Source of the DNA: Eutreptiella sp. 'Long Island Sound 2002'
Lineage: Eukaryota > Euglenozoa > Euglenophyceae > Eutreptiales > Eutreptiaceae
Direction: 5' to 3'
NCBI GenBank assembly: GCA_964036045.1
Contig: OZ038400.1
Span: 12,893,079 to 12,957,078 of the forward strand
DNA: 64,000 nt
The position numbers were made by a program, and so were the translations under genes. Below, piece after piece: positions 1 through 64,000 of the stretch. The notes under the pieces are model-generated. The model saw only the letters and a program-made list of their open reading frames with translations. It was not told the DNA's origin and did no database searches. Positions within the stretch are counted from its first letter, which is position 1. Each line of letters begins with the position of its first letter.

Positions 1-2883
1 TGATCCACACGATGGTTGCCCTTTCCACGTCCACGGCCACGGCCGCCAGATGATGGGCCTCCACCGTCGCCACGCCCTCTGCCCTTACCAGAGAAAGGGG
101 TCCCCGAAGGATTTCCATTACCTTTACCCTGTGATCCTGGAGCATTTCCTTTGTTTGTACCGGATTGAGGGGTTTGGCCTGGATTTCGATTTCCGCCTCC
201 GGCGTTGCCATTAGGATTTTTCTGGCCGTTCGGCTGCCCACCGGAGCCGGATGGAGTCCGATTTCCTGTGCCTTGGGACCCGCCAGGGCCTCCAGTATTT
301 TTGTTTCCACCGGAGGTGGTCGGATTCCCTTTTCCCCCCTTTCCACCATGCACCTGTCTGTCATTCCTGTCTGAATTCTGCGGATTACTGATATTTTCAC
401 CAGTCACCTTGTGATCGTAAGGAGACCATCGGTGATTACCAGTAGAATGCGACTTAGCTCGGTTCGTAGAACCTAAAAGAAGACAGATGCTACAGTGATC
501 CTGAACATTCCGGGTGTCCTTCACCTTTTTGTTGCCCCTTTGGGCCCCATTTTGGGTGTTTTGCTGGGTATTCTTGTTTCCCCCAAGACCCTCATGGAAA
601 TGTTTATTGGCGGCGTCAGCGAGCCGCTCAACCTCTTCCCAGAGTTCCTGCGGGGTGAACGAAAACACCCAGTTCTTGGCCTTCAGGCGATGGCCGTGGA
701 AACTTACTCCCCTGTTGAGGACTTGGACAAACAAGTCCCGATCCTCGTGTTCATTAAATTTCGATTTTCCACGTGTTTTCAGTGAATTTCACCTTGGAAA
801 ACGACGTGGGGGAACACTTTTGAAGTGCCTCCCTGACCGTAAACCTGTTGGCCGAGGCATCGAAGCCTTCGACCTCCGCCCACCAGGTCTTAACCTTTTC
901 TTCGGATTGTTTATTCCGAAGGGTGGCGGCAGTTTCGGAGGGGATCTTGTCCAAAATCAGATTTTTCAGCTCGGCACTAGAAAATTTTTCGCCTGAATGT
1001 TCAGATTCTTCCACTAAGTTCCAGAAGCGCTGTCTCTTGTCTTGCACTTCATGCAAGATTAATCGCGAGAATGAAGGAAAATTCTTCAACATCTGGTGGT
1101 AATGGTCCTCTGGCAGCCGGGATCCACGTACCTCCAACTGTTTTCACACCTCATCAAAGGTAAGGGGGGAACTTGAATCCTCACGATCACTCCAGGTCCT
1201 GAGCCAAGTGTTGGCCGGCGCTCCCTCAAGGCAGTCCAAGAGGGCCATCAGGAACTGATCATCTTGGAGTTTTTGAGTCTTAAGCCACAGTTTAAATTCC
1301 CGTTGGAACTGAGGCCAACGTCTGGGGTTCCCATTATACTTCGGTTGCTTGGCAACCTGACGAAGTCGCAATGAAGTGGGATTAAGAGGCGAATCCAGCC
1401 CAACACCGGCCGTAATGGCAGACACCTTGGCGGCATCATTCGCCACACCAGCTCCGGCGAGGGTCTGGGCGAGCAACAGCTGGGCTAATGCATTGGAATC
1501 AGCAGCAGGAGGGGCAGTACGGGAGGCAGTTCGCTTGGCATTCTGAGCCTCAGTCCTAGCCTTCGCCGTCCTACTCTGAGATCGAGAGATTGTAACCCTT
1601 TCCTTTAGCTTGGTCCTGCTGATTCTTGCATCAGTGGTCTTGGAGTCCACCGAAGGAGCAATTGAAAAAATTTCTGTCGCCTCCTCCGACGGTTCTGTTA
1701 CTTGTTCCACCGATGATGCGCCCTCAGACCGCATGTGCGTCTTGAAAAGATCTTTAATTCCCAGTGTTTGAATGATGAGTTGCATTTGATCCTTGAGCAA
1801 TTGGAGCTCAGTATCTCGCTGGAATCTGCAGGAGCAGTCGGCAGGACAGTACATACCGTGTCCTGAAGGGCCTGAGCAGGCTGTCGGACCGCTGATCTCG
1901 GTGGTCCGCAGCCAGGAGTCCACTTGGGGAGCTCCTTCAGCCCTAATTTCCAGGCTTGCCTGCCTGGCTGCCTCTAAAATTCCTTCCTCAACCGCAGCGG
2001 CTAGAATGTCGCGGATTGAAACAGGGGGATGAGGGGCGGAGGGCCCGGCAACAGGTGCCTTGGTCTTCTCCTTCGGGAAGGGGCTTGCCTCCCAGATCTG
2101 CAAAAAAATGGCAAAAGAGTCATCTTCTTGAGAACGCCAGCACATCCTGGTATTAATTTCTTCTTGAAGGAGGAAAAAATATTCCATTAAAAAATCAGAG
2201 GCGATTCTTTCTTGTCCTATCAGCTTAGACGTGGCTAATAGACAAAGGGCCTCAAGCGCCTCAAGGTTACGGGTCACTTCTGGAGACAAATGGTTGTCCC
2301 ATTGTGCCCAAGAGACTGGTCGATTATAGCTAGGTACCTCACCTGGACAACCCATCTCAATGTCGTCAATGTCGGCTTCGACGGTCTCGAATGTGGGACA
2401 TTGGTAAGGGATGTGGGTACCTGCCAGCTCCGTAAGGTCTACTGGAGCGTTGCCATCGTCGTAGGCTGGGAGATTCCAGCTGCTTGATGGCCAATTTCGA
2501 CTGGGATTATGATAATTTGGGTCCCCACAGCTGCTGATTTGTGCCCTTCTTGGGCAGCTTGGGCTTGCGCAAGGCATTCCTCTCAAGGCCTCGTTCGCAC
2601 AGCACCACGGCAGCGTAATTGTTACGTCTCCAGGAGCGGCGCAGTCTACGGGGCCGTACTGGGGAGCTAACTGTGGTTGGGACACCAAAGGAACAACATT
2701 CAGGTAGCCTCTGCTACCATGAAAGTGCTGCCCTGGGTCGTTGATGGTGCCGGAGGGCTCGGGGCCGGCAAGACCAGTGGGGCAGGCACGCGAGGAGTCG
2801 ACCTGAACGTTGCTGTTGGGGGTAGAACCAGAGACTCGGACACCAACGGAGGCAAGAGCAGCAACAACTGAAGCAAGATCCAT
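1..2883 (-). pseudogene. gag: Gag of element B, interrupted
   Basis: The reading frame starts at the ATG at 2883, inside the LTR, and runs 579 codons to a TGA at 1144-1146. The same frame continues directly (754-1143) with sequence matching element A Gag (shared GSRLPEDHY). A one-base shift near 755 then moves the open frame, which carries on to base 1. Visible parts: Cys-rich patches in the first half; a capsid-like core matching element A (MRLRG-KQP / WLQTEK region); near 430-490 a C-x2-C-x11-H-x4-H zinc-binding-like motif; and a Gly/Lys/Asn-rich basic tail near base 1. Gag would coat the RNA and form particles. The TGA could be a decayed CGA codon or a recoding site; the second lesion favours decay. 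Confidence 0.7.
2708..2719 (-). other. Primer-binding site (initiator tRNA-Met) of element B
   Basis: On the minus strand the LTR is followed at once by TGGTAGCAGAGG, complementary to the CCTCTGCTACCA 3' end of animal-type initiator tRNA-Met. Element A carries the same 12 bases in the same place. The site lies inside the gag reading frame. Confidence 0.8.
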
Positions 2884-3252
2884 GTTGAGTGTTATCCGGC
2901 AGAAAATCCCAGTCTATGAAGAAAATTGATGCGGATTATTCTATGCACATCTGAGTGTCCATATCTGTCTGAAAAGATTTAAATAAATCCAATTGTGAAA
3001 AATATTTGGCCGATCTGGCCCGCGAGCGCGCGTCAGCGGCAAATGGCGATTCCAGCTAAATGATCGGAACGCGGCGGATTTACGGGGAATGGACCGCGGA
3101 ATCAGATCCGGCATCTCAGAAATATATAGGTCTGATCCTGAGACTGAGCTGCGAGGCGGCGATTCCGCCGAAGCAAAGAAAATGACCAAAATGTAGCCAA
3201 TCTGGGTTAGATCAGTGAAAATCTGAGCAGATGGGGGTTAGCCGCACTTACA
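2720..3252 (-). repeat. 5' LTR of element B
   Basis: The left boundary is fixed by the primer-binding site ending at 2719. The right boundary is fixed by the change into 29-bp satellite at 3253. The LTR begins TGAAAGTGC and ends GCACTTACA on the plus strand, an imperfect 9-bp terminal inverted repeat (8 of 9) with the canonical TG...CA ends. Only one copy is in the window, so identity to a partner LTR cannot be tested. The Gag ATG (2883) lies inside it. Confidence 0.75.
3121..3130 (-). promoter_or_regulatory. TATA-like box in LTR of element B
   Basis: The minus strand reads CCTATATATT here, about 240 nt upstream of the Gag ATG at 2883 and inside the LTR, a suitable place for the promoter that starts genomic RNA. 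This is an isolated motif; no start site can be seen. Confidence 0.25.
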
Positions 3253-3659
3253 TACCCCTGGGCCAAGAACTCTGTCTTCAGTACCCCTGGCCCAAGAACT
3301 CTGTCATCAGTACCCCTGGGCCAAGTACTCTGTCATCAGTACTCCTGGGTGAAGAACTCTGTCATCAGTACCCCAGGGCCAAGAACTCTGTCATCAGTAC
3401 CCCTGGGCCAACAACTCTGTCATCAGTACCCATCGGCCAAGAACTCTGTCATCAGTACACCTGGGCCAAGAACTCTGTCATCAGTACCCCTGGGCCAAGC
3501 ACTCTGTCTTCAGTACCCCTGGGCCAAGAACTCTGTCATCAGTACCCCTGGGCCAAGAACTCTGTCATCAGTACCCCTGGGCCAAGAACTCTGTCATCAG
3601 TACCCCTGGGCCAAGAACTCTGTCTTCAGTACCCCTGGGCCAAGAACTCTGTCATCAGT
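3253..3659 (+). repeat. 29-bp satellite array, left piece
   Basis: About 14 tandem copies of a 29-bp unit containing ACCCCTGGGCCAAGAAC and CTGTCATCAGT. It lies between element B and element A and is continuous in phase with the array restarting at 13901 once element A and one copy of its 5-bp target duplication are removed. Open translation through it is a property of the repeat and not evidence of a gene. Confidence 0.95.
3655..3659. repeat. Target-site duplication, left copy (TCAGT)
   Basis: TCAGT directly precedes the LTR at 3660 and is repeated directly after the other LTR at 13901-13905. Five bases is the usual size for Ty3/gypsy integrases. Both copies are part of the 29-bp satellite unit. 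Confidence 0.9.
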
Positions 3660-4139
3660 TGTAACCGCTGCATAGTGGTTGATCTTTCTTGTGATTGCGA
3701 AGCCTGCAGCCTTGATGCCCCAGGGGTCGTAACGCCCGACACTGCCCCTGATATCTCCGAACCCAACTGACCCTCTTCAGACCCATATCCAGCCTCTTGG
3801 AGCGACATATGCGAAGCACTTGTAAGTCCTTTGAACTCCATGGTGAGATATGAAGAGTACGAAAACCCGGTCTACAAAAATGGAGCAGACATAGAATCTC
3901 AATGCGCATTCATCGCACATAATGACACAACGTGAAATCATTCGAAATAATTTAAATAAATCCGATTGGGAAATCACGAAAGACAAATGCGACTCGACGC
4001 GCGCTCACAGGCGACATCTGGCGGCGAACGGAAAACATGAAACTGAGCGGAAAATTTACTGCACTAATGTACATCTGAGAATCATTGAAATTCTGATCAC
4101 ATCAGTGTATAATTGAGTGCTGTCACTGCTGCCGTTACA
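3660..4139 (-). repeat. 3' LTR of element A
   Basis: 480 bp, beginning TGTAAC and ending GTTACA, a perfect 6-bp terminal inverted repeat. It matches 13421-13900 except for five substitutions (three clustered around 3949-3962, plus one on each side). It contains a 5' copy of the Gag coding start, which is not followed by gag here. Confidence 0.95.
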
Positions 4140-4150
4140 CCCCCCCTCTG
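4140..4150 (-). other. Polypurine tract of element A
   Basis: On the minus strand CAGAGGGGGGG directly abuts the TGTAAC start of the 3' LTR, the expected place for the plus-strand primer of reverse transcription. Confidence 0.8.
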
Positions 4151-5475
4151 AAAACATACGCCAGTATGTCAGGCTGGGTCAAGTGAAGTGAACGAAACGG
4201 CGAAAGTGACCAAAAACTGCCCAATCTAAGGCAAAATGTGTGAAATCGAGCTGAATTGAGCCAAATTGTGCTGAGATCTGTGCTTCGCGATGGCCATCGA
4301 CTTGAATGAAACGCATAGGTACCTTAGGGCACACAGAAAAAGCTTCGTTCAAGCTCGAAAATTCGAAAATTGAAAGTCTGAGTGAAGAATGTACATGATG
4401 ATCCATGATCCATGATTCATGATGAAATCAGGATCTGACATCCCACTGCCAGAAAACAGAAAACGAGCGTCGCCATGTCGTCGAGCGTCAAAAAAATAGG
4501 GTATCCCTTCATGGAGTCCAAGATATGTGAAACTGGCTGGTGTCATTTGCAGTCATGAGACCAGATGCCAGATTATGGTACAAAATGTGCCTGAATTGAG
4601 ACCAAATTCAGTGAATCGCGCATGGATTCAGGGTGGCGAAACTCACCGCAAGCCAAAATAGGTCCAATTCAATGTCGATAGACACTGTGTGTAGTGTTGA
4701 ACGGAAATCCAGTTCTCATTCATAGCCAATCCAGGTCAAAATCCTCAGAATGATGATGATCCCCATGATCGAAATCCAATCATTTAAAGTAATGATAGCC
4801 AAGAAAACCCAGTGAGGGCTACCCCACTGTCAGTATTGTTCCCAGGGCTTCATGTTTAATCCAGTATGAGCCAGAAGGGGTAATTGACTCGTTATAGTCC
4901 CAGAATGTAAAAGCATCCAATGCTTGGTACTGGGAATTTGCCAAAATTGAGCTGATTCTGAGGGGGATTCGAACACAATCCACAGATGAACAGCGAGTCG
5001 ACACAAGTAAGAACACCATCGTCGTCACTTGGTCTATATAAGCCCCTTGACAGCGGTCTAGTGGAAAACGAACCAACCGTCTCAATGTAAGAGCTGATGG
5101 AAATGACATTCTCAGCAGATCCATCAAACACATGAAATGGATCAGACTCAGTCATGTGCCAGAATCTCTGTAATGAGCACGAACTCGAACGAGTCCTTCC
5201 CAAGGCGTCCAGTCGACAGCAAAAGCCGATAGTGTCTTCGTGGTTGAGGATAGAGGCCTCTCGGAACTTCCGATCGGAATCATCTGAGATGAAGCACATG
5301 ATTCACATGATGGCCATGATGGAAATGATGGATGGAATGACCAGGATGACCCCAGAATGTCCCATCATCTGTTTGTCGAACCACATAGACGATGCGTCTG
5401 GACTGTTATGTCCCCATGCCAAGGGTATATGTCGACCGTAAACCTCTTCGAAAGTTTCGGCGTCTCAAATTCTGA
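4151..5475 (-). other. Element A region between pol and polypurine tract, no clear gene
   Basis: About 1.3 kb inside element A downstream of pol. Small open frames exist in the element's sense direction, the longest at 4892-5299 (135 codons, Cys- and Ser-rich), but none shows a recognisable motif, signal peptide or membrane segment. Short ATGAT-rich repeats occur near 4397-4426 and 5297-5345. It may be long 3' UTR or a decayed extra gene. Confidence 0.5.
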
Positions 5476-5730
5476 TCAGATCTTGTCTGGGATGGATGAT
5501 GCCACGATTGGAGCTTCTTCTTGTGCTTGTAAGTCTTCCTTGGTGACACAATCCTTGATCAGCGAGAGCTCTTTGTCAATCTCAGGGTGTTTCTTCAGGA
5601 ACTTGATGAAAGTGTCCGTATACCCATGGATGAAACTTGAAGCTGGCTCCCATTTGTCTTCTTCTGGACCGAATCCTTTCCAATCCGCACAGAAAGTACC
5701 ACTTGCCTCGAGCATTCTTCTTGTACTCAA
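5476..5730 (-). pseudogene. C-terminal chromodomain segment of element A Pol, out of frame
   Basis: This frame carries the second half of a chromodomain (DWKGFGPEEDKWEP, then a helix-like tail) and ends at a stop at 5476. The first half (FELEKILEYKK) is in the neighbouring frame at the end of the pol ORF. A single-base indel near 5690-5710 therefore splits the domain, and the pol frame runs on into unrelated residues ending at 5582. Chromodomains on Ty3/gypsy integrases bind histone marks and steer insertion. In this copy targeting by this domain would be lost unless the shift is a sequencing error. Confidence 0.7.
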
Positions 5731-8602
5731 GAATCTTCTCCAACTCGAAACTGCTTGTGACCATCTTCCTGTCGCTCACGTACTTCGAAGTCCAATAGAG
5801 AGGCTTGAACCTTCCTTTGGGGCAGGGTACTTCGGCCTTCAAACGATCTCGATGTACTTCTTGGTGCCTGCCTGGCTCAATCTCAATGTTGAATGTAGTC
5901 TCACTTAATTGACTTTTGACTTGGAATGGGCCATCCAACAAAGGTAACAATTTGTTGTCGTCCTTCAGGGTGTCGTCTGACTTACGAAGCCAAACTTGCT
6001 GGCCTTTCTCGAAGGGTTTTCCTTGCGTTCTTGATTTATTTTTGAAATTCAACCAATCTGCTTGACTTTCCACTTTGGCTTTGATCCACTTGGACTCTAG
6101 ATCCTTGATCTTCTCAAGCCATTGTGATGCGTCGTAGCACTGCCTTGGATGATACATCACTGGTCCTGGACCCATCTTCTCACGACCAAAAAGCTCATTC
6201 GGACTTAATCCAGTGTAATTCTTGGTGCGATGGTATCTTCTCAAGACACAGTAAATTGTCTCCAACCAATTGTAGTCTTTTTCAGTCGCCAGGAATTTTC
6301 TCAGAATGGAGATAAGAATCCTTCCAGCGCGTTCAGCAGGGAGAGCTCGATGGTCGTAGACTCGGGCACGAAGGTGATGAACTCCCAATAGGGCACACAT
6401 GTTCTCCCACCAAGTCCCAATGAACTCTTTTCCACTGTCCGTCAGAATTTCACTGGGCACATCCCAGTTACTCATCCACTGACTTGCAGTCCACTTGGCC
6501 GCCATTTCAGAGGTGAGATGCTTCGTGTTGCAAGGGAGGGCTTGGATGTAGCCACTGTGGCGGTCTTGAATTAACAAAACCCGATCGATAGGCTTCCTCG
6601 TGTAGAGGCATTCCTCTTGGATTTGCCCCAACTCGAAGACATCCGCCGTCACCTTGTCAAACAACCTCTCAGGAATTGGTAATCCCTTCAGTAGTCCTTC
6701 TGCTTTTTGATTCTTAGGGATGGTCGCCTGACATTGCTTGCATCCTTTGGCAACTCGTTCACAGGCACCCTTGAGGTCCCGTGTGTAAACTCTGTGGCGT
6801 AGCCCCTGTTCCAGCACACGAGAATGTGTGTGGGCTGTCTCATTCCGATGCCAATGTTTGACATATTGGTCAATCAGACAATCAGGAACACAAATCCGTC
6901 CTTGCCAAAATAACTTGTCGCCTTGGATCTTGAAATCAGACGTCTCTTCAGAGTCGTAAGGCTTGTCCCCTTTCAACTTGTGGTAAACAGACCCAAAGAA
7001 CCTGTCCTCCTTGTACATCTTCGTCCAATCCACATAAAGGAAGGAAGTTTCCTTGTCCTTTTGCTGTGGAGGGAGCGTGGATTTCGACTTGGATCTCGTC
7101 AGGGGAAACACAGTCAGGAGTTGCAGCGACGACTCAGAGTCAGAGTTAACTCCTGCAGTCTGATCTGCCTTGGTAATCTCCTTGCATCTGACCAAATCCA
7201 CCTTCATCCGATTTTTAATCGAACATTGGAGACAATGTTTCTTGATCAGTGCTTGTTCCTCCTTGTCGAACTCGATCACTTCAGTTTTATCCGTCGCTGT
7301 CCCATGGAAACTCACTTCAGAGTAAGCCTTCAGGGCTGGGTAGGCCCAGCGACTCAGGGCGTCCGCCACTGTATTGTAGCGACCCGGAATGTAAGTCACA
7401 TGGAGGTCAAATCTGCTGAGAGTTTCATGCCAACGGCCTCTTCTCCCAGCTGGTCCACCAGGGGTATCCACATGTTCTGTCCTCCAGCTCTCCAGTGACT
7501 TGTGGTCCGTCAGTACCTCAACGCGGTGGCCCAAGATCCAACCTTCATAGCGCCGTAAGGCACAAAGGATTGCGTAGGCTTCTTGTCCCCTTGGACTCCA
7601 ATTTCGCTGCCTTGTTGTAAGCTTGCGAGACCAGAAAGCCAGAGGGTGATGGTGACCTTCGTCGTCGACTTGTTCGATCGTAGCACCAATGGCGTAACGA
7701 CTGGCGTCTGTACGAATATAAAAAGGTCTTCCATCCAACCACGGAGTCTTTAATGTAACCACATTCGCCAGTGCTTCCTTGAGACCAGTAAATGCCTCTT
7801 CACATTCTGGCGTCCACTTGAGCTTGACTTGAGATCCTTTCTTTCCTTCTATTTTGCCAACCTTGAGTAACTCTGTCAATGGACCAGAGAACTTGGCGTA
7901 GAGAGGAAGGAACCCGTGGTAGTAATTGCAGCAGCCTAAAAAGGCACGAAGCTGCGTGATGGTTTTAGGCCTTTCCCAGAGCTGCAGGGCAGCCATTTTT
8001 CCTGGGGCTGGTCTTCTTGTCCCATCTTCCAAGACAGAGCCACAAAATTCCACACTCTGGAGGAACATCTTGCCCTTCTTGGGTCCACACACGAGCTTCT
8101 CTTGTCGAAGGACTTCGAGAACTTTTCGAACTTGTTCTTCGTGCAACTTCAGGCACTCATCAAAGTTTTTTCCCAACGGCGTGGCAATCAGAAGGTCGTC
8201 AATGTAGATGCTGCAGAATTCTTGTAAATCCAGAGACTTGTGCTTCTGAAATAAAATAGTCTCCATCATCTTCTGGAACATCGACGGCGCATTCTTCAGA
8301 CCCATCGGCAGTACAGTCCACTGGTCAGTGCCACAGGGCGTGCACATTGCCGTCAAATGCCTATCCTCCTTTCGAAGGGGCATCTGATGAAAGCCATCGC
8401 GCAAATCCAACACAGTAAAGAGCTTGCCTTTGGCTCTCGCGGCGATCTCCTTCTCGATTAGAGGAAGAGGATGCGCGTCTGGTACTGTGGCGGCATTCAG
8501 GGCTCTGTAATCCACCACTAGACGCCAAGCATCTCTGCTGGATTGGTCAGCAGGTGGGGGTTTTGGCACAGTAAATGGTGCTGAACACCACTCAGAACTC
8601 AT
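5582..8602 (-). CDS. pol: Pol of element A: reverse transcriptase, RNase H, integrase
   Basis: 1006 codons. Reverse transcriptase comes first: catalytic Asp near residue 66 (FTVLDLRDGF) and the YIDD box at 133-136. RNase H follows, with Asp299, Glu341, Asp366 and Asp414 (TDAS, RGQEAYA, TDHKSL, VADALSR). Integrase has a His-x-His/C-x2-C zinc region (Cys621, Cys624) and the D-D-35-E core at Asp654, Asp722 and Glu757. The frame ends in half a chromodomain because of a frameshift. The ATG overlaps the stop of the preceding frame as ATGA (8599-8602), suggesting either termination-reinitiation or a -1 shift. The RT in this frame starts inside the RT fold, with the preceding finger residues at the end of the upstream frame, so a fused product by frameshift is quite possible. 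All catalytic residues are present. Confidence 0.93.
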   Translation of the reverse strand: MSSEWCSAPFTVPKPPPADQSSRDAWRLVVDYRALNAATVPDAHPLPLIEKEIAARAKGKLFTVLDLRDGFHQMPLRKEDRHLTAMCTPCGTDQWTVLPMGLKNAPSMFQKMMETILFQKHKSLDLQEFCSIYIDDLLIATPLGKNFDECLKLHEEQVRKVLEVLRQEKLVCGPKKGKMFLQSVEFCGSVLEDGTRRPAPGKMAALQLWERPKTITQLRAFLGCCNYYHGFLPLYAKFSGPLTELLKVGKIEGKKGSQVKLKWTPECEEAFTGLKEALANVVTLKTPWLDGRPFYIRTDASRYAIGATIEQVDDEGHHHPLAFWSRKLTTRQRNWSPRGQEAYAILCALRRYEGWILGHRVEVLTDHKSLESWRTEHVDTPGGPAGRRGRWHETLSRFDLHVTYIPGRYNTVADALSRWAYPALKAYSEVSFHGTATDKTEVIEFDKEEQALIKKHCLQCSIKNRMKVDLVRCKEITKADQTAGVNSDSESSLQLLTVFPLTRSKSKSTLPPQQKDKETSFLYVDWTKMYKEDRFFGSVYHKLKGDKPYDSEETSDFKIQGDKLFWQGRICVPDCLIDQYVKHWHRNETAHTHSRVLEQGLRHRVYTRDLKGACERVAKGCKQCQATIPKNQKAEGLLKGLPIPERLFDKVTADVFELGQIQEECLYTRKPIDRVLLIQDRHSGYIQALPCNTKHLTSEMAAKWTASQWMSNWDVPSEILTDSGKEFIGTWWENMCALLGVHHLRARVYDHRALPAERAGRILISILRKFLATEKDYNWLETIYCVLRRYHRTKNYTGLSPNELFGREKMGPGPVMYHPRQCYDASQWLEKIKDLESKWIKAKVESQADWLNFKNKSRTQGKPFEKGQQVWLRKSDDTLKDDNKLLPLLDGPFQVKSQLSETTFNIEIEPGRHQEVHRDRLKAEVPCPKGRFKPLYWTSKYVSDRKMVTSSFELEKILEYKKNARGKWYFLCGLERIRSRRRQMGASFKFHPWVYGHFHQVPEETP

Positions 8603-10416
8603 GCAGCAATAATCTTTCGCAGGGCATCTGCTTTGGTGCTGTGGAGATAGAATGGTCGTTGTTTGTGCACCTTTGAGCCTTCGATTATGTCAATCTTGGC
8701 TTCCCCATTTTCACATCGAATTGGGGGGTTTTTCCACAACTTCCCACTCAGCACGTCATCTTGATAATCTTCGAACACTGCGTCCCTTCTTGCAGATATC
8801 TTGTCTCCGTCGACCTGATTCCCACATTTAATCACTGACATTATGTCCACCAATTTGCGAATTGTTGGTCGTGGTCTCATATTCTTGGCCACTTCATTCC
8901 AAACTTCTTCGTCGCATTGTTGGCGGATGAAGCTCACCTGAGCTCGCTCCTCCGTGGGATCCCACCAATGAAAGGGGTCCACGAATGTATTGAAGGGATG
9001 GTCGGACGAATTCAGCTTCATTCCTGTCAATTCAGGCGAGATTCTTGGAGATTTGTCTTCATTCTTGCTTGAAATCTTGACTTTTTTGGCTTGATTCTTG
9101 TCTGATGGGGACGAATTGTAATGGATGGAGGCGTTCTCTTGAGGGACGCCGATTGTCCTTCCCTCCTTCCGCGACGATACGTCGGGATTCTGCTCTCGAT
9201 CGTCTTCATCCACCTCAATTTCGTCGATTCTTGAGGAATTTGAGATAACCTCTTCTGTTCCCATTTCACTGCCATCTTGCCAATAATCTCCCAGATTCCC
9301 GTCAACTAAGCACGCCAACGTGCTCCACGAACGCTGTGGCAAAGGCTTGCCATTGTCTTCGCAATACAGCTTCACGCCCTTGTGAGGTAGCTCGACAATG
9401 TCGATTGAAATGTCCATAATGTCCTTGAACCACTCTTGTCTTGGCCAATTGGGGACAATTAAAATCGCCTTTACGCCGGATTGCTTCAGCTTCTGCACCA
9501 CTCGAGGGAAAACGTCGAAGGGCGGATTGATCCAAAGAGGTTCAGACCAGTCCTCGCTCCAGGCATCGTCGTAGAACTTCGGAAATCTTTTATTCTTTTT
9601 GTTTGCAAAAGCATCAACTTCAGGACGAAAATTGTGGTTCTTTTCGAAATAATCCGCCAGAATGTCCCGCCATTTGTCGACTACTCGATAGCAAACTGAC
9701 TTCCACTTCTTGCTGTTCAACGAATCCACCTTTCCTGCGTCGAAATCTTCTTGATTCCTTGTCCATTCCTGCCCATCTTGCTGAAAATGCAGCTTATTTC
9801 TCTCCTTGAATTGGTGGATACTCTTGGTATATGGGTGCAGATAATACAGTTCGGACGGGTCGTTGGTCGACGGATCTTGGAGGAAGCATGTCCTGTGTCC
9901 CATGGGCGACACACGGTGGGCGTGAAGCCAGGGTTGACCCAGGAATAAATCATACTTTATGCTGCCTTCATAGAATTTTCCAGCAAACCACTCCTCAGTG
10001 ACCGTCTCTTCCACACTCCAGACTGATTGTTTCACCAATCTGACCGCCAATTCTGCTTCTCTGTCGCCACCGTCAAGGCGATGTCCGCTGACTCCCTCCA
10101 GCTGGACAGGGGTGGAGGACATCTTCGTCTCATCCTCCTGCAGAAAGCCTTTCCTCACCAGATTGACCTCTGAACCATTGTCAATCAGACATCTGGCAAG
10201 TTTAACCTTGCTATCCGTCGATCTGACCTGGATCCAGCAGACAAACTGGCGCTGCTTGCCTCGCCGGACAGCGCTGAGGACCCAGGCAGGGTAGAGGAGG
10301 CCTGAGGACCGCGCCAGCCGGTTCCAGCAGCGTCCATCGACCGCCCCAACTACCCTGATGGGTTTTTCCTCCTGCCACTCAACCCCAGTGTTGGAATTTG
10401 GGTCAAGTTGGCTTCC
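8599..10416 (-). CDS. Protease plus DIRS-type methyltransferase-like domain of element A
   Basis: Frame open from the codon after the gag UAG (10417-10419) to a TGA at 8599, about 605 codons, in the same frame as gag. No in-frame ATG occurs between the UAG and the protease motif, so it is probably made by readthrough. The retropepsin-like site reads LIDNGSEVNL, its Asp at 10180-10182: D-N-G instead of D-T/S-G. About 180-250 codons further on comes a block with VDAFAN, RFPKFY, an NPPF motif, and IVPNWPRQEWF, the pattern of the N6-adenine methyltransferase-like (Dam-like) domain known from DIRS retrotransposons. The C-terminal part is Ser/Lys-rich and ends at the RT entry (KQRPFY). Catalytic activity of the methyltransferase-like part is unproven. 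Confidence 0.75.
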   Translation of the reverse strand, partial: GSQLDPNSNTGVEWQEEKPIRVVGAVDGRCWNRLARSSGLLYPAWVLSAVRRGKQRQFVCWIQVRSTDSKVKLARCLIDNGSEVNLVRKGFLQEDETKMSSTPVQLEGVSGHRLDGGDREAELAVRLVKQSVWSVEETVTEEWFAGKFYEGSIKYDLFLGQPWLHAHRVSPMGHRTCFLQDPSTNDPSELYYLHPYTKSIHQFKERNKLHFQQDGQEWTRNQEDFDAGKVDSLNSKKWKSVCYRVVDKWRDILADYFEKNHNFRPEVDAFANKKNKRFPKFYDDAWSEDWSEPLWINPPFDVFPRVVQKLKQSGVKAILIVPNWPRQEWFKDIMDISIDIVELPHKGVKLYCEDNGKPLPQRSWSTLACLVDGNLGDYWQDGSEMGTEEVISNSSRIDEIEVDEDDREQNPDVSSRKEGRTIGVPQENASIHYNSSPSDKNQAKKVKISSKNEDKSPRISPELTGMKLNSSDHPFNTFVDPFHWWDPTEERAQVSFIRQQCDEEVWNEVAKNMRPRPTIRKLVDIMSVIKCGNQVDGDKISARRDAVFEDYQDDVLSGKLWKNPPIRCENGEAKIDIIEGSKVHKQRPFYLHSTKADALRKIIAA

Positions 10417-10419
10417 CTA
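10414..10419 (-). promoter_or_regulatory. Gag-Pro stop codon, candidate UAG readthrough site
   Basis: The minus strand reads CAA-UAG-GGA. Both sides are the same frame: gag before it, and an uninterrupted frame after it to 8599 with no AUG before the protease motif. Gammaretroviruses solve the same problem with UAG-GGA readthrough. No structured enhancer was identified by eye. Confidence 0.6.
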
Positions 10420-13400
10420 TTGCCATTCTTCTTCGTCGTTCGCCTGCACGTCCTGCACTTGTCCTTCGTCAACCCATTCTTCTCCTGCTTCGACAGCATT
10501 CACTCCTTTTCCACGTCCACGACAACCAAATGACTTCCCTTTACCACCTTTCTTACCTCCTTGACCTTTGTTGTTGGAGGTGTTGGAATTGGGGTTGGAT
10601 TCGTTTGATCTGCCCTTGCCTTGACCTCCAGTATCCTTGTTGTTGCCGGAGGTCTTGTTCGCTCGAGTCTCCGCGTACAGGGGGTTGCCATTCACCTTGG
10701 AATCATCTTGATTCCCAGACTTTCCCTTGCCATTTCCACCTTTTTGGCCATTTTTTCCACCATTTTTTCCGCCAGCATCGGTCCATCTTGAGTCGCTTGG
10801 ATCTCCGCCTTGCTGCGAGTAATCCTTTGGTGTCCAGTCTCTGTTCTTTCCTTTGGACTGCCCTTTACCCTTTCCCCTTCCATGCTGGTCAGCATCTCGT
10901 GCTCCATCCTGCTGGGGATTTTTGGGAGAATTTCCCTTTCCATCCATTTTGGACTGAATTGTCTTGAGATCTGAGGGCGTCCACCTGTGATCTGAGGTCG
11001 TGTGAGTCGCCGCTCGACCTTTTTTTCCAAGGGCAATGCACACAGAGCATCCCTTCTCGCCAACGGCGTTGACCTTGCCTCCGAAGCCATGTGCATCCTG
11101 GGACTTCTGGCGTTCTAAGTTTGCATACTTTTCAAGTTGGTCCCAGATCTGCTCGACTCCATATGAGAAGATCCACGGTCGTACCTTCAAAACTGTTCCC
11201 TTATACTTCACTTTTCCATCCACCATGCTGCAGAAAAACTCCGACTGTTCAGAATCGTGGAAACCAACTCTCCATCTGCCCTCACGAATAGTGATGTCCC
11301 TCAATCCAGTAGCACTGATAGAGTGTAGCAACTCACGAACAGCCATTTTCCCCATAGTTTCTGGTAATCCTCGGACTTCAACCCAGTTGCCCAGGACTTT
11401 TTGGTCCGCCTGAGAGTCCCTGATCTTCTGCTTGGTCTCCGGCGTGAGCTTGCTCAGGAGGATCTTCTTCATTTCGCCTTCAGAAAGTCCTTCTCCAGAG
11501 TTCTCCGCCTCTTGCACCAAAAACTCCCAATCTTGACTTGCAATTTGGATCTCTTCCAGAAATAATTTCTTGATCGCCCTGAAGTTTTCCAGACGGTTCC
11601 TGTAATGATCTTCAGGGAGTCGTGATCCTTTCTTCTTCAGACTGCGGTACAGCTCCTCATACGTCAGGCGATTCCCTTGATTTTGCCTCTCCACGTAGAG
11701 GTTGTAGGTACTCTCCCTGAGCTTGCCCGTCAAGCAGTCCATCAGCCCAAGGATCCAGAGCTCCTTGTCCAGCTTCTCCGTCTGCAGCCACACCATGAAC
11801 TGCCTCTCGAAGGACGCCCAGTAATTTGGGTGTCCTGAGAACTTCGGCTGCTTCATTACTGACCCTCTCAGCCTCATGTGCAAAGGGTTCAGCAAATGGT
11901 TCAGGTTGAAGTTTGTGGCTGTGCCGACCGGATTGAAGAAAACTGGATTGACTGCGGCGCCTCCCATTGCCTGTGCCTGCGCAATTGCGGCCGCCAGCAA
12001 CGCCTGGTCCACAGTAGGCTGCACGAACGGCGTCTGCGGTGCTTGTTGCAGCATCATCTCCTTCAATTTCTTCTGCTTTTCTTTGATCTTGGCCTCGTTT
12101 TCTTTCGCCTGCCGGTCCTTCTTCTTCAAGGCCATGGATCGCTCCTTCACAGTGGTCCTTGCTTCTCCATCAATGTCTCCGACAGTACCAACAGACAGTA
12201 CAGACCTCTCCGACGAAGATTCTCCTCCTTCAGTACCAAGATTGAACCCAATAGGACTTCCAAATCCAGTAGGGGGGATACCAGAAATTCCAGTTCCAGT
12301 TCCAGTAAAAGCCGGATGGTGGCCAGTAAAAGCTGGGGGTGCTGGAGAATGTGGAACGCCGTAAGGCGTGGATGTGGGTGCAGCTGAGGAGGTAGGTGCT
12401 GGGTGGCTTGCCATCGTAGGCGCTGGTCCAGTGAGCCCAGTAGTGCTCAGACTTTCTACCAGATTTGTAAGCTTCTCCAACTTCTGTTCCATCTCCTTCC
12501 ACTTGCTGTCATCATCCCTCTTTTTCTCCTTGGCGGCCTTCTTCAGCTCCTTCACCCTTGATTCCAGCGACGAAATCTGTCGTCGACAGGAGCAGTCCTT
12601 GGCGCACTCGCCACAGGAAGGGCATCTCGTCCCCTTTCCTTTGCTTCTCACCTCGTCGACCCAAGTGTCAACACTGGAGGTGGAGCTGGGGAGTTTGGAC
12701 AGCTGCTCCCTGGAGAGGTGAGAATGCGTCGAATCACACCTCATCTCGTCAACCTCGTCGTCCTTCGGACCCCAGGCGCCAGACGGACCAGCGTGCGGAT
12801 GCACATTCTGGCGTCTCTCCTCGGCAATGATGGCCATCTGCACCATCACGGCTGCCTGGTGGTCGAACTGGTCCATCAGTTCTTCCCAATCCTCTTGCTC
12901 CTGCAGCTGGGCGTCGAATCTCGACCGGCCGCTGTCCCTGAGGAACTGGCACGACGCCCTGAACCAGTCCCTCAGGCGGCCACGATAGCCCGCCTCAGCC
13001 AGCAGCCAATTCTGCCTGTGCAGGAATTCCTCATTCCAGATCTGCTGAAAGTGGTTTTCCCAGTAATCACCACTAATTTCAGCTTCAGACTGCTCTCCTT
13101 CGCTGCTGCTGTCTTCCAGATCAGGCAAAGCGTGAGAGGAGGAACCAGATTCACTCGAGGAGGGAGATTCTCGACCGGGTTTAAGGTTGGGTGGGGCGTT
13201 CATGCAACACTCAGCACAAGTATGAACACCAGGCCAATGTTTATGGCCACAGTAAGGGCACTCTGACGGATGATCCTCGGTTTGTTGGGGAGATGCTACG
13301 AAGGTAACCTCAGGGGGAACACGCAGCGACCCAGAAGGAGTAATAGCCCCGCTAAAGTCCGACGATCTCAGAGTATCAGTGGAGATTCCAGAAGCAGAGT

Positions 13401-13602
13401 CATGATTTCCTCTGCTACCATGTAACCGCTGCATAGTGGTTGATCTTTCTTGTGATTGCGAAGCCTGCAGCCTTGATGCCCCAGGGGTCGTAACGCCCGA
13501 CACTGCCCCTGATATCTCCGAACCCAACTGACCCTCTTCAGACCCATATCCAGCCTCTTGGAGCGACATATGCGAAGCACTTGTAAGTCCTTTGAACTCC
13601 AT
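10417..13602 (-). CDS. gag: Gag of element A
   Basis: 1061 codons, ATG at 13602 inside the 5' LTR, so about the first 60 residues are LTR-coded and the frame then passes through the PBS (read as GSRGNH). Visible features: a Cys4-type patch at residues 115-132 (CPYC...CAEC), a second Cys cluster (CPSCGECAKDC) near 330 followed by a Lys/Glu-rich coiled coil, a Pro/Ala/Thr-rich linker, a capsid-like region near 570-800 shared with element B, a C-x2-C-x11-H-x4-H zinc-binding-like motif near 850, then a long Gly/Lys/Asn-rich basic tail suited to RNA binding. It ends at a UAG followed by GGA, after which the same frame stays open into protease. Gag is unusually long for Ty3/gypsy. Confidence 0.85.
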   Translation of the reverse strand: MEFKGLTSASHMSLQEAGYGSEEGQLGSEISGAVSGVTTPGASRLQASQSQERSTTMQRLHGSRGNHDSASGISTDTLRSSDFSGAITPSGSLRVPPEVTFVASPQQTEDHPSECPYCGHKHWPGVHTCAECCMNAPPNLKPGRESPSSSESGSSSHALPDLEDSSSEGEQSEAEISGDYWENHFQQIWNEEFLHRQNWLLAEAGYRGRLRDWFRASCQFLRDSGRSRFDAQLQEQEDWEELMDQFDHQAAVMVQMAIIAEERRQNVHPHAGPSGAWGPKDDEVDEMRCDSTHSHLSREQLSKLPSSTSSVDTWVDEVRSKGKGTRCPSCGECAKDCSCRRQISSLESRVKELKKAAKEKKRDDDSKWKEMEQKLEKLTNLVESLSTTGLTGPAPTMASHPAPTSSAAPTSTPYGVPHSPAPPAFTGHHPAFTGTGTGISGIPPTGFGSPIGFNLGTEGGESSSERSVLSVGTVGDIDGEARTTVKERSMALKKKDRQAKENEAKIKEKQKKLKEMMLQQAPQTPFVQPTVDQALLAAAIAQAQAMGGAAVNPVFFNPVGTATNFNLNHLLNPLHMRLRGSVMKQPKFSGHPNYWASFERQFMVWLQTEKLDKELWILGLMDCLTGKLRESTYNLYVERQNQGNRLTYEELYRSLKKKGSRLPEDHYRNRLENFRAIKKLFLEEIQIASQDWEFLVQEAENSGEGLSEGEMKKILLSKLTPETKQKIRDSQADQKVLGNWVEVRGLPETMGKMAVRELLHSISATGLRDITIREGRWRVGFHDSEQSEFFCSMVDGKVKYKGTVLKVRPWIFSYGVEQIWDQLEKYANLERQKSQDAHGFGGKVNAVGEKGCSVCIALGKKGRAATHTTSDHRWTPSDLKTIQSKMDGKGNSPKNPQQDGARDADQHGRGKGKGQSKGKNRDWTPKDYSQQGGDPSDSRWTDAGGKNGGKNGQKGGNGKGKSGNQDDSKVNGNPLYAETRANKTSGNNKDTGGQGKGRSNESNPNSNTSNNKGQGGKKGGKGKSFGCRGRGKGVNAVEAGEEWVDEGQVQDVQANDEEEWQ
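13409..13420 (-). other. Primer-binding site (initiator tRNA-Met) of element A
   Basis: The minus strand reads TGGTAGCAGAGG directly after the LTR end, complementary to the CCTCTGCTACCA 3' end of animal-type initiator tRNA-Met over 12 bases. It is also gag coding sequence. Confidence 0.85.
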
Positions 13603-13900
13603 GGTGAGATATGAAGAGTACGAAAACCCGGTCTACAAAAATGGAGCAGACATAGAATCTCAATGCGCATTCATCGCACATAATGACACAACGTGAAGTC
13701 ATTCGAAATAATTGTAATAAATTCGATTGGGAAATCACGAAAGACAAATGCGACTCGACGCGCGCTCACAGGCGACATCTGGCGGCGAACGGAAAGCATG
13801 AAACTGAGCGGAAAATTTACTGCACTAATGTACATCTGAGAATCATTGAAATTCTGATCACATCAGTGTATAATTGAGTGCTGTCACTGCTGCCGTTACA
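13421..13900 (-). repeat. 5' LTR of element A
   Basis: 480 bp, TGTAAC...GTTACA, 5 substitutions from the copy at 3660-4139. It contains the Gag start codon at 13602, about 300 bp from the LTR's upstream end. An AT-rich TTATAC stretch near 13868-13874 on the minus strand is a possible but weak TATA element. Confidence 0.95.
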
Positions 13901-13905
13901 TCAGT
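13901..13905. repeat. Target-site duplication, right copy (TCAGT)
   Basis: It matches TCAGT at 3655-3659 on the other side of element A and reads on directly into ACCCCTGGGCC of the satellite unit. Confidence 0.9.
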
Positions 13906-16900
13906 ACCCCTGGGCCAAGAACTCTGTCATCAGTACCCCAGGGCCAAGAACTCTGTCTTCAGTACCCCTGGGCCTATAACTCTGTCATCAGTACCCCTGG
14001 GCCAAGAACTCTGTCTTCAGTACCCCTGGGCCAAGAACTTCGTCATCAGTACCCCTGGGCCAGAAACTGTGTCACAGTACCCCCCGGCCAAGTACTCTGT
14101 CATCAGTACCCGCGAGCCAAGAACTCTGTGTTCAGGACCCCTGGGCCAAGAGCTCTGTCATCAGTACCCCTGGGCCAAGAACTCTATCATCAGTACCCCT
14201 GGGCCAAGAACTCTGTCTTCAGTACCCCCGGGCCAAGAACTATGTGTTCAGTACCCCTTGGGCCAAGAACTCTGTCATCAGTACCCCTGGGCCAAGAACT
14301 CTGTCATCCGTATCCCTGGGCCAAGAACTCTGTCTTCAGTACCCCTGGGCCAGTAATTCCGTCGTCAGTGACCCTGGGCCACGATTTTTGTCATCAGTAC
14401 CCCTGGGCCAACTACTCTCCCATCAGTACCCCTGGGCCAAGAACTCTGTCATCAGTACCCCAGGGCCAAGAACTCTGTCCTCAGTACCCCTGGGCCAACA
14501 ACTCTGTCACCATTACCCCTGGGCCAAGAACTCTGTCTTCAGTACCCCTGGGCCAAGAACTCTGTCATCAGTACCTCTGGGCCAAGAACTCTGTCTTCAG
14601 TGACCCTGGGGCAAGATTTCTGTCATCAGTACCCCTGGGCCAACTACTCTGTCATCAGAACCCCTGGGCCAAGAACTCTGTCATCAGTACCCAAGGGCCA
14701 AGAACTCTGTCGTCAGTACCCCTGGGCCAACAACTCTGTAACCAGTACCCCTGGGCCAAGAACTCTGTCTTCAATACCCCTGGGCCAAGAACTCTGTCTT
14801 CAGTACCCCTGGGCCACGAACTCTGTCTTCAGTACCCCTGGGCCAAGAACTCTGTCTTCAGTACCCCTTGGCCAAGAACTCTGTCATCAGTACCCCTGGG
14901 CCAAGAACTCTATCATCAGTACCCCTGGGCCAAGAACTCTGTCATCAGTACCCCTGGGCCAAGAACTCTGTCATCAGTACCCCTGGGCCAAGAACTCTGT
15001 CATCAGTACCCCTGGGCCAAGAACTCCGTCTTCAGTACCCCTGGGCCAAGAACTCTGTCATCAGTACCCCTGGGCCAAGAACTCTGTCTTCAGTACCCCT
15101 GGGCCAAGAACTCTGTCATCGGTACCCCTGGGCCAAGAACTCTGTCACCATTACCCCTGGGCCAAGAACTCTGTCATCAGTACCCCTGGGCCAAGTACTC
15201 TGTCATCAGTACCCCTGGGCCAAGAACTCTGTCTTCAGTACCCCTGGGCCAAGAACTCTGTCTTCAGTACCCCTGGGCCAAGAACTCTGTTATCAGTACC
15301 CCTGGGCCAAGCACTCTGTCATCAGTACCCCTGGGCTAAGAACTCTGTCATCAATACCCCTGGGCCAGGAACTCTGTCATCAGTAACCCTGGGCCAAGAA
15401 CTCTGTGATCAGTACCCCTGGGCCAAGAACTCTGTCATCAGTACCCCTGGGCCACGAACTCTGTCATCAGTACCCCTGGGCCAAGAACTCTGTCCTCAGT
15501 ACCCCTGGGCCAATAACTCTGTTATCAGTACCCCTGGGCCAAGAGCTCTGTCTTCAGTACCCCTGGGACAAGAACTCTGTCTTCAGTACCCCTGGGCCAA
15601 GAACTCTGCCATCAGTACCCCTGGGCCAAGAGCTCTGTCTTCAGTACCCCTGGGCCAAGAACTCTGTCATCAGTACCCCTGGGCCAGGAACTCTGTCATC
15701 AGTACCCCTGGGCCAGGAACTCTGTCATCAGTACCCCTGGGCCAAGAACTCTGTCCTCAGTACCCCTGGGCCAATAACTCTGTCCTCAGTACCCCTGGGC
15801 CAACAACTCTGTCACCATTACCCCTGGGCCAAGAACTCTGTCTTCAGTACCCCTGGGCCAAGAACTCTGTCATCAGTACCTCTGGGCCAAGAACTCTGTC
15901 ATCAGTGACCCTGGGCCAAGACTTCTGTCATCAGTACCCCTGGGCCAACTACTCTGTCATCAGAACCCCTGGGCCAAGAACTCTGTCATCAGTACCCAAG
16001 GGCCAAGAACTCTGTCCTCAGTACCCCTGGGCCAACAACTCTGTAACCAGTACCCCTGGGCCAAGAACTCTGTCTTCAATGCCCCTGGGCCAAGAACTCT
16101 GTCATCAGTACCCCTGGGCCACGAACTCTGTCTTCAGTACCCCTGGGCCAAGAACTCTGTCTTCAGTACCCCTGGGCCAAGAACTCTGTCATCAGTACCC
16201 CTGGGCCAAGAACTCTATCATCAGTACCCCTGGGCCAAGAACTCTGTCATCAGTACCCCTGGGCCAAGAACTCTGTCATCAGTACCCCTGGGCCAAGAAC
16301 TCTGTCATCAGTACCCCTGGGCCAAGAACTCTGTCATCAGTACCCCTGGGCCAAGAACTCTGTCTTCAGTACCCCTGGGCCAAGAACTCTGTCATCAGTA
16401 CCCCTGGGCCAAGAACTCTGTCTTCAGTACCCCTGGGCCAAGAACTCTGTCATCGGTACCCCTGGGCCAAGAACTCTGTCTGCAGTACCCCTGGGCCAAG
16501 AACTCTGTCATCAGTACCCCTGGGCCAAGTACTCTGTCATCAGTACCCCTGGGCCAAGAACTCTGTCTTCAGTACCCCTGGGCCAAGAACTCTGTCTTCA
16601 GTACCCCTGGGCCAAGAACTCTGTTATCAGTACCCCTGGGCCAAGCACTCTGTCATCAGTACCCCTGGGCTAAGAACTCTGTCATCAATACCCCTGGGCC
16701 AGGAACTCTGTCATCAGTAACCCTGGGCCAAGAACTCTGTGATCAGTACCCTTGGGCCAAGAACTCTGTCATCAGTACCCCTGGGCCACGAACTCTGTCA
16801 TCAGTACCCCTGGGCCAAGAACTCTGTCATCAGTACCCTTGGACCAAGAACTCTGTCATCAGTACCCCTGGGACAAGAACTCTGTCTTCAGTACCCCTGG

Positions 16901-19900
16901 GCCAAGAACTCTGCCATCAGTACCCCTGGGCCAAGAGCTCTGTCTTCAGTACCCCTGGGCCAAGAACTCTGTCATCAGTACCCCTGGGCCAAGAACTCTG
17001 TTATCAGTACCCCTGGGCCAAGCACTCTGTCATCAGTACCCCTGGGCTAAGAACTCTGTCATCAATACCCCTGGGCCAGGAACTCTGTCATCAGTAACCC
17101 TGGGCCAAGAACTCTGTGATCAGTACCCCTGGGCCAAGAACTCTGTCATCAGTACCCCTGGGCCACGAACACTGTCATCAGTACCCCTGGGCCAAGAACT
17201 CTGTCATCAGTACCCTTGGACCAAGAACTCTGTCATCAGTACCCCTGGGACGAGAACTCTGTCTTCAGTACCCCTGGGCCAAGAACTCTGCCATCAGTAC
17301 CCCTGGGCCAAGAGCTCTGTCTTCAGTACCCCTGGGCCAAGAACTCTGTCATCAGTACCCCTGGGCCAAGAACTCTGTCATCAGTACCCCTGGGCCAGGA
17401 ACTCTGTCATCAGTACCCCTGGGCCAAGAACTCTGTCCTCAGTACCCCTGGGCCAATAACTCTGTCATCAGTCCCCCAGGGCCAAGAACTCTGTCTTCAG
17501 TACCCCAGGGCCAAGAACTCTGTCATCGGTACACCTGGACCAAGAACTCTGTCATCAGTACCCCTGGGCCAAGAACTCTGTCATCCGTACCCCTGGGCCA
17601 AGACCTCTGTCTTCAGTACCCCTGGGCCAAGAACTCTGTCATCAGTACCCCTGGGCGAATAACTCTGTCTTCAGTACCCCTGGGCCAAGAACTCTGTCAT
17701 CAGGACCATTGGGCCAAGAGCTCTGTAATCAGTACCCCTGGGCCAAGAACTGTGTCATCAGTACCCCTGGCCCAAGAACTCTGTCATCAGTACCCCTGGG
17801 CCAAGAACTCTGTCATCAGTACCCCTGGGCCAAGAACTCTGTCATCAGTACCCCTGTGCCAGGAACTCTGTCATCAGTACCCCTGGGCCAAGAACTCTGT
17901 CATGAGTACCCCTGGGCCAAGAACTCTGTCATCAGTACCCCTGGGCCAAGAACTCTGCCTTCAGTACCCCTGGGCCAAGAACTCTGTCCTCAGTACCCCT
18001 GGGCCAAGAGCTCTGTCATGAGTACCCCTGGGCCAAGAACTCTGTCATCAGTACCCCTGGACCAACAACTCTGTCTTCAGTACCCCTGGGCTAAGAACTC
18101 TGTCATCAGTACCCCAGGGCCACGAAATCCGTCTTCAGTACCCCAGGGCCAAGAACTCTGTCATCAGTACCCCTGGGCCAAGAACTCTGTCTTCAGTACC
18201 CCTGGGCCAAGAACTCTGTCATCAGTACCCCTCAGCCAGAAACTGTGTCATCAGTACCCCTGGGCCACGTACTCCGTCATCAGTACCCCTGGGCCAAGAA
18301 CTCTGTCTTCAGTATTCCTGGGCCAAGAACTCTGTTATCAGTACCCCTGGGCCAACAACTCTATCATCAGTACCCCTGGGCCAAGATCTCTGTCTTCAGT
18401 ACCCCTGGACCAAGAAGTATGTGTTCAGTACCCCTGGGCCAAGAACTCTGTCATCAGTACCCCTGGGTCAAGAACTCTGTCATCCGTACCCCTGGGCCAA
18501 GAACTCTCTCATCAGTACCCCTGGGCCAAGAACTCTGTCTTCAGTACGCCTGGGCCAAGACTTCTGTCATCAGTACCCCTGGGCCAAGAACTCTGTCATC
18601 AGTACCCCTGGGCCAAGAACTCTGTCATCAGTACCCCAGGGCCAAGAGCTCTGTCCTCAGTACCCCTGGGCGAACAACTCTGTCACCAGTACCTCTGGGC
18701 CAAGAACTCTGTCTTCAGTACCCCTGAGCCAAGAACACTGTCATCAGTACCCCTGGGCCAAGAACTCTGTCATCAGTACCCCTGGCCCAAGTACTCTGTC
18801 ATCAGTACCCCTGGGCCAAGAACTCTGTCATCAGTACCCCTGGGCCAAGAACTCTGTCATCAGTACCCCTGGGCCAAGAACACTGTCATCAGTACCCCTG
18901 GGCCAACAACTCTGTCATCAGTACCCCTCGGCCAAGAACTCTGTCATCAGTACCCCTGGGCCAAGAACTCTGTCATCAGTACCCCTGGGCGAAGAACTCT
19001 GTCTTCAGTACCCCTGGGCCAAGAACTCTGTCTTCAGTACCCCTGGGCCAAGAACTCTGTCATCAGTACCCCTGGGCCAAGAACTCTGTCATCCGTACCC
19101 CTGGGCCAAGAACTCTGTCCTTGGTACCCCTGGGCCAAGAACTCTGTCTTCAGTACCCCTGGCCCAAGAACTCTGTCATCAGTTCCCCTGGGCCAAGTAC
19201 TCTGTCATCAGTACTCCTGGGTGAAGAACTCTGTCATCAGTACCCCAGGGCCAAGAACTCTGTCATCAGTACCCCTGGGCCAACAACTCTGTCATCAGTA
19301 CCCCTGGGCCAAGAACTCTGTCATCAGTACACCTGGGCCAAGAACTCTGTCATCAGTACCCCTGGGCCAAGGACTCTGTCTTCAGTACCCCTGGGCCAAG
19401 AACTCTGTCATCAGTACCCCTGAGCCAAGAACTCTGTCATCAGTACCCCTGGGCCAAGAACTCTGTCATCAGTACCCCTGGGCCAAGAACTCTGTCTTCA
19501 GTACCCCTGGGCCAAGAACTCTGTCATCAGTACCCCTGGGCCAAGCACTCTGTCTTCAGTACCCCAGGGCCAAGAACTCTGTCTTCAGTACCCCTGGGCC
19601 AATAACTCTGTCATCAGTACCCCTGGGCCAAGAACTCTGGCTTCAGTACCCCTGGGCCAAGAACTCTGTCATCAGTACCCCTGGGCCAGAAGCTGTGTCA
19701 TCAGTACCCCCCGGCCAAGTACTCTGTCATCAGTACCCCTGGGCCAAGAACTCTGTCTTCAGTACCCCTGGGCCAAGAACTCTGTCATCAGTACCCCTGG
19801 GCCAAGAACTCTATCATCAGTACCCCTGGGCCAAGAACTCTGTCTTCAGTACCCCCGGGCCAAGAACTATATGTTCAGTATCCCTGGGCCAAGAACTCTG

Positions 19901-22900
19901 TCATCAGTACCCCTGGGCCAAGAACTCTGTCATCGATATCCCTGGGCCAAGAACTCTGTCTTCAGTACCCCTGGGCCAGTAATTCTGTCGTCAGTGACCC
20001 TGGGCCACGAATTCTGTCATCAGTACCCCTGGGCCAACTACTCTGTCATCAGTACCCCTGGGCCAAGAACTCTGTCATCAGTACCCCAGGGCCAAGAACT
20101 CTGTCCTCAGTACCCCTGGGCCAACAACTCTGTCACCATTACCCCTGGGCCAAGAACTCTGTCTTCAGTACCCCTGGGCCAAGAACTCTGTCATCAGTAC
20201 CCCTGGGCCAAGAACTCTGTCTTCAGTGACCCTGGGCCAAGATTTCTGTCATCAGTACCCCTGGGCCAACTACTCTGTCATCAGAACCCCTGGGCCAAGA
20301 ACTCTGTCATCAGTACCCCTGGGCCAAGAACTCTGTCCTCAGTACCCCTGGGCCAACAACTCTGTAACCAGTACCCCTGGGCCAAGAACTCTGTCTTCAA
20401 TACCCCTGGGCCAAGAAATCTGTCATCAGTACCCCTGGGCCACGAACTCTGTCTTCAGTACCCCTGGGCCAAGAACTCTGTCTTCAGTTCCCCTGGGCCA
20501 AGAACTCTGTCATCAGTACCCCTGGGCCAAGAACTCTGTCATCCGTACCCCTGGGCCAAGAACTCTGTCATCGGTACCCCTGGGCCAAGAGCTCTGTCTT
20601 CAGTACCCCTGGCCCAAGAACTCTGTCATCAGTACCCCTGGGCCAAGTACTCTGTCATCAGTACCCCTGGGTCAAGAACTCTGTCGTCAGTACCCCTGGG
20701 CCAAGAACTCTGTCATCAGTACCCCAGGGCCAAGAACTATGTCATCAATACTCCTGGGCAAACAACTCTGTCATCAGTACCCCTGGGCCAAGAACTCTGT
20801 CATCAGTACCCCCGGGCCAAGAACTCTATCATCAGTACCCCTGGGCCAAGAACTCTGTCTTCAGTACCCCTTGGCCAAGAACTCTGTCATCAGTACCCCT
20901 GGGCGAAGAACTCTGTCATCAGTACCCCTGGGCCAAGAACTCTGTCATCAGTACCCAAGGGCCAAGAACTCTGTCTTCAGTACCCCAGGGCCAAGAACTC
21001 TGTCATCAGTACCCCTGGGCCAAGAACTCTGTCTTCAGTACCCCTGGGCCAAGAACTCTGTCATCAGTACCCCTGGGCCAGAAACTGTGTCATCAGTACC
21101 CCTGGGCCAAGTACTCTGTCATCAGTACCCCAGGGCCAAGAACTCTGTCCTCAGTACCCCTGGGCCAAGAACTCTGTCATCAGTACCCCTGGGCCAAGAG
21201 CTCTATCATCAGTACCCCTGGGCCAAGAACTCTGTCTTCAGTACCCCTGGGCCAAGAACTATGTGTTCAATACCCCTGGGCCAAGAACTCTGTCATCAGT
21301 ACCCCTGGGCCAAGAACTCTGTCTTCAGTACCCCTGGGCCAAGAACTCTGTCATCAGTACCCCTGGGCCAAGAACTCTGTCTTCAGTGACCCTGGGCCAA
21401 GATTTCTCTCATCAGTACCCCTGGGCCAACTACTCTGTCATCAGTACCCCTGGGCCAAGAACTCTGTCATCAGTACCCCAGGGCCAAGAACTCTGTCCTC
21501 AGTACCCCTGGGCCAACAACTCTGTCACCAGTACCCCTGGGCCAAGAACTCTGTCTTCAGTACCCCTGGGCCAAGAACTCTGTCATCAGTACCCCTGGGC
21601 CAAGAACTCTGTCATCAGTATCCCTGGGCCAAGAACTCTGTCTTCAGTACCCCTGGGCCAAGAACTCTGTCTTCAGTACCCCTGGGCCAAGAACTCTCTC
21701 ATCAGTACCCCTGGGCCAAGAACTCTGTCATCCGTACCCCTGGGCCAGGAACTCTGTCATCGGTACCCCTGGGCCAAGAACTCTGTCTTCAGTACCCCTG
21801 GCCCAAGAACTCTGTCATCAGTACCCCTGGGCCATGTACTCTGTCATCAGTACCCCTGGGCCAACTACTCTGTCATCAGTACCCCTGGGCCAAGAACTCT
21901 GTCATCAGTACCCCAGGGCCAAGAACTATGTTATCAGTACCCCTGGGCCAAGAACTCTGTCTTCAGTACCCCTGGGCCAAGAACTCTGTCATCAGTACCC
22001 CTGGGCCAAGAACTCTGTCATCAGTACCCCAGGGCCAAGAGCTCTGTCTCCAGTACCCGAGGGCCAAGAACTCTGTCATCAGTACCCCTCGGCCAAGAAC
22101 TCTGTCTTCAGTACCCCTGGGCCAAGAACTCTGTCATCAGTACCCCTGGGCCAGAAGCTGTGTCATCAGTACCCCTGGGCCAAGTACTCTGTCATCAGTA
22201 CCCCTGGGCCAAGAACTCTGTCTTCAGTACCCCTGGGCCAAGAACTCTGTCATCAGTACCCCTGGGCCACGAACTCTATCATCAGTACCCCTGGGCAGAG
22301 AACTCTGTCTTCAGTACCCCTGGGCCAAGAACTATGTGTTCAGTACCCCTTGGCCAAGAACTCTGTCATCAGTATCCCTGGGCCAAGAACTCTGTCATCC
22401 GTACCCCTGGGCCAGGAACTCTGTCATCAGTACCCCTGGGCCAAGAACTCTGTTTTCAGTGACCCTGGGCCAAGATTTCTGTCATCAGTAACCCTGGGCC
22501 AACTACTCTGTCATCAGTACTACTGGGCCAAGAACTCTGTCATCAGTACCCCAGGGCCAAGAACTCTGTCCTCCGTACCCCTGGGCCAACAACTCTGTCA
22601 CCAGTACCCCTGGGCCAAGAGCTCTGTCTTCAGTACCCCTGGGCCAAGAACTCTGTCATCAGTACCCCTGGACCAAGAACTCTGTCTTCAGTGACCCTGG
22701 GCCAAGATTTCCGTCATCAGTACCCCTGGGCCAACTACTCTGTCATCAGTACCCCTGGGCCAAGAACTCTGTCATCAGTACCCCAGGGCCAAGAACTCTG
22801 TTATCAGTACCCCCGGGCCAACAACTCTGTCACCAGTACCCCGGAGCCAAGAACTCTGTCTCCAGTACCCCTGGGCCAAGAACTCTGTCATCAGTACCCC

Positions 22901-25900
22901 TGGGCCAAGAACTCTGTCATCAGTACCCCTGGGCCAAGAACTCTGTCTTCAGTACCCCTGGGCCAAGAACTCTGTCTTCAGTACCCCTGGGACAAGAACT
23001 CTGTCATCAGTACCCCTGGGCCAAGAACTCTGTCATCCGTACCCCTGGGCCAAGAACTCTGTCATCGGTACCCCTGGGCCAAGAACTCTGTCTTCAGTAC
23101 CCCTGGCCCAAGAACTCTGTCTTCAGTACCCCTGGCCCAAGTACTCTGTCATCAGTACCCCTGGGTCAAGAACTCTGTCGTCAGTACCCCTGGGCCAAGA
23201 ACTCTGTCATCAGTACCCCAGGGCCAAGAACTCTGTCATCAGAACCCCTTGGCCAACAAGTCTGTCATCAGTACCCCAGGGCCAAGAACTCTGTCATCAG
23301 TACCCCTGGGCCAAGAACTCTGTCATCAGTACCCCTGGGCCAAGAACTCTGTCATCAGTACCCCTGGGCCAAGAACTCTGTCATCAGTACCCCAGAGCCA
23401 AGAACTCTGTCTTCAGTACCCCAGGACAAGAACTCTGTCATCAGTACCCCTGGGCCAAGAAGTCTGTCTTCAGTACCCCTGGGCCAAGAACTCTGTCAAC
23501 AGTACCCCTGGGCCAGAAACTGTGTCATCAGTACCCCTGGGCCAAGTACTCTGTCATCAGTACCCCTGGGCCAAGAACTCTGTCTTCAGTACCCCTGGGC
23601 CAAGAACTCTGTCATCAGTACCCCTGGGCCAAGAACTCTATCGTCAGTACCCCTGGGCCAAGAACTCTGTCTTCAGTACCCCTGGGCCAAGAACTATGTG
23701 TTCAGTACCCCTGGGCCAAGAACTCTGTCATCAGAACCCCTGGGCCAAGAACTCTGTCTTCAGTACCCCTGGGCCAAGTACTCTGTCTTCAGTGACCCTG
23801 TGCCAAGATTTCTGTCATCAGTACCCCTGGGTCAACTACTCTGTCATCAGTACCTCTGGGCCAAGAACTCTGTCATCAGTACCCCAGGGCCAAGAACTCT
23901 GTCCTCAGTACCCCTGGGCCAACAACTCTGTCACCAGTACCCCGGGGCCAAGAACTCTGTCTTCAGTACCCCTGGGCCAAGAACTCTGTCATCAGTACCC
24001 CTGGACCAGGAACTCTGTCTTCAGTGACCCTGCGCCAAGATTTCTGTCATCAGTACCCCTGGGCCAACTACTCTGTCATCAGTACCCCTGGGCCAAGAAC
24101 TCTGTCATCAGTACCTCAGGGCCAAGAACTCTGTCCTCAGTACCCCTGGGCCAACAACTCTGTCACCAGTACCCCGGGGCCAAGAAATCTGTCTTCAGTA
24201 CCCCTGGGCGAAGAACTCTGTCATCAGTACCCCTGGGCCAAGAACTCTGTCATCAGTACCCCTGGGCCAAGAACTCTGTCTTCAGTACCCCTGGGCCAAG
24301 AACTCTGTCTTCAGTACCCCTGGGACAAGAACTCTGTCATCAGTACCCCTGGGCCAAGAAATCTGTCATCAGTACCCCTGGACCAAGAACTCTGTCATCG
24401 GTACCCCTGGGCCAAGAACTCTGTCATCAGTACCCCTGGGCCAAGAACCCTGTCATCAGTACCCCTGGCCCAAGAACTCTGTCATCAGTACCCCTGGGCC
24501 AAGTACTCTGTCATCAGTACCCCTGGGTCAAGAACTCTGTCGTCAGTACCCCTGGGCCAAGAACTCTGTCATCAGTACCCCAGGGCCAAGAACTCTGTCA
24601 TCAGAACCCCTTGGCCAACAACTCTGTCATCAGTACCCCTGGGCCAAGAACTCTGTCATCAGTACCCCTGGGCCAAGAACTCTGTCATCAGTACCCCTGG
24701 GCCAAGAACTCTGTCATCAGTACCCCTGGGCCAAGAACTCTGTCTTTAGTACCCCTGGGCCAATAACTCTGTCATCAGTACCCCTGGGCCAAGAACTCTG
24801 TCATCAGTACCCCTGGGCCAAGAACTCTGTCATCAGTACCCCAGAGCCAAGAACTCTGTCTTCAGTACCCCAGGGCCAAGAACTCTGTCATCAGTACCCC
24901 TGGGCCAAGAACTCTGTCTTCAGTACCCCTGGGCCAAGAACTCTGTCAACAGTACCCCTGGGCCAGAAACTGTGTCATCAGTACCCCTGGGCCAAGTACT
25001 CTGTCATCAGTACCCCTGGGCCAAGAACTCTGTCTTCAGTACCCCTGGGCCAAGAACTCTGTCATCAGTACCCCTGGGCCAAGAACTCTATCATCAGTAC
25101 CCCTAGGCCACGAACTCTGTCTTCAGTACCCCTGGGCCAAGAACTATGTGTTCAGTACCCCTGGGCCAAGAACTCTGTCATCAGTACCCCTGGGCCAAGA
25201 ACTCTGTCTTCAGTACCCCTGGGCCAAGAACTCTGTCTTCAGTGACCCTGTGCCAAGATTTCTGTCATCAGTACCCCTGGGCCAACTACTCTGTCATCAG
25301 TACCCCTGGGCCAAGAACTCTGTCATCAGTACCCCAGGGCCAAGAACTCTGTCCTCAGTACCCCTGGGCCAACAACTCTGTCACCAGTACCCCTTGGCCA
25401 AGAACTCTGTCTTCAGTACCCCTGGGCCAAGAACTCTCTCATCAGTATCCCTGGGCCAAGAACTCTGTCTTCAGTACCCCTGGGCCAAGAACTGTGTCAT
25501 CAGTACCCCTGGGCCAAGAACTCTGTCATCCGTACCCCTGGGCCAAGAACTCTGTCATCAATACCCCTCGGCCAAGAACTCTGTCTTCAGTACCCCTGGC
25601 CCAAGAACTCTGTCATCAGTACCCCTGGGCCAAGTACTCTGTCATCAGTACCCCTGGGTCAAGAACTTCGTCGTCAGTACCCCTGGGCCAAGAACTCTGT
25701 CATCAGTACCCCAGGGCCAAGAACTCTGTCATCAGTACCCCTGGGCCAACAACTCTGTCATCAGTACCCCTGGGCCAAGAACTCTGTCATCAGTACCCCT
25801 GGGCCAAGAACTCTGTCATCAGTACCCCTGGGCCAAGAACTCTGTCTTCAGTACCCCTGGGCCAATAACTCTGTCATCAGTACCCCTTGGCCAAGAACTT

Positions 25901-27724
25901 TGTCATCAGTACCCCTGGGCCAAGAACTCTGTCATCAGTACCCCTGGGCCAAGATCTCTGTCTTCAGTACCCCAGGGCCAAGAACTCTGTCATCAGTACC
26001 CCTGGGCCAAGAAGTCCGTCTTCAGTACCCCTGGGCCAAGAACTCTGTCATCAATACCCCTGGGCCAAGTACTCTGTCTTCAGTACCCCTGGGCCAAGAA
26101 CTCTGTCATCACTACCCCTGGGCCAACAACTCTGTCATCAGTACCCCTGGGCCAAGAACTCTGTCATCAGTACCCCTGGGCCGAGAACTCTGTCTTCAGT
26201 ACCCCTGGGCCAAGAGCTCTGTCATCAGTACCCCTGGGCCAAGAACTCTATCATCAGTACCCCTGGGCCAAGAACTCTGTCTTCAGTACCCCTGGGCCAA
26301 GAACTATGTGTTCAGTACCCCTGGGCCAAGAACTCTGTCATCAGTACCCCTGGGCCAAGAACTCTGTCATCCGTACCCCTGGGCCAAGAACTCTGTCATC
26401 AGTACCCCTGGGCCAAGAACTCTGTCTTCAGTGACCCTGGGCCAAGATTTCTGTCATCAGTACCCCTGGGCCAACTACTCTGTCATCAGTACCCCTGGGC
26501 AAAGAACTCTGTCATCAGTACCCCTGGGCCAAGAACTCTGTCCTCAGTACCCCTGGGCCAACAACTCTGTCACCAGCACCCCTGGGCCAAGAACTCTGTC
26601 TTCAGTACCCCTGGGCCAAGATCTCTGTCATCAGTACCCCTGGGCCAAGAACTCTGTCATCAGTACCCCTGGGCCAAGTACTCTGTCATCAGTACCCCTG
26701 GGCCAAGAACTCTGTCATCCGTACCCCTGGGCCAAGAACTCTGTCGGCGAAACCCCTGGGCCAAGAACTCTGTCTTCAGTACCCCTGGCCCAAGAACTCT
26801 GTCATCAGTACCCCTGGGCCAAGTACTGTGTCATCAGTACCCCTGGGTCAAGAACTCTGTCGTCAGTACCCCTGGGCCAAGAACTCTGTCGTCAGTACCC
26901 CAGGGCCAAGAACTCTGTCATCACTACCCCTGGGCCAACAGCTCTGTCATCACTACCCCTGGGCCAAGAACTCTGTCATCAGTACCCCTGGGTCTAGAAC
27001 TCTGTCATCAGTACCCCTGGGCCATGAACTCTGTCTTCAGTACCCCTGGGCCAAGAACTCTGTCATCAGTACCCCTGGGCCAAGAACTCTGTCATCAGTA
27101 CCCCTGGGCCAAGAACTCTGTGTTCAGTACCCCTGGGCCAAGAACTCTGTCTTCAGTACCCCTGGGCCAAGAACTCTGTCATCAGTACCCCTCGGCCAAG
27201 AACTCTGTCATCAGTACCCCTGGGCCAAGAACTCTGTCTTCAGTACCCCTGGGTCAGGAACTCTGTCATCAGTACCCCTGGGCCAAGAACTCTGTCATCA
27301 GGACCCCTGGGCAAAGAACTCTGTCATCAGTACCCCTGGGCCGGGAACTCTGTCATCAGGACCCCCGGGCCAAGAACTCTGTCTTCAGTACCCCTGGGCC
27401 AAGAACTCTGTCATCAGTTCCCCTGGGCCAAGAACTCTGTCATTAGTACCCCTCGGCCAAGAACTCTGTCATCAGTACCCCAGGGCCGAGAACTCTGTCT
27501 TCAGTACCCCAGGGCCAAGAACTCTGTCATCAGTACCCCTGGGCAGAGAACTCTGTCTTCAGTACCCCTGGGCCAAGAACTCTGTCATCAGTACCCCTTG
27601 GGCCAAGAACTCTGTCATTGGTACCCCTGGGCCACGAACTCTGTCATCAGTACCCCTGGGCCAAGAACTCTGTCATCAGTACCCCTGGGCCAAGAACTCT
27701 GTCATCAGTACCCCTGGGCCAAGG
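13906..27724 (+). repeat. Main 29-bp satellite array
   Basis: Roughly 476 head-to-tail copies of the 29-bp unit, with scattered substitutions and rare indels. Variants such as ..CTCAGT.., CAACAACTCTGTCACC and AAGATTTCTGTCATC recur in the same order at intervals (for example near 14600, 15900, 20230, 21380, 22690 and 26430), showing higher-order blocks of many monomers. Because 29 is not a multiple of 3 and the unit has no stop in any plus frame, very long plus-strand open frames arise automatically. I find no start context, splice signal or non-repeat coding sequence that would make it a gene. Confidence 0.97.
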
Positions 27725-27725
27725 T

Positions 27726-30166
27726 AGGCATTTGTGAAGTGGAATGCATTCTGAAGGTGGTAGGAGGCCGTAGTGCAGTGCAAAGTATACCCAGCACCCT
27801 CCTTGTATGGCGATAAACATCCCGAGTTTTTACCCCGATGTTACTAGTGAGCGGTGGACCTTAATGGTGCTGCGGCGGCTGGACAATGTTTTGGTTTGGC
27901 AGAGCGGGTTCAGATGTCCATGCCCTGATCCCAGGGACCGCACCAACGGGATTGGCTTGGGGCACAGCAGCCGTGGATACATCCTGAAGGGGTCCCTTGG
28001 GTTGCCGACTATGCCTATGGAGAACTACCGGGAAGCATGCCTTTTTTGTATGTATGGTTTGTGGTAAACAGCGGTGAGACCAGCAAGGGGAGCATCCCAG
28101 GTGAGCAACTATGGGTTGGAATGTGATGTAATAATGGGGGGGAAGGCATTTGTGAAGTTGAATGCATTCTGAAGGTGGTGTTAGGCCGTGGTGCAGTGCA
28201 AAGTATACCCAGTACCCTCCTTGTATGGCGATAAACATCCCGAGTTTTTACCCCGATTTTACTAGTGAGCGGTGCACCTTAATGGAGCTGCGGCGGCTGC
28301 ACCATGTTTTGGTTTGGCAAAGCGAGTTCAGATGTCCATGAACTGATCCGAGAGACCTCACGAACGTGATTGGCTTGGGGCACAGAAGCCGTGGATACAT
28401 CCTGAAGGGCCCCCTTGCGTTGCCGACTATGCCTATGGAGAACTACCCAGAAACATGCCTTTTTTGTATGTATGGTTTGTTGTAAATAGCGGAGAGACCA
28501 GCAAGGGGAGCATCCCGGGTGAGCAACTATGGGTTGGAATGTGATGAGATGATGGAGAGGAAAGCATTCGTGAAGTGGAGTGCATTCTGAAGGTGGGAGG
28601 AGGTTGTGGTGCAGTGCAAAGTATACCCAGCACCCTCCTTGTATGGCGAAAAACATCCCCAATTTTTACCCCGATTTTACTAGTGAGCGGTGGACCTTAA
28701 TGGAGCTGCGGCGGCTGGACAATGTTTTGGTTTGGCAGAGCGGGTTCAGATGTTCATGCCCTGATCCGAGAGACCTCACCAACGCGATTGGCCTGGGGCA
28801 CAGAAGCCGCGGATACATCCTGAAGGGGTCCCTTGGGTTGCCGACTATGCCTATGGAGAATTACCCAGAAACATGCCTTTTTTGTATGTATGGTTTGTGG
28901 TAAACAGCGGAGAGACCAGCAAGGGGAGCATCCCGGGTGAGCAACTATGGGTTGGAATGTGATGTAATGATGGAGAGGAAAGCATTTGTGAAGTGGAATG
29001 CATTCTGAAGGTGGTAGGAGGCCGTGGTGCAGTGCAAAGTATACCCAGCACCCTCCTTGTATGGCGAAAAACATCCCCAATTTGTACCCCGATTTTACTA
29101 GTGAGCGGTGGACCTTAATGGAGCTGCGGCGGCTGGACAATGTTTTGGTTTGGCAAAGCGGGTTCAGATGTCCATGCCCAGATCCAATAGACCTCACCAA
29201 TGTGATTGGCCTGGGGCACAGAAGCCCTGGATACATCCTGAAGGGGTCCCTTGGGTTGCCGACTATGCCTATGGAGAACTACCCAGAAACATGCCTTTTT
29301 TGTATGTATGGTTTCTGGTAAATAGCGGAGAGACCAGCAAGGGGAGCATCCCGGGTGAACAACTCTGGGTTGCAATGTGATGTAATGATAGAAGGGAAGG
29401 CATTTCTGAAGTGGACTGCATTCCGAAGGTAGTAGGAGGCCGTGGTGCAGTGCAAAGTATACCCAGCACCCTCCTTGTATGGCGAAAAACATCCCCAATT
29501 TCTACCCCGATTTTACTAGTGAGCGGTGGACCTTAATGGAGCTGCGGCGGCTGGACAATGTTTTGGTTTGGCAAAGCGGGTTCAGATGTCCATGCCTTGA
29601 TTGCGGAGATCCCAGGAAGGTGATTGGCTTGGGGCACAGAAGCCGTGGATACATCCTGAAGGGGTCCCTTGGGTTGCCGACTATGCCTATGGAGAACTAC
29701 CCAGAAACATGCCTTTTTTGTATGTATGGTTTGTGGTAAACAGCGGAGAGACCAGCAAGGGGAGCATCCCGGGTGAGCAACCATGGGTTGGAATGTGATG
29801 TAATCATGGAGCGAAAGGCATTTGTGAAGTTGAATGCATTCTGAAGGTGGTAGGAGGCCGTGGTGCAGTGCAAAGTATACCCAGCACCCTCCTTGTATGG
29901 CGATAAACATCATTTACTAGTGAGCGGTCGACCCTATTGGAGCTGCGGCGGCTGGACAATGTTTTGGATTGGCAAAGCGGGTTCAGATGTCCATTTACAC
30001 ATCCAAGAGACCTCACCAACCGGATTGGCGTGGGGCACAGAAGCCCTGGATACATTCTGAAGGGCTCCCTTAGGTTGCCGAATATGCCTATGGAGAACTA
30101 CCCAGAAACATGCCTTTTTTGTATGTATGGTTTGTGGTAAACAGCGGAGAGACCAGCAAGGGGAGT
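27726..30166 (+). repeat. 418-bp tandem repeat, about 5.8 copies
   Basis: Units begin with an (A)GGCATTTGTGAAG-like motif at 27726, 28144, 28562, 28980, 29398 and 29816, spaced exactly 418 bp. Each holds conserved stretches such as ACTAGTGAGCGGTGGACC, GGCGGCTGGACAATG and CCTATGGAGAACTACC. The last copy has a deletion of about 20 bp near 29910 and ends around 30166. Open frames of 85-127 codons appear in each copy on both strands, but they differ in frame and length between copies and show no known domain. Confidence 0.93.
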
Positions 30167-30195
30167 GCCATGCATTTTGAATGACAATGCATGGC
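30167..30195. other. Perfect 10-bp inverted repeat (hairpin)
   Basis: GCCATGCATT and AATGCATGGC flank a 9-base loop. A degenerate copy of the loop and right arm (TTTTGAATGACAATGC) recurs near 30403. It marks the exact point where the 418-bp repeat ends. Function unknown. Confidence 0.6.
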
Positions 30196-30533
30196 GGGAA
30201 CAAATCCACCAATGAACATCTCATCACATTAGTGCCAGAGAGTCACCCGTGAGGCTGAACCTTTACTAGGTAGCACGTTCAGCGTCGATAATCCACGTTG
30301 TCTTGCAGGGTCCTCAGAGGCTCTGCAATCGCCGTGCATTTTTTTGCTTCACTGTTGACTACCCTAGCCACAGCTGTGCTACCCAGCTGGGTGCAGTGCA
30401 TGAGCTTTTGAATGACAATGCTTGGTGTGGTTCGGTTAAATCGCCAGGGCAGCAGGGTTCACCCAGATAGCTAGGATCCATAGAGCGAAAAAAAAACCAA
30501 AAAAAAAATGTCCGACAGACAATAGGATATTCC
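30196..30533. other. Unique spacer ending in A-tracts, before telomere-type repeat
   Basis: About 340 bp with no open frame of note. It ends with two A-tracts (30488-30510) some 25 bases before the CCCTAA run. The A-tracts could be the tail of a retroposed sequence that landed on telomeric DNA, but no element body is recognisable. Confidence 0.5.
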
Positions 30534-30557
30534 CCCTAACCCTAACCCTAACCCTAA
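30534..30557 (+). repeat. Interstitial telomere-type repeat (CCCTAA)x4
   Basis: Four perfect CCCTAA units, followed after CC directly by the 29-bp satellite. On the plus strand CCCTAA is the orientation of a left chromosome end, so the array on the right would have been subtelomeric and everything on the left would lie beyond the old end. Confidence 0.8.
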
Positions 30558-33500
30558 CCTGTCATCAGTACCCCTGGGCCAAGAACTCTGTCATCAGTAC
30601 CCCTGGGCCAAGAACTCTGTCATCAGTACCCTTGGGCCAAGAACTCTGTCATCAGTACCCCTGGGTCTAGAACTCTCTCATTAGTACCCCTGGGCCAAGA
30701 ACTCTGTCATCAGTACCCCTGGGCTAAGAACTCTGTCATCAGTACCCCTGGGCCAAGAACTCTGTCATCGGTACCCCTGGGCCAAGAACTCTGTCATCAG
30801 TACCCCTGGGTCAAGAACTCTCTCATCAGTAATCCTGGGCCAAGAACTCTCTCATCAGTAACCCTCGGCCAAGAAATCTGTCATCAGTACCAGTGGGTCA
30901 AGAACTCTGTCATTAATATCCCTGGGTCCAGAACTCTGTCATCAGTACCCCTGGGCAAAAAAATCTGTCTTCAGTACCATTGGGCCAAGTACTCTGTCGT
31001 CAGTAGCCCTGGCCCAAGAACTCTGTCGTCAGTAGCCCTGGGTCAAGAACTCTTTTATCAATACCCCTGGGTCTAGAACTCTGTCATCAGTACCCCTGGG
31101 TCAAGAACTCTGTCATCAGTACCCCTGGGCCAAGAACTCTGTCATCAGTACCGCCAGGTCAAGAACTCTCTCATCAGTACCCCTGGGCCAAGAACTCTGT
31201 CATCAGTACCCCTGGGTCAAGAACTCCCTCATCAGTACCCCTGGGCCAAGTACTCTATCGTCAGTACCCCGGGGTCAAGAACTCTCTCATCAGTACCCCT
31301 GGGCCAAGAACTCTGTCATCAGTACCCCTGGGTCAAGAACTCTGTCATTAATATCCCTGGGTCTACAACTCTGTCATCAGTACCCCTGGGCCAAGAAATC
31401 TGTCTTCAGTACCCTTGGGCCAAGTACTCTGTCGTCAGTAGCCCTGGGCCGAGAACTCTGTCGTCAGTAGCCCTGGGTCAACTACTCCTTTATCAATACC
31501 CCTGGGTCTAGAACTCTAGCATCAGTACCCCTCGGTCAAGAACCCCTTCTTCAGTACCCCTGGGTCAAGAACTCTGTCATCAGTACCCCTGGGTCAAGAA
31601 CTCTCTTATCAGTACCCCTGGGTCAAGAACTCTCTCATCAGTAACCCCGGGCCAAGAACTCTGTCATCAGTACCCCTGGGTCAAGAACTCTGTCATTAAT
31701 ATCCCTGGGTCCAGAACTCTGTCATCAGTACCCCTGGGCGAAGAAATCTGTCTTCAGTACCCTTGGGCCAAGTACTCTGTCGTCAGTAGCCCTGGCCCAA
31801 GAACTCTGTCGTCAGTAGCCCTGGGTCAAGAACTCTTTTATCAATACCCCTGGGTCTAGAACTCTGTCATCAGTACCCCTGGGTCAAGAACTCTGTCATC
31901 AGTACCCCTGGGCCGGGAACTCTCTCATCAGTACCCCTGGGCCAAGAACTCTGTCATCAGTACCCCTGGGTCAAGAACTCTCTCATCAGTACCCCTGGGC
32001 CAAGTACTCTATCGTCAGTACCCCGGGGTCAAGAACTCTCTCATCAGTACCCCTGGGCCAAGAACTCTGTCATCAGTACCCGTGGGTCAAGAACTCTGTC
32101 ATTAATATCCCTGGGTCTACAACTCTGTCATCAGTACCCCTGGGCCAAGAAATCTGTCTTCAGTACCCTTGGGCCAAGTACTCTGTCGTCAGTAGCCCTG
32201 GGCCGAGAACTCTGTCGTCAGTAGCCCTGGGTCAACTACTCTTTTATCAATACCCCTGGGTCTAGAACTCTAACATCAGTACCCCTCGGTCAAGAACCCC
32301 GTCTTCAGTACCCCTGGGTCAAGAACTCTGTCATCAGTACCCCTGGGCCCAGAACTCTGTCATCGGTACCCCTCGGCCAAGAACTCTGTCATCAGTACCC
32401 CTGGGCCAAGAACTCTGTCTCCAGTACCCCTGGGCCAAGAACTCTGTCATCAGTACCGCCGGGTCAAGAACTCTCTCATCAGTACCCCTGGGCCAGGAAC
32501 TCTGTCATCAGTACCCCTGGGTCAAGAACTCTCTCATCAAAAACCCTGGGCCAAGAACTATGTCATCAGTACCCCTGGGTCAAGAACTCTGTCATTAATA
32601 TCCCTGGGTCTAGAACTCTGTCATCAGTACCCCTGGGCCAGAAGAACTGTCTTCAGTACCCTTGGGCCAAGTACTCTGTCGTCAGTAGCCCTGGGCCAAG
32701 AACTCTGTCGTCAGTAACCCTGGGTCAAGAACTCTTTTAGCAATACCCGTGGGTCTGAAACTCTGTCATCAGTACCCCTGGGTCAGGAACTCTGTCATCA
32801 GTACCCCTGGGCCAAGAACTCTGTCTTCAGTACCCCTGGGCCAAGAACTCTGTCATCAGTACTGCCGGGTCAAGAACTCTCTCATCAGTAACACTGGGTC
32901 AAGAACTCTCTCATCAGTACCCTTGGGTCAAGAACTCTGTCATCAGTACCCCTGGGTCAAGAACCCTCTCATCAGTACCCCTGGGCCAAGTACTCTATCG
33001 TCAGTACCCCTGGGTCAAGAACTCTCTCATCAGTACCCCTCGGCCAAGAACTCTGTCATCAGTACCCCTGGGTCAAGAACTCTGTCATTAATATCCCTGG
33101 GTCTAAAATTCTGTCATCAGTACCCCTGGGCCACGAAATCTGTCTTCAGTACCACTGGGCCAAGTACTCTGTCGTCAGTGGCCCTGGGCCAAGAACTCTG
33201 TCGTCAGTACCCCTGGGTCAAGAACTCTGTCATCAGTACACCTGGGTCAAGAACTCTGTCATCAGTACCCCTGGGCCAGGAACCCTCTCATCAGTACCCC
33301 TGGGCCAAGAACTCTGTCTTCAGTACCCCTGGGCCAAGAACTCTGTCATCAGTACCGCCAGGTCAAGAACTCTCTCATCAGTACCCCTGGGTCAAGAACT
33401 CTCTCATCAGTACCCCTGGGTCAAGAACTCTCTCATTAGTAACCCTGGGCCACAAACTCTGTCATCAGTACCCCTGGGTCAAGAACTCTGTCATTAATAT

Positions 33501-35384
33501 CCCTGGGTCCAGAATTCTGTCATCAGTACCCCTGGGCGAAGAAATCTCTCTTCAGTACCCTTTGGGCCAAGTACTCTGTCGTCAGTAGCCCTGGCCCAAG
33601 AAGTCTGTCGTCAGTAGCCCTGGGTCAAGAACTCTTTTATCAATACCCCTGGGTCTAGAACTCTGTCATCAGTACCCCTGGGTCAAGAACTCTGTCATCA
33701 GTACCCCTGGGCCAGGAACTCTCTCATCAGTACCCCTGGGCCAAGAACTCTGTTATCAGTACCCCTGGGTCAAGAACTCTCTCATCAGTACCCCTGGGCC
33801 AAGTACTCTATCATCAGTACCCCGGGGTCAAGAACTCTCTCATCAGTACCCCTGGGCCAAGAACTCTGTCATCAGTACCCCTGGGTCAAGAACTCTGTCA
33901 TTAATATCCCTGGGTCTACAACTCTGTCATCAGTACCCCTGGGCCAAGAAATCTGTCTTCAGTACCCTTGGGCCAAGTACTCTGTCATCAGTACCCCTGG
34001 GCCAAGAACTCTGTCTCCAGTACCCCTGGGCCAAGAACTCTGTCATCAGTACCGCCGGGTCAAGAACTCTCTCATCAGTACCCCTGGGCCAAGAACTCTG
34101 TCATCAGTACCCCTGGGTCAAGAACTCTCTCATCAAAAACCCTGGGCCAAGAACTCTGTCATCAGTACCCCTGGGTCAAGAACTCTGTCATTAATATCCC
34201 TGGGTCTAGAACTCTGTCATCAGTACCCCTGGGCCAGAAAGTCTGTCTTCAGTACTTTTGGGCCAAGTACTCTGTCGTCAGTAGCCCCGGGCCAAGAACT
34301 CTGTCGTCAGTAACCCTGGGTCAAGAACTCTTTTAGCAATACCCCTGGGTCTAGAACTCTGTCATCAGTACCCCTGGGTCAAGAACCTTGTCATCAGTAC
34401 CCCTGGGCCAGGAACTCTCTCATAAGTACCCCTGGGCCAAGAACTCTGTCTTCAGTACCCCTGGGCCAAGAACTCTGTCATCAGTACTGCCGGGTCAAGA
34501 ACTCTCTCATCAGTAACCCTGGGTCAAGAACTCTCTCATCAGTACCCTTGGGTCAAGAACTCTGTCATCAGTACTCCTGGGTCAAGAACTCTCTCATCAG
34601 TACCCCTGGGCCAAGTACTCTATCGTCAGTACCCCTGGGTCAAGAACTCTCTCATCAGTACCCCTCGGCCAAGAACTCTGTCATCAGTACCCCTGGGTCG
34701 AGAACTCTGTCATTAATATCCCTGGGTCTAGAACTCTGTCATCAGTACCCCTGGGCCACGAAATCTGTCTTCAGTACCCTTGGGCCGAGTACTCTGTCGT
34801 CAGTAGCCCTGGGCCAAGAACTCTGTCGTCAGTAGCCCTGGGTCAAGTACTCTTTTATCAATACCCCTGGGTCTAGAACTCTGTCATCAGTACCCCTGGG
34901 TCAAAAGCTCTGTCTTCATTACCCCTGGGCCCGAGACTCTGTCATCAGTACCCCCGGGCCAAGAACTCTGTCTTCAGTACTCCTGGGCCAAGAACTTTGT
35001 CATCAGTACCCCTGGGCCAAGAACTCTGTCATCAGTACCCCTGGGCCAAGAACTCTGTCATCAGTACCCCTGGGTTTAGAACTCTGTCATCAGTACCCCT
35101 GGGCCAAGAACTCTGTCATGCGTACCCCCGGGCCAAGAACTCTGTCATCAGTACCCCTGGGCCAAAACCTCTGTCATCAGTACCCCTGGGCCAAGAACTC
35201 TGTCATCAGTACCCCTGGGCCAAGATCTCTGTCATCAGTACCCCTGGGTCAAGAACTCTCTCCTCAGTACCCCCGAGTCAAGAACTCTCTCATCAGTACC
35301 CCTGGGTCAAGAACTCTGTCATTAATATCCCTCTGTCTAGACCTCTGTCATCAGTACCCCTGGGCCAAGAACTCTGTCTTCAGT
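30558..35384 (+). repeat. Second 29-bp satellite array, diverged subfamily
   Basis: About 166 copies of the same 29-bp unit in the same orientation, but enriched in variants (CTGGGTCAAGAACTC, CTCTCATCAGT, GTCATTAATATCCC, CAGTAGCCCTGG). The CATTAATATCCC variant recurs at 30911, 31346, 31694, 32100, 32593, 33086, 33492 and 33899. These spacings are 12, 14, 15 or 17 whole monomers (one is a base off), so higher-order blocks are plain. The array ends at 35384 in unrelated sequence. Confidence 0.95.
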
Positions 35385-36671
35385 ACTGACGCGTTCCCGT
35401 GGGGGGCCGGCCACGGGACGCTGCGGTGACACGCACAGGTGAGCAGGCAGGCAGAGCACTACGCTCACAAGGGCATCAATACGCTGGTGTCATGTGACAA
35501 AGCGTTTCAGGATCCTTGCCACTCTGTAACATGGGAACGAAAGTATGTACAGCAACACATCAGGATATGTACACATGGGGTTAAGACCGGACTGGAGTAA
35601 GGGCATCACAGGACAATAGACACTCTATCCCAACTCGTATCCCAATCCCAGGTCCGACCCTCTCATCGGCTGGTGGGGGCGGGGGCTCAAACACAACCCA
35701 TGCCCTGCTCAGTCCAGACCCTGAAACCCTGCCAAAAGGGGGGGTGTCCCGCCCAGCCACAGGCGAGTTCGTGGGAACCAAGGGGCTCCAAAGCCAACCG
35801 ACAGTGACTCCCCATGTTCCCTACTAATCCTTCTAAGCACAATGACTTGACACCAATAACCTTCGATTTCACATATGTGCTCCACTTGGGGCGCCTTGAA
35901 AGGTTACGAGCGCTACTTCCCAAGTGGGCACACGAAAGTAAGGAAAATTGCAAAACACACACCTTGCTCCCAACGCATCGCTTCGGGATCACCACACAAG
36001 CTTCCCTCCACGGAGGTTAGGCTTGCAATTGATCGTGGGGAGTATGAGGAAGGGGCTTGCGCAATATGAGGTCCATTGGCGGGTTTGTCTTGGAGCGATG
36101 GACCCGCCAAATGGGCACGCAACACCACACATGGCACATACCACATATTGCCCAAAAAGGTAGTTCCCCCCACGATATGTCATGCCCCTCCAAGGGCATA
36201 ACTTTGTGTCAATCGCTCATAGGAACTCAACGAGAGTTCCTATGCAACACCAACACTCGCGCGCTACACTCGAAATTTATCTTAACACACGCAATATCAT
36301 GGCCAAAGAGTCACAACGCAAACTCTACCCTCTTGACCATGATCCATTACGCTAGCGCGCACGTGTGGAGACGCAAGGCATATAATGCTTCTTAAATTAC
36401 ATCGGGAGTATCGTGAATACATCCGACGTTTCCTCATTGTCATTCCTCGCAAGCGGCACGAGATATGACCCTCACAGATGGCCTCACGAATCAACTTTGT
36501 TTTGCCCGTATCTCTAAGACAAATGGAGGGCAAGATAAAAGGGAAGTTGATTCGTGCATAGGGAAGCACGTAGGTCCACTCAAAAGAGGTCAAATCAAGT
36601 GCGGGGATGTCGAAGTCGAAAATCCGATTTCGACATCCTGAAAAATTTGGATTAAGGTTGCGAGTGTAGAA
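35385..36671. other. Unassigned sequence between satellite and element C
   Basis: Ordinary-composition DNA without a convincing gene. Open frames are short and overlapping. It holds a perfect 9-bp inverted repeat GATGTCGAA/TTCGACATC at 36606-36637. It may be host DNA or an eroded part of element C. Confidence 0.4.
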
Positions 36672-36762
36672 TGTGACAATTGCGGATGCATCAATGCAGT
36701 TCCTGGAGACTTTAGAGCCTTCGTCACGGAAAGCGCTAGAATTTCCATTATTAACAGTTAAA

Positions 36763-36798
36763 CTGGCGGTTACGCTAAAGTCGCGAGCTAACCGCCAG
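36763..36798. other. 10-bp inverted repeat
   Basis: CTGGCGGTTA and TAACCGCCAG with a 16-base loop. It is a perfect stem of unknown role, inside the candidate LTR. Confidence 0.5.
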
Positions 36799-36982
36799 CG
36801 GTCAAAACAGTGAATATCAGAACGGAAGCGTAAAAATTGACGGAAACAATATGAAAATAAAACCCTGTTGATTCCTGATATTCTGCTACATAAATCTCCG
36901 CTGGCGGTGCATCAGTTGCCGATGCGGGGCTTTACGGCACGGAACACGCTCCCGCCGGGCTCGCACCGGGCGTCAACGGGCG

Positions 36983-37060
36983 CCTTCCGTACATGGGATT
37001 AGTGGACCGGAGACCGGTCTTCCCTTCCGTACATGGGGTTAGTGGACCGGAGACCGGTTG
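36983..37060 (+). repeat. 40-bp tandem duplication
   Basis: CCTTCCGTACATGGG..GGAGACCGGT occurs twice in a row, at 36983 and 37023, with one internal substitution. Confidence 0.75.
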
Positions 37061-37629
37061 TATGCCCTACCCTAGCCATGGGGTTCTGGGTACCGCTTCA
37101 CCCCCCTCCTTAGAGGAAACCCTGGGGAGGGGCCCACACTGCATGAGGACTCCCTCATGTATGGCCTTCGTGGTAATAGGGCGAGGGAAAAGACGGCCCT
37201 GATGCCCGATCCCTTAAGGAGGAGCTCGTTCGGCTGTACTACTCTGGACTTGCGTCGTATGGATATGGACATGGTGTGCCCGAGGAAGGACCCGTGGGGA
37301 CTCTCCCCAGTCGGCGGGCCTTGGGAAGCTTGGGGTAGCCTGATGGATCTTTGTGGTCGCTCTCGACCTGTGGGACCACCTCGGTCGTCGTGTGACGCCT
37401 ATGTTGGCCGTGTATGCCACTGCCAATGTGGTGGTGACCGTAGCAGCCGGCACCCGGTGCGCCTGGTATGGGTTAACAGGTCCTTTGGATGCCGAACAAT
37501 CGCCGCCAGGACCCGGGACTTGATACTTGATACTATACTTGCAATTACTAACAGCTACAGCACCGTACCTGTCTTACTGTGGGATTTGAGAGCCTAACCT
37601 GGGAATCAGCCTGAAGTGAGGATGTGACA

Positions 37630-38575
37630 CCCCCCCTTCAGGGGATGGTCCTGGGTACCCGCTGCCATGTGTGGGTGTTATCGAGCCGCGGAGGCGTCGA
37701 CTCCTCAAACCACCAGTTTCCCAGGCAGACCGAACGAGGTCAGGAGCACCGGACGCCGCCATCCGACTGCAAGTGCGTCTGCGAATCGGTAGGCTCACAC
37801 TGGGACTGACAGTGGCGGACCGCTGGGAGTGTAGTCAGGCAACTGGGCTTCCCGCCTGGCGCCATCACGATCTCCACATCACAGCGAATAGGGCACACGG
37901 TATCACGGGCACTCAAACAGAAGAATATGTACTGAGGTACTGGTCCAGGCTGGACCATATGTAAGTGCATGTAAACGGCGATTCAAGGCGCCTTCGTATC
38001 CAATTCGCATCCCCTCAGGGGGGAAAAGCAGTCAACTGACTGACAACATTGAACATACAGATGCACATATCCTGGGGAACAGAGAAAGCAAGCAATAATC
38101 AGGTAAGCAGGCGTGTAAACACACTCTGGACAGAGTGCCAAACCACGCCACGGTCAGGATAAGGCAAATGCAGGAGGGTGGACAGGATAACGCCTGAGTT
38201 CAGGCCATATATAGTCTCGAGACACACGTTGACTCGTCTGGATTCCACAAGTGCCATGGAACCAGACCACACACTCAAAAATCGCAATGCCGATGACAGC
38301 GGCATCCGTTGCGCAACGTCGTATGGGCTTCAAGGCCCCAAGAGCTCAAAAAACGTTAAGGTCAGTCGCCCTACCTGGCTTTCCCAAGGATTCAGCAGGT
38401 GGGGAGTGACGAATAGAAGAAGAGAGGGGCCATCCTCCCCTGGATACAGCAGGGGGGGGTATATGGCCACTCTTATGGCAGGTCACCGAAAGATGGAAGA
38501 GAGCAAGCAAGTAAGGGACGATCCGTTGACCTCACAAGCGCTGACAACACATCAGGGGAGAGCTCAGGGCGCTGA
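37630..38575 (-). other. Element C region downstream of integrase, no gene seen
   Basis: About 0.95 kb between the integrase stop and the candidate polypurine tract. It is comparable in position to the 1.3-kb gene-poor region of element A. No motif was recognised. Confidence 0.4.
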
Positions 38576-39943
38576 TCAGGCACCCCTGGCTGCAATCGCC
38601 CGGGTGAGTGCTGCCAAGTCCGACACGTGGATCTTGGTCTTGTGCTTGCGGATGTACTCCATGAAGGGAGTATTGACCCGCGGCACGAACGAGGAGACGG
38701 GTTCCCAGGTGTCGTGGGACGGCCCATAGCCTCGCCAACGAACCTTGAACTCCAGACCTCCGGGTGCCGAGACTTTCGGACGCTGAGCCGGGATCTTCTC
38801 GACTGTATAGTCATCCTGCTCCGCATAATCGTCGTCCGAGTCAGCCTGATGTGCGGCGTAGCTCAGGGACACATGTTGGCCACAGAGGTCGGGTTCCCGC
38901 ACACGGAGCTGACTCTCGTGGCGCTCCTTGATGCGGTAGGTGTCCTCACCAATCCTGCGGACCACCTCGCCGGGTGTGAACCAGGTCTTGGTGCGGTGGG
39001 TGCCCATGGGGCGGGGTCTGATCACCCACACCAGGTCTCCCACCCTGAACTTCTGCGCTGTCGAGCTCGGGGCGGACTTCTGACGCTCAGCATGCTCCTT
39101 CTCCAGTTGCTGGCGGATGTCCCGCGCCGTTTGCTCTTGCCGCGCGAAGAACTCCTCTGCGTCCAGGGCCATACCATCACCAGACAAGGGAAGTCCCCTA
39201 CCCAGGGGGTCCCTGCCGAACAGAATCTGGTGAGGGGACAAACCACCCGCTGTGGGGGTATCATGATGGGCCTTCAGAGCAGGCCACATCTCCTCAAACC
39301 AGTTCCGACGTGGATTGGTGATGTGGATCTTGCACAGCTTCTCGGACAGCTGCCGTCCAGCCACTTCAGCACGGCCGTTAGACCGGCTGAGATAGGCGAC
39401 GCTCTTGGCATGACGTATTCCCATGAGGGAACACATAGCCTTGAACCAGCCACCAGTAAACTGGGGCCCCCGGTCACTGCAAATGGTGCGGGGGATGTCA
39501 AAGACGGTCAGCCAATGACGAATCATCATGACTGCCACTTCCTTGGCAAGCAACCCCTTTTTGCGTGCCGGAACGGGTACAACGTAGCCGCTGTGGCGGT
39601 CCACACAGAGAACCACACAGTCAAAGGTCTCCTTGCCAATGTGCACTTCGGGCATGGAGAAGACATCCATGGCCACGCTCTCCATGGGCTGGTCAGGAAC
39701 CGGGGTCCATTGGGCTTCCCCCTTGACGTTCCGGTTATCGAGATTGCAGGCCTGACAGACCGAGCAACCCTTCCTGACCTTCTTGATGGCGGTGTAGAGA
39801 ACGATATGGTCGATCTCGAACCGACGCTGCATGTCAAGGGCTTGCTTCTTGACCCCTGGGTGCAGCATGTGGTGGTGCCAAGCTTCACAAGGCTCAAGCA
39901 CCCGGGACTCTGGTACTAGCAGCTTACCGGTAGAGCTTGCCAT
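38576..39943 (-). CDS. Integrase with C-terminal chromodomain, element C
   Basis: 455 codons. It begins in the zinc-binding region (HHHMLHPG ... CSVCQAC), followed by the catalytic core: Asp in AMDVFS, Asp in CSDRGPQF and Glu in GRAEVAGR. Then comes a basic DNA-binding stretch and a complete chromodomain (YTVEKI, KVRWRGYGPSHDTWEP). All catalytic and aromatic-cage-type residues are present. The frame should be the 3' end of a gag-pol polyprotein of a chromodomain Ty3/gypsy element, but the upstream part is in another frame (39924-40322) and then lost. It is therefore a fragment, and the apparent ATG is not a true start. Its divergence from element A shows it is a different family. Confidence 0.85.
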   Translation of the reverse strand: MASSTGKLLVPESRVLEPCEAWHHHMLHPGVKKQALDMQRRFEIDHIVLYTAIKKVRKGCSVCQACNLDNRNVKGEAQWTPVPDQPMESVAMDVFSMPEVHIGKETFDCVVLCVDRHSGYVVPVPARKKGLLAKEVAVMMIRHWLTVFDIPRTICSDRGPQFTGGWFKAMCSLMGIRHAKSVAYLSRSNGRAEVAGRQLSEKLCKIHITNPRRNWFEEMWPALKAHHDTPTAGGLSPHQILFGRDPLGRGLPLSGDGMALDAEEFFARQEQTARDIRQQLEKEHAERQKSAPSSTAQKFRVGDLVWVIRPRPMGTHRTKTWFTPGEVVRRIGEDTYRIKERHESQLRVREPDLCGQHVSLSYAAHQADSDDDYAEQDDYTVEKIPAQRPKVSAPGGLEFKVRWRGYGPSHDTWEPVSSFVPRVNTPFMEYIRKHKTKIHVSDLAALTRAIAARGA

Positions 39944-40322
39944 CTTCCTCAGTCAGCCCCTTTGGCCACTTCTGCCCGTCATCAGGGTCGGTCACAGCCC
40001 TATACTCGGCCGCAAAGGCCTCAGACCTGGCGTAATCGTCGGTCCAGTCGTCCTGCAGGCAAGACTCCGGGAAGAGGTGCTTGTCGGACTCAGCTCCCTC
40101 AGGGGCGAGTACACTGACCGCTCTGCTCACCCTCTTTCCGAGGGGGGCATCCGCGGCCATGACGACGAAGCATTTTACACCCTCCTCCTCCATTAGGCGC
40201 TCCATTTCAATGATCCTCTTGGCTTCAGCGGTCTCAGCCTCATCACCAAGAAATATAGGCAGTCGTCGCGCGATCGCAGCAGAAAAATAATACAAAACTA
40301 AGAAAACGACGCACCGCCATCA
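39924..40322 (-). pseudogene. RNase H-integrase linker of element C, frameshifted and 5'-truncated
   Basis: Open from a stop at 40320-40322 down to 39924. It encodes an acidic linker (RIIEMERLMEEEG, DDWTDDYARSEAF) ending EEDGKLYR. The next expected residues (GKLLVPESR) are in the integrase frame, so one base is missing near 39926. Upstream of 40322 the similarity to pol stops abruptly at A-rich repeat DNA, so RT and RNase H are gone. The sequence is a decayed copy. Confidence 0.65.
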
Positions 40323-41780
40323 AAAATAAAGCGCAAAATCGTTTTTTCCGACCTCAGAAACCCCCCAAAAAATTTTACGCCGCTGTTTGGCGAGGTCGCA
40401 AAATTTAGGACACTCACAAAACAAAGACGAACAATAGAGTCGCGACGGCGAAGAACCTGAGCGTTGCATGCTCCAAAACACCTAGCAAAGTGCGTGTCCT
40501 AGACGCTAGGGACTTGTGCGCGCTCCACAAACAAAGAAGAAGAAAAGAGGCGAACACCAAAAACCAGCAAGCCACGACGACGAAGACAAGAACAAAGCGA
40601 CCGCCGAGCCACCTAGCAAAGTGCGTGCCATAGGAGCTAGGCGGCATGTGCGCGTCAAAAAAAAAAAAAAAAAAAGAGAGAGAAGGACGCAACAAAAAGA
40701 GAAACACCAAACCACAAACAAAAAAGACGCGACCACGGACCACGGGAAAGCGAGGTATGGCAACCAAGTATGTTACGGCCCCATGCGTCATACATATCGT
40801 ATCCACCGCTACATATACGTGGATGAGAAAACCAAGTATGTTGCGAAGGAGGGCGCCCAAGGGACAACACCGCACGCAAAAAAAAAAAAAAAAGAACGAC
40901 GAACCGCCACGCACGTCAAAAGGCACGCCCGCAAACACAAACCACAACCATATATCCCCCATATTTATTCCTCCATAGGCCCCGACCGCCGCGAGAAAAA
41001 AAAAAAAAAATTCCACAAAAGCGCAAAAGGTATGGGGCGGCCACGGACAAAGGGGAAACAATGAAAAGGCGAACAAGCGAACGTTCACCAACCACGAGGA
41101 AACAACGGTACGGCGAGCAAGTATGTTAACGATACGAGGGAGGGCGCCAAAGGGACGGACCACGCACACACGCACACACATAAACAAGACCGCAAGGAGC
41201 GAGAAGACGGAGACAAGAGCAAGGAAAAACAAGGTATGAACCCCACACCGCCCCGCCCGCAAACACACACACGCTCTCGCTATAGGGAATGACCACGTAC
41301 CACGGGGAAACAATGGTATGGAGGTATGACGAACAAGTATGTTAAAAATGCGAGGGAAGGCGCCAAGGGGACGAAAACACAAACGCACACAAAGCCGCAA
41401 GATGCACGAAGACGGAGACGAGACAAAAGAAAGTCATGGTATGCAACCCCATCCCCGCCCCACCCACAAACAAACACACGCTTTCTCTATAGGGGACGGC
41501 AACAAGAAGCGGCACAAGGTACAACAAGTATGTTGAAAAAAAAAAAAAAACACGAAACCGCCATCCACGCCCTCTCTATAGGGGAAACGAAATGCGGAGA
41601 GGTATGTTATCGAAGACGCAGCGAGAAAAAAAAAAAAAAACAGGAGGGAGAAGACACAAACCACAACACGCAAAAAAAAAAAAAAAAAAACAAAAAACAA
41701 AAAGGACCTGCGCACGCTCTTTCTCAACAGGGGAAGAAAACATGATGGGACGAAAGGACAGGTACGTACTACGCATCACA
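40323..41780 (+). repeat. Degenerate modules with A-tracts
   Basis: About 1.4 kb built from diverged copies of a module. Shared pieces: CAAGTATGTT followed by GAGGG(A)GGCGCC (near 40830, 41118, 41330), CACCTAGCAAAGTGCGTG (40480, 40609), and CACGCTCT..CTATAGGGGA-like blocks (41270, 41473, 41563, 41711). Runs of 13 to 18 A occur near 40660, 40880, 40995, 41527, 41625 and 41675. Minus-strand open frames here translate the A-runs as poly-Phe and are not credible genes. Confidence 0.6.
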
Positions 41781-42067
41781 CATGCCACGCATCTCTGCTA
41801 CGCATCTACAGGACCTCTTCTTCTGCCTTTTGAAACATGCCGACGACCGACGACGAGAACCAGCCAAGGTATGACACACCCCACCCCACCAACCACACAC
41901 CGCGAGCACACGCACGCGCACGCACGACAGCCACACCGAGCGCGACCCCCCCCCCCCCAGGCCACCGCCACCAACACGAAGGGCCACACAGCGCACACAC
42001 ACACACCAGGGCCAAGGGGAAGGGCACCCGGAAGACACACCCACCGCAACACCACACCACACCACCA
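41781..42067 (+). other. Transition into C/A-rich repeat, no gene seen
   Basis: The sequence changes from the A-tract modules to C/A-rich, T-poor DNA with ACCACA and CGCACA runs and a C10 tract near 41947. I see nothing else in it. Confidence 0.5.
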
Positions 42068-44640
42068 CCGGCAGCGAAACCCAGCCAGGAGTGGCGGGGA
42101 GTAGCACACAGGAACCTCCGCCAGGAGAGGCGAGGGACCAACCACACCAGCCACAAACCCACCACACACGCCACCGCCGCACGCCACACGCCGCACACCA
42201 CACACCGCACACCACGCACCACCGCCGACATCGAAACCCAGCCAGGAGTGGCGAGGGACCAACAACCAACACACCACCGCCACACACCACACACCACCGC
42301 CGCCAGCGGACCCCAGCCAGGAGTGGCGGGGACCGCCCACCACCACCGGCAGCGAAACCCAGCCAGGAGTGGCGGGGAGTAGCACACAGGAACCTCCGCC
42401 AGGAGTGGCGAGGGACCAACAACCAACACACCACCGCCACACACCACACACCACCGCCGCCAGCGGACCCCAGCCAGGAGTGGCGGGGACCGCCCACCAC
42501 CACCGGCAGCGAAACCCAGCCAGGAGTGGCGGGGAGTAGCACACAGGAACCTCCGCCAGGAGTGGCGAGGGACCAACCACACCAGCCACAAACCCACCAC
42601 ACACGCCACCGCCGCACACCACACGCCGCACACCACACACCGCACACCACGCACCACCGCCGGCAGCGAAACCCAGCCAGGAGTGGCGGGGAGTAGCACA
42701 CAGGAACCTCCGCCAGGAGTGGCGAGGGACCAACAACCAACACACCACCGCCACACACCACACACCACCGCCGCCAGCGGACCCCAGCCAGGAGTGGCGG
42801 GGACCGCCCACCACCACCGGCAGCGAAACCCAGCCAGGAGTGGCGGGGAGTAGCACACAGGAACCTCCGCCAGGAGTGGCGAGGGAACAACAACCAACAC
42901 ACCACCGCCACACACCACACACCACCGCCGCCAGCGGACCCCAGCCAGGAGTGGCGGGGACCGCCCACCACCACCGGCAGCGAAACCCAGCCAGGAGTGG
43001 CGGGGAGTAGCACACAGGAACCTCCGCCAGGAGTGGCGAGGGACCAACCACACCAGCCACAAACCCACCACACACGCCACCGCCGCACACCACACGCCGC
43101 ACACCACACACCGCACACCACGCACCACCGCCGGCAGCGAAACCCAGCCAGGAGTGGCGGGGAGTAGCACACAGGAACCTCCGCCAGGAGTGGCGAGGGA
43201 CCAACAACCAACACACCACCGCCACACACCACACACCACCGCCGCCAGCGGACCCCAGCCAGGAGTGGCGGGGACCGCCCACCACCACCGGCAGCGAAAC
43301 CCAGCCAGGAGTGGCGGGGAGTAGCACACAGGAACCTCCGCCAGGAGTGGCGAGGGACCAACAACCAACACACCACCGCCACACACCACACACCACCGCC
43401 GCCAGCGGACCCCAGCCAGGAGTGGCGGGGACCGCCCACCACCACCGGCAGCGAAACCCAGCCAGGAGTGGCGGGGAGTAGCACACAGGAACCTCCGCCA
43501 GGAGTGGCGAGGGAGCAACAACCAACACACCACCGCCACACACCACACACCACCGCCGCCAGCGGACCCCAGCCAGGAGTGGCGGGGACCGCCCACCACC
43601 ACCGGCAGCGAAACCCAGCCAGGAGTGGCGGGGAGTAGCACACAGGAACCTCCGCCAGGAGTGGCGAGGGACCAACCACACCAGCCACAAACCCACCACA
43701 CACGCCACCGCCGCACGCCACACGCCGCACACCACACACCGCACACCACCCACCACCGCCGGCAGCGAAACCCAGCCAGGAGTGGCGGGGAGTAGCACAC
43801 AGGAACCTCCGCCAGGAGTGGCGAGGGACCAACAACCAACACACCACCGCCACACACCACACACCACCGCCGCCAGCGGACCCCAGCCAGGAGTGGCGGG
43901 GACCGCCCACCACCACCGGCAGCGAAACCCAGCCAGGAGTGGCGGGGAGTAGCACACAGGAACCTCCGCCAGGAGTGGCGAGGGACCAACAACCAACACA
44001 CCACCGCCACACACCACACACCACCGCCGCCAGCGGACCCCAGCCAGGAATGGCGGGGACCGCCCACCACCACCGGCAGCGAAACCCAGCCAGGAGTGGC
44101 GGGGAGTAGCACACAGGAACCTCCGCCAGGAGTGGCGAGGGACCAACCACACCAGCCACAAACCCACCACACACGCCACCGCCGCACGCCACACGCCGCA
44201 CACCACACACCGCACACCACGCACCACCGCCGGCAGCGAAACCCAGCCAGGAGTGGCGGGGAGTAGCACACAGGAACCTCCGCCAGGAGTGGCGAGGGAC
44301 CAACAACCAACACACCACCGCCACACGCCACACACCACCGCCGCCAGCGGACCCAAGCCAGGAGTGGCGGGGACCGCCCACCACCACCGGCAGCGAAACC
44401 CAGCCAGGAGTGGCGGGGAGTAGCACACAGGAACCTCCGCCAGGAGTGGCGAGGGACCAACAACCAACACACCACCGCCACACACCACACACCACCGCCG
44501 CCAGCGGACCCCAGCCAGGAGTGGCGGGGACCGCCCACCACCACCGGCAGCGAAACCCAGCCAGGAGTGGCGGGGAGTAGCACACAGGAACCTCCGCCAG
44601 GAGTGGCGAGGGACCAACCACACCACACACCACCCACAAC
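42068..44640 (+). repeat. 157-bp satellite with three-unit higher-order repeat
   Basis: Units start (CCGGCAGCGAAACCC) at 42068, 42225 (variant), 42346, 42503, 42660, 42817 and every 157 bp to 44544: 17 units, one of them 121 bp. Each unit contains three CCAGGAGTGGCG-type cores; the short unit lacks one 36-bp segment between two cores. Two unit types differ in their A/C-rich half and alternate as 2-1-1, giving a 471-bp super-repeat, with one extra type-1 unit at 43445. The many long frames read from it on both strands follow from T-poverty and from 157 not being divisible by 3. Confidence 0.93.
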
Positions 44641-47600
44641 CCCGCCAACACACCACCACCGCACACCACACACCACACACCACGCACCACCACCGCAGGA
44701 CCAGAGGAGGGGGCGACACGCCCGCAAGCAACACAGCCAGGAACAGCGAACACACCCCCCCCCACCACCACCACCCCACCCCGGAGAGACGGGACACCAA
44801 CCACCGCAAACCGCACAGCGAAAAGGGGGGCGGGACGAAAAGGGCCCACGGGGGGCGCCGGCGAGGGACCCAACCTCAGGGGTTTGGGGCCCCCCCCGGT
44901 GACAATATCGGCCCCACCTGAGCACACGCAATAAGGTGGGATACGCCCGGGACCGTTGGTCAGCGGCCCGCGGTGGCACCGGCCTGGGGGGGTGACCAAT
45001 GGGCCTGACCAAGAGCACTCCCCACGGCACGTACTGCGGTTCGGGCCCAGCGAGGGGCTGCGGGTAGGGCACACCGTCCATCGGGGCAGGCAAGAGACGC
45101 GCCTGTCCCGCGAGGACTCCCCAGCGACCCACAGTGTACCCGACCCCGGTGTGGGGAACGGCTGGAGTACCTGGCTACGGAACAGGTCCATGGACGGCAT
45201 CCGTACAACAGAGTTACACCCTGACGGGGAGTGCAAGCACCGGCTCCCCCACGGGGAAACACCAGGGGAAGGGACCCGAGCCGGCGACAAGGACCCCCCC
45301 CCACACACCACAGCCGGGAAGGCCCGGGCACGACACCGCCCCAAGCGACACGGAAAAGAGAGAGAAGGAGGAGGGCACACGCAAAGGGGACAGCAAGGGG
45401 ACGCACCACCAACAGACCCCAGCCAAGGGGGGCGGGGAACCACACAGCCGAGACAGGGGGGGGGGGGCACGACACACAGCCCCCACACCAAACAGGGCCG
45501 CCAAACCACGCCCGCAAAGGCGAGGGCAGGCGCCCCAACGCACCACCAACACACCGCACACACGCCCGAGCGTGCGCACAACACACACCCCCACAACCGC
45601 CACCGACACGAGCCCCACAAGCGCACACCACACACCAAAGCACAGGCGCCGCCCGCACCACACACGCAACACACACAAACCCAAACAACAGGAACCCAGC
45701 AACCCGCCAGGGGGACTGCAGGGCCGCCAGAAGCCGCTAGGACGCAAAGGAGGACCCACCAAGCCCGCAGCCAGGAGTGGCGAACGGCCACACCCAGTAA
45801 CACCCGAACGGCCACGCCCAACACCAGGACCGGGCACTACGACACCCACACCAGCACCGCCACCAACGCCCAAACCGGACGCCACGACACCCTCACCAGC
45901 GGACACACCCGAAACCAGCGGAAGCACCATCGGCAACACCAGCGACCCCAGCACCCACCAACAACAAACCAACACAAAAAGCCACCCAACACTGCCCAAC
46001 GACCGCACCCAACCGATCCGGTCCCCCACCGGCTCGCACCCAGAACCACCGCCACCGACATCCACGCCATCGGAAACACCAACACCGCCAAAAATCAAGC
46101 CAGCACAACACCCTCACCAACACCGTCACCACCGGCACCAACGCCTACGACACCTACGCATGCCACCGCCGGTTCCAGCACCTACATCACCCAAGCCAAC
46201 GGCATCAAGCACACCATCGCCGGCAACACCCCACCATCAGCGTCGCCACCAGCAACCTCTGCCACCGGAGGACACCGAAACCGCCACAGCCACCGCCACC
46301 GCCACAGGTGAGCCAACAAACCACCAAGCCCCGGCCAGGGGAAGCGAGGGCACGCGCCCGGAACCACCATGCAATCCCCGGCGACACCCACACCACCGGC
46401 GCCGCCAACACCACCCTCACCCACGACACCACCCGGAGCAACACCTACGCCACCTACACCAACAGCAGCACCAGCAGACCACACCACCTACTGCACACCC
46501 CCCCAGACAGAGCCACAGAAACCGACCACCGCCCTGAACGCAAGCCGCGGACCACCCACACACAGACCCACGCCAACCACCACCAGCATCGGCAGCGTCC
46601 GAGACGCCGAGAACCATAGCGACACCCACAACGACCTCACCACCGGCATCACCGACACCGACACCGGCAATACGGCCTCAGCACCGACAAACCAGAGCGT
46701 CAACGGCAATCGCCACGGCAACACCGCCCGGTACGACACCATCGGCATCAACAACACCAAGGGAGCCAACACACAGGCCAGCGACACCCATGGGTACCTC
46801 CACCAGGAGTGGCGAGGTCCCACCCCCGCCGTCAGAACACCACCATCCACCAGGGCAACACCTGCAGCGCCCACATCGGCCGCAGCTTCACCGGCGGCGC
46901 CCTCGCCAACACCGTCACCAACACCGCGACGGCCAGCCACGAGTGGCACGCCCGGAACCGCCGACCACCCAAACACAGGCCGCGCCCAGCACCAACACCA
47001 ACAACGCCCACGCCAACAGACCACCACAACACACGCCAACCACCAAGTAACACATAAGGCACCCTCGCTTTCGGCAACACCAACGCCACCAACACCCACG
47101 GCACTATCCACACCACCACCAACCCCACCAACGACGGGCCGAGGTGCCGTCACCCACAACGCCCACAACACCACCACCACGGCCCCGCCACCTAGGGCAA
47201 CCCCACCAACGGCGTCACCAAGGACGCCAGCACGGCTAGCGAACGAACGCCACCGAGCCCTCAGCCAGGAGAGGCGAACGCCCGCACCCAGCAACACCCG
47301 AACGGCCACGCCCAGACCCAGGGCCAGGAACTGCGACACCCGCACCGCCGCCAGCACCCAAACCGAACACCACAGCACCCTCACCAACGGGGACGCCCGG
47401 AACCAACAACGGACCAACAGCGGCCAAGTTACACCCAAAGCGTTCCAACCGCGCCACCCACCGGCCCGCACCCAGAACCACCACCACCACCAGCAACAGC
47501 CACTGACAACCCACACACAGACCCACACCAACCACCAGCAGCATCAACAACATCAGCGACACCGTGAACCATAGCAGCGCCCGCAACGACCTCACCACCG

Positions 47601-49321
47601 GCACCACCGACGGCGCCACCGGCAGTGCGACCTCACCGACAGCAACCCGGAGCATCCCCCATCCCGCGTCCCGGTGAGACACCATCGGCAGCAAGGACAC
47701 CGAGGGGGCCAAGGCCAACCCACCAGCCAACGACGCACGTGGGAACCTCCGCCAGGAATGGCGAGGTCCCCCCTCCGCCGTCAGAACAGGGCAGCACTTA
47801 CAACACCCTACAACGCCAACACACACAGCTCCCCCGGCAGCACCCCCACCAACGCCAACACCGGCACCACCGACAGCGGCAACACGGCGACACCACCACC
47901 CAACCGCAGCAAGGTCACCCTAAACCGCAACCGCAGCAACACCTGTTACTACGGACCCACGGACAGCCGACACCACCAGGACCACAGACCGGCCAAACAC
48001 CAGCCACGAATGGCACGCCCGGAACCACCGAACACCAGCACACAGGCCACCGGACCACCGCGAGACACACCATCGCCCCTAACACCCCTAACACCACCAC
48101 CACGACCCCGGCACAGAGTAACACCTAGGGCGCCCCCATCGACGACACCACCCAGGACACCACCACGGCTGGCGAACAAACGCCACCAGCGCAGCCCACC
48201 AGGCCCCCAACCAAGGGTAGAAACAACAACGCCACACGCCATCGCACCCACCGCATCGAAATCACCCGGAGCAACGTCAACATCAACCAGGGGTCCCCAC
48301 CACCCACCCAAGCAGCACAAAACACCACAGCAACACCACCACACCCTCACCACCAGCGACACCACCGCCAGCACCCTCCGCCAGGAATGGCGAGGAGAAG
48401 GCCCAACAGCGCGGACCCACCCAACGTCCCCGGCACCCTCACCATCGGACCGTCACCACCGGCGCCGACCCCCAACACACCACCGTCACCAACGCCACCG
48501 ACCCCGGACGCAAAAATCACACAGCCCGCACACACGGCACCAGCCAGAGCAACGCCGACACCACTCCCGGCCAACTCACACGAACACCACCGGAAGCACC
48601 ACCGTCGACCGAACACCACGGCGACCCCAGGGTACGAGTCCCCCCCACCATCTGCACGGCCAGCGACGCCGTCACCGGCACCAACCGGAACACCGACAAC
48701 GACAGCCTCACCAACAACCGACACCCCCCTACCGCTGCCACCCACCAGTCACGCCACCCGCCGTCAAAGCCACCCACCAATGCCGCACCCCGAACCACAC
48801 TTACACCCGAAACCGGCACCAGCACGCCCGGCCGAACCGTCAATGGCACCACCGCCATGGCACCGCCTACGCTCACCACCGCCACCACCACCCCACGCGA
48901 GACCAGGAACCCCCGCCGTCGCCAACGGCCTCAACGAGCACCGACACCACCAACACCACCACCGCCGGACAGGGACTACCCACAAACCAGGAACATCTCC
49001 ACCACCAACAACCAATACACCACCCGCGGCACCCCACCATCGCCGACACCACCACGGCACCCATCACACCTCCACCACCGGAGGCGACGTGGGCCACACC
49101 ACCCGTCAACTACAGCACCCTCGCCACCACCGCCACATCCGGCCCACGAACGTTACCGCCGACAACACCACATACGCCCATACGTCACCCACGCCATGCT
49201 CACCGACCATCACCTCGTCATCAGAGACACCAACACCACCGGCGACGACGACAGCGACAACAGCTGACCCACCAGCTAACCACCATCAATCATAGCCCAG
49301 CACCAGCTTCATCTACTCTAA
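44641..49321 (+). repeat. T-poor degenerate repeat region, possible 5' part of the non-LTR element
   Basis: 44800-45240 has more normal composition and no recognised gene. From 45240 on the plus strand is almost only A, C and G (45961-46020 has two T in 60). All three plus frames are largely open as Pro/Thr/His/Gln-rich frames that shift between frames, so none is called. Modules recur: 45771 and 47265 share GGCGAACG..CACCCAG; 46803 and 47752 share GGCGAGGTCCC..CCGCCGTCAGAAC. The CCAGGAGTGGCG core of the 157-bp satellite reappears at 45771, 46803, 47265, 47752 and 48381. Confidence 0.6.
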
Positions 49322-49669
49322 CGCCCATACCACCCTCGCCAACAGCGCCGCCACCGACACAATCATCCACTCCGGCGCCCACACCACCCTCACCACCAAC
49401 ATCACAAACACCACCACCCCCAGGGTCAGGGCCCGCGGGAAAAAGAACGGCAGAGCGAGCACGCCACCACCCGCACGCGTCGCCCACCCTATCGTACACC
49501 GCTCCGCAACACGCCCCCCCTCGCTTCCCCTGACAGGGCGTGCGATCCAGCCCACTGCTGGGAAGACGACTTCGACATCCTGCCGGCCATCCGACACCTA
49601 CTGGCAGCCACGGCCCCGCGCCCACAAGCCCACCAGCAACCCACGGAACCGCAAGAGCCCGACCACCCC

Positions 49670-52600
49670 ATGCCACCACGCTCCATATCCCCCGCGTCCA
49701 CCGCAGACCGGAACGCGGAACACCAGCGAGAGGAGCCCGACCCCGGCCGCGCCGCCACGCCCCCACCGCCCCCCCCCCCAAAGGACATCTACGCCACGCT
49801 GGCCAGCACCCTAGCCCCCATGGACGCCGAGCAGTACTACCAGTCCGTCCAACGAGACCTCCCTGAGGACCACGCGACCCTCCAGGGGTGGAAGCAGGAG
49901 AAAAGGTACGACAACGAGTGGGACACAGAGGAAGACCTTCTCTGGGACGACACCTGGAAAGGCACCGCGGACACCTTCCTGGAGGCAGCAGCCGAAACCT
50001 ACCCCCGCCCGCCCGGGGACACCAGACACGGCCTCCACGCCCTCCTAGCGTTCCACAGCTGGAAACACCGCCACACCGTCACCCTCCACCCCCTCGACCA
50101 CAATCCGCACCGATGGACACCTGAAGACGACGCCACAGCCACCATCACCGTACAGCAAAGCCCCGAGAACCCGGAGGAATACCACATCACCTGGGACGAT
50201 CCGGCACCCCACCCCCCCACCTCCCCCACCCTCCCAGATGTCTTCGCCGCCATCAGTGCAGAGCTCCAGGAGGCCAAAGCCCCCCACCAACTGGACGAAG
50301 ACATGCCCCAGGCACCATCACCATCAACCACACAAGACCAACCCCGCACAGAGCCCCTCACCCACCCCATCACCACAATGGAGCTCCCCCCACAACACCG
50401 CACCACCCCAGACCGAAACGGGTTTCGAGACCTGCCGCGGGAATGGGCGGTCCACAACGGCACACTCCGATGGGACGAAATCACACCGGGCCTCCAGGCC
50501 ATCCGCCTCCACTCAATCACAGAGCCCACCACCACCTGGGCACTACCGACGGACCGCCACCACCTCCTCCTCACCGTCCAAGGCGATGCCACGATCACAC
50601 CCACGGAAGGAGACCCCGTAACAGCAGCCGCCGCCCACGCCGTCCACATACCCCCGCAAGCATCGTCGGCACCTATGACGGTGCATCCAGGCCCCACCCC
50701 TTGGCAGGCCATCGTCGTCACCTACCCCGCCCCCAATGACCACACACATACCTGGCAGCAACGATGGGAGGACATCCGAGGGGACCTCCTCCAAGAACAC
50801 CTAGGGCTCACACGCACCCACCACACCCTACAACCGATACGAGGAGTAGGTCAAGCGTCACACGGCATACACGCCCCGGGAGTATGGGCCTACGCCACAC
50901 CCATAAACCCACAAGCAGCGGAGGACATCAAGACCGCCCTATCCATCCAGCAAGCCCAGACCCAAACCCCGCACCGCAACACCCAACGAGGCTACACAAT
51001 TTGGTGGGCGTACCAAGACCATGACACCCTCACCCCCCAACCGGGGGCCCCGCCTCTAGACACCAACACCACCGCCCTCCTCCAAGCCGCAACAGCGGCA
51101 GCCACACAGGTAGGAGCCCCGGAAACCTGGGGCCCACAATACCTGGTCGAAACCAAAGTGGCGCCCCACGCGAAGGGCCAAGACAAGCCCCCAACACCGA
51201 AGCCGCTCCACCCCCCGCTCAAGCTAGACCCGACGGAGCACACCCCCCAGGATGAATGGGCGACCCACTACATCATCCCCCACACCACCACCCGCAAGAA
51301 CGACGCCGCCAGAATTACCGTCACCCGCCACCTCCCCCACACCACACAGGTGTATGAGCTGACGGCCCCCAACGTCCTCGTCACCCGTCGCCGACACGAC
51401 GAGCGATACACCATACAGGCGGAAGGGGCCGCCGCGACCACCCTGTACACATGGGCAACACGGGGGGACCTCCCACACCCCACCCTCCACCACGCCCCCT
51501 CCTGGCCCACCCCCTTCCACACAGCGGACCGCCCCAACAAGAAGCCCAAACACACGGGTGTGCACACCCACGCCCAGGAGGCCCAGCACCGACACGAAGC
51601 GAGGCGCAAGGCCCGCACCCTCCACGACGACCACACCATCCCCCGCATCGGCGCCCCCCCCGCCAGGGTATCAGATACCACCCACAACCGCACGATCACA
51701 GGCATCACCACGGACTGCCTGAACCCAGCGGCGTCGCGGGCAGACGCCGTATGGATCAGCGAAGGGCGCTCCCACACACGGGCGGTGGCGCGCCTCCACA
51801 ACATCCAACCCCACAAACTCCAGCGCGCCGTTGGACCCTTCGCCGTACACGTCACCCCGTACGGCATCGACCACCCCCGGTGTGAGCACTATGACCCGCC
51901 CTGCTCCACCCCATGCACCTCGCCCCTCCGCCAACCGCTGCCGGCCCCCACCATCACGGGCAACATGTACCTGGGCACCGTACCGGGAGACCCGGGCATA
52001 TACATCCTGCCCAGGTCCAGGGAACACGCCATCCCCCTCCACTGTGTGGAGTCCCTCGCCCTGGGACCACCCCCACCAAAACACCAACACCAACACATCC
52101 CGGGGGACAAACGGACACAGGCCCCAGACGGGGGAAAAAAGGCCCACCAACGCGCCCTGGCCCACATCACCCTCCACCCCGCAGCCCACCTACCAAAGGA
52201 CTTCGGCACGGAGCGCCACATCGTCCTGGAGGGCCAAGCCCACCACATCATCACCGCCGCCCTGTACACCCTCGCCGCCCACGAACGCCACTGGGACCCC
52301 ACAACCATCCCAGCAATGCCCCCACCGCCCCAAGGCCCCAACGATCCCGTCACCCCCTTCCACATCGATCAACTCCTAAGCCGCAAGGCCCCCCCACACC
52401 TCCACCCCTCCAGGATACCACTAGCCATTGCATCGTGGGACACCCTGGACACCCCCCCCCAACAACCCGCCATCCACATCCTCAAAGCGGACACCCAATG
52501 GTGGGTCCTCCACTGGGCACACGGAGTCCTCATGGCGGCCCAGGCCTATACCCCGGAAATGGACCCGGAAGACCCCCCACGGGGCCAGCAGCGACTCCTC

Positions 52601-53554
52601 CAAGCCACCACCCTCACAGGCCGCGAAGGCGCCCCCTGGGAAGCCCTCCACACAGCACTCTACTGGGCTCAAGGCTCCCCCAACGGCCCGGACACACCGG
52701 AACCCACAGAGGCCTGGGTCAGGCAGGCCAAGGCCATGAGGAACTACCACCTACACCACCCCTTCGACGACAGCCCCGCCGCACTGCCATGGCCAACAGA
52801 TCCCCCGGAGACCGTACGCAAGCTCGCCGACATCGTACGCAGCCACGCGAAAGCGAAAATGCAAACACCGGCAGAACCCCCACTGAGGGATCCAGACCAG
52901 CAAGCAACGCACCCCTTCTTCCAACCCCATGCCCCCCCAGCCCCGCCACCTCCAGTCCCACCCAAGCGAACGAGACGACAAAAGGGGGCACCCGCCCCCA
53001 GCCAAGCCGGAAAAGCAGCAACCTCCCGACCCCCCGCATCCCACCCGACCCACCCGACGAACCCAGACCAAGCATCCTCGTCATCCTCCCTCCCACCACT
53101 ACCACCGCCCCACCCGGACCAGACATCCTCATCATCCTCCCTCCCGCCACCAGCACAGGCCCCGCCCAAAGCGTACCCGAGGTTCGAAAAAGGTGCGAAG
53201 GTCCAACAGCCCTTCCGCAACGACCACACAGGCGACTGGATCTGGTGTGAGGGCACGATCCAGTACCGCCTCAAGGGACAAGGGGACAACGGGGGGCCAC
53301 AGATCCGGGTAATCTGGCACCGCCAAAAGGAGCTAGACCAGGGCAACAGCGCCCCGGACAAACCACTCGGCGACACCCTGGAACTCACCAGCGCCCACCC
53401 CATCCGGCTCCGCACCGAAGAGAACAAAGCCCACACAGGCACCAAATACACTGGGGAGCTCCCCCCGGAGTGGAGCCAAGGCCTCCCCCCGCCGCGCCTA
53501 CCCAAACGCCCACAAACCGGCAAAAAGTCCCCAACCCCCAGTCCCCCTCCCTGA
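49670..53554 (+). CDS. ORF1 of the non-LTR element, function unknown
   Basis: 1294 codons from the first ATG to a UGA at 53552-53554. The frame is open without ATG from 49322, and the stretch just upstream (CDPAHCWEDDFDILPAIRHLL) looks protein-like, so the true start may be upstream or use splicing or a non-AUG codon. No family is recognised with confidence. Seen in order: acidic, Trp-rich N-terminus; a beta-rich stretch near residues 290-350 (HHLLLTVQGDATITP ... HIPPQ ... WQAIVVTYP) resembling a cupin-type barrel; several globular, His/Pro-rich blocks; a Pro/Ser-rich linker near 1080-1160; a compact domain near 1165-1230 (FEKGAKVQQPF ... WIWCEGTIQYRL ... IRVIW) resembling an SH3/Tudor-like barrel; a basic Pro-rich end. 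In LINEs ORF1 usually binds RNA; that is inference here. Confidence 0.7.
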   Translation: MPPRSISPASTADRNAEHQREEPDPGRAATPPPPPPPKDIYATLASTLAPMDAEQYYQSVQRDLPEDHATLQGWKQEKRYDNEWDTEEDLLWDDTWKGTADTFLEAAAETYPRPPGDTRHGLHALLAFHSWKHRHTVTLHPLDHNPHRWTPEDDATATITVQQSPENPEEYHITWDDPAPHPPTSPTLPDVFAAISAELQEAKAPHQLDEDMPQAPSPSTTQDQPRTEPLTHPITTMELPPQHRTTPDRNGFRDLPREWAVHNGTLRWDEITPGLQAIRLHSITEPTTTWALPTDRHHLLLTVQGDATITPTEGDPVTAAAAHAVHIPPQASSAPMTVHPGPTPWQAIVVTYPAPNDHTHTWQQRWEDIRGDLLQEHLGLTRTHHTLQPIRGVGQASHGIHAPGVWAYATPINPQAAEDIKTALSIQQAQTQTPHRNTQRGYTIWWAYQDHDTLTPQPGAPPLDTNTTALLQAATAAATQVGAPETWGPQYLVETKVAPHAKGQDKPPTPKPLHPPLKLDPTEHTPQDEWATHYIIPHTTTRKNDAARITVTRHLPHTTQVYELTAPNVLVTRRRHDERYTIQAEGAAATTLYTWATRGDLPHPTLHHAPSWPTPFHTADRPNKKPKHTGVHTHAQEAQHRHEARRKARTLHDDHTIPRIGAPPARVSDTTHNRTITGITTDCLNPAASRADAVWISEGRSHTRAVARLHNIQPHKLQRAVGPFAVHVTPYGIDHPRCEHYDPPCSTPCTSPLRQPLPAPTITGNMYLGTVPGDPGIYILPRSREHAIPLHCVESLALGPPPPKHQHQHIPGDKRTQAPDGGKKAHQRALAHITLHPAAHLPKDFGTERHIVLEGQAHHIITAALYTLAAHERHWDPTTIPAMPPPPQGPNDPVTPFHIDQLLSRKAPPHLHPSRIPLAIASWDTLDTPPQQPAIHILKADTQWWVLHWAHGVLMAAQAYTPEMDPEDPPRGQQRLLQATTLTGREGAPWEALHTALYWAQGSPNGPDTPEPTEAWVRQAKAMRNYHLHHPFDDSPAALPWPTDPPETVRKLADIVRSHAKAKMQTPAEPPLRDPDQQATHPFFQPHAPPAPPPPVPPKRTRRQKGAPAPSQAGKAATSRPPASHPTHPTNPDQASSSSSLPPLPPPHPDQTSSSSSLPPPAQAPPKAYPRFEKGAKVQQPFRNDHTGDWIWCEGTIQYRLKGQGDNGGPQIRVIWHRQKELDQGNSAPDKPLGDTLELTSAHPIRLRTEENKAHTGTKYTGELPPEWSQGLPPPRLPKRPQTGKKSPTPSPPP

Positions 53555-53596
53555 CGGGGCAAGGGCCGAGGGCACAAGCCTCCACAGCCCCGGCCC
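53552..53596 (+). promoter_or_regulatory. Candidate UGA-CGG readthrough signal
   Basis: ORF1 ends UGA followed by CGG, the trinucleotide known from 'type II' viral readthrough sites (for example tobraviruses). Eight bases after the stop, GGGCCG (53563-53568) can pair with CGGCCC (53591-53596), a possible stem as expected for that class. The frame beyond is open and contains the endonuclease start before any ATG. Confidence 0.6.
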
Positions 53597-56500
53597 GCCC
53601 CCACCGAGGCCACCATCAACCTCCTCGACCTCAACCACCCGGCCGTCACATACTCCAAGGACGCCACAACCGCCCTCCAAGAGCTCCTGATGGCACAGGG
53701 GCCGGGGTGGGTCCCCCACCTCCTCACCTTCCAGGAACAAGGCCTACAGCGCGACGACCCCCCGGAAACCACCCCCATGTATACCCCGGACCAGAAAGCG
53801 TACAAATGCTACTGGCACAAGGGGACCCCCCTATACGCCCAAACCGGCATCCACGTCCACCTCGTCCACCACCTCAGCGTCCCAGGGAGGCTAGGTGTCT
53901 ATGAGGTCGTCGGGGACGGATGGCAACTCAACGTCATCAACACCCACGTCCCCTTCGGCGAAGCCACGGAACCCTTCCTCCAGGCCCTGGCCGAGGCGTA
54001 CCGCCAAATGGCCATGCTCGCCCCCACAGTCATCATCGGCGACATGAACGCCGCCCCCACCCCAGCGGACCGAGGAGGACAGGCCACACCCCAGGACCAA
54101 GCAGTCCGCGACACCATCGAAATGCTGGGGCTCGTGGACCTAACAGCCAGCCTCGAAGGCCAACCATCCCACTTCCCCCACCAAACGGATGCCGCCCCAT
54201 CCCGCATCGACGTATGCTATGGCGACCCCACCACCATCATCCGAGCGGAGGCCCGATATGGACCCCTCCCGCTGGGACCCACAGGCCATAGCCCCCTGCA
54301 CATCCGCCTCACCATCCCCAACCTTCCCCCCAGCCCCCCAGAAGATGCGGACCAAGGCCTACCACCCCCCCTGAAGATGCCCCCGCTGCATGACAAGCAT
54401 GCCTGGTCCCAATATCACAGGGCCATAGACCGCGCCCGGCGCATCCAACCAGACCCCACCGACCTACTCACAGCCATGCGCACGGCCGCCGTCGCCTGCG
54501 GCTTCCAGCAACACCCCCACACAGACGACGACCAACCACCCACGGCCCTGGGGAACATGCTCCATGACCTCTGGCATGCGAAACAACAACTGGCGACCCT
54601 CCTCCACACCGACACCCCCCAAACCCGCCGCCAGATACACCACTGCAGGACACACATAGCCCAAATCAGGGCGGACCTGCAGCGGTGGCACATCCACAGG
54701 CAACAGCGCATCGCCCAGGAACACGAACGGTATGCGCAACACGAACTCCCCTACAAGGCCATCCGCCACCTCAACGACGCCATGACCGATACCGGCCACC
54801 GCACCATCACCACGGTCCGGCAGGAGGACGGCTCCCTCACCAACGACCCAGCCACAGTGCTCCAAGCCACCCAAGACAGCTTCCTCCGGCAACACACCCC
54901 CACCCAAGACACACTGGACCCGGACACCCAGGCCAGAATCGACCGCCTCCCTCGGGTCTTCAACCACGCCCAGAGGAGGCACCTGGAAAAACGCCCCTTC
55001 ACCATCCACGAAGTCCGGAAGGCCATCCACAGTCTCCGGCAACACAAAACCCCAGGCTACGACGGCCTCCCTGCAGAGGCATACTACCACCTCCCCGCCC
55101 ACCTCCTCCGCGTCCTCGCCCACCGCCTCTGGGACATCGTCACGGGGCGGACCCCCCTGCCACCAGACTGGGCAAACGTTGTCCGCCCCCTCTACAAAAA
55201 AGGGGACTGGGCGAACCCGGACAACTGGCGCCCCATAGTCTGTGCGGTCACTGAGGTCAAAATCGTCTGGACCATCCTCCTGCGCCGCATCCGCCCCCAC
55301 CTGGACCCCCACATACCAGCGAGCCTCTGGGGGGCCATCCCAGGCCGCTCCCCACACGAGGCCATCTTCCTCCAGGACACCATCGCGGACATGGACCCGG
55401 TGGACCTCATCATCGCCTCCCTCGACGTCAAGGGAGCCTTCCCGAACACCCCCTGGCTCCTTCTAGAAGCGGTGTGGAAACGCCTAGGCCTCCCCTTCTA
55501 CAACTTCACCTCCGACTACATCCGCACCCGCAAATACACGGTCCGCACAGGAGCAGGCCTCACCCCCTTCCTGGAGCCAGGCAGCGGGGTCCCCCAAGGG
55601 GGAGCAGAGGGCCCCTTCCTGTACCTTCTAGTGACGCTCCCCCTGGCCCTCGCAATCGAGCAGGATTACCCGGCCTACGCACCCTACCCCCTCCTCTCCC
55701 CCCTGGTCGGCTTCGCGGACGACACCAACCTCACCGTCGCGCACACCCCACACGACCCCCATGCCCCGGACCCCGGACCAACGGTCACCCAACAGGCCAA
55801 CGACTTACTGGACGTGACCGTCTCCTACCTCTCCCACAACAACCTCATCGTCCACCCCACAAAGTCAGTGGCCATGATCAAGGGGTCTGCCACACCTCCC
55901 ACCCTGGGGCCACAAGGGCCCCCCATGCAAGTCGTGACGACCACCACCCACCTGGGGGTAGTCCAGGCCGCCAACCCTGAGGACGCCACCCTCCCTCCCA
56001 AGTTGCAGTCACACCTCGCCCATCTCCCCAGATATGCGTCCCCGACCACCAAGGCCCTCTCCCTGTCCCACCAGAGCCTGGCGTACTACCTCACCGGGGT
56101 CTTGAACGCCTCCATAGGCTTCCAAGCACTCCACCTAACACACCCCACCACCGCCCTCCAGCCGGCCACACGCGCCGTGACCAAGGCATGGGCAGCACAC
56201 GGGGGCTGGCCGGCCTCCATACCCACCCGCGCCATCCGAGCGGCATGGCCCCACTATGGAGACGCCATAGGGGACGAGGTGAAAGCGGCCTATACCAGAC
56301 ACACCGCCCTCCTCCTTCACCGCATGACCCACAACCACTCACCGGAGGTCCGCGAGGTCACCGCCATCCGCCTCCAAGCCGCACAACGGGCCCGCAACAC
56401 ATGCCCGCGCTGGGTACTCCACCAGACGGGCATGCCCACCAACATGAACACCCGCCTGTGGAACCACCTGCCGCTTCTGCTCCCATCCCCACACCACGCC

Positions 56501-58903
56501 ATACTCACCAACCACACGTGCCCACAGAAAGGGCCACTGGCGGTCCTCTGCGGAGACCTCCACCACCACCCCAAGGGCACCATCCACACCATAGACCTTG
56601 TCGGGGCCTCCATCACCGTAGTATACGTCACCCTCGCCCAAATGCGGGTCCTGCACCACAGCGGGGCACACCACACCCCCTTTCTACAGCTACCCGAATG
56701 GCCACAATACCGCCTCTTCCACCACTACCTCACACAGACGGCACGAACAGCGGGACACACTCTACCGGGCAGCAAAGACATGCGCAAAGCCTACCGAGAA
56801 TTCACAAGACAACACCCGCGACCCATCCCAGAGACACCGCCCTACGCACCCACCGGATCGAAACACGAACCCGTCCCCCCAGTAACGGGCCCAGTCCCAC
56901 CACTAACCCTACTACTGGCCCCGAATGAAGCCAAACCCACGCAGACCACCGTCATCCACCACGGGGCAAAATGGCGCATACCGAAACACCACATGACCGC
57001 CCGAGACCTACCAAAGGTCCCCCAAGATTCCCAGAGCATGCCACGCACATGTTGGGCCTGTGACCCCGAGGCACCAACCGCACCATGGCCCGTGCTACAC
57101 CTCATAGCACGCCACCACACCCACCCCACGACCCACCTACCACCACAGGCCTACGCATGGATAGCCCCATGGTTCCACCGCACCGACACTAACCCCACGG
57201 TAGCATGGAACCCCGACCACGCGCCCAAATGGCTCTTCACCACTACACCCACATGGCCCCGCCCCGACCCGGCAGGGGTCGCCATCCGTTACAGCATGTA
57301 CGAGCCAGGCAGAACGGGCAAACACGAGCACCCCTACTATCCACTCCACCACTCCTGCCACACACCGGAGCACCGAACACAAACCCTCACATGCCACGAC
57401 CTAAACCCCGACACAGCCTACATCCTCCACTACATCTACTCCTACCTCACACAAGGACAGCCGGAGCAGGGACTCATAGCCCTGTCCCCCCAAGCAAAGC
57501 ACATCATCTCCAAAGGAATAGGGGTGTACGCCACCCCCATCCTACAGCCCACAACCCCAGTAGCCCACCTCGCCACGGGCCTTGCCATATACGCCTACCT
57601 GCCCATGAACCCATGCCGCCTCCCACAACCATCACCGGCGGACCGGCTCTTCTTCACCGACGCCTCAGGCGAATCCGCCCTCACGCCCATCACCGGGGGG
57701 GCCACCCTGCAACTAACCCACACCGGGGAACACTACCACATGGACCACCACACGGGCCACACCACCTATGGGGCCTCTTCCCACGGGGAGCTAGGGGCCA
57801 TGGCCGACGCCATCACCGAGGTCGCGGCCCACCTACCCGCCCACTCCCCGCACATCGTCCGGGTCTGGTTCGTGGTAGACGCCACTGTCGACACGCACCT
57901 GCTCCTCCGCATAGCAAGGCAACCACTTCACAAAGCAACCGCGACGAGCCTCGGCACCCAGGCACTGCTACTCTGGAAAGCCCTACGCAGCCTTCCCCCC
58001 TACGTCCAACTCCACATCGTGAAACAAGAGTCCCACAGGCACCAATACGGAAATGGTAAGGTCGACAACCAGGCAGTACACCAGCGCACAACACACCTAC
58101 CAGCCCTCCAGATCCCTGACCTCGGCCGCAACCACACACACCTCCAACACGTGCCCCCTGTACCCGAGCCCCATCAGACCCCGGACTGGGTACCAGAGGA
58201 CGCCCCCTATTCCTCCCACGACAGAGCGTACCACTACCCCAACCCCGTCCAACATCTAGCCCGTGTCCTCGGCGACGCAGACAGCCGGGCGCACATCCAG
58301 GAGCTCCAGGACAGACTGCAAGTCCCCCTCTACCACTCAGCGCTCCGCCCAGCAAACGTCCCAGCCCACCTCCAGAAACGACGCATCCAGCTCCTCAGGG
58401 AGCAACTGCCTTTCCTCACCAGGGTCGCCAGATGGCTCGCCCGCAAGCACATCCACGTCCCCGACGAACACACCCGTTGCCCATGCGACCACACCACCCC
58501 GGAGGACTGGGAACACTTCAAGAAATGCCCCCTCCATACGGACAGGGACACCCTAGTGGGCTGGTCCCCGGCGGAAACCCTGCGGCAACACGAAGGATGG
58601 CCAGCCCACAGCCACGCACACCAGGCCACCGAACACCTCTTCCGGGACCCCCTGATCAAAGAAGCCACCATGAGAGGGGCAGTGACACAGGCCCTGCACC
58701 GACACCTCACCAAACACACGGAAAGCCCCATGGAAGCAGCAGCACACCTCCAGCTAGAAGCGGTCCGCAGAGCAGCAGCCCAAATGGTACACCGCAAACA
58801 CCTCCTGCTAACACACGCGGAACAACTCACCAACCCCACCGCCAGGGAACACATGCAGCGTCTCATCCATTACCATGCCGTGCATGACCCAGACGTCCAC
58901 TAA
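53555..58903 (+). CDS. ORF2: endonuclease, reverse transcriptase, RNase H
   Basis: The frame is open from the codon after the UGA to a TAA at 58901-58903. The first ATG is 53690, but the endonuclease domain already begins at 53615 (INLLDLNH), so the ATG is inside the domain. Numbered from 53690, the exonuclease-endonuclease-phosphatase motifs are QEQ (near 17), NTH (83), GDMNA (116), RIDVCYG (173) and GHSPLH (200). Reverse transcriptase has KKGDW..NWRPI (500), SLDVKGAF (577), GVPQGG (633) and the FADD catalytic box (674). A thumb and linker follow. RNase H has TDAS (1322), SHGELGAM (1364), VVDAT (1394) and YGNGKVDNQA (1455). A CCHC-like finger (CPC..H..H..CPLH) sits near 1598. It would nick target DNA and copy the element RNA onto it. 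Confidence 0.92.
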   Translation, partial: RGKGRGHKPPQPRPAPTEATINLLDLNHPAVTYSKDATTALQELLMAQGPGWVPHLLTFQEQGLQRDDPPETTPMYTPDQKAYKCYWHKGTPLYAQTGIHVHLVHHLSVPGRLGVYEVVGDGWQLNVINTHVPFGEATEPFLQALAEAYRQMAMLAPTVIIGDMNAAPTPADRGGQATPQDQAVRDTIEMLGLVDLTASLEGQPSHFPHQTDAAPSRIDVCYGDPTTIIRAEARYGPLPLGPTGHSPLHIRLTIPNLPPSPPEDADQGLPPPLKMPPLHDKHAWSQYHRAIDRARRIQPDPTDLLTAMRTAAVACGFQQHPHTDDDQPPTALGNMLHDLWHAKQQLATLLHTDTPQTRRQIHHCRTHIAQIRADLQRWHIHRQQRIAQEHERYAQHELPYKAIRHLNDAMTDTGHRTITTVRQEDGSLTNDPATVLQATQDSFLRQHTPTQDTLDPDTQARIDRLPRVFNHAQRRHLEKRPFTIHEVRKAIHSLRQHKTPGYDGLPAEAYYHLPAHLLRVLAHRLWDIVTGRTPLPPDWANVVRPLYKKGDWANPDNWRPIVCAVTEVKIVWTILLRRIRPHLDPHIPASLWGAIPGRSPHEAIFLQDTIADMDPVDLIIASLDVKGAFPNTPWLLLEAVWKRLGLPFYNFTSDYIRTRKYTVRTGAGLTPFLEPGSGVPQGGAEGPFLYLLVTLPLALAIEQDYPAYAPYPLLSPLVGFADDTNLTVAHTPHDPHAPDPGPTVTQQANDLLDVTVSYLSHNNLIVHPTKSVAMIKGSATPPTLGPQGPPMQVVTTTTHLGVVQAANPEDATLPPKLQSHLAHLPRYASPTTKALSLSHQSLAYYLTGVLNASIGFQALHLTHPTTALQPATRAVTKAWAAHGGWPASIPTRAIRAAWPHYGDAIGDEVKAAYTRHTALLLHRMTHNHSPEVREVTAIRLQAAQRARNTCPRWVLHQTGMPTNMNTRLWNHLPLLLPSPHHAILTNHTCPQKGPLAVLCGDLHHHPKGTIHTIDLVGASITVVYVTLAQMRVLHHSGAHHTPFLQLPEWPQYRLFHHYLTQTARTAGHTLPGSKDMRKAYREFTRQHPRPIPETPPYAPTGSKHEPVPPVTGPVPPLTLLLAPNEAKPTQTTVIHHGAKWRIPKHHMTARDLPKVPQDSQSMPRTCWACDPEAPTAPWPVLHLIARHHTHPTTHLPPQAYAWIAPWFHRTDTNPTVAWNPDHAPKWLFTTTPTWPRPDPAGVAIRYSMYEPGRTGKHEHPYYPLHHSCHTPEHRTQTLTCHDLNPDTAYILHYIYSYLTQGQPEQGLIALSPQAKHIISKGIGVYATPILQPTTPVAHLATGLAIYAYLPMNPCRLPQPSPADRLFFTDASGESALTPITGGATLQLTHTGEHYHMDHHTGHTTYGASSHGELGAMADAITEVAAHLPAHSPHIVRVWFVVDATVDTHLLLRIARQPLHKATATSLGTQALLLWKALRSLPPYVQLHIVKQESHRHQYGNGKVDNQAVHQRTTHLPALQIPDLGRNHTHLQHVPPVPEPHQTPDWVPEDAPYSSHDRAYHYPNPVQHLARVLGDADSRAHIQELQDRLQVPLYHSALRPANVPAHLQKRRIQLLREQLPFLTRVARWLARKHIHVPDEHTRCPCDHTTPEDWEHFKKCPLHTDRDTLVGWSPAETLRQHEGWPAHSHAHQATEHLFRDPLIKEATMRGAVTQALHRHLTKHTESPMEAAAHLQLEAVRRAAAQMVHRKHLLLTHAEQLTNPTAREHMQRLIHYHAVHDPDVH

Positions 58904-61900
58904 CCCGCTCCGCGCCCCGCACGCGCCCCCCGTCTCCATCCACAGGTCTCCAAGGCACCACCACAGCGCCCCGAGACCCGTCTCGCACCCAAGAAGCCAC
59001 CCGGCACCGCCCAGTCCGGCCGAACCCAGCCAGGGCCAACCATCCATCGACGTAGACGCGCAAGACCCCGGCAGCCCATCCAGCCCACCCCCCCCGGACC
59101 CGGGACACCCTCCCCTCACACCGGCCACCATCCGCGACCCCGACCTCCTCCGAGCGACCCTCCAAGACAGGGCCCCGACCACCCCCCTGGGCTGGTACCG
59201 CCTACAAGAGGACTGGACCAAGCTCACCGTCAAAGCCCTCCGGGACCTGACCACCCAAGGCAGCGGCCTCCACGAGACCATAGTAGACCTCGTGCTCTGG
59301 CGAGCCCGCAAACACACCCAGGGCCAGCCCATCTGGATCCCCCCCATCGAGTGGGGCCAGGCCCTGACGCACGACACCGGCAGCAACGTCACGCGTCGAG
59401 GGACCGTACGCCTACGGCGGGCCCAAGCGGAGACGGACCACCCAGCGGACCCGAACCACCCGGAGCAGTGGGAACAGGCCACCGCGCCCAACCGCGACAC
59501 CGCCCTCCGCGCCGCCGGCCTCCGCACCCCGGACGACGACCTCCCCCCCCCACCTACAGACAGTGACCACGCCCCGCCGGAGGTCTGGGTTACAGTCCTC
59601 GAGCGCGGCCACTACTACGTGATAGCCGCTATGGCTACGTCCCACGGCCCGCAATGGATCATCCAGGGGACAGACACCATGTTCGCCCCGGAGACCGCCC
59701 CACCAGGGGCAGTGGGGGACCCCACCACCCAGCACAGGATCCTCAGGGGTCTCCTCCAGCCAGGGGACACGCCCCCAGCCCGCGCCCTGGCCCAAATCAC
59801 CTCAGGGAAGGCGGGCTACCACCTGGGATTGTCCATGCTCTGCCTAACCCACTGGATCCAGCGCCACTGGCCACCCACGGGGACCGTGCCCTGGGTTTGG
59901 GCCATCCCCACCGCCCACACACAAGTCGAAGCAGGCCCGGACACACGACCAAACCCCCCCCCCAGGCCGCAGCAGTCCCTCACCTGCGGGTACCACGCCA
60001 TCCACAGGGTCCTCAACCGCGCGGGTCTTAGCCCAAAGCTAGCATGCCCCCTTCCCACCACTGACCAAGAGGTCAACCAGATACGAACGCTCGTCTGCGA
60101 AATCCTTGCCGCGGCAGCAGAAGACGGCAAGCTTCTCCTCCAAACCGCCCGGCCTACAACTGCCCACGCAAGCGCGCAGCAAGCGGACACATACACCGGC
60201 GCAGCACAACCCCCCGCACAATCCCCGCCCATGCCCCCCCCCTCTCGCTGCTCAACCGGAGACCCACACACGCCCACTATCGCGCGCACCCCCGGGCCCC
60301 GCGACACGGGCCTCCCCCACCCGCCCGAACACCAGCACACGCCCGCCACACACCCACCCACCGGCCACCCTTCACCGCCCCCCACACTCGACAACCCACA
60401 CACACCCGCCAAGGGGAGCCCCACGCCCCGCGGCACGCCCACCCCACCCAGTGGCCCGCCCACGCCCCCCACACACACCCCAGAGGACCCAGGCCCACCC
60501 CCCCCGGCCCCTGAATGCAGCCCACGCGAACTGTTCCCCCCCGCTGACACAAACCCACACGACCTCGCACATTGCAGGACCCGGGCCCAGCCGAGCCCAG
60601 AAAGAGAAGGCCGCAGCCCCGCGCCTCCCTCCCCCGCCGCAGCCGACCAGATCGGCCCGCCGGGCCGCCAGGTCACGACCGGGCCCCCCCAGCCGCCCGC
60701 CCCCAACCTACAACCCGGGGACATGCCCTCCATCCTCCCCGCCGTGGCCGCGGCAGAAGCCGCCGCCCGCAAGCCCGCCCGCATCACAGCCCAACCCGCG
60801 TCCACCACCTCCTCCTCGTCCTCAGCCTCGTCCACCTCCTCCACCTCATCCTCCGACCCCCCCCTCCCCGCCAAACTCATCCTCAAGGCCACGGCGAAAG
60901 CCAAAGCCGCGGCCGCACGCACCAACCCCCCAACCCCCACACAGGCGACTCAGGCACCCCGGCAACCCACCAGTACGACCCCCGACCCGGCATCGACGCC
61001 CTCACACCTCCGGACAGAGGTACTCCTCAACCTGGAACCGGACCCCAACCCCAAACCCGACCCCAAACCCAAACCGGACCCCAACCCCAAACCCAACCCC
61101 AAACCCAAGCCGGCGCCCACGCGACCACACACAACACCGCATACGCAACGACACAAAACCACCCGATACCACCCCCGCCCAGGCCCTCGCCCAAGCCAGG
61201 ACCCCCCACCCACCACGACCCGCGCCCCCCTCCCGCCGGCACCCACCACCACCGCGGAGACGGCCACCCAGCACGACCCCCTCCAAACCCTCATCAAAAT
61301 CCCCGTCATCAAACGCCCCGTCATCCATCCCCCACAAACCACCACCACCGCCGGCCAAACCGACCCAGGGACGTGGGACCCCTCAACCATCGTCACCGTC
61401 AAGCCCGCCCCCCAACCCTTCCTCCATGCCCACCACATAGTGCAGCCCCGGGGACTGCCCACGATGCCCAACCCCCCACCCCCACAAGGGGGACCGGAAA
61501 ACCCACAAGGACTCCATGGGCCATACCCGCAACACCAACCCCACCACTACACACACCACCACCACCAGCGGCCCCACCACCACCACTACCAACACCACCC
61601 CCACCACTACCACTGCCCACCGCCCTACCCCACCGGGCCGCAACCCCCCGTACACCAACAGCACCAGCGGACGGGATGGCAGCCGCCGAACGCCCCGCTC
61701 GCATACCCACCCCCCCCGTACCAGCCACCACCCCCGTACCAGCCGTACCCCCGCGGCCACCATCCGATGGCCGAGGGGGCCCCATGGACGACGGGGGATC
61801 TCCCCCCCCAACCAGCACCGCGTGACGCCCCGTACCCCCCCGGCCACCATCCGATGGCCGAAGGGGCCCCAAGGACGACGGGGGACCTCCCCCCCCAAGC

Positions 61901-62978
61901 GGCGCCGCGCGAGCCCCCCCAGAGGCCGCCGACGCTTCCGGACTGGCCCGACTCGAGCGACGAGGGCCGGTCCCGCAAGCGGCGGCGCTCCCGCTCCCCC
62001 CCCGCACGGCACACTCGCCCACGGCGCCCACACTCCCACCGCGCCTCAACCACCCACTCGCGCCGCTCCCGCTCCCCCAGGTACCACCACGACCCCCAGG
62101 GACCCCGCTCCCGTCGCTCCCGCTCCCCCGGGCTCCACCACGAGCGCCAGCGCCGCCCCATGTCCCCCTCCCCCTCCCCCCACCGGCCACCCAGCCCCCG
62201 CCACCACCACTCCCGCTCCCCCCGACGCAGCCAGGCACGCCGCCACCGCCCCACGTCCACCTCCCCCTCCCCCCACACGCCCCGCCGGGCTCCCCGTTCC
62301 CCCCGCCACCCGTACCCATCCACCACCCCCAGCCCCCGCCACCACCACTCCCGCTCCCCCGGACGCCACCGAGCGCGCCACCGCCGCCCCATGTCCACCT
62401 CCCCCTCCCGCTCCCCCCTCCGCCCGTACCCGTCCTCCACCCCCAGCCCCCGCCGCCGCCGCTCCCGCTCCCCCGGGCACCGCCACCCCCGCCACCACCG
62501 CAGGTCCACATCTTCCCCCCGCCGCTCCAGGACCCCAGGCACGGACCCCTCCCCCCCCCGGGCCCCCGCCTACCTCGCTTGGTGGTCTCCCTCCGCTCTG
62601 CAGGAGCTCCGCCGCTGGGTGAAATGGGCCGGGGGAGCGGGAAGACACAGAGGGGTACACACGGTGCATACCTTCGAGGAGGTGCGCACCCGCACCCCCG
62701 CAAACCCCAATGAGGCCGCCCCGGAGGCCATCATGCCGCAAGCGGCATGGGAGGCCCTCCTCCGCGATGCGGTCCAGGGCCTCCGCCCCCCCTACACCCC
62801 CCAAGCCCTCCGCCGGTGGCTCCAGGCCACCCACCCCCAAACCTGGGCCACCGGCGCCCCCTCCCCACCCCGCCCCTCCCACCACCACCACACCAGGAAG
62901 GGGCAGGACAAGGGCAAGGGAAGGGCAAGGGACACCAAGGACCACACAGGCAAGAGGGCACGGAAGGACCCCAAGTGA
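58875..62978 (+). CDS. ORF3: Ulp1/C48-like cysteine protease region with RS-rich tail
   Basis: 1367 codons, ATG overlapping the end of ORF2 by 29 bp in the +1 frame, which suggests reinitiation or frameshift coupling. After a Pro-rich lead, residues 100-385 are globular: a helix like the Ulp1 entry region (HETIVDLVLW, near 133), GHYYVIAAM with His246, IIQGTD with Asp267, then PQQSLTCGYHAI with Gln366/Gln367 and Cys371. The order His-Asp-Gln-Cys matches clan CE (C48) SUMO/ubiquitin-like proteases; OTU proteases have Cys first. The rest is low complexity: Pro/Thr/Ser, PNPKPDPK repeats near 722-745, His-rich near 890-915, and a strongly Arg/Ser-rich RSRSP domain at about 1028-1228 as in splicing factors. 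It ends with a small globular piece and a Lys-rich tail. Protease assignment is by motif only. Confidence 0.7.
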   Translation: MPCMTQTSTNPLRAPHAPPVSIHRSPRHHHSAPRPVSHPRSHPAPPSPAEPSQGQPSIDVDAQDPGSPSSPPPPDPGHPPLTPATIRDPDLLRATLQDRAPTTPLGWYRLQEDWTKLTVKALRDLTTQGSGLHETIVDLVLWRARKHTQGQPIWIPPIEWGQALTHDTGSNVTRRGTVRLRRAQAETDHPADPNHPEQWEQATAPNRDTALRAAGLRTPDDDLPPPPTDSDHAPPEVWVTVLERGHYYVIAAMATSHGPQWIIQGTDTMFAPETAPPGAVGDPTTQHRILRGLLQPGDTPPARALAQITSGKAGYHLGLSMLCLTHWIQRHWPPTGTVPWVWAIPTAHTQVEAGPDTRPNPPPRPQQSLTCGYHAIHRVLNRAGLSPKLACPLPTTDQEVNQIRTLVCEILAAAAEDGKLLLQTARPTTAHASAQQADTYTGAAQPPAQSPPMPPPSRCSTGDPHTPTIARTPGPRDTGLPHPPEHQHTPATHPPTGHPSPPPTLDNPHTPAKGSPTPRGTPTPPSGPPTPPTHTPEDPGPPPPAPECSPRELFPPADTNPHDLAHCRTRAQPSPEREGRSPAPPSPAAADQIGPPGRQVTTGPPQPPAPNLQPGDMPSILPAVAAAEAAARKPARITAQPASTTSSSSSASSTSSTSSSDPPLPAKLILKATAKAKAAAARTNPPTPTQATQAPRQPTSTTPDPASTPSHLRTEVLLNLEPDPNPKPDPKPKPDPNPKPNPKPKPAPTRPHTTPHTQRHKTTRYHPRPGPRPSQDPPPTTTRAPLPPAPTTTAETATQHDPLQTLIKIPVIKRPVIHPPQTTTTAGQTDPGTWDPSTIVTVKPAPQPFLHAHHIVQPRGLPTMPNPPPPQGGPENPQGLHGPYPQHQPHHYTHHHHQRPHHHHYQHHPHHYHCPPPYPTGPQPPVHQQHQRTGWQPPNAPLAYPPPPYQPPPPYQPYPRGHHPMAEGAPWTTGDLPPQPAPRDAPYPPGHHPMAEGAPRTTGDLPPQAAPREPPQRPPTLPDWPDSSDEGRSRKRRRSRSPPARHTRPRRPHSHRASTTHSRRSRSPRYHHDPQGPRSRRSRSPGLHHERQRRPMSPSPSPHRPPSPRHHHSRSPRRSQARRHRPTSTSPSPHTPRRAPRSPRHPYPSTTPSPRHHHSRSPGRHRARHRRPMSTSPSRSPLRPYPSSTPSPRRRRSRSPGHRHPRHHRRSTSSPRRSRTPGTDPSPPRAPAYLAWWSPSALQELRRWVKWAGGAGRHRGVHTVHTFEEVRTRTPANPNEAAPEAIMPQAAWEALLRDAVQGLRPPYTPQALRRWLQATHPQTWATGAPSPPRPSHHHHTRKGQDKGKGRARDTKDHTGKRARKDPK

Positions 62979-64000
62979 GGGCAGGCACACGCAGGGACAG
63001 GGCGCCGGAAGCGGCACCACATGGGGTCAGGACACCACCCAAGAACCAGGAAGGAACGGGAACGGGGACCAAGACACGGAGGAAAAGGGCACCACGACAG
63101 CCCCAGAGGACACGAGACCAAGGCACAGGCCCCCAGGGAGGGCAGCCCCACGGACCGTCACGCGACCACACCATGGGCTACAAGGGCCGGGCTGCGCTAC
63201 CGTCGCGGTTTGACGCAGAGTATTGCTACGGGGGCTTGATCTCGGCTGGTCTCACGTCCGTGAGGGCGTCCGTCACCAACGTGTTGCGTCCAGTGGAGGA
63301 ATGGCACTGCGGCGGCGCACCGATCCCGTCCATGATGAATATCGAGCATCGCAAGGGGAAGCGAAACGCTGTGATCGATCGCGAAGGCTTTGGTGCTGCT
63401 GGACGGTGCCCCCCTTCAACGCCATCTCCGAGCGCCGTGAAGACTGGAAGTACCAAGGATACTACCGATGCCCCGGACCCCAGCAGTCCAGCACCGGAGA
63501 TATGGACATCCCCCTGACCCTACAGTGTGAGCTCATCCCTACCGGCGGCACCGACCCGGACCCTGCCAGCGCAGCCGAGCTGCAGTGAAAGCCATTCGCC
63601 ACTCAAACAGCGTTCGGAAGCCACCTCCACCGTCCGACTCCTGATGTCTGTTTGTCTGCCTTGGAGAAGGAACGCTTTTCCTACACCCCGAGTACACCTG
63701 CCTGTCTGCGAGGCCCGGTGAAGATTGAGTCCATGGGTGAGAGTCAGTGTGCACGCCCCAAGGACACCGTGATCATTCAGCGGAATTTCCCGAAGACCTA
63801 ACCGACCCACACAGGCCAGGCTGACCTCCACTGACCCACCGCGGCACCACGCGAGACCACGGCACACCACACCACAGCGCGCCACAGAGCAACGCACCAC
63901 AGCACGACGCGACGCGACGCGGCACAGAGCGGCACAACACGACACAACTGACCCTAACCTGAGGGACTAACCGAAGCCAGCCACCGCACACCCGGGAAGG
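62979..64000 (+). other. 3' flank of the non-LTR element, unresolved
   Basis: Composition becomes more balanced after about 63170. A short open frame at 63223-63588 ends in a plausible globular-to-acidic C-terminus (SERREDWKYQGYY, CELIPTGGTDPDP), but it starts without support and has no recognised domain. No poly-A tail, LTR or target duplication marks the end of the element. From 63840 the sequence is again C/A-rich with GACGCGACGCG repeats. Confidence 0.4.

Follow-up and report, generated by a model that had tools for sequence, protein, structure and literature searches.

A candidate type II readthrough signal between ORF1 and ORF2 of an APE-type non-LTR retrotransposon

Main finding

The retrotransposon found in the 64,000-nt stretch of DNA analyzed here (the window) probably makes its ORF2 protein as an ORF1-ORF2 fusion, through type II readthrough of the UGA that closes ORF1. 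A fusion by stop suppression had been proposed in a preliminary description of this DNA, and the sequence comparisons support it, as UGA-CGG and a core stem occur at the junction in two families of the element. Most ribosomes would halt at the UGA (53552) and release the ORF1 protein, and a minority would insert an amino acid there, aided by the 3' CGG and by a predicted hairpin that the 8-nt spacing would place at the leading edge of the ribosome. Ribosomes that pass the UGA would produce an ORF1-endonuclease-reverse transcriptase fusion, and readthrough would then control the ratio of the two products, as it does for the polymerases of viruses that rely on a type II signal.

A wider reading, to which we incline slightly, is that at least two families in one genome follow a virus-like program, in which readthrough at the UGA-CGG-hairpin would yield a "Gag-Pol" fusion in which the ORF1 protein carries the endonuclease and the reverse transcriptase into the particle, while stop-start reinitiation would supply a third protein.

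Organization of the element

By its sequence, the element is an APE-type non-LTR retrotransposon, with the N-terminal APE-like endonuclease characteristic of this class in ORF2 (Table 1). It is large and very abundant in the genome. The stop-to-stop frame that holds ORF1 runs from 49322 to 53554 in the open-frame listing; the ORF1 relatives P0013, P0015, and P0016 begin at the residue matching 49820, and P0014 at the one matching 49670. Searches against Pfam returned no match for the ORF1 frame, the ORF1 end, or ORF3, and nothing convincing for the start of ORF3.

Table 1. Predicted features of the element, in window coordinates
Feature	Coordinates	Strand	Basis and remarks
ORF1	49820..53554	+	start most likely ATG 49820, possibly 49670; stop TGA
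UGA-CGG, leaky stop and next triplet of the type II readthrough motif (predicted)	53552..53557	+	conservation among copies and published motif definition (available part of PMC3542737)
3' hairpin (predicted)	53556..53601	+	RNA folding; 5 + 6 bp core also in family 2
ORF2 (endonuclease, reverse transcriptase, RNase H-like motifs)	53555..58903	+	in the frame of ORF1; no AUG before 53690; stop TAA
APE-type endonuclease domain	53606..54319	+	first strand, residues 18-27 (53606-53635); first Met, residue 46 (53690)
Reverse transcriptase domain	55199..55879	+	Pfam RVT_1 PF00078, ORF2 residues 549-775, E 2.8e-15
Probable RNase H-like domain	57626..58108	+	motifs FTDASG, HGEL, VVDA, GNG..D
ORF3	58875..62978	+	frame differs from ORF2; RS-rich C-terminal part; stop TGA

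The four motifs in the distal part of ORF2, which we take to be RNase H-like and which probably mark such a domain, are unchanged across four aligned sequences; this part had no significant match in Pfam, and its structure model (pLDDT 55.3) is too weak for use. As for ORF3, its first ATGs (58875 and 58884) lie just upstream of the ORF2 stop at 58901-58903, a geometry read in the window copy alone, and because they overlap the end of ORF2 they suggest that ORF3 is made by reinitiation near that stop.

The junction between ORF1 and ORF2

The anatomy given in the preliminary description holds: the UGA occupies 53552-53554, CGG follows directly, 45 codons (53555-53689) are open in the same frame, and the first ATG stands at 53690, while the motif INLLDLNH lies at 53615-53638. 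This ATG, 138 nt past the first base of the stop, is the only one in any frame between 53350 and 53700. The combined ORF1-ORF2 frame contains one stop in 3193 codons, compared with 22, 58, 62, 68, and 93 in the remaining five frames. Openness alone carries little weight, however, because third positions have only about 4% T and all six frames contain long open frames; the weight of the ORF1-ORF2 continuity comes from its conservation.

The structure model shows the endonuclease beginning before any AUG, as both its first strand and the predicted catalytic-Asn position (residue 27, 53633-53635) are placed upstream of ATG 53690. With regard to the definition of type II readthrough, namely UGA-CGG (or CUA) with a stem-loop beginning roughly 8 nt further on (available part of PMC3542737), the junction has the CGG, the predicted fold supplies an extended stem-loop at this distance, and, as judged by sequence, a conserved coding region continues onward in the zero frame.

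The predicted hairpin 3' of the stop

A possible 6-bp GC stem, 8 bases downstream of the stop, had been noted earlier. The stem is real, and in the predicted fold its GGGCCG helix does begin exactly 8 nt after the UGA, but its extent had been underestimated: it belongs to a 15-bp hairpin that starts 1 nt after the UGA. This consists of helices of 5 bp (53556-53560 with 53597-53601), 6 bp (53563-53568 with 53591-53596), and 4 bp (53570-53573 with 53587-53590), closed by a loop at 53574-53586.

The segment 53552-53631 folds at -36.9 kcal/mol (z -3.91), and none of 200 dinucleotide shuffles was as low. Three of the 958 80-nt segments of ORF1 and ORF2 fold as low, the junction segment included; when ORF3 is added the count is 13/1358, mostly within ORF3. 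Likewise, two of the 54 TGA trinucleotides in any frame are followed by an equally low fold, and the junction TGA is one of them. Synonymous recodings of the junction peptide folded as low in 4 of 1000 cases for the family of the window (family 1) and in 28 of 1000 for the second family.

Conservation within and between two families

Sister copies with a sense codon in place of the stop, or with an in-frame AUG ahead of the endonuclease, would speak against readthrough, and both were sought. TGACGG is present in all 40 scored copies from the same genome, the window's own counted in. Five sites vary among these 40 close copies; none falls within 53552-53601, and none creates an in-frame ATG before the endonuclease. 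Among close copies, nonsynonymous changes are at least as frequent as synonymous ones; recent copies thus drift, and their number by itself is a poor guide to selection. By our own reading, six ORF1 relatives reach the junction in frame, and five of these end there (clusters of 46, 1, 35, 509, and 1 members); the sixth, the single-member P0022, has Ser at the stop position and looks frame-damaged.

Further support comes from a second family in the same genome, with about 50% protein identity to that of the window. The 42 junctions read from it have TGA in 41 cases and TGG in one (L046), CGGGGC after the stop in 41, and, in all 42, an unbroken frame without stops from the UGA to the Asn position and no in-frame ATG ahead of the latter. 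Each family has one relative with a sense codon. Similarity between the two families as protein spans the stretch between the stop and the AUG, and in the predicted folds the core 5 + 6 bp helices and the spacer are common to both.

Where the families have identical residues, the codon is shared at 241 of 454 positions in ORF2 and at 40 of 103 in the ORF1 end, compared with 7 of 8 in the stem, where the 3' arms were matched by structure and by hand; when aligned automatically, the 3' arm instead falls opposite a later PAP, and there 0 of 3 codons match. The peptide RGxGR..RPAP is common to both families and could explain part of the sameness of the stem. Among 462 family-2 stem pair cells, 449 are Watson-Crick, 3 are GU, and 10 are broken, with no compensatory double change, so that support for the stem comes from its sameness in the two families and not from covariation. 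In the gapped alignment of family 2 the signal appears mildly less variable than its flanks (18/1344 vs 119/5021 site-copies), with a p of 0.02 that is generous because the copies are related; after removal of three indel copies, p is 0.03.

Alternative explanations

Several other routes to an ORF2 product were weighed against readthrough. ORF2 might begin independently at a non-AUG codon after the ORF1 stop, by leaky scanning, internal entry, or reinitiation, and AUC 53615 is an apparent candidate, as it sits in a GCCACC context that looks good for initiation. The second family also offers in-frame near-cognates before the Asn, with 83 ATC occurrences over the 42 junctions together with 3 ACG, 2 CTG, 2 AGG, 1 AAG, and 1 GTG. 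However, 29 of the 40 scored family-1 copies have GTC at 53615, a codon that differs from AUG at more than one base, and this rules the site out as a general mechanism, and the only other in-frame near-cognates of the window are two AAG codons. An independent start would also leave the shared UGA-CGG, the hairpin, and the unbroken zero frame unexplained, and we regard it as unlikely.

Initiation at AUG 53690, with the stretch before it being merely conserved ORF1 or spacer sequence, agrees with the gene callers: the cluster P0001 (758 members) begins with MAQGPGW, and P0005 and P0006 (469 and 425 members) begin at the matching Met, which is present in all 42 family-2 junctions and in 39 of the 40 scored family-1 copies. 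This start is nonetheless very unlikely, as it would, according to the structure model, cut away the opening strand of the endonuclease together with its catalytic-Asn position. Moreover, copy L028 is without this ATG (53691 T to A), and the two families resemble each other in protein sequence ahead of it.

Removal of the stop from some transcripts by splicing or RNA editing is quite unlikely. Retroelements can make use of alternative splicing, and the possibility of an intron across the stop had been raised at the outset; splicing out of the stop is judged unlikely because no frame-keeping GT..AG pair spans it, though 11 GC..AG pairs do. The junction stretch is complete in all 40 scored copies, which would be expected as well if only unspliced RNA were copied. 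The dinoflagellate spliced-leader motif, chosen on a guess at the host, had no match even when 3 mismatches were tolerated, a result that speaks neither for nor against trans-splicing at the element.

Other readings concern the UGA itself. A stem just 3' of the UGA is found in some selenoprotein genes, and the hairpin could in principle be a local redefinition element for selenocysteine; this is highly improbable. A scan of the 64-kb window gave no hit at the gathering threshold for any Rfam family, SECIS among them. It is hardly credible that an ancestral ORF1-ORF2 polyprotein acquired the stop only in this copy or lineage. The sense-codon relatives, TGG in L046 and Ser in P0022, speak for such a history, but TGA is kept in 40/40 and 41/42 copies of two families, which rules out a copy-specific nonsense mutation, and ORF1 clusters of 46, 35, and 509 members end at the junction. 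Finally, UGA was rejected as a general Trp codon, given 69 TGG and no TGA in ORF1 and ORF2 and 23 TGG with no internal TGA in ORF3.

Comparison with known systems and significance

The closest likeness is to the type II signals of alphaviruses, tobraviruses, pecluviruses, furoviruses, and coltiviruses, which, in the available part of PMC3542737, have UGA-CGG and a stem-loop about 8 nt 3', as here; in many of these cases the same-frame extension adds the polymerase, and here it would add ORF2. The present case differs in that the putative readthrough belongs to a chromosomal non-LTR retrotransposon, with a predicted hairpin of 11 to 15 bp. The gammaretroviral gag-UAG-pol junction, as covered by parts of PMC3542737 and PMC5009743, is similar in joining a structural protein and a reverse transcriptase in one frame across one stop, with an RNA structure after an 8-nt spacer. 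It is, however, UAG-G with a pseudoknot in an LTR element, opposite to the UGA-CGG, hairpin, and APE endonuclease found here.

Among non-LTR elements, SART1 of the silkworm couples the translation of ORF1 and ORF2 with a structure downstream, but it reinitiates at an overlapping stop-start site (PMC5972666, in part), whereas no ATG lies at, overlapping, or near the ORF1 stop of the present element; an arrangement of the SART1 kind, with ATGs shortly ahead of the stop, is seen at the ORF2/ORF3 boundary, in the window copy only. Human LINE-1 differs too, as its ORF2 follows a 63-nt spacer and an unconventional reinitiation has been proposed (same partial source). Tca2, an LTR element of Candida albicans, resembles the present case in having a UGA between gag and pol and a potential 3' pseudoknot, but the junction sequence alone gave no readthrough in yeast (PMC2194720, in part), which counts against the readthrough reading.

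Reinitiation, frameshifting, and 2A are the strategies for ORF2 expression of LINE-type elements named in the available portions of two reviews (PMC5972666, PMC5009743). Among the matches listed, no paper describes a non-LTR element whose ORF1 stop is read through into ORF2, a weak absence given that most subscription papers lay outside the coverage. In line with the readthrough reading, none of 7961 candidates scored (lengths about 1756-5588 aa) was a fused ORF1-ORF2 protein at E 1e-3. No relatives of the element were found in genome-contig and viral-contig collections.

The means by which LINE-type elements keep ORF2 protein at a suitably low level are understood only in part. If the reading is true, a signal that matches type II and is common to two families would bring to the non-LTR class both a further, distinct mechanism and an ORF1-ORF2 fusion, and programmed stop readthrough would be a LINE-type ORF2 strategy retained from before the divergence of the two families. 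Automatic gene callers would then be placing the ORF2 start 45 codons too far downstream, at the cost of a catalytic residue, as in the 758-member cluster P0001.

Layout of the element

The assembly containing the window comprises 2.28 Gb in 2205 contigs, and the contig of the window is 38.7 Mb long. From about 40 kb on, the plus strand is C/A-rich, and it carries there the three long ORFs of an APE-type non-LTR retrotransposon (see the table). A reverse transcriptase was detected in ORF2 by Pfam scan (PF00078, E 2.8e-15); the endonuclease family PF03372 was absent from the scan of the whole ORF2 and was found when its first 274 residues were scanned as a segment (E 1.7e-6).

Open reading frames of the element, in window positions
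ORF	Position	Strand	Remark
ORF1	stop-to-stop 49322-53554, probable start 49820	+	ends in TGA at 53552
ORF2	53555-58903	+	same frame as ORF1
ORF3	first ATG 58875	+	other frame, overlaps end of ORF2

Before the first ATG of ORF1, the frame 49322-49669 holds 116 open codons with an acidic segment, CWEDDFDILPAI. In the sister copy L044 a base is missing at 49435, and thus this frame is probably not part of ORF1 translation. Farther upstream, the approximately 9 kb at 40300-49300 are C/A-rich and include a long array of 'CCAGCCAGGAGTGGCG' units (about 42000-44600 by eye); if part of the element, these 9 kb would give it an exceptionally long 5' region.

The ORF1-ORF2 junction

The TGA-CGG, the 45 open codons following it and the ATG at 53690, as given in the preliminary description, are all present in the window sequence, and this ATG is the sole one in any frame between 53350 and 53700. 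The frame shared by ORF1 and ORF2 has one stop in 3193 codons, compared with 22 to 93 in the remaining five. Openness alone is weak evidence, because this T-poor sequence has long open frames in all six; the ORF1-ORF2 frame is nevertheless exceptional in its stop count. The codon-position pattern persists beyond the stop through the whole 45-codon stretch (third position C 0.62, T 0.02).

Searching the genome with 53400-53800 gave 1572 candidates, the best 40 of which, the window's own copy included, were scored and are 99-100% identical. TGACGG occurs in 40/40, with no sense codon at the stop, and variation is confined to 53428, 53496, 53615, 53688 and 53691, none of them in the hairpin described below. 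Because these copies are recent, their agreement establishes no more than that the stop is shared by several copies. When the window is compared with four long copies, and these with one another, nonsynonymous changes are mostly at least as many as synonymous ones (L041 versus L042: 11 versus 6 in ORF1, 9 versus 7 in ORF2), so the recent copies drift. Among the protein clusters related to ORF1, P0013 (46 members), P0014 (1), P0015 (35), P0016 (509) and P0017 (1 member, 79% identical) end at its TGA; the single-member P0022 has Ser at the stop position and runs on into ORF2, although parts of it look frame-shifted, and P0018-P0021, as read by hand, go out of frame or end before the junction. 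The ORF2 cluster P0001 (758 members) starts at ATG 53690, and the protein search found no fused ORF1-ORF2 protein.

A second, diverged family

Proteins P0005 to P0009 share 44-52% identity with ORF2. P0008 crosses the junction with Trp where the stop would be; P0007 also passes from ORF1 to ORF2, but via another frame (read by hand). A genome search with P0008, in which the best 43 of 32162 candidates were scored (44 rows), retrieved copies of 78-88% amino-acid identity together with P0008's own locus, L046 (100%). A single TGA is the only internal stop in 26/44 rows, additional stops occur in 16 and none in 2; in five rows the open frame extends over 3466 residues and contains a single TGA.

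Forty-three loci were read, of which 42 span the junction (L074 does not); L058 and L059, which have similar scores, may be duplicates, and 35/42 of the 220-nt stretches are distinct. The conserved stop and the missing AUG ahead of the endonuclease, which had been expected of a readthrough junction, were both found: the stop position is TGA in 41/42 and TGG in one (L046), and no junction has an in-frame ATG ahead of the predicted catalytic Asn (0/42; out of frame in 2/42). The next six bases are CGGGGC in 41/42 and CAGGGC in 1/42. The frame from the stop to this Asn (53633-53635 in the window) is open in 42/42; Asn is kept in 40 (Lys in 2) and the Met matching that of 53690 in all 42.

The hairpin after the stop

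The window sequence is predicted to fold as UGAC (GGGGC) aa (GGGCCG) a (GGGC) 13-nt loop (GCCC)(CGGCCC)(GCCCC), at -36.9 kcal/mol (z -3.91; 0/200 shuffles as low), and the hairpin is retained in a 221-nt context (z -2.45; 1/200). The 6-bp GC stem noticed earlier 8 nt after the stop corresponds to the GGGCCG helix with its 8-nt spacer. Windows folding as low, the junction's own included, number 3/958 in ORF1 and ORF2 and 13/1358 with ORF3. The commonest form in family 2, UGAC (GGGGC) ca (GGGCCG) gaca (CGGCCC)(GCCCC), is predicted alone in 28/42 junctions, with small variants elsewhere. Both families share the predicted 5-bp helix, 6-bp helix and 8-nt spacer (family 1 has CGGGGCAA here, and 38/42 of family 2 have CGGGGCCA) and differ at the top (4-nt loop in family 2, extra 4-bp helix and 13-nt loop in family 1).

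Of the pair cells in the 42 family-2 junctions, 449/462 are Watson-Crick, 3 GU and 10 broken; no covariation was seen in the stem between families or in family-2 pairs. In the gapped family-2 alignment, the 32-nt signal is changed at 18/1344 site-copies versus 119/5021 in the 60 nt on each side (p 0.02; 17/1248 versus 111/4680, p 0.03, without three indel copies), a mildly lower variability, with a p value that is generous in view of the relatedness of the copies.

Protein conservation can be set against RNA constraint by codon use. Identical residues of the window and the copy L075 share their codon in 241/454 cases in ORF2 and 40/103 at the end of ORF1 (Gly 21/47, Arg 8/32, Pro 37/87, Ala 19/61). 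In the stem, 7/8 common residues do so if structure is used to pair up the 3' arms by hand; the automatic alignment sets the 3' side against a PAP further on, with 0/3 codons matching. Synonymous recodings, with family-1 codon use applied to both families, fold as low in 4/1000 cases for family 1 (mean -21.9, sd 4.8) and 28/1000 for family 2 (mean -15.8, sd 4.0). Codon sharing and recoding folds favour a constraint at the RNA level.

Proposed readthrough and its alternatives

Type II readthrough signals consist of UGA followed by CGG or CUA, mostly accompanied by RNA structure on the 3' side, in many cases an extended stem-loop that begins about 8 nt downstream (PMC3542737). The anatomy of the junction, UGA-CGG with a predicted stem-loop at 8 nt, agrees with this definition, and an ORF1-ORF2 fusion made by readthrough is the most likely reading: a minority of ribosomes would insert an amino acid at the UGA, and those passing it would make the fusion. 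Predicted structure can mislead, since UGA with a potential pseudoknot failed in a yeast reporter in the case of Tca2 (PMC2194720).

No AUG is present at which reinitiation could preserve the Asn, so this route is excluded, and a near-cognate start at 53615 fails in 29/40 close copies. The proposal of an intron spanning the stop loses its canonical form, frame-keeping GT..AG pairs being absent, and keeps 11 GC..AG pairs. UGA as a general sense codon was rejected, and no SECIS element reached the Rfam cut-off in the 64-kb window. The signal type itself is already known from viruses. For non-LTR elements, the sources consulted describe SART1 stop-start, unconventional LINE-1 reinitiation and StopGo/2A (PMC5972666), and HeT-A frameshifting and TART (PMC5009743); none of the literature matches listed describes a stop codon being read through from ORF1 into ORF2.

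At the other junction, the first ATGs of ORF3 (58875 and 58884) lie directly before the ORF2 stop TAA (58901-58903), a candidate termination-reinitiation (stop-start) geometry judging from the sequence, and one element may therefore use two different recoding junctions.

Other features of ORF3 and its surroundings

The N-terminal part of ORF3 (59100-60131) had no Pfam match and contains SLTCGYHAIHRVL, which may resemble a Cys-protease-like motif; the C-terminal half is SR/RS- and proline-rich. On the 3' side of ORF3, 63190-63560 translates to EYCYGGLISAGLTSVRASVTNVLRPVEEWHCGGAPIPSMMNIEHRKGKRNAVIDR, which may resemble the end of a pyrophosphate-dependent phosphofructokinase, a likeness that would suit insertion into a host gene or a carried piece of one. 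A huge 29-bp minisatellite lies at 3111-3816 and from 13734 onward, with about 650 overlapping register copies per family. On the minus strand, 1144-13632 and 38576-39952 contain LTR-retrotransposon-like ORFs (judged by eye to be gag-like and RT/RNase H/integrase-like). Of their own frames, four that were checked close with TGA and one with TAG.
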